A stretch of DNA of 39,416 nucleotides from Croceicoccus sp. Lineage in GTDB: Bacteria > Pseudomonadota > Alphaproteobacteria > Sphingomonadales > Sphingomonadaceae. Made by a program: the position numbers and the translations under genes. The stretch spans positions 1 through 39,416 of the forward strand of contig JAPYSD010000002.1 in the NCBI GenBank assembly GCA_029936705.1. Direction: 5' to 3'. The notes below the pieces were generated by a model. That model ran no database searches, was not told the DNA's origin, and was given only the letters and a program-made list of their open reading frames with translations. Positions 1 to 39,416 of the stretch are shown here, piece by piece; position 1 is the stretch's first letter, and each line of letters begins with the position of its first letter.

Positions 1-121
1 AGCCCTTGGGAATGATCCAGCGCCTCGTCTCACGCGAGGTGATGAGGAGGACCTCCAGACTGCCGCCCTCATCGATGCGATAGGGCAGGGCGGCGTACTG
101 GGTTTTTCTCTTTCTCTTCAT
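1..121 (-). CDS. NUDIX hydrolase, N-terminal part (cut by window edge)
   Basis: Reading the minus strand from an ATG at 121 gives about 40 codons open to the window edge. The protein starts MKRKRKTQYAALPYRI and continues through EVLLITSRETRRWIIPKG. The pattern 'AALPYR...VLLITSR.T.RWIIPKG' is the typical N-terminal half of short bacterial NUDIX pyrophosphohydrolases, just before the NUDIX box, which lies outside the window. These enzymes hydrolyse nucleoside diphosphates linked to another moiety; the substrate cannot be inferred. The gene is too short here for the ORF track. The family call rests on this N-terminal signature alone. Confidence 0.7.
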   Translation of the reverse strand, partial: MKRKRKTQYAALPYRIDEGGSLEVLLITSRETRRWIIPKG

Positions 122-238
122 GCCTGCCGAGATTCTACGCGGTACCCGACGTGCTGTCAGCCCGGTTCTGCTCGACCGGGAAAACGTCGAGACCGCCAGT
201 GCCTCTGACCATTGAATTTTTGCTTAGTGTCCTCAGGC

Positions 239-390
239 GTCATGGGTGACACTTTGCCTGGAGGCACCTCCCGGCCACTTGGAAAATCCCTAGCCGGTTT
301 GGGATGTCTATGCCTGTTCGCCACGGTAGAAATTTGCGCCGCTTTGCTTGCCTGTAAGTTGCCTGTTTCAGGCAAAGTGTCACGGATGAC
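239..390. repeat. Long-spaced 22 bp inverted repeat between two genes
   Basis: The 22-mer at 239-260 (GTCATGGGTGACACTTTGCC plus TG) is matched on the opposite strand by 369-390 at 20 of 22 positions. The arms are about 108 bp apart. A small perfect hairpin (GCCTG-TTT-CAGGC, 361-373) sits next to the right arm, and a TATATT -10-like box follows at about 398. The intergenic stretch 122-464 holds no gene I can support. The repeat could be a paired operator for the 465-971 gene, a replication or partition site, or the ends of a tiny non-autonomous element. Confidence 0.5.
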
Positions 391-464
391 AAAGTAGGCT
401 ATATTCGAGAAACCGGCGCATTTTCTGGATTCACACGCGAATCCGGGCGTGGCAGATTCACCTT

Positions 465-971
465 ATGTACTTGCCCTGCCAATCCTCGCCTTCGACTGAC
501 CTGGGCGCAATCCTGACTGCTCTGGCGAATGTCTCCCGCCGGCCGCGCTATGCCTTTATGGTGCTGGGTCTTATCGCCGAAGCGGCCCGTTCTGACGGGC
601 GGGCAGGTCCGTGGGTGGCAGGACCGGACTGCGTACCGCAGCCCTTACGCGAATGGGTGGCAGGAAAGCTCGTCCCGCTTGCCGCGCATGACCGGCGGCG
701 TGCAACCCTGCGGCGGAAGGTCGAGGAGCGGCTCGGTACCCGTGCCACAGACGAGGCCCTGGTGCGAGCTGCGGTGGAGGAAGAAGCGCTCGCTGCAGGC
801 AAGGCCAATGTCAGCAGGGCCGTGTCCGATCTGGTCAAGGCGGGTTTCGTGCGGCGCTATTATGCCGGGCGGGTGAGGGGGCATCAGAACCGCGGGGGAG
901 GGCGCCACGCGGTCTATGTCGTGGCCCCGCAGGTTCTGAACGCCATCCGGTCGCGGCCTACCCTCGTTTAG
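465..971 (+). CDS. Hypothetical protein with winged-helix-like C-terminus
   Basis: The product is 168 aa, Arg- and Ala-rich, and not a family I can name. The stretch KANVSRAVSDLVKAGFVRRYYAGR followed by a short loop and HAVYVVAP (about residues 113-155) has the layout of a winged helix: recognition helix, then a beta wing. A DNA-binding role is therefore inferred, as in small plasmid-type or MarR-like regulators. The ATG at 465 has no clear Shine-Dalgarno sequence, but the reading frame N-terminal of later Met codons has coherent hydrophobic spacing. It lies downstream of the 239-390 inverted repeat, which would be a natural binding site. Confidence 0.5.
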   Translation: MYLPCQSSPSTDLGAILTALANVSRRPRYAFMVLGLIAEAARSDGRAGPWVAGPDCVPQPLREWVAGKLVPLAAHDRRRATLRRKVEERLGTRATDEALVRAAVEEEALAAGKANVSRAVSDLVKAGFVRRYYAGRVRGHQNRGGGRHAVYVVAPQVLNAIRSRPTLV

Positions 972-1298
972 GACGCTGAAGCTACCGAGATCGATACCCG
1001 GATGGCATGCTCTGTCCATGGGCCATCACCCGTCGTTAACTTTATCACATCGGAATAGAGACGAGACGTCATCACCATACCTTGGCTGAATAAAGCGCGG
1101 TCTCGTATGCGCTTGTGCTCATCAGGGAAGACCGGGTCGTCCAGATATCTCTCGATTGAGGCGAGCGCTGAGGTCCCATGACATTGCTCCGCAGGCCAGA
1201 TTGGCCGAAGGGAGAATGCCGGTATTAAATGCCAGATGTCCTATAGCACCCAGATACGCCATTGACGCATACGCCAATGACGTATAGTTGCGGCAGGC
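972..1298. other. Intergenic stretch with a possible minus-strand coding remnant
   Basis: No complete gene is supported. On the minus strand about 85 codons are open from roughly 1237 to 972, bounded upstream by a TAG. They read with protein-like composition (for example RYLDDPVFPDEHKRIRDRAL and SRLYSDVIKLTTGDGPW) but have no suitable start codon before an internal Met. This may be the 3' end of a decayed gene. The last 45 bp contain the operator-like repeats of the toxin-antitoxin operon. Confidence 0.3.
1254..1285 (+). promoter_or_regulatory. Tandem palindromic operator upstream of the toxin-antitoxin pair
   Basis: Two tandem 15-mers, ATACGCCATTGACGC (1254-1268) and ATACGCCAATGACGT (1269-1283), differ at two positions. 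Each lies in an imperfect palindrome with arms ATACG/CGTAT or CGCAT. They end about 15 bp before the toxin start. Xre-type antitoxins of this kind usually autorepress by binding such repeats over their own promoter; that role is inferred. Confidence 0.6.
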
Positions 1299-1640
1299 AT
1301 GGCTAACCTGCAGACTGTGGTGGAATTGCCCGAATTTCTGCGGAGGGCCAAGGCGATCATGTCCGATGAGGATCGAACGGCGCTGGTCAACTACATTGCC
1401 GCCAATCCAGAGGCAGGTGTTTCACTGGGCGGAGGTCTTCGTAAAGTCCGTATCGCCCGGCAGGGCGGTGGGAAAAGCGGCGGTTACCGGACTATCTATG
1501 TGTTTGGCGGCGTGCAGGTTCCCATCTTCCTTGTCACCGTATTCGCTAAGAATGAAAAGGATAACCTGACCAAAGCCGAACAGGCAGAATTGATCGCTAT
1601 GAGCAAGGTTCTGCTCGCACATTATGGAGACCGACCATGA
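1299..1640 (+). CDS. Type II toxin, RelE/HigB-2-like mRNA interferase
   Basis: The protein is 113 aa, the usual size for the family. The central segment GLRKVRIARQGGGKSGGYRTIYVF followed by VTVFAKNEKDNLTKAE is the hallmark of HigB-2-like RelE toxins, which cleave mRNA at the ribosome. The basic residues in KVRIARQGGGKSGGYR are where the catalytic and RNA-contacting side chains of this family lie. The stop overlaps the start of the antitoxin gene by 4 bp (ATGA), giving the toxin-first, coupled order typical of higBA-type operons. Tandem operator repeats precede it. The frame is intact, so it is probably functional if expressed. Confidence 0.85.
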   Translation: MANLQTVVELPEFLRRAKAIMSDEDRTALVNYIAANPEAGVSLGGGLRKVRIARQGGGKSGGYRTIYVFGGVQVPIFLVTVFAKNEKDNLTKAEQAELIAMSKVLLAHYGDRP

Positions 1641-1927
1641 CCGCCTATGACAGCATCAAGCAAGGTCTGAGCGAAGCGTTGGCGTTTACGGAAGGCAACG
1701 AAGCCGGATCGCAGATCCATCAGGTGGAAGTGCCGGCCGTCGACGTTGCCGCGATACGCGCCAGCACCGGCCTCTCGCAGGGCGCGTTCGCGCGCAGCAT
1801 CGGCGTTGCCAAAGGCACGCTGCTCAATTGGGAACATGGCCGCCGCCGCCCTACTGGTCCGGCGCAGGTGCTGCTCGCGATGATCGCCAAGAAGCCTTCG
1901 TTGGTGCGTGAATTGCTGCGTCCGTGA
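1637..1927 (+). CDS. Antitoxin with Xre-type HTH (HigA-2/NadS-like)
   Basis: The protein is 96 aa. Residues about 35-80 form a helix-turn-helix: VAAIRASTGLSQGAFARSIGV followed by AKGTLLNWEHGRRRP, the classical Xre pattern of HigA-2 and NadS antitoxins. It would neutralise the preceding toxin and repress the operon through the 1254-1285 repeats. Translation is coupled to the toxin through the ATGA overlap. The stop at 1927 lies exactly where the truncated AbiEii frame loses similarity on the other strand, which suggests the TA module or its flank replaced the rest of abiEii. Confidence 0.85.
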   Translation: MTAYDSIKQGLSEALAFTEGNEAGSQIHQVEVPAVDVAAIRASTGLSQGAFARSIGVAKGTLLNWEHGRRRPTGPAQVLLAMIAKKPSLVRELLRP

Positions 1928-2145
1928 TCCCGCGTGACCCGGTTGTCATCGTCGATCAATGCCGTGACGAGCATTCCGCCCTTGAGCACGAAGCGTTCCT
2001 TGTGATCCGAGATTGACAGTCGAAAAAGCAGGCGCTCGAGTGCAAAGCGGACCAGCAGGACGTCGAAGGCGCGACCTTCCTTGCGGGCAATATTGAGCAG
2101 CCGGTCCTTGACCGATTTGGCAAGGTTCACGGGAGACTTAGCCAT
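1928..2145 (-). pseudogene. AbiEii-type nucleotidyltransferase toxin, N-terminal remnant
   Basis: An ATG at 2145 overlaps the abiEi stop by 8 bp. It begins MAKSPVNLAKSVKDRLLNIARK and continues to ERFVLKGGMLVT and DDNRVTRD. The 'FVLKGG.L' element and the 'R.TRD' element are the start of the DUF1814/AbiEii nucleotidyltransferase fold. Family members run to roughly 250-300 aa; here similarity stops after about 70 codons at the HigA stop codon, and the frame then reads nonsense from the opposite strand of the antitoxin. The acidic residues following 'RD' and everything after are lost, so the toxin should be inactive. Confidence 0.75.
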
Positions 2146-2743
2146 GGGAGGTGAGGGCCTCGAGATATGGTCGCAGGGTGTTCCATGCTCCGCCGGCCTT
2201 GGCGCCTTCCGCGATCGCACCGGGCGTTGCCTTGCTTTGTTCGAGGGCCGTCCGCAGCCCTTCGACTGCGACCGAACGATCGACCAGCTTGGGATTGCGG
2301 AATGCGTCTGCCAGCGTCTTGGGGATCGAGTAGATCGGTACATCGACACCGGCGATCGCATGATGTTCGATGCCTTGGCGCAGATAGCGGTCCGTGAGGC
2401 GGACAACGCGCAGCGGCGGATAGGATGGCACCGGCGACCAGTCGCTTGGGCCGATCGCCATCCAGATTTTACGCGGCATCTGATCGGTGAGCCCATGAAA
2501 GGCGAGGGCGGAGGTGAGGGCGATAACGCCCTTGGGAACACGTGCCGCAGCCTCGGCCAGGATATGATGTTCTTCGATGTCTGCCTCGCTGCGCTGGTAT
2601 ACGCCGCGAGAAATCCGTTCGATCTCTCCATCCTCCACCGCACGCGCGATCGTCTGCGGACCAATGCCCGCTGCGCGCAGCTCGCCAGCCCGCATAATCG
2701 TACGGTCAGCGAATAGATCGCGAAGCTTTGCCCGTTGGAGCAC
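2138..2743 (-). CDS. AbiEi-type antitoxin / transcriptional regulator
   Basis: This is the antitoxin half of a type IV AbiE toxin-antitoxin pair. The N-terminal winged helix reads RAKLRDLFADRTIMRAGELR then ARAVEDGEIERISRGVYQ, followed by the AbiEi C-terminal region (ALTSALAFHGLTDQMPRKIW, then IYSIPKTLADAFRN). The track starts it at 2812, but an inverted-repeat operator at 2759-2805 would lie inside that coding sequence. I prefer the GTG at 2743, with a CAGGG just upstream and the canonical start of the winged helix; the alternative is ATG 2812. Its partner AbiEii is truncated, so this is an orphan antitoxin. Confidence 0.8.
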   Translation of the reverse strand: MLQRAKLRDLFADRTIMRAGELRAAGIGPQTIARAVEDGEIERISRGVYQRSEADIEEHHILAEAAARVPKGVIALTSALAFHGLTDQMPRKIWMAIGPSDWSPVPSYPPLRVVRLTDRYLRQGIEHHAIAGVDVPIYSIPKTLADAFRNPKLVDRSVAVEGLRTALEQSKATPGAIAEGAKAGGAWNTLRPYLEALTSHG

Positions 2744-2758
2744 TGGCCCTGCAAGCAG

Positions 2759-2805
2759 GTGACAATTCCTATAATGGATTTCTCTATTATCAGAGGACTT
2801 GTCAC
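2759..2805 (-). promoter_or_regulatory. Nested inverted repeats, probable AbiEi operator/promoter
   Basis: A perfect 7 bp inverted repeat (GTGACAA at 2759-2765, TTGTCAC at 2799-2805) encloses a second one (ATAAT at 2771-2775, ATTAT at 2786-2790) with almost the same centre. AbiEi proteins are known to repress their own operon by binding inverted repeats at the promoter. The AT-rich core supplies -10-like sequences on the minus strand. This position also argues for a downstream translation start of abiEi. Confidence 0.55.
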
Positions 2806-2913
2806 ATGTCACCCGATCATAGGACGTTCTGAGCCAACGCGTCGCATTGCACGGGAGGGACGAATTACTGAACCGCTTGCGACGGCGTCACCCCGTCATC
2901 TGAGAACTATTTT

Positions 2914-3585
2914 TCAACGCCCGCGATAGGGTTCGCACGCAATCCCGTCATTGTCGCCGTCCATCTCCGGACGATAGCCGGGCTGGCCGCGATACATGGG
3001 TGCATAGCCTGCAGCGCGCGCTTCACGGCAGTTCCTGAAATAAACCTCGTTCGTGGGGGACGTCGGCACGATGGTGGGCATCCGCCCTTCGGTACGTCGC
3101 GGCGCTTGAGGCAGCGCCTTTTGCGGGTGTGCTGCGCGATAATCGGCAGGTTGCTCGAACTCCGACGCCCAAATGCCAATCTGTTGTGCTTTGGCTGCCT
3201 GCTCGTCAGCAACATACGCTCGGCTATATTGAGGCAGGGTGACGGCCAGTCCGGCTTGTACCATGCGCTTTCCGAGATCGAGCCTGTCGACAGAGCAAAT
3301 GGCGACAGCTCTCCCATATTGGTCATAACCCATTTGCCTGCAATTCACGGTGCCCCTTGCGACCAGCTCCGTGAGGACAGTCCCTGCTTCCTCGCCGCAA
3401 CGCCAGCGCTCACCGCCACGAATACATTCCTGGTCCAGTTCGACAGCATCGATGCCATGCAGGCGAACGTACGTACCGTTGTAGGCCAGCGTATCCCCAT
3501 CGACGACATGCGGATTTCCAAGCAGCATCTGGGCCTGCGCCGACGCCGGAAAGATGAGCGCCACCAGGATCAGTAATTTACGCAT
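2914..3585 (-). CDS. Secreted staphylococcal-type nuclease with excalibur domain
   Basis: The start is set at the ATG at 3585 because the protein then opens with a clean signal peptide (MRKLLILVALIFPASAQAQ); the track's extra 41 residues are unlikely. The SNase domain (about residues 25-135) shows HVVDGDTLAYNGTYVRLHGIDAVE, then EEAGTVLTELVARG and MGYDQYGRAVA, with the D, R and E catalytic pattern of thermonucleases. The C-terminus carries an excalibur calcium-binding motif (FRNCREARAAG and DGDNDGIACE). The predicted role is an exported Ca-dependent nucleic-acid hydrolase. The gene stands alone. Confidence 0.88.
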   Translation of the reverse strand: MRKLLILVALIFPASAQAQMLLGNPHVVDGDTLAYNGTYVRLHGIDAVELDQECIRGGERWRCGEEAGTVLTELVARGTVNCRQMGYDQYGRAVAICSVDRLDLGKRMVQAGLAVTLPQYSRAYVADEQAAKAQQIGIWASEFEQPADYRAAHPQKALPQAPRRTEGRMPTIVPTSPTNEVYFRNCREARAAGYAPMYRGQPGYRPEMDGDNDGIACEPYRGR

Positions 3586-3781
3586 GAAGGCCACATAACA
3601 TCTGGCAGTCAGCAACAGGTTAAAACTCGGGCGTACAAGATCCAGACGCATGAGATGCTGTTCGATGCGCTGGCGCAGGCCTTCAGGATGCTGGGCGGCG
3701 TTGGACACGAAGGAACATAAATCATTAACCTCAACGCTTTATCAGACCAGTGCGTTAACGAATGATATTTAGGAATTTAAA

Positions 3782-4153
3782 GTGACCCCGACACCACGAG
3801 CTTACATCAATATCGAATCCGTATTTGCCGAAAGGGAAGACGATTATGTGAATATGGCAGCTAACGGTTCCGCTTGGGTGGTGGAGGGCTCACGCTGGGT
3901 TGTGATGGAATGGGGAGCAATGGGCTATCAGTATTCTCCGGTAGAATCTTTGGTCGGTGATTGCTTGGATAACTATGTGGCAAACTTCGTTCCTGATATT
4001 GAACCCGACGACGATATCCACCACGCTATCCAAGATTTCTGCAATCGCAGCGACTGGCAAGCGCAAGCGCAAACTGCAGTAAATACGGCGGTAGAGGCAA
4101 TTTTGCGTAGCCACTGCAATTTTCTTGAAGAATTAGAGGCTACGGTGGAATAA
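3782..4153 (+). CDS. Hypothetical 123-aa protein (GTG start)
   Basis: The start codon is GTG, with an AGGA seven bases upstream (TTAGGAATTTAAAGTG). The protein is acidic, with several Trp and Tyr residues in the first half (SAWVVEGSRWVVMEWGAMGYQY) and acidic stretches (PDIEPDDDIHHAIQDF). There is no signal peptide, membrane segment or motif I can assign. Base composition is more AT-rich than the neighbours, pointing to transfer. I do not recognise a family. The RBS and coherent composition support a real gene. Confidence 0.5.
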   Translation: MTPTPRAYINIESVFAEREDDYVNMAANGSAWVVEGSRWVVMEWGAMGYQYSPVESLVGDCLDNYVANFVPDIEPDDDIHHAIQDFCNRSDWQAQAQTAVNTAVEAILRSHCNFLEELEATVE

Positions 4154-4601
4154 CGCACTAAGCAATTGCAAGGCTTCGCCGCGTCGATTTCACTCTCGGA
4201 AACGAGGAATGCGTTTCCCTTTTCTGCGACTTGTGAGGTGGATCGAGCGGCATCGGTCGCAACGGTAGGTTCGGAGCTGCAAGCCGGATCGCCGGATGAT
4301 GACGAGAGCCTCCTCCTCCGATCGGTAAGACACCTTCTTCAGACATATGCTCAATCTGGTTCGCACACGGCTACTCTACCAAATCGCGCGGCCATTTGTA
4401 GTCAGCGATGTCCAGAAAAGCAGCGAGTCGCTCGACCCTTGAGAGCAAGATCGCCGGTGCTGCGGCCCGAATTGCCGTAATTTTCCGCTCCGGATGCCCG
4501 ATAATCCTCAATCAGGAGGAGAACACTCTGCCTGACGATGCAAGGATGGTAATCCCGACTGCTCCCGCTATGAGGCGGACAACGCAAGTTCAGGCAGACA
4601 A
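4154..4601. other. Intergenic stretch with no supported gene
   Basis: The ORFs in the track here (4166-4480, 4158-4346, 4408-4794) have shadow-type composition and no start context. I see no RNA gene, repeat or terminator of note. Confidence 0.4.
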
Positions 4602-4940
4602 ATGGCGCGCAAGCATTCGAAAAATGACCCCTATGGCGACTTGCATCAGGACGACGAGGTGCCCGAGAGCGTGGTGCACTGCTGGCTCTGCAGTCGTCCG
4701 ACCGGCAAGACCATTGTATGGCACCACCCTGTACCCAAAAGCCGAGGTGGGCGAGATGTGGTTCCCATGCATCCAATCTGTCAGCAGACGCTGATCGCCA
4801 ATTTCACCAATTCCGAACTGCAGCGGCACGGGATGGACATAGAGAGCCTGTTGGCCGATCCCGCAGTCCGCAAGTTTGTCGATTGGGTGGCGAGCAAGGA
4901 TCCCGATTTTACGGCGACGATAGCCAAGAAAAAACGCTGA
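4602..4940 (+). CDS. Small HNH endonuclease-like protein
   Basis: The protein is 112 aa. A CWLC knuckle at about residues 27-30 is followed by IVWHHPVPKSRGGRDVVPMHPICQ: the 'HH.VPKSRGG...HPIC' pattern of small HNH-family nucleases, with a zinc site formed by the Cys residues and the HNH metal site by the His residues. The later H-N position is less obvious (QTLIANFTNSEL), so catalysis is unproven. Proteins of this kind are frequent, uncharacterised, stand-alone genes in sphingomonads. No operon partner is visible. Confidence 0.7.
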   Translation: MARKHSKNDPYGDLHQDDEVPESVVHCWLCSRPTGKTIVWHHPVPKSRGGRDVVPMHPICQQTLIANFTNSELQRHGMDIESLLADPAVRKFVDWVASKDPDFTATIAKKKR

Positions 4941-5103
4941 CAGCGTTCGCCAACATAGGCGCCATTCGAATTGCCAGATCGCTTCCCTGAAACCTGCGCC
5001 TTGTTAACCTAGTGTAGTGGCGGATCATAACGACCGGCGTTGCGATCTTGCTACCGCCACGTATGCTCCTGCCGGACGCCATCGCCTGCGTCTTGCTTGA
5101 TGT

Positions 5104-6030
5104 TTAATTGCTTTTAATTTGCAGATAGTCCAGTCCGGCGCAGACCGCTTCGACCTGCGCGGCGTTGCATTGTTCGGGCGTGGCGCGCGGGCTGTCGGGA
5201 TAGACTTCCGTAGTCGTCTTAAACCGTGCCGTCGTCACGCTGGTGCACATCCCGGCCTTCGCAGCGGGGTATTCGATCACGCCGCGGGCGACCACGGGCG
5301 AACCGATGATACGCCCTTGCGCGTCGGCAGGTGCGATATGCGTGACCTTCTCGACCGCGGCGATGATCGCTTGCTGGAAGGCAGGCTGCGGGTTCTCGCC
5401 ATCGTCGACAAGGTAGAAGCCATCCGGAATGGTATCAGGCGCGTAGTCCGTGCCGTCGCGTGCTGCGAGGGCCGGACGGAATTCGGTTTCGTCGCTATCG
5501 GTCGTTTCGTGCAGATCGATATGCATGAGAAACGGGCCCGGTTGCGCGGCGACGAGCGCCATGAGGTGGGCGCACTCGGCAACCTTGGTGCCCTTGCGGA
5601 AGTTGCGGTTGGGATCGAGCGCGTCATAGTTCCAGCGATTGATCCGCTCGTACCCCCAAGGGTTGACGCAGGCCACGACCAGAAGATTGACCTTTCCGGC
5701 ATAGTCGGCCGCGCGCGTCTCGAGGAATTCGAGCGCTCCCATCACGCCGCTGGTCTCGTAGCCATGAACGCCGCCCGTCACCAGCGCGGTTGGCAATGCC
5801 GGATCGGGCGCGCCATTGCGAAGCGCATAGAGCGGGTAACTATCCTCGCCATAGTCGAGCGAGCCATAGACCAAGACCTCAAAGCGCGATGCCAATGCTT
5901 CGATCCTTGGTACGACGTCGTTGGCATAGCTGCGGCGGCGGGGCTGGCTAGCGCGCCATTTCTCGCGCTCCTTCATCGTCCACGGGGTTCCGGGGGTGCC
6001 GATCGGATAGAATGCGGTGCTGGTCATCAT
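5104..6030 (-). CDS. M14-family zinc carboxypeptidase-like protein
   Basis: The start is taken at ATG 6030 (ATGATG pair, with AAGG just upstream), since the preceding 37 codons of the track ORF do not resemble the family. The protein is about 308 aa. Zinc-binding HxxE appears as GGVHGYETSGVMGALEFLE (about residues 75-93), and the second zinc His lies in FLMHIDLHETTD. The segment NPWGYERINRWNYDALDPNRNFRKGT is the conserved N-P-G-(Y/F)...R..N.DGxDLNRN region of M14 peptidases. No signal peptide is visible, so a cytoplasmic hydrolase of peptides or acyl-amino acids is inferred. It is monocistronic. Confidence 0.85.
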   Translation of the reverse strand: MMTSTAFYPIGTPGTPWTMKEREKWRASQPRRRSYANDVVPRIEALASRFEVLVYGSLDYGEDSYPLYALRNGAPDPALPTALVTGGVHGYETSGVMGALEFLETRAADYAGKVNLLVVACVNPWGYERINRWNYDALDPNRNFRKGTKVAECAHLMALVAAQPGPFLMHIDLHETTDSDETEFRPALAARDGTDYAPDTIPDGFYLVDDGENPQPAFQQAIIAAVEKVTHIAPADAQGRIIGSPVVARGVIEYPAAKAGMCTSVTTARFKTTTEVYPDSPRATPEQCNAAQVEAVCAGLDYLQIKSN

Positions 6031-6371
6031 CGTGCCTTGCAGGTCGAGAAGCGAGGGGGCGTGTCCTGCCCCCATCAGGCTGAGGACACACTGGTCATAG
6101 CCGGAACGCGGCGGTAGCGGCCAGAGCAAGCGCGAAGACAAATAAAGACGGTATGGCGGCTGTCATAGGTCCGGTTAGGTTCCGGATAAGCAAGCAGACC
6201 CGTGCAAAATTGTCCAAGGTTATACCGGAGATGCAAGAAACTTTTGACCCAAGCCCCCATCGGCAGCATCGGTCAGGTTGCAGGCTTGAGAATGACAGGG
6301 CGAGACTTACGCTTATTGATCGATTGCCGGACATGGTTCGGTTAAGAGCTTCCGGTTAAATTTTGCTGGTA
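6031..6371. other. Intergenic stretch, no gene seen
   Basis: This contains the upstream region of the M14 peptidase and the downstream end of the 6372-6716 gene. The short ORFs in the track here look like shadows. No repeat or RNA signal was found. Confidence 0.35.
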
Positions 6372-6716
6372 TCAACTTTCAGCGCAACGGCGCGCCAGAG
6401 CACTCAACTCGTCGAACAGGACGTCGTCAGCTTTTGTGAAGTTAAAGCAGGTTTTTCCCTGCTTACGTTTTGCCAATGCGGGCGAAATATCTTTGGCGAG
6501 CTCCGGCGCGGAATAGAGCGGCATCAGATGAAACGCCACATAGCTCTTCTTGCTAGTAACCGTGCCGAACCATCCGGGTTGCTTCGTCTTTGGGTCAATG
6601 TTTGACGTCCGCAATTCCAAAGTGCCGGGCTCGTCCCGATTGATCGTCATGGCAGGAGCTGCTTCGATCATAATCATGCGCAATCGAGCATAGATATCCG
6701 CAAAATTGTCTGCCAT
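6372..6716 (-). CDS. Conserved hypothetical protein (DUF1801-like)
   Basis: The start is placed at the second Met (6716), where AAGGATCAGG provides a ribosome site; the track's first Met is inside that site. The protein is 114 aa, starting MADNFADIYARLRMIM. The segments KKSYVAFHLMPLYSAPEL and ISPALAKRKQGKTCFNF followed by LFDELSALARR resemble the small uncharacterised proteins related to DUF1801/YdhG. There is no catalytic motif or export signal. It stands alone; function unknown. Confidence 0.6.
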   Translation of the reverse strand: MADNFADIYARLRMIMIEAAPAMTINRDEPGTLELRTSNIDPKTKQPGWFGTVTSKKSYVAFHLMPLYSAPELAKDISPALAKRKQGKTCFNFTKADDVLFDELSALARRCAES

Positions 6717-6999
6717 TCCTGATCCTTCCACATCAGATCAAATCATAGCAGCATTAGCAAAAGGCGACGCACAAAACTTTTCGTTGCGCTTCGCGACATT
6801 GGAGCAGGTTCCTTCGACAAAGCGGTCGTTCTCGATCTCGGGTTACACTAGCAGAAGCTGCCATAAGGTCAGACTTTCGGTAACGCCCGGAACTGGGCCG
6901 GTTTCGCACAGACCGCTTATGGCCGAGCAGCCTACTGAAGCTGTCACTCGTCTAACGACCAAAGCCGGGCGTTCGGATTGTTGGTGTCGGAGTTACTGA

Positions 7000-7650
7000 T
7001 CAGCGTTCCCTCCGATCCTCGTCAGCCTTTTCGAAATAAGCCATCTGGTCGGCGTGGGCTTTTCGAAAGGCGGGCCGAGCAGTCATGCGTTCAATATAGC
7101 CCTCGCTTGCAGGGCGATCGCCGTGCTTGCGGACAAGATCGACGCGGAGCACGTCGGCCATGATGAGATCGGCAAGGGTGAAGCCGTCGCCCACCAGCCA
7201 TTCACGCGTCCCCAGAACTTCTTCCATCTGCGCCAGCCGGTTGTCGAGCCAGCTGGTGATCGCGGGTACGTTTTCCTTCGACCATTGCAGCACGACCCAA
7301 GGCATCGTGACCATCTCGAGCGTATTCAGCCCGGCGAAGATCCACTGGATCACCTCAGCCCGGGCTTTCTCGTGCGGCGGGATCAGCGCGTCGCTCTTGC
7401 CGCCGAGATGGATCAGGCCCGCCCCGCTCTCGAACAGGCTGATGGCGCCGTCCTCCAGCATCGGCACCTGACCGAAGGGCTGACGGTCGAGGTGGTTGGT
7501 CTCGCGACCGTCGAAGGGCACACTGGCGATGCGGTAGGGAATGCCCGCCTCCTCGCACGCCCAGCGCAGACGGATGTCGCGCACAAAACCGCGAGGGCCT
7601 TCGGGCACCCAGTCGTAGGTCCAGATGGTGACGGGATCGGCGGGCATCAT
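7000..7650 (-). CDS. Glutathione S-transferase family protein
   Basis: The start is at the ATG at 7650 (tandem ATGATG), since upstream residues of the track ORF are read from the GFA gene. The protein is 216 aa, the normal GST length. The N-terminal thioredoxin-like domain holds VRDIRLRWACEEAGIPYRI, GQVPMLEDGAISLFESGAG (the cis-Pro and the E-S glutathione-binding pair), then an all-helical domain with LVGDGFTLADLIMADVLR, the conserved N-cap/hydrophobic staple motif. It likely uses glutathione on small electrophiles. It lies 28 bp downstream of the GFA gene on the same strand. Confidence 0.88.
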   Translation of the reverse strand: MMPADPVTIWTYDWVPEGPRGFVRDIRLRWACEEAGIPYRIASVPFDGRETNHLDRQPFGQVPMLEDGAISLFESGAGLIHLGGKSDALIPPHEKARAEVIQWIFAGLNTLEMVTMPWVVLQWSKENVPAITSWLDNRLAQMEEVLGTREWLVGDGFTLADLIMADVLRVDLVRKHGDRPASEGYIERMTARPAFRKAHADQMAYFEKADEDRRER

Positions 7651-7678
7651 CGTTTTCCTCGCAAGATTCGGGGCAGGC

Positions 7679-8023
7679 TCACCATTGGTTGCGGCCATCG
7701 AGCTCGACGACCTTGACCGCGCTCCTGTCGAAATCGACATCCATCCGGACGTTGTAGCTGATCTTCTCGGTCTCCGGATTTGACCAGTCGGGCGATCGTC
7801 CGTGGGTAACCATGCCGCAAGTTCGGCAACTGAAATGCGCACCCTCGGTTGGCGCGTATTTAATAAGGCCGTCAGGCTCGGCCGTCAGCGTGAATTCGGC
7901 TGGGTCGCAATACGCCCACAGCGCTCCCACCCGATCACAATAGGTACAGTTGCAGCGGGTGATCTCGGTCGGGGTCGGCGCTTCGAACGCGACCGCGCCG
8001 CAGTGGCAACTTCCTTTCAGCAT
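7679..8023 (-). CDS. GFA-family (glutathione-dependent formaldehyde-activating-like) zinc protein
   Basis: The start is at ATG 8023 (MLKGSCHCGAVAFEAP), the family's standard N-terminus; the longer track ORF is rejected. The protein is 114 aa. Zinc ligands are visible as CHCG near the start, CNCTYC at about residues 29-34 and CRTCG at about 68-72. GFA proteins bind glutathione adducts, but most have no proven substrate. It sits between a VOC protein gene and a GST gene on the same strand with short gaps, suggesting a small glutathione/electrophile operon. Confidence 0.88.
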   Translation of the reverse strand: MLKGSCHCGAVAFEAPTPTEITRCNCTYCDRVGALWAYCDPAEFTLTAEPDGLIKYAPTEGAHFSCRTCGMVTHGRSPDWSNPETEKISYNVRMDVDFDRSAVKVVELDGRNQW

Positions 8024-8051
8024 GGCATATCTCCGTTCGTTGCGGCCGGTC

Positions 8052-8399
8052 CTATTGCCCTCCCAGCAGGTTGAGCGTGTTGCCGTCGGGATCTGTAAGG
8101 GTAGCGATGCGCAAGGTGGTGAAACCGGGGACGGCCTGCGGTTCGCCGACTGCGATGCCGGCGGCGCAGAGCCGCTTGATCTCACCCTCCAGGTCCGGAA
8201 GGCGCAGCGAGACGGTATCGACAGCGCCCTCCTTCGGGTTGTCGAGCACCTGTAACAATACGCTGTCGGTTAGGTCCCATTCGCAGCAGCTTGGCATGGG
8301 GCTGCGGTCGGGGCCGCGGCCCAGCACCTTGCTCCACCAATCGCAGCCGGCGGCATGGTCCTTGACCCCGAGCGAGACGAAAACGTTGGCGACGTCCAC
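8052..8399 (-). CDS. VOC-family (glyoxalase/bleomycin-resistance-like) protein
   Basis: The GTG at 8399 gives the natural family start (reading as MDVANVFVSLGVKDHAAGCDWW); the 13 residues before it in the track are Lys/Arg-rich and overlap the kinase remnant. The protein is about 115 aa, a single beta-alpha-beta-beta-beta repeat pair ending RIATLTDPDGNTLNLLG, the VOC C-terminal signature with the D-P-D-G-N turn. Metal ligands cannot be fixed from sequence alone. It is probably the first gene of the VOC-GFA-GST run. Confidence 0.8.
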   Translation of the reverse strand: MDVANVFVSLGVKDHAAGCDWWSKVLGRGPDRSPMPSCCEWDLTDSVLLQVLDNPKEGAVDTVSLRLPDLEGEIKRLCAAGIAVGEPQAVPGFTTLRIATLTDPDGNTLNLLGGQ

Positions 8400-8409
8400 G
8401 TCAGGCTTC

Positions 8410-8847
8410 TTCCGAGAAGATCGTTTCGAAACCACCAAAGATCATGCGCTTGCCATCGAAGGGCATGTCCATTTCCTGCCAGCGCTCATCGGACGCCTCT
8501 CGATCGACGGTCCACCAGTGACCCTTACACGAGGGCAGACACAGCTGATCGCCATGGTGCTGCATGAGCTGACGACCAATGCCGTCAAGTACGGCGCATT
8601 TTCGGTTCCGAGTGGGCGACTGGACGTCACTTGGGCCGTTAATGACGGGGAATGGCTTAGTTTCGTGTGGGCTGAGAGCGGAGTCCAGATCGATGGTCCG
8701 CCAGACACCAGAGGCTTTGGCACCGGCATGATCGAGAAAAGCTTCAGCCATTCACTGAACGGTGAGTCTTCACTGGAGTTCGGTTCGGATGGCCTGGTCT
8801 GCCGCTTTGCTATCCCGCTCCACACGAAAAGCGGGAAGGCTAATTGA
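8410..8847 (+). pseudogene. HWE-type sensor histidine kinase, C-terminal ATPase remnant
   Basis: From about 8410 the plus frame encodes the ATP-binding half of an HWE/HisKA_2 kinase: IDGPPVTLTRGQTQLIAMVLHELTTNAVKYGAFS (N box), a central W.ES region and TRGFGTGMIEKSFSHSLNG (G box). The phosphoacceptor His region and the sensor domains are missing. Upstream, the same frame reads the antisense of the VOC gene, so similarity starts abruptly at the VOC start codon. No start codon with an RBS is seen. It ends in TGATG overlapping the receiver gene, so the original operon order is kept. Probably inactive. Confidence 0.75.
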
Positions 8848-9206
8848 TGCCGCTTTCGAGAAAACGTTTGCTGATCGTTGAAGACGAGTACCTGGTGGCA
8901 ATGGATCTTGCCTACGCAGTCGAGGAGTTAGGCGCAGAAGTTTCCGAAATCGCCGGATCTCTCGAGAAAGCGATGATGGCTGCAGATAGGGACATCGACG
9001 GCGCTTTGATCGACGTTCAGCTTGGGGAAGAAAAATCGTTTCCCGTAATCGAAAAGCTGGCTGCTGCCCAAATACCGTTCATTCTCATGACAGGTTATCA
9101 TGTAAGCATTCTGCCGGAGAACATGCATCACTATCCACGTATCATGAAGCCCTTCTCGGATCGCGAGCTCAAAAGGGTAACAAAGGAAGTGCTTCTCGAA
9201 GTTTGA
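8847..9206 (+). CDS. Single-domain response regulator (receiver)
   Basis: The ATG at 8847 overlaps the kinase stop by one base (TGATG) and has an AAGG upstream. The protein is 119 aa and is only a receiver: acidic pair in LLIVEDEYLVA (E12/D13), phosphoacceptor Asp56 in ALIDVQLG, Thr82 in ILMTGY and Lys101 in IMKPF, all canonical. With no output domain it would act by phosphotransfer or protein binding. Its cognate HWE kinase is truncated, so phosphorylation would need another kinase. Such kinase-receiver pairs are common in alphaproteobacterial stress and light signalling. Confidence 0.88.
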   Translation: MPLSRKRLLIVEDEYLVAMDLAYAVEELGAEVSEIAGSLEKAMMAADRDIDGALIDVQLGEEKSFPVIEKLAAAQIPFILMTGYHVSILPENMHHYPRIMKPFSDRELKRVTKEVLLEV

Positions 9207-9619
9207 AATCTTCAAGCAGCACTATGCGACGGCTACCATAGGACATGGCCGCCATCGGTCGTATCTCTAGGGACCGAGTTAAGCCGATCATGTGGCGTAA
9301 CAGTTCAATTCTGTCTTTGTAGTGAGCCTAGGCGCGAAGGCATCGTGGTCGGTCCTGTTAAAGTCAAGGGGACCCAGCAGCGGTGGAACACCGGCGCTGG
9401 ATTCAGGACAAGCAAATTGAATATGTTATACTTTTAGCGAACAGGACTACTTTGATTGAACGGAGAAAATCGCTGATTGATCGAATAGTTAGAAGTTCTT
9501 GAAGTCCACGAAGGTCGTCTTGGGAAGCAGCTCTCCGTAAAGCGATTACAACTCCCTTCGAAGCCTTAGATCACTCACATTTTTGACAGAATGATTGCAG
9601 ACTATTCGTCTAGCTGATG
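9207..9619. other. Intergenic stretch, no gene seen
   Basis: The stretch is relatively AT-rich (for example TTGAATATGTTATACTTTTA near 9420). No ORF with coding character, RNA gene or terminator hairpin was found. It separates the convergent receiver and CDF genes. Confidence 0.4.
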
Positions 9620-10546
9620 TCATCCGACATTCTCGTTGCGAAGGGTTTCCGGTGGCGAGAACGAAAGTCGTGCAAGCCGCCAAGCCGGATCTTCGCCCAT
9701 CAGCGTTGTTATGTCCGGTGCTGGATCGGGCGGGTGCACGCCTTCGACGGTGCCGATTAGATAGCGGCCAGACTCTCGCAGCCGCACTTCTCCTTCAGGC
9801 CACAGTTCCTTTAATCTCTGCTTCAGCCGCTCCGCTTCAGGCGAGATTTCCGATCCCTTCAGGTCGCGGGGCGCGCCGTCCAGCAGTTCCGCAGATGCCT
9901 TCCCCATGTTCGATAGCCCGTCACGCAGAATGGAAAAGGCGATAAACAACGCGGCGGCGCTGTCGGCCCACCAATATCCGAAATAGATGCCTAAGATCCC
10001 GACGATCCCCGCTATCCCCGTCTGCCAGTCGGCCTTTTGCATCAGAGCATCGGTATGCAGCACCTTGTCATAAAGGCCTTCGGCCACGGGCAGCTTCATG
10101 CGGCCGATGATCATCGGAACGATGATGGAATAGATCAATGCCGCAATCATCAGCCATCCCAGCCAAATGGAGTGTCCCGCAATCATTACCGGGGCGACGG
10201 TGGGATGTTCCCTCTTCAGAAGAGTCGTGGCGCTTTCGTAGATAAGGAACCCGCCCACCGCAGTTAGCGCCACGGCGGCCACGAGAAACGCCAGGCTGTT
10301 GACCCTGACAAATCCAAACGGAAATTTCTCCGTCGGCGGTTTTGGTTCGAACCGTGCCGAGATCAGAAATGTAACCGCTGGAATGAGACTGAGCAGATCC
10401 TCGAATAAGGCAGAACGCATGGCCTGACTTCCCCCCATCGTCAGAAACATTGCGACAATGACGGTTCCGATCCAGAACAGCGTCCACCACTCAAGCTTTT
10501 TGGCGCGGCGGAACGGCTCTCGAATTTCCTCCGGCAGGCGGTTCAT
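9620..10546 (-). CDS. Cation diffusion facilitator (CDF) metal exporter
   Basis: The protein is 308 aa with about six hydrophobic segments in the first 220 residues. The CDF metal site is visible in VLHTDALMQKADWQTG ('HTDAL..KADW') and YWWADSAAALFIAF (the D of TM5). The C-terminal third is a soluble domain. CDF proteins export divalent cations such as Zn, Co, Fe or Mn in exchange for protons; the specific metal is not readable. Its start overlaps the stop of the upstream lipoprotein gene by 4 bp, so the two are translationally coupled. The Tn3 transposon has landed just upstream of the pair. Confidence 0.85.
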   Translation of the reverse strand: MNRLPEEIREPFRRAKKLEWWTLFWIGTVIVAMFLTMGGSQAMRSALFEDLLSLIPAVTFLISARFEPKPPTEKFPFGFVRVNSLAFLVAAVALTAVGGFLIYESATTLLKREHPTVAPVMIAGHSIWLGWLMIAALIYSIIVPMIIGRMKLPVAEGLYDKVLHTDALMQKADWQTGIAGIVGILGIYFGYWWADSAAALFIAFSILRDGLSNMGKASAELLDGAPRDLKGSEISPEAERLKQRLKELWPEGEVRLRESGRYLIGTVEGVHPPDPAPDITTLMGEDPAWRLARLSFSPPETLRNENVG

Positions 10547-10977
10547 CGGATCTCCTCCTGCACCAGCATGATCCAGCCGTTCTCACCGTTCCGAAAAGCG
10601 AAGCGGGGCACGTTCTCGTCTGTGCCGACGATCTTGCGACGGCCAAGAGGGGGAGAAAGATGAACACGCCTCGACCAGGGTGATGACTTGGCAAATTCCC
10701 CGTAGACAAGATCGAGCCTGCCTTTTTCCAGTGCCGTTAGCAATTCCTCTGCGGAGCCGGCATAAACGCGAACGTCCGCCTCATTACGGCTAGCGACGCG
10801 CTGTAGGATGGCATCGGCGACTTGATAATCGTCACCTGCAACCATGCCCACCAGAATGGACCCACTCCGTTTTACACGTTCGGTGGTCCCTGCGGGATCT
10901 TGCGGCAGATCGTTGCACCCCGCCACCATTAGCAAAAGTGCGCCGAGCAGCATTCGTCCAGTTAGACCGGTTTGCAT
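10543..10977 (-). CDS. Lipoprotein with partial solute-binding-like domain
   Basis: The protein is 144 aa. It has a lipoprotein signal (MLLGALLLMVAGC, lipobox V-A-G-C). The mature part has ILVGMVAGDDYQVADAILQRVA and EELLTALEKGRLDLVYGEF, resembling the first lobe of family 3 periplasmic solute-binding proteins, but it is far shorter than the usual ~250 aa. It is coupled by an ATGA overlap to the CDF exporter, so a periplasmic accessory role in metal efflux is inferred. The transposon target-site duplication lies about 20 bp before the start codon. Confidence 0.7.
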   Translation of the reverse strand: MQTGLTGRMLLGALLLMVAGCNDLPQDPAGTTERVKRSGSILVGMVAGDDYQVADAILQRVASRNEADVRVYAGSAEELLTALEKGRLDLVYGEFAKSSPWSRRVHLSPPLGRRKIVGTDENVPRFAFRNGENGWIMLVQEEIR

Positions 10978-10996
10978 GAACTGGAAACGTCCGCCG

Positions 10997-11001
10997 AGCT
11001 A
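10997..11001. repeat. Target-site duplication AGCTA, left copy
   Basis: AGCTA precedes the left inverted repeat and is repeated exactly after the right one (21154-21158). A 5 bp duplication is the standard for Tn3-family transposition. Confidence 0.9.
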
Positions 11002-11051
11002 GGCGTCACCTCAAGGTTTGTGCGCCAGACAACGATTTGGCAGACATAATG
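11002..11051 (+). repeat. Left terminal inverted repeat of the Tn3-family element
   Basis: It starts GGCGTCACCTCAAGGTTTGT. The first 40 bases are identical to the reverse complement of the right end; base 41 differs, then nine more match. The usual family repeat is ~38 bp, and the extra identity extends into former tnpA 3' flank. Confidence 0.92.
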
Positions 11052-11061
11052 CGAACATCGG

Positions 11062-11145
11062 CTAATTAGCGAGCTTGAGGCGCGACATGGGATCGTTGAG
11101 CTGGCGGAATTCACCGCCAGGCGGACGCTCCGCCTGCCCTCAAAG
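11062..11145 (-). pseudogene. 3' remnant of a second Tn3-type transposase gene
   Basis: On the minus strand, directly inside the left repeat, codons read GGEFRQLNDPMSRLKLAN and a stop. The intact tnpA at the right end finishes PGEFRTLNDPMARLKLVA. Weaker nucleotide similarity continues to about 11145 with a frame slip. The left end of the transposon is therefore the tnpA end of a different, diverged relative, not a conventional cargo-side terminus. Confidence 0.8.
11101..11136. repeat. Two adjacent perfect stem-loops inside the left end
   Basis: CTGGCGG-AATTCA-CCGCCAG (11101-11120) is followed, sharing one base, by AGGCGGA-CGC-TCCGCCT (11120-11136). Both have perfect 7 bp stems. They lie in the diverged tnpA remnant and downstream of the minus-strand Rap1a-like gene, so they could serve as a transcription stop, although no T-run follows. 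Confidence 0.5.
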
Positions 11146-11181
11146 GCAGCCGCCGGGCAGGCTACGCCGCGGGGTACGATG

Positions 11182-11508
11182 CTACTGACATGGCCAAGCC
11201 TTCGCTAACGAGCGTTCAGCTCCGGCCACCATATGAACACTCATAAAATAGCTATTCTGCTCCGCCCAGCGTAAATATGCCGCGCGCAGCGCCGATCGGT
11301 CATAGCGTGGAGCGCGGCATTCCGCTTTTCGCGCGACGATCATCATGTCGAGCACGCCTTGGAGGTAAGCGCCGCATCGCGGCTCATTCGCTTGACAGCT
11401 TACGAACAACGCCGAGCCCGTCGCCGACGCGGGTTCGGTTTGGCCGATCGCACTATCAGGCAGGGCGGCCAAAGCGGCGCATAACAATATCCATCGCCTT
11501 GGCCGCAT
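11182..11508 (-). CDS. Secreted Rap1a/Tai-like protein
   Basis: The protein is 108 aa with a signal peptide (MRPRRWILLCAALAALPDSAIG). The mature part contains ALFVSCQANEPRCGAYLQGVLDMM: the 'C..........C..Y..G..D' pattern of the Rap1a/Tai domain, known from periplasmic immunity proteins of type VI secretion and also found in many unrelated small exported proteins. Paired Cys residues could form a disulphide. Here it is cargo of a chromate transposon, so an immunity role is not implied. Function unknown. Confidence 0.65.
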   Translation of the reverse strand: MRPRRWILLCAALAALPDSAIGQTEPASATGSALFVSCQANEPRCGAYLQGVLDMMIVARKAECRAPRYDRSALRAAYLRWAEQNSYFMSVHMVAGAERSLAKAWPCQ

Positions 11509-11583
11509 TTTCGTCTCCTATTCCGCAGTATCATTTCGGAAGGGGCGCACGGCCCTCGACGGCCGGCGCCCCGTGCTGATCCA

Positions 11584-11907
11584 TCATTCGCGGCCGAGCA
11601 CCTGGCCTTCGGGCGTGACGAACAGTTCGATCGTCTTTCCGTCGCTGTTCTTGCCCTTGATTTCATAGAGCGTGCTTCCGTCCGCCTTTCGGGTGACTTG
11701 CTCCGCTTTGCTTATTGACGCGAGTTGCGCGCGTGCCGCGTTCATCGCGGCCTCGGGCACCTGAGCAAGCGGGATGTCTCGTTCGCTGTGCTTGCCGATT
11801 ATCCGGTTTTCGTTCGCCTCGTGGTTTTGCGCGATCGCCACGCCCGCGATCGCCAGCGCGGCCGCGCCCACGCCTGCGACAACAGTGAGAGTTCGTTTGC
11901 TAGCCAT
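11584..11907 (-). CDS. PepSY-like periplasmic protein
   Basis: The start is at ATG 11907 with a GGAA six bases upstream; the 27 residues before it in the track are not family-like. The protein is 107 aa: signal or anchor segment MASKRTLTVVAGVGAAALAIAGVAIA, then a PepSY-like module (AQVPEAAMNAARAQLASISKAEQVTRK, then YEIKGKNSDGKTIELFVTPEGQVL). PepSY domains are small inhibitory or binding modules in the envelope. The gene lies 77 bp downstream of the DUF1259 gene in the same leftward transcript. Confidence 0.75.
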   Translation of the reverse strand: MASKRTLTVVAGVGAAALAIAGVAIAQNHEANENRIIGKHSERDIPLAQVPEAAMNAARAQLASISKAEQVTRKADGSTLYEIKGKNSDGKTIELFVTPEGQVLGRE

Positions 11908-11984
11908 GTTCCATTCCACTTCCTGCATAAGGGCCGTGGGGTCGGGCGGGCGGCGGTTACGGCCCAATGAGCCGTCGTCCGAGT

Positions 11985-12875
11985 TCAACTCCTCTGATTG
12001 TTCATCCTGTCGAGCGCCGCGCGCAGCCCACGGGCGAGCTTGGCTGCGTCGTCGTTGGCCCAGAAGTGCATGAAGAACAGCCGCGGCTCGTCGTTTAGCA
12101 TATGATTATGCAGCGCCGTGACCTCGATCCCGTTCGTCCGCAGCACGCGCAGGACCGGATCGACCTCGTTTGCGACAAGTACGAAATCGCCGGTGATGGC
12201 GGCTCGGCCGTCCCCGGTTGGCTGAAAGTTGATCGCGGTCGCCGTGCCCATCGTCGGCGGAGTCTCCATATCGCCGTCCATCAGCCGCTCGGCGCGCGGA
12301 AAGCTGTATTGGAGGATGCCACCGGCCGTCTTGCCCTCACCGCCCATCAACCGGTTGAGCGCGGCCACATCGAGGTCGAGCCGCGATGCGGCTGCGCTGG
12401 CCGAAGGCGATTGCGGCGCGGCGAGCGGGGTCCGACTGGCTGATAGCGCTTGCCGGAGCGCGGCCGCGAGCTTCACCGGGTCGCCGTGGCCGGCAATGTG
12501 CATGTACATGGTCGCAGGCGAAGAGCGGAGCAGGTGATTGTGGAGCGCGGTGATCGTAAAACCGCTTGCGAGCAGGCGGCTCAAAACGGGGTTCACCTCG
12601 TCGTGGGTCAGCACGAGATCGCCCATCACCATCGCCTCGTCGCCCATCGGCTGAAACGCCGCCCAAGAGCCGAGCGCGAGGGAGGGCTTGATCGTCACCC
12701 CATCCAGCGTAACGCTCAGGTCCGAACGCGGGAAGCTGTAGCGGTGAACGCCCCCCGGCTGTTCGGCCCCCGCTCGTCCTATCGCCCGGTCGACAGCCGA
12801 CCAGTCCGGCGCTGCCCATGCCGGGCTTGCCAGCAGGAGGCTGGCGAATCCCAAGGCGATGGTCTTTTTCAGCAT
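11985..12875 (-). CDS. Exported DUF1259 protein (LppY/LpqO-like), two domain copies
   Basis: The protein is 296 aa with a signal peptide (MLKKTIALGFASLLLASPAWA). It contains two homologous halves: 'HRYSFPRSD...ALHNHLLRSSPATMYMHIAGHGD' (about residues 44-132) and 'LQYSFPRAE...ALHNHMLNDEPRLFFMHFWANDD' (about 185-276). This is the DUF1259 duplication. Proteins of this group are often found beside chrA-type chromate genes; their biochemical activity is unknown. The His-rich ALHNHM segments suggest a metal-binding site. It is transcribed divergently from chrB across a 168 bp intergenic region. Confidence 0.82.
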   Translation of the reverse strand: MLKKTIALGFASLLLASPAWAAPDWSAVDRAIGRAGAEQPGGVHRYSFPRSDLSVTLDGVTIKPSLALGSWAAFQPMGDEAMVMGDLVLTHDEVNPVLSRLLASGFTITALHNHLLRSSPATMYMHIAGHGDPVKLAAALRQALSASRTPLAAPQSPSASAAASRLDLDVAALNRLMGGEGKTAGGILQYSFPRAERLMDGDMETPPTMGTATAINFQPTGDGRAAITGDFVLVANEVDPVLRVLRTNGIEVTALHNHMLNDEPRLFFMHFWANDDAAKLARGLRAALDRMNNQRS

Positions 12876-12999
12876 AATTGATCCTTCATCAGCGCACTCG
12901 ACACGGAAAGCCTCACGTCATGCGAGCGCGCCGCCGGCGAGCCGCGACATTGCGCTCCGGTTTCTTTCTTCGGGATAAGCAGTCCTATGCTCATGAGGC

Positions 13000-13028
13000 T
13001 TGTGATGCAACCCTTACACTTGTAGGCT
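13000..13028 (+). promoter_or_regulatory. Putative sigma-70-type promoter of the chrB operon
   Basis: TTGTGA (13000-13005) and TAGGCT (13023-13028) are separated by exactly 17 bp and lie 15 bp before the chrB ATG. The short distance to the start implies a very short leader. ChrB proteins can act as chromate-responsive regulators, so this region is a likely operator. Confidence 0.45.
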
Positions 13029-13043
13029 AGTGACGATACAACT

Positions 13044-13994
13044 ATGACAAACACACAAGCTTCCCCTTGGTTGCTCCTGATCCCGCAGCTTCCGGCTAAG
13101 CCTGCCTATTTGCGGGTGAAGGTCTGGCGGCGTTTGCAGGCGATCGGGGCCGCGCCGCTCAAGAACGCCGTCCATGCGCTCCCCAATCGCGAGGACACGC
13201 GCGCGCTGTTCGAAGAACTGCATCGCGAGATCACCGAAAATGGCGGCGAGGCGCTGATCCTCGAAGCGCGCCTTGTCGGCGGCATGGGCGATGCGGAGCT
13301 GCGCGGAGTGTTCGACGCTGCGCGTGACGCCGACTATGAGGAGTTGGCACGCGAGGCGCGCGCGCTGTGTGAGGGCGAGTATGTCGCGGCGGCGGATGTG
13401 GGCCGCCTGCGCAAACGCCTGAACGAGGTCGCCGCGATCGACTTTTTCGGTGCGCATGGTCGGCAGGCGGCACAGGCCGCCATCACCGAGGCGGACCGCC
13501 GCTCTCACCAACATCCCGATGTGAGCGGCCCCGGTGCGCCCGAGCTGACCCCGGCGGAGCTAAAGCGCCGCGTTTGGGTGACGCGCCGCCATGTCCATGT
13601 CGATCGCATCGCGTCCGCCTGGCTCATTCGCCGCTTCATCGACCCCGAGGCGAGCTTCAAGTTCGTCGAGGGCAAAGGATATGTGCCGGAGCCTGACGAA
13701 CTGAGGTTCGACATGGCGGACGCTGAGTTCACCCACGAAGGCGACCGCTGCTCCTTCGAGACCTTGGTGTTCCTCACCGGTCTCGAGACCGACCCCGCGC
13801 TGCGGGCGCTCGGCGAAATTGTTCACGACCTTGATATTGCCGATGCTCGGTTCGAGCGCCCGGAAACTCCGGGAGTGAGCGCGCTTATCGCCGGCATCTG
13901 TGCCGGCACCGACGACGACGAGGAGCGGATCGCGCGCGGATCGACCGCGCTCGACGGATTCTATGCTCACTTCACCCGGCGAAAAGAGGACTAA
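13044..13994 (+). CDS. chrB: Chromate resistance protein ChrB
   Basis: The protein is 316 aa, the usual length of ChrB. The N-terminal domain shows WLLLIPQLPAKPAYLRVKVWRRLQAIGA then LKNAVHALPNREDTRALF; the C-terminal ChrB domain shows VWVTRRHVHVDRIASAWLIRRFIDPEASFKFV, FTHEGDRCSFETLV and IVHDLDIAD. In characterised systems ChrB is a chromate-sensing regulator or accessory factor for ChrA. It begins the plus-strand operon and ends 2 bp before chrA. Confidence 0.93.
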   Translation: MTNTQASPWLLLIPQLPAKPAYLRVKVWRRLQAIGAAPLKNAVHALPNREDTRALFEELHREITENGGEALILEARLVGGMGDAELRGVFDAARDADYEELAREARALCEGEYVAAADVGRLRKRLNEVAAIDFFGAHGRQAAQAAITEADRRSHQHPDVSGPGAPELTPAELKRRVWVTRRHVHVDRIASAWLIRRFIDPEASFKFVEGKGYVPEPDELRFDMADAEFTHEGDRCSFETLVFLTGLETDPALRALGEIVHDLDIADARFERPETPGVSALIAGICAGTDDDEERIARGSTALDGFYAHFTRRKED

Positions 13995-13996
13995 AG

Positions 13997-15394
13997 ATGG
14001 AGGCCAGCGCACGCGCTGAAATCGCAGTCGAGACGCTGCACGAGCACGGCATCAGCTTTGGCGAGGCGGTGCGCGTCTGGATCAGGGTCGCGCTGCTCAG
14101 CTTCGGCGGACCGGCGGGCCAGATAGCGGTGATGCATCGCATCCTGGTCGAGGAGAAGCGCTGGATCGGCGAGGAGCGGTTCCTCCACGCGCTCAACTAT
14201 TGCATGCTGCTGCCCGGCCCTGAAGCGCAACAGCTAGCTGTCTATATTGGCTGGTTGCTCCATAAGACCAAGGGCGGCCTGGTCGCGGGCGCGCTATTCG
14301 TGCTGCCCGGCTTCCTCGCGATTTTAGGGCTCAACTATGTCTATGTGCTGCTCGGCGAAGTGGCGCTGGTCGAGGGATTGTTCTTCGGATTGAAGGCCGC
14401 CGTGCTGGCGGTGGTGCTACAGGCGGTGGTCCGGGTGGGTTCGCGTGCCTTGAAGAACAACGTCATGCGCGGTTTTGCCGCGCTGGCGTTCGTCGCGATC
14501 TTCGTGCTCGACGTGCCCTTCCCGCTGATCGTGCTTGCCGCCGCGCTGATCGGCTTCTTCGGTGGCCGCGCTGGTTACGCCGCATTCAAGGGCGGCGGCG
14601 GACATGGTCCCGCCGGCGCTGAGATAATCCACGACCGCGACACCGCTCTTGGCGAGGGCCTTCCCGACCATGCCCGGCCGAACCTCTCTTGGTCGCTGCG
14701 CATCTCCGGCGTCCTGCTGCTGCTCTGGCTCGGGCCGGTCGCAGCGCTGCTGTTCGCGTTCGGCCCCGACGACGTGTTCAGCCGCATCGCCACCTTCTTC
14801 AGCCAGATGGCGGTGGTGACCTTCGGCGGCGCCTATGCGGTGCTCGCCTATGTCGCGCAGGAGGCAGTCGAGACCTATGGCTGGCTCCAGCCCGGCGAGA
14901 TGCTCGACGGGCTCGGCATGGCCGAGACCACGCCCGGGCCGCTGATCATGGTGACGCAGTTCGTCGGCTTCCTCGCGGCCTTCCGCGAAGCGACCGGGCT
15001 GCCGCCGCTCGTCGCCGCGACCTTCGGCGCAATCCTCACCACCTGGGTTACCTTCCTGCCATGCTTCCTGTGGATCTTCGCCGGCGCGCCATTCATCGAG
15101 CGGCTGCGCGGCAACCGCGCATTGTCGGCCGCGCTTTCGGCGATCACCGCCGCAGTGGTCGGCGTGATCCTCAATCTGGCGGTCTGGTTTGGTATCCACA
15201 CTCTGTTCGAGCAAGTCCGCGAAGTGCCGTTCGCAGCCGGCACCATCGATCTCCCAGTCCTAACGTCCGTCAACTGGCCGGCGCTGGCGCTCGCGGTGGG
15301 TGCGATACTCGCCATGTTCCGGTTCAAGGCCGGCATGCTGCCGGTGCTCGGCGTCTGCTCGGTCCTCGGGGCCGCATATGTAATGATCATCTGA
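13997..15394 (+). CDS. chrA: Chromate efflux transporter ChrA
   Basis: The protein is 465 aa, as for long-chain CHR-family transporters. It has the two homologous halves of ChrA: the N-half with RVALLSFGGPAGQIAVMHRILVEEKRW and LNYCMLLPGPEAQQLAVYIGW, the C-half with MAVVTFGGAYAVLAYVAQ and GLGMAETTPGPLIMVTQFVGF. These 'FGGP' and 'PGP' motifs are the CHR signature. It has ten or more hydrophobic segments and exports chromate across the inner membrane. An RBS-like AAGATGGAGG surrounds the start; the start is 2 bp after the chrB stop. Confidence 0.95.
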   Translation: MEASARAEIAVETLHEHGISFGEAVRVWIRVALLSFGGPAGQIAVMHRILVEEKRWIGEERFLHALNYCMLLPGPEAQQLAVYIGWLLHKTKGGLVAGALFVLPGFLAILGLNYVYVLLGEVALVEGLFFGLKAAVLAVVLQAVVRVGSRALKNNVMRGFAALAFVAIFVLDVPFPLIVLAAALIGFFGGRAGYAAFKGGGGHGPAGAEIIHDRDTALGEGLPDHARPNLSWSLRISGVLLLLWLGPVAALLFAFGPDDVFSRIATFFSQMAVVTFGGAYAVLAYVAQEAVETYGWLQPGEMLDGLGMAETTPGPLIMVTQFVGFLAAFREATGLPPLVAATFGAILTTWVTFLPCFLWIFAGAPFIERLRGNRALSAALSAITAAVVGVILNLAVWFGIHTLFEQVREVPFAAGTIDLPVLTSVNWPALALAVGAILAMFRFKAGMLPVLGVCSVLGAAYVMII

Positions 15395-15405
15395 AGGAGT
15401 GACGC

Positions 15406-16137
15406 GTGACGATCGACCATCTTTCCCGACGCAGTGCAATCGCAACTCTTGGCATCGGAGCCGCCGCCATGACTATCAACGAAGCCTCTGCGCAGACGCC
15501 GGCCGCAGCGCCGGCGGCTGTCCCCGCCTTTGCCGGAAATCATCAGGTCAAGCCGCTCAGGTTCAATCCCGCCAGGCTTCACGGCCTCTCCGAAAGGCTG
15601 ATCACATCGCACCACGAGAACAATTATGCGGGCTCGGTCAAGGCCCTGAATATGATCGAGACACGACTTGCCGCCGCGCTCGCTGACACGGACCTGCCGC
15701 CGGTGGTCTATGGCGGATTGAAGCGCGAGGAGCTGCACCGCACCGGCTCGGTCGTGCTCCATGAGGTCTATTTCGACGGGCTCGGCGGCAACGGCCAGGC
15801 AGCCGGTTCCATCCGCGACGCGCTGGGCGCGGCGTTCGGCTCGTTCGACCGCTGGGAAGCCGACTTCCGCCGTACCGGGATGAGCCTTGCCGGCGGATCG
15901 GGCTGGTGCGTGCTCGTCTACAATCTCCACACGCGCTCGCTGCACAACCATTGGGCGTGGGATCATATGCACGGTGCGATTGCCGGCGTGCCGCTGCTCG
16001 CGCTCGATATGTACGAGCACAGTTTCCACATGGATTACGGCACCGCCGCCGCCAAATATGTCGACGCCTTCTTCCGCAACATCGACTGGGAAGTGGTCGA
16101 CCGGCGCTATGCCGCGGCTTTGCGCGGCGGCGGCTGA
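15406..16137 (+). CDS. Tat-exported Fe/Mn superoxide dismutase (ChrC-like)
   Basis: The protein is 243 aa. The N-terminus [20 protein letters not shown] is a twin-arginine signal followed by an Ala/Pro-rich linker. The mature domain has [17 protein letters not shown] (first His region), [11 protein letters not shown] and [16 protein letters not shown], the D-x-x-x-H metal-ligand motif of Fe/Mn SODs. In known chromate clusters the SOD called ChrC removes superoxide generated by Cr(VI) reduction. An AAGGAGTGACGCGTG lies ahead of the start, 11 bp after chrA. Confidence 0.9.
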
Positions 16138-16225
16138 ACCCGACCGCCGTGGCTTAACACCCACTGCTGCGCGACACCTGAGTTCGCGACCACAAAGGGG
16201 ACAGGTCCGATGGGGAGATGCAACA

Positions 16226-17305
16226 ATGACATCCGGCCCGAACATCGCTCTTCTTTGGCGTGGGCAAGCAGCCGAGTGGACGCATCGCTTTCATGAAGCC
16301 CGGCAGTGGCCGATAATGCAGGCCTTGCGGGCGCTCGGGGCGACCGCAAGGCCTGTACTGTACAGGGACGAGGCGGTTCGCGAGATTCGGGACGAGCTGC
16401 TGTCGTGCGACGCAGTGCTGGTCTGGGTGAATCCGTTGGACATTTCAGGCGACCGCTCGCAGCTCGATCCAATGCTGCGCGAAGTCGCGGGGTGCGGCGT
16501 TGTCGTCAGCGCGCATCCTGACGTGATCGCCAAAATCGGCGTCAAGGAAGTGCTCTACACAACGCGATCCATGGAATGGGGCAGCGATGTCGATCGATAC
16601 GTGGACGCTGAAGGCCTTCGCGCTCGTTTCCCCGAACATCTTGCCGCAGGCCCGCGCGTGCTGAAGCCGAACTACGGCAACGGCGGCAGGAATGTATGGC
16701 GTGTCCAACTAGACGAAGCGGGAAACGCTCCGGCTTTGAAAACGTCGGTGAAAGTTCAAGAGGCCCGCCAAGGAAGCAAATCGGAGCGCATCAGCCTAGC
16801 CGAGTGCTTGGAAAGGTGGGTGCCGTTTCTAAACGACGGCGGCGTGCTGATCGATCAGGCTTATCAGCCGCAGTCGTCCGAGGGCATGGTCCGCTGCTAC
16901 GTGTGCGGGCACCGAGTGGTTGGCTTTGGGCACAACCTGATCACTGCGCTGATGACGCCAACGGCCATTGATACAACGTCGTCAACCCCACAGCCGATGG
17001 GCCGCGCCATGTTCGGACCGGAGGTGACGCGCTTCGCAGCCTTACGGAAAGCGATGGAGGATCGCTGGATTCCAGAGATGCAAAGGTTGCTGTCGATCGT
17101 CGACCACGATCTTCCGCTTCTTTGGGACGCCGACTTCCTATTTCGCCCTGGTGAAGCCATCAGCGATGGCTCCTATGCGCTTTGCGAGATCAATGCTAGT
17201 TCGGTTGCACCATTTCCGCCAAGCGCCGTCCAGCCAGTCGCCGCAGCGGCAATCGGTCGCGCTCTTGCCATTCGTTTGACGAAGGAGACCTCCAATCCTC
17301 ATTGA
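16226..17305 (+). CDS. ATP-grasp-like protein (Cj0069-type)
   Basis: The start is at ATG 16226, with GGAG about eight bases upstream; the 472-aa track ORF begins antisense-like inside the SOD gene. The protein is 359 aa. ATP-grasp features: PRVLKPNYGNGGRNVWRVQL (nucleotide Lys and glycine-rich loop), then LPLLWDADFLF and YALCEINASSVAPFPPSA (metal-binding D and E-x-N). This matches the group annotated as Cj0069-family proteins, often beside chrA. The substrate is unknown; ligation of a carboxylate to an amine or thiol is the family expectation. It may share the chr transcript. Confidence 0.65.
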   Translation: MTSGPNIALLWRGQAAEWTHRFHEARQWPIMQALRALGATARPVLYRDEAVREIRDELLSCDAVLVWVNPLDISGDRSQLDPMLREVAGCGVVVSAHPDVIAKIGVKEVLYTTRSMEWGSDVDRYVDAEGLRARFPEHLAAGPRVLKPNYGNGGRNVWRVQLDEAGNAPALKTSVKVQEARQGSKSERISLAECLERWVPFLNDGGVLIDQAYQPQSSEGMVRCYVCGHRVVGFGHNLITALMTPTAIDTTSSTPQPMGRAMFGPEVTRFAALRKAMEDRWIPEMQRLLSIVDHDLPLLWDADFLFRPGEAISDGSYALCEINASSVAPFPPSAVQPVAAAAIGRALAIRLTKETSNPH

Positions 17306-17389
17306 TATGATTCAAGCAATTCAAGAGACGTGACATTGGTCGTATCAATCAGACAAGCCTAAGGGTGAGCGAGGCTGGGTGAAACCGGC

Positions 17390-17950
17390 TCAGGTGGCAG
17401 CGCGGAGATACTGGTAGAGGGTTTCGCGACTGATCCCCAGGTCACGGGCGATGACGGCCTTGCGCTCGCCGTCATCAACACGGCGGTGCAGCTCGGCGAC
17501 CATTTCGTCGGAGAGGGAACGTTTCCGCCCGCGATAAGCACCGCGTTGTCTGGCGACCGCAATGCCTTCGCGCTGCCGCTCCCGGATCAGGGCGCGCTCG
17601 AATTCGGCGAACGCACCCATGACCGAGAGCATCAGGTTGGCCATCGGGGAATCCTCGCCCGAGAAGGCCAGGCTTTCCTTCACGAACTCGATCCGGACGC
17701 CTCTTTTGGTGAGGGACTGAACCAGTTTGCGCAGATCGTCGAGATTACGCGCCAATCGATCCATGCTGTGGACCACGACGGTGTCACCCTCGCGGGCGAA
17801 GGCGAGCATGGCATCGAGTTCGGGGCGGTTGATGTCCTTGCCCGATGCCTTGTCGGTGAAAATCCGGTCGAGCGACTGCCCGTCCAACTGGCGATCGACA
17901 TTCTGATCGAATGTGCTCACCCGGACGTAACCGATCCTCTGGCCTTTCAT
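17390..17950 (-). CDS. tnpR: Serine resolvase TnpR
   Basis: The protein is 186 aa, standard for Tn3 resolvases. The catalytic serine is Ser12 in IGYVRVSTFDQN; the domain continues with MDRLARNLDDLRKLV and FAEFERALIRERQREGI (arginines and the E helix). The C-terminal HTH is RKAVIARDLGISRETLYQYLR. It resolves cointegrates formed by TnpA at the adjacent res region. It runs opposite to tnpA with 173 bp between them. Confidence 0.95.
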   Translation of the reverse strand: MKGQRIGYVRVSTFDQNVDRQLDGQSLDRIFTDKASGKDINRPELDAMLAFAREGDTVVVHSMDRLARNLDDLRKLVQSLTKRGVRIEFVKESLAFSGEDSPMANLMLSVMGAFAEFERALIRERQREGIAVARQRGAYRGRKRSLSDEMVAELHRRVDDGERKAVIARDLGISRETLYQYLRAAT

Positions 17951-18123
17951 CGCCGCCTCCGGTCAAAATGTCAGGTTGAATTCTATGACACGGCGGAACA
18001 TGCGTCAATAAATGCTTGCCATAACCCTATCCTGACAGAAACCGCCGCTGCATCCTGACGTCCGGTTAGGCTATACTCCAGATTGACGCTAGCCTGTCGC
18101 TCTCGACTCGGGATGGAGGCAGG
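17951..18123. other. Probable res site between tnpR and tnpA
   Basis: The interval between the divergent tnpR and tnpA genes is AT-richer than its surroundings. It contains a 22 bp element with perfect TGTCA/TGACA arms (17969-17990) and further half-site-like motifs (TGCGTCAATAAATGCTTGCC; CCTGACAG near 18030). Position and composition fit a three-subsite resolution site, which would also hold both promoters. Confidence 0.65.
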
Positions 18124-21093
18124 ATGGCGCGGCGGCGATTATTGACCGGAGAAGAAAGGCGTCGCCTGTTCGATATCCCCCATGACGAAACCGCGATCGT
18201 CGGCCACTATACCCTTGCCGCCGAGGATCTCGAACTGGTCGGTCGCCGCTATCGCCCTGCCAACCGCCTCGGTCTGGCAACGCAGATCGCGCTTATGCGG
18301 CATCCCGGCTTCGGTTTGCAGCCCGACGTCGACGTCCCCGATGCGGTCCTTCACTATCTCGCCGCCCAGCTCTTCGTCGATGTTGATGCGTTCGCCGACT
18401 ATGGCCAGCGCGCGCAAACACGTAACGATCATGCCGACATTGCGGCACGGCATCTGGGGCTACACCCTTTTCGGCGAGGGGATATACCGCTCGCGCTCGA
18501 TCTCGCCGCAAGAGCTGCGGAGCGGACCGATCGGGGCGAACCTATTGTCCGCGCATTGATGGAGGGGCTGAAGCAGGAACGCTTCATTCTTCCATCGGCA
18601 GACACGCTCGAACGTGCGGGCCTCGCCGGCAGGGCACGCGCCCGCAAAGCCGCGGCGGCGCTCATTGTCGAAAGCCTGGGTCATGCCGAACTGGCGCGGA
18701 TCGATGATCTGATCGTCAACAACAGCGACTTCGGCATGACGCCGCTGGCCTGGCTGCGCAATTTCGAGGAAGCGCCCACCACGGCGAACATCAACGGGCT
18801 GCTGGAACGGCTACGCTATGTGCGCGGAATCGGCATCGACCCGGCGATCGGCGCGAAAATCCCCGACTTCCGGTTCGCGCAGTTCATGCGCGAAGGTGGC
18901 GTTGCGCCGGCGTTCCTGCTCTCCGATTATAGCCTTAACAGGCGCCGCGCGACGCTGATCGCGGCGGTCATCGACCTCGATGCCAGGCTCGCCGATGGTG
19001 CGATCCAGATGTTCGACAGGCTTGTCGGAAGCCTGTTCACACGGGCGCGGCGCGGGCGGGAAAGGCGCTATCAGGACAGCATCCGCTCGGTCGGCGAACT
19101 TATGCGGCTGTTCGGCGCGACGATCGCCGCGCTGGGAGAGGCGGTCGAACATGGCGGTAATCCGCTCGAACTGATCGACGAAGCGGTAGGCTGGCACAGA
19201 CTGGTCGCAGCCAAATCGCAGGTCGATGCGCTGGCCGAGCTGGCGGGCGAAGATGCGCTTGTCGCGGCGACTGGTCGCTATGCGACGCTGCGGCGGTTCA
19301 GCCCGGCTTTCCTCGATACATTCACGTTCAAGGCATCGGGGAGCGGATCGCAACTGGTCAAGGCCATCGAGGTCATCCGCGATACCAATGCCCGCAAGGC
19401 CCGCAGCCTGCCCGAGGGCGTTCCGCTCCCATTCGCCAACCGGCAGTGGAAGCGCCTCATCACCGAAGGTGGCCAGGTCGATCGCCGGCGATACGAGACG
19501 GCCATCATGGCCACGCTGCGCGATCGGTTGCGCGCCGGCGACATATGGGTCGAAGGAACCCGCAATTATCGCCGCTTCGACACCTATTTGCTGAGTCGAC
19601 GCGATGCCGATAAGGTGGCCGACAGCCTGCCATTCCAGACCGATGCGGCCGCCTATCTGGAGGAGCGGGCAAGGACGCTCGACTGGCGGCTGCGCCGTTT
19701 CGCCAAGCAACTCAAGGCGAACAGGCTCGCGGGCGTGGCGCTCGAACGCGACCGGCTCAAGCTGCAACCCATGCCGGCGATCACTCCACCCGAGGCGGAG
19801 GCTCTCGATCGCAGGCTCGACGCCTTGCTTCCGCGCGTGCGGATCACCGAACTCCTGGTCGAGGTGGCCGAGCGCACCGGGTTCCTGAGCGCATTTCGCG
19901 ATCTTCGGTCCGGCAAGGAGCATGACAACCCGCACGCGATCCTCGCCGCCATTCTCGCTGATGGATCGAATCTGGGTCTAGAGCGCATGGCCAACGCCAG
20001 CGACGGGGTGAGCTACGCCCAGCTTGCCTGGACCCACAACTGGTATTTGTCGCCCGAAAACTATCAGGCCGCGTTGGGGATGATCGTTGCCGCGCACCAT
20101 GATCTTCCTTTCACGCGCCATTGGGGAGCCGGCACTAGTTCATCCTCCGATGGGCAGTTCTTCCGCTCGGGCCGCAACCGATCGGCGGCGGCCGACATCA
20201 ATGCGAAATATGGCAGCGAGCCGGGCCTGAAGATCTACTCCCACCTGTCCGATCATTTTGCCTCGTTCGGATCGCGGATCATGTCGGCCACCGCCGGCGA
20301 GGCCCCCTACGTGCTGGATGGCCTGATGCTCGGCGCCGGCGCGCTACCGCTGCATGAGCATTACACTGATACCGGCGGCGCGACGGACCATGTCTTTGCC
20401 CTTTGCCATCTTCTCGGCTTCCGGTTCGTGCCCCGTCTGCGCGACATCGCCGACCGGAAACTCGGCTCGATCGCCGCGCCTTCGACCTACAAAGGCATCG
20501 AAAGCCTCATGGGCCGCACGATCAAGACGGCGGCGATCGAAGCCGATTGGGATGACATCGTCAGGATCGTCGCCTCCATTAAGGAAGGAGCCGTTGCGCC
20601 CTCCGCGATCCTGCGCAAGCTGGCCGCCTACAAGCGCCAGAACAGGCTGGATTTTGCGCTGGCCGAACTCGGCCGCATCGAGCGGACGCTATTTGCGCTC
20701 GACTGGCTTGAACAGCCCGACTTGCGTCGCGCCTGCCAGGCCGGCCTCAATAAAGGCGAAGCACGTCATACCCTTGCCGCCGCGATCTACACCAACCGAC
20801 AGGGGCGGTTCACCGATCGCTCGATCGAGAATCAGGAATATCGGGCATCGGGCCTCAATCTGCTGATCGCGGCGATTTCTTACTGGAACACCGTCTATAT
20901 GGACAGGGCCGCCCAGCATCTCCAATCATCCGGCGGCACCTTCGATGATGCGCTGCTTGCCCATCTCTCGCCGATGGGCTGGGTGCATATCAGTTTGACC
21001 GGCGACTATCTGTGGCAAAGGGCAAACCGGCTCTCCCCTGGCGAGTTCCGCACCCTCAACGATCCCATGGCCCGCCTCAAACTCGTGGCATAG
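18124..21093 (+). CDS. tnpA: Tn3-family transposase TnpA
   Basis: The protein is 989 aa, full length for the family. The N-terminus (MARRRLLTGEERRRLFDIP and LAAEDLELVGRRYRPANRLGLATQIALMRHPG) is the DUF4158 DNA-binding region. The DDE catalytic core lies in the last third: Asp in ILAAILADGSNLGLERMA, Asp in SSSDGQFFRSG and Glu in SIENQEYRASGLNLLIAAI. It stops 10 bp before the right terminal repeat. It should catalyse replicative transposition using both inverted repeats. Confidence 0.95.
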   Translation: MARRRLLTGEERRRLFDIPHDETAIVGHYTLAAEDLELVGRRYRPANRLGLATQIALMRHPGFGLQPDVDVPDAVLHYLAAQLFVDVDAFADYGQRAQTRNDHADIAARHLGLHPFRRGDIPLALDLAARAAERTDRGEPIVRALMEGLKQERFILPSADTLERAGLAGRARARKAAAALIVESLGHAELARIDDLIVNNSDFGMTPLAWLRNFEEAPTTANINGLLERLRYVRGIGIDPAIGAKIPDFRFAQFMREGGVAPAFLLSDYSLNRRRATLIAAVIDLDARLADGAIQMFDRLVGSLFTRARRGRERRYQDSIRSVGELMRLFGATIAALGEAVEHGGNPLELIDEAVGWHRLVAAKSQVDALAELAGEDALVAATGRYATLRRFSPAFLDTFTFKASGSGSQLVKAIEVIRDTNARKARSLPEGVPLPFANRQWKRLITEGGQVDRRRYETAIMATLRDRLRAGDIWVEGTRNYRRFDTYLLSRRDADKVADSLPFQTDAAAYLEERARTLDWRLRRFAKQLKANRLAGVALERDRLKLQPMPAITPPEAEALDRRLDALLPRVRITELLVEVAERTGFLSAFRDLRSGKEHDNPHAILAAILADGSNLGLERMANASDGVSYAQLAWTHNWYLSPENYQAALGMIVAAHHDLPFTRHWGAGTSSSSDGQFFRSGRNRSAAADINAKYGSEPGLKIYSHLSDHFASFGSRIMSATAGEAPYVLDGLMLGAGALPLHEHYTDTGGATDHVFALCHLLGFRFVPRLRDIADRKLGSIAAPSTYKGIESLMGRTIKTAAIEADWDDIVRIVASIKEGAVAPSAILRKLAAYKRQNRLDFALAELGRIERTLFALDWLEQPDLRRACQAGLNKGEARHTLAAAIYTNRQGRFTDRSIENQEYRASGLNLLIAAISYWNTVYMDRAAQHLQSSGGTFDDALLAHLSPMGWVHISLTGDYLWQRANRLSPGEFRTLNDPMARLKLVA

Positions 21094-21103
21094 CCAGTGT
21101 TCT

Positions 21104-21153
21104 CATTATGTCCGCCAAATCGTTGTCTGGCGCACAAACCTTGAGGTGACGCC
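21104..21153 (-). repeat. Right terminal inverted repeat of the Tn3-family element
   Basis: This is the reverse complement of the left repeat with one mismatch in 50 positions. It begins 10 bp after the tnpA stop and is followed by AGCTA. Confidence 0.92.
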
Positions 21154-21158
21154 AGCTA
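21154..21158. repeat. Target-site duplication AGCTA, right copy
   Basis: It directly repeats 10997-11001. The sequence from 21159 onward is what originally lay upstream of the lipoprotein-CDF operon. Confidence 0.9.
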
Positions 21159-21394
21159 CGCGGGTTCCGCCACGGCAACCCTGGGTGAATAGCGGCGAAA
21201 GGCTGCCTCTCTTCGCCGACATTGCTGCCGTTCGCTGGCTCAGATTAGTCCGTCGAAACCTGCCCTACGTTCATGCCCAGCCAAAAGCGGTAACGGGCCG
21301 TAGCTGACGGGCGGCCTACAGGCGTTCATGATTGGGAACGGAGTGAATTCAGGATTACGCGCATCTCTAATGGACTGATATCTGCGTGAGACGC

Positions 21395-22504
21395 TCAAGC
21401 TACATTTCGACGCACCATTTTTCTACGCGATGGCAAACTGCGGGGCCTTGGGGCACGATCGCGCTTCGCTGGCGGGCAAGCAGGACAGCTGACGGCTTCT
21501 TCGACCATCGCTTTCGGTCCCGGGATTGGGCCTCCAAGGCGCCCATCGAGAATCTGCCGAATCAGATCGTCGAAAAGGTCGCGCTCGACCGCGTACATTC
21601 CGCCCCGCGCGCCTTCAAAGGCGCAGTTCCACGCCGCGAGTGCTTGGCCATAGCGTAGAGCATTTGTCAGACTCTCGATGCTCGTCGATTTCAATCCTGA
21701 AAGGCCCGCTCCGGCGATCTTCGACAATAGACCGGCCGAACACCAATCACCGGACCCGCAGCTGTCTAAAAACTGCGGCGCGTTGACCGCCGGCAAATGC
21801 GTCCAATCGGACAGATTTGAAAGACGATGGCGATAACGCAGCCCTTCAATGCCCATCGTCTGGATTTCAAGAATCGTGGCACTATCACCGGTCATCGCGC
21901 CGCCAGCCTCGCTCAAGCGCTGATCGGCATATTTCACGATGTGGGCGAGCTGCAACGCCTCGGCAAAGAGCTTGGGATCGGATTTGCCAGACGGCTCGAA
22001 CATGACGATCGCGCCCGCGTCTGCCGCTCGCGCTGCCAAGGTCAGCGCCGCGCGCGAAAGCCGATCCATGAAGAAAACTTGGGCGCCGTTGACCCCGTCG
22101 CCGACGGCATCGACGGCCTGGCGTGTGACCGGCTTGAAACTCGGCAACCACTGGCCGCAGCGTGGACAAGCCCAGGAAAAGCGGTGTGTTGGTGATCCAT
22201 CGCGCCCTCGACATATCTCCTGGATGATGATGGGCGTATGACTGGTTGGCTCACAACCGGCAAAATCCAGCTTCACGCCCCAGCGGCTCATGTCAGCCCT
22301 GACCCGCTCGGAGGCAGGGTCACCGTTCATGCGGGCGATTGGGTAGCTCTCCCACCCAAGGTAGGCGAGGATTGATAGAACGTTCCCGCAAGTCCCGCCC
22401 GCCCAAGCCTGGACCGGCAGGTTCGGATTCGCGCTCATGACCAGATCGAGTGCGATCAGGCCGGTCCCAAATGCGCGCGGCTTTTCGCCTTCGGCTGTGT
22501 TCAC
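21395..22504 (-). CDS. PfkB/ribokinase-like sugar kinase with CxxC knuckles
   Basis: The protein is 369 aa. PfkB features: WAGGTCGNVLSILAYLGW (about 35-51, the GG..N substrate motif) and FLDSCGSGDWCSAGLL (about 246-260), the anion-hole/catalytic motif in which D253 would be the base. The usual GAGD is GSGD here. An insert at about 110-120 reads CPRC and the C-terminal tail has CPAC, so a structural zinc site is possible. The tail after residue ~335 is Arg/Pro-rich. It is the last gene of the five-gene operon, overlapping gene four by 4 bp. The predicted role is ATP-dependent phosphorylation of a sugar or nucleoside; substrate unknown. Confidence 0.78.
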   Translation of the reverse strand: MNTAEGEKPRAFGTGLIALDLVMSANPNLPVQAWAGGTCGNVLSILAYLGWESYPIARMNGDPASERVRADMSRWGVKLDFAGCEPTSHTPIIIQEICRGRDGSPTHRFSWACPRCGQWLPSFKPVTRQAVDAVGDGVNGAQVFFMDRLSRAALTLAARAADAGAIVMFEPSGKSDPKLFAEALQLAHIVKYADQRLSEAGGAMTGDSATILEIQTMGIEGLRYRHRLSNLSDWTHLPAVNAPQFLDSCGSGDWCSAGLLSKIAGAGLSGLKSTSIESLTNALRYGQALAAWNCAFEGARGGMYAVERDLFDDLIRQILDGRLGGPIPGPKAMVEEAVSCPACPPAKRDRAPRPRSLPSRRKMVRRNVA

Positions 22505-23604
22505 GCCGCTACCCCCTCATTATGAAGTGCCGGTCGAGGCTGCGGATAGACATCCCCTTCCAACCAAATATGAATCATGTCGGCCGCCTCCTCGTTGGCG
22601 GCCGGCCCATCGAACGCGTAGCCGATCGCCTCCAGATAGGCGACAGGCAAATCACGCTCGAGTGCCGCCATCAAGGCACCAAGCGCCATGACCTTGCTTC
22701 CGAGCGGTGAAAGGATCATCAGCGATCCTCCGACCTCCGCAAAGACCGGCTTTCGCAGGTCATCAAGACGCAGGATCGTTCGATAGAGATCGAGCGGATC
22801 CGACTCGTCCGCATAGACAATATTGCGCGTATCTACCGACCACCCGCTCTCGAACTCGGTCAGAAACTCCTCGGCCAAGCGATCGCCGGCCCGCGGATCG
22901 ATCGTCGGAAACGGCAGGATCGGGCAGGTATCGTGCGGGTCGACGAAGGAATGCAGCCGTCCGAGCGCGCCGGCCCGCCCGGATGCGAGTTGCGGCAGCC
23001 AGAGCTTCGCGGCGCCGGCCGAGCCGTCGAGGGTCGATCCGCCGCGAAAGCCATGCACGAAGCCCGGCGCATCGCTCGATACCGACGTGATCGCGCCGTC
23101 GAGGGCCGGGTCATGTGTCACGAACAGGTGAAGATTGAACTCGGCCGGTGCCCGCACCGACCGTTCGACCAGATAGCGGATGATCGGGAACGCCGTGCCG
23201 ACCGAAAGCGCGCTGATATCGACGACGACATCGGTCGTCTCCGCGAAATCCTGCCGACCGATCAGCGCGACCGCATTCCGGCCGCCCACTACCGCGCCGT
23301 CGCTCCCGAAGATGTTCACCGGTGCCATCTCATGCGCCGGAATTGCCGCCCGTAGCACGTCGCCATTCGTGGTAGCGCGGTCGATCAGCGTCTGCGTCGG
23401 CTTCGGGCGCTCTTCCTGAAAAAACAACCCCCGGATTTGGCCTTCGGTGTTGGCGAGCCGCCGCGCCACGGTCGTAGAACGAGGATCAAAGCCAGCCCCG
23501 CCCACCAGCAGGATGCGACGTTCGGGGCGGGCGAAATAATCGTCCACGAAGCCGTCAATCTCGGCGCCGCGATGCGAGACGCAGGGATCCCATCGGCCGG
23601 CCAT
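22501..23604 (-). CDS. Unrecognised Rossmann-like protein of the five-gene operon
   Basis: The protein is 367 aa of unknown family. The segment ERRILLVGGAGFDPRS (about 28-43) looks like a first beta strand and glycine-rich loop, and TTDVVVDISALSVGTAFPIIRYL (about 123-145) like a buried strand with an Asp-Ile-Ser tip followed by a helix. The layout recalls Rossmann-type sensor domains, but no binding residues are proven. The C-terminal half has VFAEVGGSLMILSPLGSKVMALGA. It starts one base inside the ATPase stop (TGATG) and overlaps the kinase gene by 4 bp. Ligand sensing or an enzymatic role is speculation. Confidence 0.6.
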   Translation of the reverse strand: MAGRWDPCVSHRGAEIDGFVDDYFARPERRILLVGGAGFDPRSTTVARRLANTEGQIRGLFFQEERPKPTQTLIDRATTNGDVLRAAIPAHEMAPVNIFGSDGAVVGGRNAVALIGRQDFAETTDVVVDISALSVGTAFPIIRYLVERSVRAPAEFNLHLFVTHDPALDGAITSVSSDAPGFVHGFRGGSTLDGSAGAAKLWLPQLASGRAGALGRLHSFVDPHDTCPILPFPTIDPRAGDRLAEEFLTEFESGWSVDTRNIVYADESDPLDLYRTILRLDDLRKPVFAEVGGSLMILSPLGSKVMALGALMAALERDLPVAYLEAIGYAFDGPAANEEAADMIHIWLEGDVYPQPRPALHNEGVAA

Positions 23605-25514
23605 CAGGGGACCTCATCCAGAAGCCGAACCAGATCGTCGGCGCGCCGCTCGAGAAACCCGCCCCGCTTGAGAGTCAGGCCATGATGGAGCAGCAACACG
23701 CCGCCCAGCTCGATGAGACACCATTTGCGCTTCTTCGTGCCATGGTCCGGCACGAGCACAAAGGCGTTATAGGCCACGCCGAACTGCAAAACGCGCGCGA
23801 GATCGGGATGGCTCGTCGGGATCGAGTCGAACTCGTCTTGCGGAATTCCGAAGGCAGTCGCCCCACCCCCCAGCGACGCATTGCCTTCCAGGCTCTTGGT
23901 AACGCATTCCCGAGCGATCCCATCCGACAGACGCCTGACCAACTGCTGCTGCGGGAAGTCCCATTCCCGCACCATCTCGCTGGCGCGTTCGCGCAGCAGC
24001 TTGTGCTGCATCCCGCTGCGCAGCGTCGGCGCCTTGGCGCGAATGAGCTGGGTCTCCGACTGGGAGACCAGGCGGGCAGCCAGTTGCAGAAACTGCTCGG
24101 CATTCTCCGAACTAGCATCGCAGAGCGCATCGATCCCGAAATAATAAGGCCGATCATAGCGATGGAGGAGATGAATGCGGGCACCTTCCGCGATCGAGGC
24201 ATCAACCGTCAGCGGGCGGTTCGGCTCGACATCCTCCTCCGGCTGATCGAACAGGCCTCGCTGGGGTATCCGCTTGGCATAGCGCTCAAACAGCACCGAC
24301 AGCATTGCCATCTGCATGTCCTCGCCGGCCTCGCCCGTGCCTTCCAAATAGGTGGCAATATCCTGCGCGAGCGCGTGCCGGCGGACGGCAGAGATGTTAT
24401 GACGGCGCTGAAGCACGTCGACATGCTCCGCCAACCGTTCCCGTTTGCTCTGTGCGATTATCTCGGGCGTAGTCGACAACAGATCGCCGAGATTGTTCAG
24501 CCGGCGGCGATTAAACACCTCCATCTGGCTCAAATAGCGGCCAGCCATATCTCGCGCCATCTTGCGGAATGCGCGCCGCTGCCCGAGCCGGTCGTCGGTG
24601 CTCTGCATCCAGATATCGGTGATTTCCCGGGCACGTTTGAGGCCCGGCTCCTCACCGTCCTGCGGTTCGGCATCCAGCAGGACGTCAGCAGGCGTGAGCG
24701 CGTCGAGCCGAGTCAGGATCCAGCGCGAAACTTTAAGTTCTCGCCGCGCGAGCCAGCGCTGCAAGGCGGCCAATTGAGCCGGATGGAGGCTGTGCGCATC
24801 GTCGAAGATGATCAACGGGCGGAGCGTCAGCACATCCTCGCCATCGACAATGCGGAAGGATTCGATGACGTCGAATGGGCGATAGGCCGCGGCCGCCTGG
24901 TCATCGATATCCTTGACGTCGGGCGGCATGAGTGCGGCTGAAATCCGATAGATCGCGAGTTCGACCTCGCGCGCGCGCTGGAGCAGATCGGGACCGGCCG
25001 TCCCCCCGATCGCGGTCAACGCCGCATCGGCGTCTGCGCGAGGAATGATCTCAACCTGATCGAGCGCGACGCCTGCCGTCTGCAAGTTGCGCAGCCATGC
25101 TAGGATCGTGCGCGCTTGGAGGAGGGCGATCATCAACCCTGCCTTGAGCTCGTCGGGATAGGGAAACTCCCAGAATTCGCGATATTCCGCCTCGAGCGGA
25201 AGCCTGCCCCCCAGCAGGACCGGCTGCTCATCGACCAGCGCCCCGCACGCCGTCAGCGTGTCGATCAACGGCTTGTAGGTGTTGAGGCCGCGATTGCGCA
25301 GCAGCGTGCGCAGCGTCGCATACTGGAACAGCCGGGCCAGGGTCGTCTTGCCGCTGCCCGGCGTGCCGATCACCATTGCCAAGCGATCGTAGAGCCGCCC
25401 ATCCTTTGCCGGCTTCTCGAAGAAGGTCGACAGCGGTTCGGGCGTCACGACAGCCAAAAAGGCCTCGTCATCGCGAAGATATTCGGTGGCGCGCTTCTCG
25501 AAGGGATTGATCAT
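23604..25514 (-). CDS. AAA+/ORC-CDC6-like P-loop ATPase of the five-gene operon
   Basis: The protein is 636 aa. Walker A is [16 protein letters not shown] (about 48-63), Walker B is [17 protein letters not shown] (about 232-248, with D-D-A-H) and a sensor-1-like strand RWILTRLD follows (about 264-271). The architecture (N-terminal '[19 protein letters not shown]' docking peptide, AAA+ core, long helical C-terminal half) resembles ORC/CDC6-like or STAND-type regulatory NTPases rather than metabolic enzymes. Such NTPases often act as switches in prokaryotic conflict systems. It begins 9 bp after the PRTase-like gene and is coupled to the next gene by TGATG. Confidence 0.75.
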
Positions 25515-25523
25515 GGCCGCCGC

Positions 25524-26663
25524 TCAGACATGCCTCTGCCGCCGCCGGAACAGAGGGCGCATCGCCGGAGCCGCAACACCATCACGGTCCCCGCCCGCGG
25601 TCTCCGCCCAGAGCAACGCGACCGCGTTATTCGGTGTATTGTGATTCAGCACGAGGGGGAGCGCACAGCCGCCATAGCCAAGGCCGAGATGCTCGACGCC
25701 GCCAACATCCGTGTGCTTCGTGCGAATGATCGGATCGTAATATGTCTGGGTCAGCTTGATGAACGCATCGTCACGCCCTTCAACGACGCCCAGGGGCAGG
25801 TCAGTCGGGAGTACCGTGCCGAACGAAATATGGACCGCCTTGGCCCAGCCGTCGCCGACCAGCGCATCTTTTGCGAGCTCTTGACGCTCGCCGATGGCCT
25901 GCGCTGCGGTCGAAGAGGCGATATAGTGATGCACGCAAAGCTCCCAATTCGGATCGAACGGGTCGCTTCCGAGGACCTGGCGCGCGCCTTCGATTGACTC
26001 CTTGAAGCGCCAGAGCTTCCCCGACCACTTCTGCTTCTTCTCGTTGTAGCGGAAGAACGATGTGCCCGTCCCCGCGAAATCGTCGACAAGATAGACCAGC
26101 CGAAACAGCGCCTGCTCGTCCTTCAGATCCTCGCGAAGGTTGCCGAGAAGGTCTTCCCATTTCTCCTTGTCGAGCTGTGTTGCGAGCACCAGCTGTTCAT
26201 TGGTGAGCAGCCCGACATTGCTATGGCGAACGCCGTCGATCCGTGCGCCGTCGCTCAACCCCATGACGAGGGTCTGGCGGCGCAAGCGTTCCACGTCGCT
26301 CCGCGCCGCTTCATCGCCTAGCACCCGAAAGGCGGGAATGCCGCGCTGCGCCGCGACCGTCGACACCAGACGTTCCCGCATCGTCTTTGGATAGAACTGT
26401 TCGACGAGCTTCTGCATTTCGATGGGCCCGACATAGACCAACCTACTGCGCACGAACGCATAGGCCGTCTCGCGTTCCGCCCGATCGAACTGCTGGAGCC
26501 AGGTGGCGAGACTCTCGAAAAACCGCATGCCCGCCTGGAAATCCCGGTAGCCGTCATATTTCAGCCGCGCCATCAGCCGCAGCCAGCGATATTCCTCCCG
26601 GGCGCGCTCGTCGCTCCAGTGCATGATCTCGGCAAGGACTTTGAGGCCTAGATCCTGGTTCAT
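25524..26663 (-). CDS. Phosphoribosyltransferase-like protein of the five-gene operon
   Basis: The protein is 379 aa. The segment LVYLVDDFAGTGTSFFRY (about 189-206) is a PRPP-binding loop of type I phosphoribosyltransferases (hydrophobic strand, two acidic residues, TGT/S). The N-terminal ~180 residues are helical and longer than in housekeeping enzymes. The C-terminal motif CALPLVLNHNTPNNAVALLWAE is distinctive and, from memory, shared with PRTase-like proteins placed in predicted conflict systems (PRTase-CE). No purine or pyrimidine salvage subgroup fits. The gene starts 4 bp inside the SIS-HAD gene. Confidence 0.75.
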   Translation of the reverse strand: MNQDLGLKVLAEIMHWSDERAREEYRWLRLMARLKYDGYRDFQAGMRFFESLATWLQQFDRAERETAYAFVRSRLVYVGPIEMQKLVEQFYPKTMRERLVSTVAAQRGIPAFRVLGDEAARSDVERLRRQTLVMGLSDGARIDGVRHSNVGLLTNEQLVLATQLDKEKWEDLLGNLREDLKDEQALFRLVYLVDDFAGTGTSFFRYNEKKQKWSGKLWRFKESIEGARQVLGSDPFDPNWELCVHHYIASSTAAQAIGERQELAKDALVGDGWAKAVHISFGTVLPTDLPLGVVEGRDDAFIKLTQTYYDPIIRTKHTDVGGVEHLGLGYGGCALPLVLNHNTPNNAVALLWAETAGGDRDGVAAPAMRPLFRRRQRHV

Positions 26664-28597
26664 AGCAGCGCATCCGCCTTGAAGCGGACACCGCCTTCAC
26701 ACGGCTCAAGTGCGTCCAGATATTCGAGGGTCACTTGCAGGCCCCGCTGCCCCGGCTGACCAAGGTTCCAGCATGTGCTCGGATCGACGCTGATCTCGTC
26801 CACGCTCAGGGCGAACGGCTCGCGCAAAAGCGCATAGTCGTTTCCTGGCCACCGACCGCGATCGCCAATCGCCAGCAGGGCACCATCGTCGATCCGAGAG
26901 CGGATCGCCGCCAGTACGTTGGCCTTGGACACATGCTCAGGCACGATATCGATCGAATGACTCGACCGCGTGACGATCACATTGCGCATTCCCTGCGTGA
27001 GCAGTACTTCATGCGCCAGATCCCACAGTCGCGACTCCGACAGTCCTTGTCGGGCTTCCAATGTGACCTGGTATTTTCGGTCCGATTGTATCGCGGCGCC
27101 CGCCAGTTCGGGCTGATCGCGCAGCGCTAGCGCCAACGCGGCGAGCTCATCGCACGGTTCGTCTTTGCCATCCGGCGCATTATCTTCCCCCAACGCTGCT
27201 ATTTCGGCGCCATTATAATAGCCGATCAGCACGTTTTCCCACAATGATTTAGGCAGCGCAGCCTGAAGGTCGCGCCGCACCGAGGCGCCCCGCCCCGTGG
27301 CGATCGCCAACTTGACGCCTGCGCCGAGCAGGCGATTCAATTGGCTCTTGACCTCGGGCGACACGGCATCGAACCGATGCCGCGTGTCGACCAGCGTCCC
27401 GTCATAGTCGAGCGTGATCGCCCGAAAGACAGGCCCCAACAGCCGCTGGCGGAAAGCTTCCAACGCCCCCTGCCAGCGCGCAAGGTCGCCCGCATCGGCA
27501 AGCTGCGCGGCGGAAGCGCCCGCCTTGCGATGGATTGCCGCGGCTTGCCTGGGGGTCAGGTTGGCGATGCGGGGCGCCGCGGTGCGCGGCAACGGCAGAT
27601 GATAGAGCTTGCGTCCAAATTCGGGGACGCCCGGGCGTCCCGGATCGAGGCCCCGCGCGCGCCCCGCCCAACCCGTGATCTGCAACGCCGCGATGAGCGA
27701 CGCCAGCATCGTCGCCATCGGCGATGCTGGCAGCTCAAGCCTTGCGATGGGTATCTCGGGCGGCAGCAGTGCAAGTGTGCGCTCCGCGAGATCAGCTCCA
27801 GTCGGTGAATAAAGCGCGAGTACGGCGCTAGCATCGCCCCGCTTGGCGAGCCAATGATGCCGACCATGTGCGAAGTTCCGGTAGTCCGCGATTTGCAGGT
27901 TGCCCACCGCAGCTTCGGTGAACTTGGACTCGAGGTCGATCGCCCCGATCCGGCTGTCTGCATCGTGAAGGACAATAGTCGTGCCACGCCGCCACAAATG
28001 CTCGGTCGTTAGTGCCCAGTTTTCGATCTGAGCGGACCCAGCGTCGAGCAACGGCGCTATGTTGACACGTACCGCTTCCCACTCTTCTGCAGTGCCGAGT
28101 TCAAGCAAATATGCCCGGACAAGCACAGCGATAAAGCCCAGCAAGGAATTGGTGGCGAGGAAGCCGTCCTTACCCGCTGGCGGTGGAAAAAGCAGCAGAT
28201 CAACGAAAGTGTGTCTGCGAGCAAGATCGGACAAGGGACTTTCCGAGCGACCACAGAGGATGGCGAGTTGCCGCGGCTCCTGGTTTGCCAGCCGGCGCGC
28301 TGCACCTAAAATGTCGACGTTGCTTCCGCCGGCACTCAACAACCAGTTCGCGAGCGGCGCTGCGCTTGGTTCGGTCACATCTAGCGGGGTCGCCACTACG
28401 CCCAGTTGGCGTGTAACATATTGATGCAGCTGCGCCAGCGCGTGCGCCGCCGTAAGAGAACCACCAGATCCCACTGCGCGAAGCGGCATTCCTCCGGCCG
28501 TTCTCACGGCGCGTCGCAACGCTCCAATGTCCACGTCATCAGCCCAGGCGAACGTCTCCGCAAGCCGCGCCATCTCAGCTGCATATGGCTTCGCCAT
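26660..28597 (-). CDS. SIS domain-HAD phosphatase fusion of the five-gene operon
   Basis: The protein is 645 aa. The N-terminal ~330 residues form a double SIS-like sugar isomerase region: VGSGGSLTAAHALAQL (about 42-57), LAILCGRSESPLSDL, then LESKFTEAAVGN and NFAHGRHHWLAK (about 222-252), analogous to the E..K and 'HGP' loop of GlmS/AgaS proteins. The C-terminal part is a Cof-like HAD phosphatase: nucleophile loop ITLDYDGTLVDT (D397/D399), LAIATGRG, a KYQV/VSKANVL lysine region and LLAIGDRGRWPGNDYALL. Predicted: isomerises and dephosphorylates a sugar phosphate. It is the first gene, with TTAAGGAG five bases before the ATG. Confidence 0.78.
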   Translation of the reverse strand: MAKPYAAEMARLAETFAWADDVDIGALRRAVRTAGGMPLRAVGSGGSLTAAHALAQLHQYVTRQLGVVATPLDVTEPSAAPLANWLLSAGGSNVDILGAARRLANQEPRQLAILCGRSESPLSDLARRHTFVDLLLFPPPAGKDGFLATNSLLGFIAVLVRAYLLELGTAEEWEAVRVNIAPLLDAGSAQIENWALTTEHLWRRGTTIVLHDADSRIGAIDLESKFTEAAVGNLQIADYRNFAHGRHHWLAKRGDASAVLALYSPTGADLAERTLALLPPEIPIARLELPASPMATMLASLIAALQITGWAGRARGLDPGRPGVPEFGRKLYHLPLPRTAAPRIANLTPRQAAAIHRKAGASAAQLADAGDLARWQGALEAFRQRLLGPVFRAITLDYDGTLVDTRHRFDAVSPEVKSQLNRLLGAGVKLAIATGRGASVRRDLQAALPKSLWENVLIGYYNGAEIAALGEDNAPDGKDEPCDELAALALALRDQPELAGAAIQSDRKYQVTLEARQGLSESRLWDLAHEVLLTQGMRNVIVTRSSHSIDIVPEHVSKANVLAAIRSRIDDGALLAIGDRGRWPGNDYALLREPFALSVDEISVDPSTCWNLGQPGQRGLQVTLEYLDALEPCEGGVRFKADALL

Positions 28598-28662
28598 AAC
28601 TCTCCTTAATCTCGACCTTCGACCATCCCATACGATGCCTGGAACATCAAGAGAACAAAAAG

Positions 28663-28800
28663 ATGCTTCGCGAATACATTATGGCTCGCCTAAAGAGCTT
28701 GCACCCAGGTCAGGTTTCAATGGCCGCAGCAGCAATTGCGGTGAAAGTGATGAACGGCAGGAATGGGCACGTGGCTACCATTTATGATAGCAGCGTCTAA
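28663..28800 (+). CDS. Possible 45-aa small protein divergent from the five-gene operon
   Basis: This is an ATG-to-TAA frame of 45 codons, below the track's cutoff, in an otherwise gene-free 376 bp stretch (28598-28973). The sequence MLREYIMARLKSLHPGQVSM followed by AAAAIAVKVMNGRNGHVATI is basic-amphipathic with an Ala-rich helix. The ribosome site is weak. It lies divergently from the SIS-HAD gene, so its 5' end shares that gene's promoter region. It could be a chance ORF. Confidence 0.3.
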   Translation: MLREYIMARLKSLHPGQVSMAAAAIAVKVMNGRNGHVATIYDSSV

Positions 28801-28937
28801 GGTCGGCTATTCGCACGTCGCACCCCAATACCTGCCTTTCCGGATCGTCCGACCCTGCGGTCATACGGCATCACAGAAGCGTGCAGAGCAGGGGGCCGAA
28901 ATGGGAGTTTGCTTGTAATGTTCCGCAATACACTTAC

Positions 28938-28967
28938 TTGACATGGATCTGTAATGTATGACATTAC
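28938..28967 (+). promoter_or_regulatory. TTGACA box and perfect 17 bp palindrome, HigA-type operator
   Basis: A consensus -35 TTGACA (28938-28943) is followed by GTAATGT-ATG-ACATTAC (28951-28967), a perfect 7 bp inverted repeat ending six bases before the higB start codon. HigA antitoxins bind palindromes of this type at their own promoter. The overlap of promoter and palindrome supports autorepression. Confidence 0.65.
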
Positions 28968-28973
28968 AAATCC

Positions 28974-29256
28974 ATGGAGATCGAAAGCATCGATCATAAG
29001 AACCTCCGCAAGTTCTTCACGACAGGGAAGGCGAGGGGGGATTATAGAGGTAGAGCGGCTTCGCAGAATGCTGGCCTTTATCGATGCGACGGGCTCTTTT
29101 GACGAGCTGGCCATTCCGCCGAGCTACGGTTTCCATGCGTTGACAGGAGGCCGTGATGGCTGGTTCGCGATGACAGTCACGAAGAACTGGCGGCTTGTTT
29201 TTACCAAGGTGGACGAGACGACCATCGCCCATCTCGATCTGGAGGATTATCATTGA
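28974..29256 (+). pseudogene. higB: HigB toxin gene with a +1 frameshift in a G6 run
   Basis: The natural ATG at 28974 encodes MEIESIDHKNLRKFFTTGKARG, a normal HigB start. The rest of HigB (IIEVERLRRMLAFIDATGSF to HLDLEDYH) lies in the next frame. The two halves join perfectly if one G is removed from the run GGGGGG at 29035-29040. The track's 100-aa ORF from 28954 therefore has a false N-terminus. Either the toxin is inactivated, or this is a homopolymer sequencing error. HigB proteins are RelE-fold mRNA interferases of about 93 aa. The stop overlaps the higA start by one base. Confidence 0.85.
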
Positions 29257-29558
29257 TGACTCTCAAGATGCATCGTGCGCTGGCCGTTCACCCTGGTGCT
29301 TGGCTCAAAGAAGAGATGGTCGGGCCTTACGGTATTAGCGTGACCGATCTTGCCAATCGCTTTGGCGTGTCGCGTCCGCCTCTGAGCAATCTGCTCAACG
29401 GGAAGGCCGGGCTGTCGCCCGATATGGCGATCCGGTTCGAGAAGGCCTTTGGCGTTTCGGCAGCGACCTTGTTGCGCATGCAGGCAGCCTATGATCTCGC
29501 GCGCGCCGAGGAAATGGCCGATAGCATCAAGGTCGACCGCATTCCGGAACCGGTTTAG
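29256..29558 (+). CDS. higA: HigA-type antitoxin
   Basis: The start is at ATG 29256 (TGATG with higB). The protein is 100 aa: MTLKMHRALAVHPGAWLKEEMVG is the typical HigA/VapI N-terminus, then the HTH VTDLANRFGVSRPPLSNLLNGKAGLSPDMAIRFEKAFGVS. It would bind the upstream palindrome and neutralise HigB. The frame is intact although its toxin partner is shifted, so it may persist as a repressor or as protection against related HigB toxins. Confidence 0.9.
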   Translation: MTLKMHRALAVHPGAWLKEEMVGPYGISVTDLANRFGVSRPPLSNLLNGKAGLSPDMAIRFEKAFGVSAATLLRMQAAYDLARAEEMADSIKVDRIPEPV

Positions 29559-29776
29559 TCGGCAAAAGCGGCGCGCTGGCGTTTGAACCTCCATCATAGG
29601 GGACCGCAATGGTCCACGTTTTGTCAATTAGGCGGGAATTCGGCTAAAATCAGGCGCATTTTCAAAGGACCACGGCGCGCTGATAATATGCATTATGTAA
29701 AACCAATCTTTCCTTTTGCGTGCTGGGCGGCGGCCTCTACGCTTTCGCCAAAAAAGACGGACGCCGGACGTAGCTG

Positions 29777-30760
29777 TCAGAAATCCTCGGTATCGATCGT
29801 GCCGCGCATCGCATCGGGATAGCGGTGGCCCGAAACGCTCGCATGGCTCACGATCTCGCCGGCTTGCCTCAGCACCTCGCCGCTGATTTCAGACGCACCG
29901 GTTCCGAAATTCTCCGCCAGATGGGCAGGGTTCGTCGTGCCGGGGATCGCATGCAGATGATCGCCGCGCGAGAGTACCCATGCCAACGATAGCTGCCCGG
30001 GTGTGACCCCAGCCTCTGCCGCCAGCGCATTGAACGCACGGATCAGCTCCATGTTGCGCGGCCAGTTCGCTTCGCTGAAGCGCGGCATATTGGTGCGGAT
30101 GTCCTTGTCCTCCAGCAGCAGCGGGTCATCCAGCGCACCTGCCAGAGCACCCCGTGCCACCGGCGAAAAGGCGACGAGCGCGATGCCCAGTTCCTGCGTC
30201 GTGTCCAGCACGCCCAGTTCGACATTGCGGGTCCACGGCGAATATTCGGTCTGCACCGCCGCCATCGGATACACGCCATGCGCCTCGCGGATATGGGCGC
30301 TGCTCCATTCGGACACGCCGTAGGATCCGATCTTGCCCGCCTGAATCGCATCGGCGAGTGCGCCGACGCTGTCGGTAATGGGCACCTTGGGATCGAAGCG
30401 GTGCATGTAGAACAGGTCGATATGGTCGGTCTTCAGCCGCTTCAGGCTATCCTCGATCGACTGCGTCATCGCCGCGGGGCTGCAATCGATCCCGCGGTGC
30501 GGGCCGTCAACGACGATGCCGGTCTTGGATGCCAGCAGGAATTCATCCCGCCGGTCCATGATCGCCTCGCCGAGAATCTCTTCCGATACGCCCATCCCAT
30601 AGATATTGGCGGTGTCGAAATGGTCGTAACCCATGTCGAGCGCCTGCCGGAACAGCCGCACCGCAGCCTCACGCGGGGGCGGCGAGCCATAGGCCCAGGC
30701 CACATTCATGCAGCCAAGGCCGATGGCGTTTACATCGCGTCCGGCAAGCTGGCGCCGCAT
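29777..30760 (-). CDS. Aldo/keto reductase in the lig cluster
   Basis: The start is at ATG 30760, sharing one base with the ligC stop (TGATG); an upstream ATG at 30769 is possible. The protein is about 327 aa. The catalytic tetrad is visible: D and Y in DHFDTANIYGMG, K in LLASKTGIV, and H in LFYMHRFDP. NADPH-binding elements include GVSEWSSAHI and VAFSPVARGALAG. It reduces an aldehyde or ketone; co-transcription with ligC suggests a role with aromatic aldehydes or ring-cleavage semialdehydes, but no such function is established here. It is the last gene of the leftward operon. Confidence 0.85.
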   Translation of the reverse strand: MRRQLAGRDVNAIGLGCMNVAWAYGSPPPREAAVRLFRQALDMGYDHFDTANIYGMGVSEEILGEAIMDRRDEFLLASKTGIVVDGPHRGIDCSPAAMTQSIEDSLKRLKTDHIDLFYMHRFDPKVPITDSVGALADAIQAGKIGSYGVSEWSSAHIREAHGVYPMAAVQTEYSPWTRNVELGVLDTTQELGIALVAFSPVARGALAGALDDPLLLEDKDIRTNMPRFSEANWPRNMELIRAFNALAAEAGVTPGQLSLAWVLSRGDHLHAIPGTTNPAHLAENFGTGASEISGEVLRQAGEIVSHASVSGHRYPDAMRGTIDTEDF

Positions 30761-31719
30761 CAAGACCATCCGTCCTGCGCTTCCAGACTGGCAGCCAGTT
30801 CGCCGATCACGCGGTAGCAATCCAGCACGTCCGAGACCGAGCTGTTGGGCTGCCGGCCCTCGCGAATGGCGGCGATGAACTCGCGGTCCTGCAATTCGAT
30901 GCCGTTCATCGACACATCTACCTTCGACACATCAATCGGCTCCTCGCGGCCGGTGACCAGATCGTCATAGCGCGCGATATAGGTGCCGGAGTCTCCGATA
31001 TAACGGAAGAAGGTGCCGAGCGGACCGTCATTGTTGAACGATAGCGCAAGGGTAAGGATCTGGCCCGCCTCGGTCTTCATCTGGATCGACATATCCATGG
31101 CGATGCCAAGCTCGGGGTGCTTTGGACCTTGCAGCACATTTGCGGCGATCACTTTCGAACCGGTCATGTACTGGAAAATGTCGATCGAATGGGCCGAGTG
31201 GTGCCACAGCAGGTGGTCCGTCCAGCTGCGCGGCTTACCCTTCGCATTCATATTTTTCCGGCGGAAGAAGAAAGTCTCGATATCCATCGCCTGGATAGTG
31301 AACTCGCCTGCATCGATCTTGTTCTTGACCCACTGGTGGCTGGGATTGAAGCGACGCGTGTGGCCGACCATGCAAACCAGGCCGGTTTCCTTGGCCTTCG
31401 CTTCTACCGCCAATGCATCGTCCCAGCTATCGGCCAGCGGGATTTCCACCTGCACATGCTTGCCCGCAGCCATGCAGGCAATGGCCTGTTCCGCGTGCAT
31501 CTGGGTGGGGGTGCAAAGGATCACGGCGTCGACATCGGGCAAAGCCAGCGCATCGGCCAGATCGGTCCCGGAATGCGGCGCGCCATATTTCGCGGCGACT
31601 TCCGCAGCATGCTCAGCCGACCGGGAAATGACCGAAACGATCTCGACGCCGTCGATATTTTTGAGGCCGTCGAGGTGCTTTTCGCCAAAGGCGCCTGCAC
31701 CGACGAGTGCGATTTTCAT
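30760..31719 (-). CDS. ligC: 4-carboxy-2-hydroxymuconate-6-semialdehyde dehydrogenase LigC
   Basis: The protein is 319 aa, Gfo/Idh/MocA family. The nucleotide-binding site is MKIALVGAGAFGEKHLDGL; the catalytic region has HVQVEIPLADSW (the family's EKP-like motif, here EIP), VGHTRRFNPSHQWV and LLWHHSAHSIDIFQYM. LigC oxidises the hemiacetal of the protocatechuate ring-cleavage product to 2-pyrone-4,6-dicarboxylate with NAD(P)+. It follows ligB by 32 bp, as expected for a ligABC order. Confidence 0.95.
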   Translation of the reverse strand: MKIALVGAGAFGEKHLDGLKNIDGVEIVSVISRSAEHAAEVAAKYGAPHSGTDLADALALPDVDAVILCTPTQMHAEQAIACMAAGKHVQVEIPLADSWDDALAVEAKAKETGLVCMVGHTRRFNPSHQWVKNKIDAGEFTIQAMDIETFFFRRKNMNAKGKPRSWTDHLLWHHSAHSIDIFQYMTGSKVIAANVLQGPKHPELGIAMDMSIQMKTEAGQILTLALSFNNDGPLGTFFRYIGDSGTYIARYDDLVTGREEPIDVSKVDVSMNGIELQDREFIAAIREGRQPNSSVSDVLDCYRVIGELAASLEAQDGWS

Positions 31720-31751
31720 GGGATATTCTCCTGAATGGGTTCGCGCAGAGA

Positions 31752-33054
<1,303 letters not shown>

Positions 33055-33058
<4 letters not shown>

Positions 33059-34080
33059 AATCCGCGCTCCTTCAACAGGGCGTCGAGCTTTGGGAAAACC
33101 TTGCGCGCATTGCCCTCGAAAATGGCGGCGCGTTCCTTATCGCTGATGTCCAGAGCGTCGATATAGCGCTTGGTGTCGTCGAAATAATGGCCCGTCTGCG
33201 GGTCGATCCCACGCACCGCGCCCACCATCTCGCTGCCGAACAGGATGTTCTTGTTGCCGATCACATCGGCCAGCAGGTCGATGCCCGGCTGGTGATAGAC
33301 GCAAGTGTCGAAGAACACATTGTTCATGATATATTCGTCGAGGCTGGGCTTCTTAAGCATGTCGGCCAGACCGCGGTAGCGCCCCCAGTGATAGGGCACC
33401 GCGCCGCCGCCATGCGGGATGATGAAGCGCAGATTGGGGAAACGGCTGAACAGGTCGCCCTGCATCAGTTGCATAAAGGCGACCGTATCGGCGGCGAGAT
33501 AGAAACCGCCCGTTGCGTGCATCGCCGGATTGCAGCTGCCCGACACGTGGATCATGGCAGGCACGTCCAGCTCTTCCATCGCTTCATAGATGGGGAACCA
33601 GTATTCGTCGGTCAGCGGGGGATGTTCGAAATGGCCGCCGCCCGGATCGGGGTTCAGGTTGCAGCCGATAAAGCCCAGTTCCTCCACGCAGCGGCGCAAT
33701 TCCTTCACGCTGGCGGCCAGGTCGGACTTGGGGCTTTGCGGCAGCATGCAGACGCCTACGAAGGTTTCAGGAAAAAGCTTCGTCACGCGGTAGATCAGGT
33801 TGTTGCAGTGATAGGCCCACTCGGCGCTGACCGCCTGATCGCCGACATGATGCGCCATGGCAGATGCGCGCGGGGAAAAGATTGTGAGGTCCGCACCGCG
33901 CTCCTTGATCAGACGCAGCTGGTTGTCCTCGATCGTCTGGCGAATCTCGTCGTCCGAAATCTCGGGGTAAGGCGGCGGAGTGGTGGCGTCCTTGAAGGCT
34001 TGCTTCTGCGCCTCGCGCCATTGGTCGTGCCCCTTGGGCAGCACCGTATAATGACCGTGGCAGTCGATAATCAGGCTCAT
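33055..34080 (-). CDS. ligJ: 4-oxalomesaconate hydratase LigJ
   Basis: The protein is 341 aa, amidohydrolase-2 fold. Metal-binding residues: MSLIIDCHGHYT (H-x-H), MIHVSGSCNP (His), FIIPHGGGAVPYHWGRYRG (His and substrate arginine) and ILFGSEMVGA. LigJ hydrates the isomerised 4-oxalomesaconate to 4-carboxy-4-hydroxy-2-oxoadipate, the LigK substrate. It is the second catabolic gene of the leftward operon, coupled by ATGA overlaps on both sides. Confidence 0.95.
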
Positions 34081-34898
34081 GCGGGTTTACTCCTCTCCGC
34101 AGGATATATCGTTTCGGCGCCCGCCAATTCGCGCTGGCGGCGCACGGTTCCATTGGTCATCACCGGCTCGACACCCATCCCCGTGAGGGTCTTGGCGCTT
34201 TCTTCCATCTCGGCGGCGCGGCGCAGTCCGTGGGTCGTCATGCGCTCCAGATTATAGGCGGCACGCTTTTCCCAGCCCCAGTCCTTCTCACTGGCGTCGA
34301 GCGAGGCGAGAACTTCGTCGACAACGTCGGCCTGAGTAGCGGCGAGCATCATTTCGGCGGTCAGCGCTTCGATCCCCTTGACCATGACGGATCGGATCAT
34401 CTTGATCGCGGAGGCGCGGCCTACTTCGTCTCCCACCCCGCGAATATTGGCAAAACCTGCGCGCGAAAGTGCCTCTGCGGCGTCCTTGGCGGCTCTTCCC
34501 GACACCAAAAGGGGCACATTCAGGCGCGCTGGATGCACCGGCGCCATCACCGCCACGTCGGCATATCGCGAGCCCGCCGCCTCGACGGCATCGGCTGCCG
34601 CGCGCTTGGTCTGCGGCGCGACCGAATTCATGTCGCAGAACAGCGCGCCATCAGCCAGCAAGGGCGCCGCCAATTTCGCGACATCGAAAGCGGCATCGGC
34701 GGTCACCAGCGACAGCACGAGAGAGGCATCCGCTAACGCATGGCCGAGACCGGGGGCGCAGCGCACGCCCAGATCTTGCATCGCGTCGGCACGGTCGGGC
34801 GCGATGTCAAAGGCGCAGGCGTCCGCATCCCATCCGGCCGCAGCCGCAAAGCCGGACCCGGCCTCTCCGAAACCGATAAGGGCGATCTTTCCGCTCAT
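34077..34898 (-). CDS. 6-phosphogluconate-dehydrogenase-like NAD(P) oxidoreductase (DUF1932)
   Basis: The protein is 273 aa. The Rossmann start is MSGKIALIGFGEAGSGFAAAAGW, the middle has LFCDMNSVAPQTKRAAADAV, and the C-terminal DUF1932 domain has KMIRSVMVKGIEALTAEMMLAA then KRAAYNLERMTTHGLRRAAEMEE. This is the beta-hydroxyacid dehydrogenase superfamily (catalytic Lys in 'AIKMIRS'). It is the first catabolic gene after ligR and overlaps ligJ by 4 bp, so it should act on a pathway intermediate or related hydroxy acid. It is not one of the canonical steps. Confidence 0.85.
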   Translation of the reverse strand: MSGKIALIGFGEAGSGFAAAAGWDADACAFDIAPDRADAMQDLGVRCAPGLGHALADASLVLSLVTADAAFDVAKLAAPLLADGALFCDMNSVAPQTKRAAADAVEAAGSRYADVAVMAPVHPARLNVPLLVSGRAAKDAAEALSRAGFANIRGVGDEVGRASAIKMIRSVMVKGIEALTAEMMLAATQADVVDEVLASLDASEKDWGWEKRAAYNLERMTTHGLRRAAEMEESAKTLTGMGVEPVMTNGTVRRQRELAGAETIYPAERSKPA

Positions 34899-34903
34899 GG
34901 GCG

Positions 34904-34959
34904 CTGTCCTGTCTCAGCAGGGCAGGACAGGCTAATGGATTGATTGCCAGACTCATTAG
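34904..34959. promoter_or_regulatory. Two inverted repeats between ligR and the catabolic operon
   Basis: In the 64 bp gap before the DUF1932 gene there is CTGTCCTG (34904-34911) matched by CAGGACAG (34923-34930), and CTAATG (34932-34937) matched by CATTAG (34954-34959). The second has the span of a LysR-type binding site. Either could be the LigR operator or regulate continuation from ligR into ligJABC. The related ATTAG/ATTAA sequences in the ligR-ligK gap support a shared site. Confidence 0.45.
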
Positions 34960-34962
34960 ATT

Positions 34963-36111
34963 TTACGAAAGATCGAGTCGCTCTTTATCGCGCAACAAGT
35001 CCAGCATCGCCGCCTGCGGTTCGGTCGGACGCCAGCCGATGCGGGTGGTGATCCCGATCGTGCGAGTGACCGGGACCGGCGGATCGATAATGACCAACAG
35101 GCCCGCCTCAAGCTCTACACGCAGCTGGTCGGGCGACGCCATGCTCAACATGTCGCTGGCGATCAGCAATTCGCGGATCGTCAGGATCGAACCGCAAGTG
35201 ATCTTCACCTCTGGCGCGTCCAGCCGCAGCGTGGTGAACATGTCCTGCCAATAATGCCGCAAGGGCGTATCGGAACCGGGCAGCACCCACTCATGCCGCG
35301 TCAGGTCGAGCGGTTGGCAGAGTTTGCTTAGCGGATGGCCCGTGCGGCAGACCAGTCGGGGACGGTCATCGAACACCGGCTCCTGATCGAGATCCTCGAC
35401 ACCGGGACCGTCGCGCAGCGCGCCCAGCAACATATCGACCTCTCCATCGCGCAAGGGCGGCGAAAGATCGGCGTGGCTCCCCTCCAGCACCCTAACGCTG
35501 ACATCGGGATAGGCCTGCGAGAATTTGAGCAGAACCTGCGGCAACCAGCGCGAGCGGGACAGCGGCATAGCCCCGATCGTGACCAGGCCCGCCGCCTTGC
35601 CCTGCCAGCGCGCCACTTCGTCCAATCCGCTGCGCAATTCGGCCCGCGCAAGTCCGAATGCGCGGGCGCGGCGCTGACCGGCCTGCGTCAGCACGATCGT
35701 GCGCCCCCGCTTCTCGACCAGCCTTTGCCCCAATACGACCGACAGGTCCGAAACCGCCCGGTGCAGCGAAGCAGCCGCCAAGCCCGTGTCCTCTGCCGCC
35801 CCGGCATAGCCCCCAGCCCCTGCCACCGCGAGAAAGGCGCGCAACTGGGTAGAGGTGACGCGCCACGATCCGATCAGCGAAAGGGCTGCTTCGGCCCGCG
35901 CGATCAGCAATTCGGCGGGTTCGGTCGGCTTCATCCCGTCCGGCCCGCGTTCGAACAAGGCACAGCCCAGTTCACGCTCAAGCCCCGCAATCGCTTGCGT
36001 CAGCGCGGGTTGCGTCAGGTTGATCTGCCGCGCCGCCCGCGTGACGCTGCCCGAACGGGCCGTCGCCACCAGTGCGGCCATGTGGCGGATATTGGGGAAC
36101 GACCAGTCCAT
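34963..36111 (-). CDS. ligR: LysR-type regulator of the lig cluster, with two N-terminal HTH domains
   Basis: The protein is 382 aa, about 80 longer than a standard LysR regulator. The first winged HTH (about 6-68) reads HMAALVATARSGSVTRAARQ then LTQPALTQAIAGLERELGCALFERG. A second one (about 87-148) reads LRAFLAVAGAGGYAGAAEDTG then AASLHRAVSDLSVVLGQRLVEKRGRTIVLTQAG. The effector domain follows (GLVTIGAMPLSRSRWLPQVL, EVDMLLGALRDG). By position, divergent from ligK and upstream of ligJABC, it should be the protocatechuate-responsive activator. The ATG has a weak ribosome site. Confidence 0.85.
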   Translation of the reverse strand: MDWSFPNIRHMAALVATARSGSVTRAARQINLTQPALTQAIAGLERELGCALFERGPDGMKPTEPAELLIARAEAALSLIGSWRVTSTQLRAFLAVAGAGGYAGAAEDTGLAAASLHRAVSDLSVVLGQRLVEKRGRTIVLTQAGQRRARAFGLARAELRSGLDEVARWQGKAAGLVTIGAMPLSRSRWLPQVLLKFSQAYPDVSVRVLEGSHADLSPPLRDGEVDMLLGALRDGPGVEDLDQEPVFDDRPRLVCRTGHPLSKLCQPLDLTRHEWVLPGSDTPLRHYWQDMFTTLRLDAPEVKITCGSILTIRELLIASDMLSMASPDQLRVELEAGLLVIIDPPVPVTRTIGITTRIGWRPTEPQAAMLDLLRDKERLDLS

Positions 36112-36215
36112 CCATTGACGATTAGCATTAATTTATCTCCTGCGCCAAATTCGGATTGGCCCGTTTCGCTTCCGCGCGCGCATGACGCGGTGCAATTCGA
36201 AGAGGAGATCGTGGC
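36112..36215. promoter_or_regulatory. Divergent ligR-ligK promoter region
   Basis: This 104 bp interval contains ATTAGCATTAATTTAT (36121-36136), an AT-rich LysR-type candidate sharing ATTAG with the 34932-34959 repeat. A GAGGAG lies about eight bases before the ligK start. LysR regulators normally bind such divergent regions, so activation of ligK and autorepression of ligR are inferred. Confidence 0.5.
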
Positions 36216-36889
36216 ATGGGCGGCATCGTCGTGCAGAATATCGAACGCGCCCCGCGCGACATCATCGACGGACTGGCCGAATGCGGCGTCGCGACCGTGC
36301 ACGAGGCGCAGGGCGGCACGGGCCTGCTCGCCAGCTATATGCGCCCGATCTATGCAGGGGCCCGCATCGCGGGCAGCGCCGTTACGATCAGCGCGGCGCC
36401 GGGCGACAACTGGATGGTCCATGTCGCCATCGAACAGCTTCGGGAAAGCGACATCCTGCTGCTCGCCCCCACCTCGCCCTGCGAGGATGGCTATTTCGGT
36501 GACCTTCTCGCCACCAGTGCGCAGGCGCGCGGCTGCCGCGGCCTCGTCATCGATGCGGGCGTGCGCGACGTGAAGGACCTGACCGAGATGAACTTTCCCG
36601 TCTGGTCCAAGGCGGTTTTCGCGCAAGGCACGGTGAAAAACACGCTGGGCAGCGTGAACGTGCCGGTAGTCTGCGCGGGCGCGGCGGTGAACGCGGGCGA
36701 TGTAATCGTGGCCGATGACGATGGCGTGGTCTGCGTACGCCGCGAAAAGGCCGCCGAAGTGCTGGCCGCCGCCCGCGCGCGCGAAGCGAACGAAGCGGAG
36801 AAGCGTGAGAAGCTGGCCTCGGGCGTGCTCGGCCTCGATATGTACAAGATGCGCGAACGGCTGGAAAAGGAAGGGCTAAAGTACGTTTG

Positions 36890-36890
<1 letters not shown>
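36216..36890 (+). CDS. ligK: 4-carboxy-4-hydroxy-2-oxoadipate aldolase LigK
   Basis: The protein is 224 aa, RraA-like class II aldolase. Signature: [27 protein letters not shown], then [17 protein letters not shown], and [23 protein letters not shown] (the R-D pair that binds pyruvate and the metal). It cleaves the substrate to pyruvate and oxaloacetate with a divalent metal, ending the pathway. It is the first gene of the rightward operon, and its stop overlaps ligU by one base (TGATG). Confidence 0.95.
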
Positions 36891-38834
<1,944 letters not shown>

Positions 38835-38841
38835 CCGCCCC

Positions 38842-39000
38842 TCAGACCGGCAGTCCGATGTAGTTTTCCGCGATCGAGGTCTGCGCCGCGCGGCTCATCT
38901 TGACATTCGCCAGGTCAACTCCCGACCCGTCCGCCTTCACGCGCGGCGATACGTTGTAGTCAATTACACGCTTTATCGGGACTAGCGCTTTCGTTTTCAT
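38842..39000 (-). pseudogene. etfB 5' fragment fused to an unrelated tail
   Basis: An ATG at 39000 encodes [20 protein letters not shown] then [16 protein letters not shown], the highly conserved first ~35 residues of electron transfer flavoprotein beta. Instead of continuing with the FDEIAVEEA region it switches to [16 protein letters not shown] and stops. The full protein is ~250 aa, so this is a truncated copy. The origin of the tail is unknown; it may be the 3' end of another gene. The fragment ends 7 bp after ligI on the opposite strand. Confidence 0.75.
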
Positions 39001-39107
39001 AACGGGATTTTCCCTTACCTCCATCAATGCGCATAGTCACCAAACCATCGCGCCCTTCAATACGAGAACATCTTGAAAATGGCTTATCATCAGTCAATTG
39101 GCCGTTT

Positions 39108-39182
39108 CCGTCGTCAGAACATTTGACACAGAACCGGTCGCTCCCTTGATGAGTGCTGGCCTCGTCCGGTGGGTTAATCTTA
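39108..39182 (-). repeat. 75 bp repeat, copy 1
   Basis: It matches 39323-39397 at 66 of 75 positions in direct orientation. On the minus strand it encodes KINPPDEASTHQGSDRFCVK followed by CSDDG inside a longer open frame (38960-39319 in the track). Confidence 0.8.
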
Positions 39183-39255
39183 CCCACCAGTATTTCAGCC
39201 TGCCCGAGCATATGCGCGCCACGAACAGACAGCCAGGCAATGCGCATTTGTAAAC

Positions 39256-39416
39256 TCAGGACGCAGCTGTTAGGCTGACGCCGACTTCTCTCCACTTGCG
39301 GCGCTGCACCGCCCAGCACTGTCCGTCGTCAGAACATTTGGCACAGATCTGGTCGCTCGCCTGATGAGTGTTGGCCTCGTCTGGAGGGTTGATCTTAAGC
39401 GGCGATCTTGCGGTGC
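39256..39416 (-). CDS. Partial ORF with Cys-x-x-Cys motif, 5' end beyond the window
   Basis: The minus-strand frame is open from the window edge for 53 codons to a TGA at 39256. It reads KINPPDEANTHQASDQICAK, then CSDDGQCWAVQRRKWREVGV and SLTAAS. The CAKC and DGQC cysteines could bind a metal. A diverged copy of the same peptide follows downstream, which argues that the sequence is or was coding. I do not recognise a family. Confidence 0.4.
   Translation of the reverse strand, partial: TARSPLKINPPDEANTHQASDQICAKCSDDGQCWAVQRRKWREVGVSLTAAS
39323..39397 (-). repeat. 75 bp repeat, copy 2
   Basis: This is the upstream (minus-strand) copy of the 39108-39182 repeat, 215 bp away. Both copies keep the same frame without stops, including the CxKCSDDG peptide. 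Confidence 0.8.

Follow-up and report, generated by a model that had tools for sequence, protein, structure and literature searches.

A mobile, recurrent five-gene operon as a candidate metabolite-gated conflict system of two exchangeable modules

We describe a five-gene operon that constitutes a genuine, mobile and recurrent system, and whose proteins, when their distances and trees are compared across loci, form two co-evolving and reassorting modules: a triad comprising a CARF6 sensor, an ORC-CDC6-like ATPase and a PRTase-CE protein, and a metabolic module (module 2) comprising a HAD-SIS protein and a PfkB kinase, with or without a NADAR N-glycosidase. Building on the linkage, the retention of catalytic-type motifs, the mobility and the two-module co-evolution and reassortment observed here, we propose a mobile, metabolite-gated conflict system of two modules, probably directed against phages or plasmids, a reading to which we give roughly even chances. 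If true, conflict systems may consist of modules that can be exchanged and that communicate through a small molecule, and phosphoribosylation, erased by NADAR, would stand beside ADP-ribosylation as a toxic chemistry.

The window, that is, the whole stretch of DNA analyzed here (39,416 nucleotides), spans the full length of contig C71 in a draft genome with 810 contigs. Five coupled genes occupy positions 21395-28597 of its minus strand, with open reading frames that coincide exactly with those of an earlier sequence-only reading of this DNA. In the 5' to 3' direction they encode a HAD-SIS protein, PRTase-CE, an ORC-CDC6-like ATPase, a CARF6 sensor and a PfkB kinase. The earlier proposal that they form a single expression unit agrees with their junctions: a 4-bp overlap between HAD-SIS and PRTase, a 9-bp gap between PRTase and ATPase, a 1-bp overlap between ATPase and CARF6 and a 4-bp overlap between CARF6 and PfkB. 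Scans for promoters and terminators returned nothing above chance level. The features of the operon are as follows:

26660-28597, minus strand: HAD-SIS, metabolic module gene 1, with an N-terminal SIS-like half and a C-terminal HAD-IIB phosphatase (645 aa; Hydrolase_3 E=1.3e-9)
25524-26663, minus strand: PRTase-CE, triad gene, proposed phosphoribosyl-transfer or nucleotide-degrading effector (379 aa; PF24390 E=1.4e-15)
26058-26087, minus strand: PRPP-loop-like motif VDDFAGTGTS of the PRTase (D194, D195, F196 and G200 invariant in 12 homologues)
23604-25514, minus strand: ORC-CDC6-like AAA+ ATPase, triad gene, proposed switch (636 aa; PF24389 E=1.4e-13)
25344-25367, minus strand: Walker A motif GTPGSGKT of the ATPase (P52, G53, G55 and K56 invariant in 12 homologues)
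22501-23604, minus strand: CARF6-family protein, triad gene, proposed sensor of a ligand, with two Rossmann-like repeats (367 aa; PADLOC CARF6)
21395-22504, minus strand: PfkB-family sugar or nucleoside kinase, metabolic module gene 2 (369 aa; GTG start; PF00294 E=2.2e-9)
21213-28853, no strand: 7.64-kb mobile block holding the whole operon (99.6% identity to L032 and L033)

Motifs were compared with homologues that share about 21-72% identity with the window proteins. The HAD-SIS protein matches Hydrolase_3 above the curated Pfam cut-off, and its HAD-IIB motifs are kept in 11 homologues: DxDGT (D397, D399, G400, T401), ATGRG and GDxxxxxND. The GSGGS, KDGFLATNS and RNFAHGRH motifs are kept in the same number of homologues, although the SIS half of the window protein has no Pfam match and a SIS_2 match was obtained for just one of the 11 homologues (E=0.0067). 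The SIS assignment of the N-terminal half is thus weak by sequence. The PfkB kinase matches PF00294 with 37.5 bits (cut-off 25.8), G250, G252 and D253 of its GSGD motif are invariant among homologues and its profile lies nearest to fructokinases; its best NCBIfam match, ribose-1-phosphate kinase, is far under the cut-off of that model. The ATPase matches PF24389 with 50.9 bits (cut-off 27), and its Walker A residues are invariant in 12 homologues together with a Walker-B-like D238. All four assignments made from the letters that could be compared with Pfam in this way (HAD phosphatase, PfkB kinase, ORC/CDC6-like ATPase and PRTase, the last of which matches PF24390 with 58.3 bits against a cut-off of 27) are borne out by matches above cut-off, and with their motifs kept the four proteins look like active enzymes.

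PRTase-CE is a predicted nucleotide-targeting effector. The window protein also matches the retron PRTase_III-A model of PADLOC (E=1.2e-10), and its PRPP-loop-type DDxxxxG motif is kept, with D194, D195 and G200 invariant in the 12 homologues and a consensus of DDF..[ST]G[TS] across PRTase homologues. Structure models of the PRTase and of CARF6 were each predicted from alignments of five sequences; that of the PRTase is of low confidence (pLDDT 66), and its top PDB fold match, a uracil PRTase, is weak (E=0.03). At class level, PRTase-CE homologues lie in type I restriction-modification (R-M) loci (L072, L076) and adjoin an nSTAND NTPase (L075) or NADAR genes (L072, L073). In the latter two loci, which lack the triad, the PRTase-CE gene overlaps the NADAR gene (L072:7001-10152 and L073:5927-7533), suggesting a stand-alone PRTase-NADAR pair; in L072, an R-M locus, a type I R-M specificity (HsdS) domain and the NADAR domain form a single fusion protein.

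The fourth protein, previously read as an unknown Rossmann-like protein, belongs instead to the CARF6 family (PADLOC model PDLC01916, E=1.5e-129), and all 13 sensor homologues match three CARF6 models. Its predicted model (pLDDT 76, pTM 0.84) displays two Rossmann-like repeats, and a PDB fold search with this model placed no CARF among the best 50 matches. The nearest Foldseek matches are NKCC/KCC chloride cotransporters, among them C-terminal domains of NKCC1 solved in isolation, with E-values of about 1e-6 to 1e-5 and TM-scores of about 0.25, a likeness that is probably generic to tandem-Rossmann models.

The census covered 24 loci, almost all obtained from CARF searches and one from a PRTase-CE family search; the PRTase, ATPase and CARF genes are contiguous, in the same order and on the same strand, in 24/24 loci. 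HAD-SIS is present in all 24, PfkB in 22 and the NADAR N-glycosidase in 13, across eight arrangements; NADAR is absent from the window operon and from 10 other loci. Both the CARF search, which located the system in 7/401 genomes of the order, and the sampling of the phylum (6/399 genomes) include the genome of the window itself, and the distribution across sampled genomes is sporadic. Because the census loci had mostly been found via CARF, the order-level search was repeated with HAD-SIS, which retrieved the identical seven genomes; on plasmids, HAD-SIS matched the 17 records that CARF had matched and gave one further, partial match. HAD-SIS is therefore effectively private to the system in the sets searched. 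The 24 loci and the identical results of independent searches in the order establish that the co-occurrence of these genes is not due to chance; linkage is strong genome-wide, with homologues neither scattered nor consistently located within a biosynthetic pathway, the two outcomes that had been named in advance as contradicting a conflict system. On plasmid pRt1078 of Rhizobium tumorigenes (L044:1-10098), two divergent PRT-ORC-CARF triads stand in tandem, with a single HAD-SIS gene upstream of the first copy.

The mobile context surmised earlier is supported by plasmids and by the 7.64-kb block. Positions 21213-28853 of the window recur with 99.6% identity in two Erythrobacter-type genomes, Qipengyuania mesophila (L032) and an uncultured Erythrobacter (L033); the flanks differ, the rest of these 21-kb loci having no match to the window. 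Relative to the Q. mesophila copy, the window copy carries 18 synonymous and 9 non-synonymous changes, and the resulting dN/dS of about 0.17 is consistent with selection on function. A Tn3-type transposase adjoins the block in the window, and no pair of inverted repeats joins its edges at positions 21213 and 28853. Homologues reside on 17 plasmids, from hosts that include Rhizobium, Agrobacterium, Bosea, Pelagibacterium, Paraburkholderia, Sphingomonas, Sulfitobacter and Paenarthrobacter, and the system also occurs on long contigs (1.9 and 3.2 Mb) of chromosomal appearance. A phage-borne origin was considered and set aside, with no match in the phage collection searched. Four putatively viral IMG/VR contigs carry the system, one of them 73 kb long, and a search of viral contigs with the ATPase gave no match. 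The 73-kb contig (L086), classed as viral, holds HAD-SIS and the triad; PfkB and NADAR were not detected on it.

The division into two modules was evaluated by correlating pairwise protein distances (Mantel r). Correlations are high within the triad (PRT-ORC 0.87, PRT-CARF 0.92, ORC-CARF 0.94) and within the metabolic module (HADSIS-PFKB 0.90, HADSIS-NADAR 0.70, PFKB-NADAR 0.63), and low, although above zero, between modules (0.24-0.49), a pattern that is robust to dropping either L042 and L066 or the loci close to the window. The two modules yield different trees, and in AU tests the tree of either module is rejected on the data of the other (p<1e-40). The clearest swap involves L042 (Bradyrhizobium) and L066, whose HAD-SIS is 54-55% identical to that of the window and whose CARF and ATPase are distant (21-27% identity). 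The presence of NADAR requires two changes on the metabolic tree versus four on the triad tree. Of the five-gene unit first proposed, the linkage thus stands, but the notion of an indivisible unit gives way to what look like two exchangeable modules, with a sixth component, NADAR, that is missing here. Given that the modules reassort, we infer that they meet through a metabolite rather than through a co-adapted interface.

The mechanism we propose is likewise inferred in all of its reactions, in the binding of a ligand by CARF6, in the erasing direction of module 2 and in the role of the system in defence. The CARF6 protein would bind a nucleotide-like ligand, the ORC-CDC6-like ATPase would act as the switch, and the PRTase-CE effector would move a phosphoribosyl group, harming the cell or the invader and so halting growth or phage replication. 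The chemistry of the effector could consist in cleavage of the glycosidic bond of nucleotides or in placing phosphoribose onto a base or nucleic acid. Module 2, in which the HAD phosphatase-SIS isomerase and PfkB are often joined by NADAR, may act on a small ribosyl product or ligand through dephosphorylation, cleavage where NADAR is present, and rephosphorylation and isomerization of the released sugar, so that the signal would be set or erased and self-damage limited. The modules would communicate via a metabolite and, for that reason, could be swapped; module swaps accordingly offer a direct experimental handle on whether both modules share one metabolite. We regard as rather unlikely, and advance only tentatively, the more specific version, an immune circuit of a new kind: the exchangeable cassette of sugar enzymes would produce or remove a ribosyl metabolite not yet described, which CARF6-ATPase-PRTase reads, while the PRTase would phosphoribosylate nucleotides or nucleic acid and NADAR would reverse this modification.

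The relationship of the PRTase to retron type III PRTases, the location of PRTase-CE in R-M loci and beside nSTAND NTPase and NADAR genes, the antitoxin activity of NADAR proteins and the sporadic, mobile distribution argue for a conflict role, whereas the absence of any other defence gene from the window argues against it. Since NADAR is missing here and from 10 other loci of the 24, erasing by an N-glycosidase cannot be a general rule. The earlier suggestion that the window lies in a defence island did not hold: the ten flanking genes, which include a HigB toxin recognized by Pfam and not by PADLOC, have no PADLOC match at E<=1e-5. On plasmids, the 74 flanking genes gave matches to 51 PADLOC families, versus 16 for 74 control genes (E<=1e-10), but most of this excess derives from a single Gabija GajA (457 aa) and GajB at one locus (L035), and we therefore claim no enrichment. 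The defence-island argument is accordingly weak. At that locus, on a Pelagibacterium plasmid (L035:11341-17093), GajB (445 aa) and GajA follow right after the system, separated from each other by two IS elements, and GajA stops before the end of its model. On a Sphingomonas parapaucimobilis plasmid (L039:293-1701), a gene pair for a nucleoside deoxyribosyltransferase and a Mrr-type nuclease immediately precedes the system. In the window itself, paired genes for a HigB-like toxin and an HTH antitoxin begin 100 bp past the mobile block (28954-29558), and positions 13044-15394 hold genes for chromate resistance (ChrB-like protein, chromate transporter).

Several other readings deserve consideration. 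CARF proteins are known receptors of cyclic oligoadenylate, and a few sensor homologues weakly match Csx1 and CARF1 models, as might be expected if the operon supplied accessory effectors to a type III CRISPR system. The Csm1 model, however, detected no Csm1/Cas10 above cut-off in any of 13 carrier genomes; palm-domain matches reached about 31 bits at most, and an E. coli control also gave matches, as expected for GGDEF proteins. With no Cas10 above cut-off and one SMODS cyclase in the carrier genomes, a cyclic-oligoadenylate link is disfavoured, and we rejected the accessory reading, for which Cas10 is missing, as highly improbable. The same scarcity of CD-NTases and lack of Cas10 leave the source of the CARF ligand open, which favours the main rival to an erasing module 2: that HAD-SIS and PfkB, with NADAR where present, synthesize an unusual ribosyl or sugar nucleotide read by CARF6, to which the PRTase contributes or responds. 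PfkB kinases and SIS isomerases are capable of biosynthetic roles and module exchange fits a diffusible product equally well, yet HAD phosphatases and NADAR are hydrolases, and the operon has no linked nucleotidyltransferase or ligase with which a nucleotide signal could be completed. We regard synthesis as rather unlikely.

We also deem it unlikely that the operon serves plasmid maintenance in the manner of a toxin-antitoxin pair, the triad being a regulated PRTase toxin whose product module 2 detoxifies and phage defence being secondary or absent. Its carriage by 17 plasmids and the precedents for NADAR antitoxins in DarT1-NADAR and YarT-YbiA (PMC11125620) fit such a role, but the 1.9- and 3.2-Mb contigs look chromosomal, and a dedicated ATPase and sensor would be unusual for simple pairs. 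A role outside conflict, in salvaging or synthesizing an unusual ribosyl compound, would account for enzyme classes that all belong to sugar or nucleotide chemistry and for a PfkB profile nearest to fructokinases. It is nevertheless quite improbable in view of the sporadic mobile distribution, the presence of an AAA+ switch and CARF6, the recurrence of PRTase-CE in R-M loci and the lack of any constantly linked transporter, catabolic gene or pathway.

The component families of the metabolite-gated conflict system proposed here are already named conflict or defence families, as their Pfam names and PADLOC CARF6 attest. The PRTase-CE (PF24390) and ORC-CDC6-like (PF24389) families presumably originate in Nicastro et al. 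2023 NAR. By Pfam score, the window PRTase is a member of the first and the ATPase of the second; in the literature searched we found no description of the HAD-SIS/PfkB/NADAR module, of its constant linkage or of reassortment. For the CARF6 family, with models in PADLOC, we take the source to be Makarova et al. 2020 NAR. The 13 sensor homologues all match three models of this family, but neither a CRISPR locus nor a cyclase is linked here and no solved CARF appears among the best 50 fold matches. The statement that no described system has this composition agrees with the literature searched, from which the two likeliest papers were missing; since the component families are already named and their likely source papers lie outside that literature, an earlier description of the triad is likely. 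Retron type III systems combine a PRTase with a winged-helix effector (PMC12548924); the PRTase studied here is related to theirs, but its neighbours are HAD-SIS and ATPase genes instead of reverse transcriptase and winged-helix genes. NADAR proteins act as antitoxins and undo the ADP-ribosylation of bases (PMC11125620, PMC11543638), and, as in the DarT1-NADAR and YarT-YbiA toxin-antitoxin systems, a ribosyl-transferring enzyme may here adjoin a NADAR that could reverse its action, although this enzyme is a PRTase and not an ADP-ribosyltransferase, and NADAR is optional and absent from the window. The operon has no linked Ter genes, and its PRTase and sensor differ from those of Ter-type systems, in which a nucleoside-like metabolite module (PRTase, HAD) is coupled to a response module (PMC7824862); yet it shares with them the coupling of a PRTase/HAD metabolite module to a response module.

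Follow-up and report, generated by a model that had tools for sequence, protein, structure and literature searches.

Phosphoribosyltransferases (PRTases) recur in bacterial conflict systems, namely type III retrons, DprA-PRTase and RqlHI. The PRTase of type III retrons is the proposed effector (PMC12548924), and the PRTase of the DprA-PRTase system has been described as a toxic or effector part, with the mode of action of retron PRTases stated as unknown in the same work (PMC9122126). In RqlH, the D663A substitution in the PRPP pocket abolishes both growth inhibition and SOS induction, and phosphoribosylation of DNA has been suggested for this protein (PMC4670107). Furthermore, the PRTases and HAD phosphatases of Ter systems were proposed to make a nucleoside-derived signal (PMC7824862). 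The gene described here, from a Croceicoccus sp. contig of which 39,416 nucleotides were analyzed (the window), is part of a mobile operon of five genes, conserved as a set, that was overlooked in an earlier note on this DNA and that holds most of the interest. The cassette has the look of a so far undescribed system of immunity or genome conflict, although its individual protein families are already known. A literature search of limited coverage found no description of the five-gene operon, so that an earlier description is possible.

Identification of the PRTase-CE Gene

25524..26663, minus strand: PRTase-CE gene, 379 aa, ATG start, zero internal stop codons

The encoded protein consists of a helical N-terminus (approximately residues 3-129), a type I PRTase-like core, the PRPP loop (residues 192-202) and a C-terminal HNTPNN motif (residues 341-346). 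Residues 54-374 match the Pfam family PRTase-CE (PF24390) with an E-value of 1.4e-15 and a score of 58.3 bits against the curated cut-off of 27, and the PADLOC profile of the retron protein PRTase_III-A also matches (E-value of 1.2e-10). Based on these matches and on 316 confirmed relatives, a chance open reading frame was excluded. The stretch 25524-26663 is a genuine gene for a PRTase-like enzyme, for which catalysis and PRPP binding are predicted from the sequence. The preserved loop of a PRTase-like protein pointed out in the earlier note was thus confirmed, with LVDDFAGTGTS at residues 192-202 (including D194 and D195). The non-salvage architecture that the earlier note had also claimed is supported as well. 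The long helical N-terminus is borne out by the AlphaFold2 model (mean pLDDT of 87.6), in which residues 3-129 are nearly all helix and are followed by an alpha/beta core. No relatives were found in a sequence search of the PDB. A Foldseek search with the model gave weak matches, among which uracil PRTases were the commonest PRTases; the likeness to uracil phosphoribosyltransferase is one of fold only (best E-value of approximately 5e-3, low TM).

Conserved Residues and the C-Terminal Motif

Residue conservation was scored across 52 diverse operon homologues. D195, G200, H341, N342, P344, N345 and N346 are invariant (52/52), and D194 is retained in 51 homologues and replaced by Glu in one. Residues S137-G139 (the SDG motif), R146, Q157, K168, R374 and H378 are also fixed or nearly so. 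Of the other residues in the motifs that the earlier note proposed to check for invariance (DD, TGT and HNTPNN), T343 is Thr in 48/52, T199 is usually Ser (38/52) and T201 is Thr in 44 homologues. Loss of the acidic pair or of the C-terminal motif from most homologues was not seen, and the original observation is confirmed in this respect.

Across a broader alignment of 15 diverse PRTase-CE members, D195, G200 and P344 are invariant and N345 is conserved at 90% or above. H[NG]xPN[NT], or a looser variant of it, occupies the same position in PRTase-CE proteins adjoining reverse transcriptases (L132, L134, L136 and L137) and in the protein of a helicase/methylase locus (L128). D195 is kept in all of the aligned retron and L128 proteins, whereas D194 is Thr ("TDF") in several retron PRTases; the D194-D195 pair is therefore not obligatory for the PRTase-CE family. 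Because H[NG]xPN[NT] is common to type III retron PRTases and other PF24390 proteins, HNTPNN is a version of a known family signature, and the suggestions that it distinguishes this protein or contributes to a new active site are not supported. The window protein thus resembles the PRTase-CE family, including type III-A retron PRTases, in its acidic PRPP loop and C-terminal motif. It differs from the aligned retron members in its longer helical N-terminus, in the lack of the retron C-terminal extension and in DD where retron proteins often have TD, and HNTPNN and SDG (137-139) are nearly fixed in the subfamily to which it belongs.

Partner Genes of the Operon

The PRTase-CE gene is one of five close-packed genes on the same strand, the other four of which are as follows.

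26660..28597, minus strand: SIS-HAD fusion, 645 aa, 4-bp overlap with the PRTase gene
23604..25514, minus strand: ORC-CDC6-like AAA+ ATPase, 636 aa, 9-bp gap to the PRTase gene
22501..23604, minus strand: CARF6-like Rossmannoid protein, 367 aa, 1-bp overlap with the ATPase gene
21395..22504, minus strand: PfkB/ribokinase-family sugar kinase, 369 aa, GTG start, 4-bp overlap with the CARF6-like gene

The N-terminal region of the SIS-HAD fusion was assigned as a sugar isomerase (SIS) by profile comparison with phosphosugar isomerases of solved structure (match at 4.4e-6), and its SGG (44-46) and HGRH (244-247) motifs are invariant. Active-site invariance of the HAD, PfkB and ATPase proteins was scored across 26-45 sequences. 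In the C-terminal HAD-IIB phosphatase, D397 and D399 (the DxD nucleophile pair), K558 and D579 (motif IV) are invariant in 45 sequences. The ATPase matches PF24389 with 50.9 bits (cut-off of 27); its Walker motif and acidic D238/D239 are conserved, with G53, G55, K56 and D238 invariant. The sugar kinase (Pfam E-value of 2.2e-9) keeps the catalytic GSGD, of which G250, G252 and D253 are invariant. In its residues 107-121 (window 22142-22186), HxFSxxCPxCG is conserved and is reminiscent of a zinc knuckle; to our knowledge, such a stretch is not a feature of the PfkB kinase family.

The CARF6-like protein matches the PADLOC CARF6 profile (1.5e-129). Only a chance-level match to PDB sequences was obtained, and its fold matches are mixed Rossmannoid folds, the weak ones including cA4-binding Card1, SiRe_0806 and Cam1. 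Two nearly invariant motifs of this protein, GFDPR (residues 38-42) and DxxxD (125-129, ending in D129; window 23217-23493), may form a ligand site.

The gene content differs from those of the described systems. The Pfam profiles detected no reverse transcriptase family among the five proteins, in contrast to type III-A retrons. An Rfam search of the 17-32 kb region of the window found no RNA. No nucleotide cyclase (CD-NTase or Cas10) was matched by the Pfam and PADLOC profiles in the five genes, unlike in CBASS and type III CRISPR signaling by CARF proteins. The Ter-type signal module also combines a PRTase, a HAD phosphatase and a proposed ligand-binding protein (PMC7824862), but the operon lacks TerB/C/D, TelA and vWA genes. 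RqlH-RqlI and DprA-PRTase are comparable by role, as conflict systems in which a PRTase domain is toxic or the proposed effector; the operon has neither a RecQ-like helicase nor DprA.

A plasmid-borne operon for sugar or nucleoside salvage or catabolism would accord with the names assigned automatically, fructokinase and sucrose-6-phosphate hydrolase, and with the sugar-phosphate-type enzymes that make up two of the five proteins (three domains). However, a transporter or secreted hydrolase is missing from the five genes, the AAA+ ATPase and CARF6-like protein are constant members, and the cassette has moved between unrelated locations and is found near Gabija, Shedu or caspase genes on several plasmids. 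A metabolic role is therefore considered very improbable.

Distribution and Co-Variation of the Operon Genes

A scan of species-representative genomes yielded the 316 confirmed relatives, of which 80 were kept; they come from about a dozen phyla, as judged from record titles. Some originate from metagenome bins, and isolates include Mycobacterium, Singulisphaera, Stieleria and Chryseolinea. Operon counts rest on 62 loci with sufficient flanking sequence on both sides. All five gene families occur in 58 of them, including a few with one gene split into two frames (e.g., L013). The HAD and ORC genes are present in 62 loci, the CARF and PFKB genes in 61 and an intact PRT gene in 59; in the other three, the PRT profile matched but the frame was broken or run on. 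The order HAD-PRT-ORC-CARF-PFKB is found exactly in 36 loci, and PRT-ORC-CARF-HAD-PFKB with a divergent NADAR gene in nine, other orders occurring singly or in pairs. Median gaps between neighbors across the operon loci range from -4 to +3 bp. A 1019-aa open reading frame in L074 that seemed to fuse the PRT and ORC genes was rejected as a fusion because the region of the C-terminal motif is out of frame, which suggests a frameshift in this draft genome.

Correlations of pairwise identity divide the operon in two. Values within the trio are 0.97 (PRT-CARF), 0.96 (ORC-CARF) and 0.95 (PRT-ORC), and the HAD-PFKB value is 0.95, whereas those between the trio and HAD/PFKB are 0.81-0.85. NADAR, which is present in 19 of the 62 loci (about a third), correlates at 0.79-0.80 with HAD/PFKB versus 0.63-0.71 with the trio. 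There are thus two co-inherited modules, PRTase/ORC-ATPase/CARF6-like and SIS-HAD/PfkB, the latter joined by NADAR in about a third of loci. In addition, Sinorhizobium meliloti RRI128 and Rhizobium tumorigenes each have one HAD/PfkB/NADAR set alongside two distinct trios, an arrangement that would be expected of a sugar module acting in trans. We read the operon as a sensor/effector trio combined with a shared small-molecule module.

A trio also exists in L131 (8331-12012), where PRTase-CE, ORC-CDC6-like (PF24389) and CARF6 genes stand in the identical order, the ORC and CARF6 proteins being distantly but detectably similar to those of the window, but SIS-HAD and PfkB are lacking. This sister system is flanked by HD-domain and N6-methylase-like genes. 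In L128 and L129, the PRTase-CE gene is flanked on one side by a helicase ending in a NO VEIN domain and on the other by a DUF1156 methylase-like gene, and a small neighboring gene matches the NADAR profile.

These comparisons bear on the main rival idea, that the PRTase, SIS-HAD and PfkB enzymes make a nucleoside or sugar-nucleotide messenger, which the CARF6-like protein would sense, with the ORC-like ATPase serving as effector or switch. The intact active-site residues of the enzymes, the CARF6-type, ligand-binding-like protein in 61/62 loci, and the analogies to CBASS and to the PRTase/HAD proposal for Ter systems (PMC7824862) are consistent with such a pathway. However, the L131 trio does without HAD and PfkB, and retron PRTase-CE genes adjoin a reverse transcriptase with sugar enzymes absent, so that the PRTase-CE family does not require sugar enzymes as partners. 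HAD and PfkB also track each other more closely than they track the trio. Synthesis of a signal by the operon is possible, though rather doubtful.

ORC-CDC6-type ATPases bind DNA, and the ORC-like ATPase might accordingly be loaded on DNA in a restriction or anti-restriction system in which the PRTase works with the sugar enzymes and NADAR to assemble or cleave a ribosylated DNA or RNA base. The N6-methylase-like gene beside the related L131 trio, the action of NADAR on ribosyl N-glycosidic bonds (PMC9503650) and the DNA phosphoribosylation already suggested for RqlH (PMC4670107) fit this scheme. However, no nuclease, glycosyltransferase or methylase was matched by Pfam profiles in the five-gene set, and NADAR is missing from about two thirds of the loci; base modification is considered decidedly improbable.

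Mobility and Genomic Neighborhood

21213..28853, no strand assigned: mobile cassette, 7,641 bp, exactly five genes

Segments of Qipengyuania mesophila (L048) and an uncultured Erythrobacter (L049) match window 21213-28853 at 99.6% identity across 7,641 bp, and no similarity of the flanks beyond the cassette was found at the threshold used. The cassette is thus mobile, being near-identical in two other Erythrobacter-group genomes with unrelated flanks. Relatives are located on 18 plasmid records, where the neighbors include Gabija (two plasmids), a caspase-like protein, a CBASS-type E1-E2 match, a phospholipase-effector match and Shedu; this reading as a defense neighborhood comes from a handful of annotated plasmids. 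No relatives were found among INPHARED phages, and only four IMG/VR contigs carry the gene, each together with the greater part or the whole of the operon, which indicates that this is not mainly a phage gene family.

Several further features were noted around the cassette. An ArdC-like protein is among the neighbors of the L048 copy, as judged from its translation. In the window, a Tn3-family transposon with long terminal inverted repeats (11002-21143) ends 70 bp from the cassette; its transposase (989 aa, 18124-21093) was identified by reading, and its cargo is chromate resistance, with ChrB at 13044-13994 and a chromate transporter at 13997-15394. Genes for a HigB-like toxin and an HTH antitoxin (28954-29558), which form a pair, directly adjoin the cassette. 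The end sequences of the cassette (21213-21274 and 28787-28853) recur, one in each, in two further genomes of the family, L146 and L147, with the five genes not adjoining, and the L146 copy adjoins genes for a TIR-domain-like protein and a relaxase-like protein (read by eye). These sequences could be repeats or mark where a mobile unit terminates.

Proposed Mode of Action

The cassette moves as a unit of five genes that overlap or lie almost end to end and whose catalytic motifs are conserved. With a probability of roughly one half, the gene at 25524-26663 supplies the PRTase-CE protein to a mobile conflict system of five genes, which is most likely directed against phages or plasmids. By analogy with the precedents of type III retrons, DprA-PRTase and RqlH, we favor the PRTase as the probable catalytic effector. 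The AAA+ ATPase and CARF6-like Rossmannoid protein may sense invasion, either as a DNA state or through a small ligand, and could hold the PRTase and then release it. The PRTase may then transfer phosphoribose from PRPP onto a target, or drain PRPP or bases. Finally, SIS-HAD and PfkB, together with the NADAR N-glycosidase where present, could act on the ribosyl or sugar-phosphate product for detoxification or recycling. The L131 trio without sugar enzymes and the association of PRTase-CE with reverse transcriptase in retrons tip the balance modestly to the PRTase as effector. A more specific proposal, that the operon represents a new immune class based on reversible phosphoribosylation, in which the ATPase/CARF6-like sensor frees the PRTase, a target is phosphoribosylated, and SIS-HAD/PfkB/NADAR cleaves and recycles the adduct, is speculative and judged unlikely.

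The cassette links a PRTase of the kind that recurs in conflict systems to an isomerase, a phosphatase and a kinase, with NADAR as a fourth, which limits the possible product. Since the cassette is compact, mobile and widespread, the question is experimentally tractable from one clone and a few point mutants.
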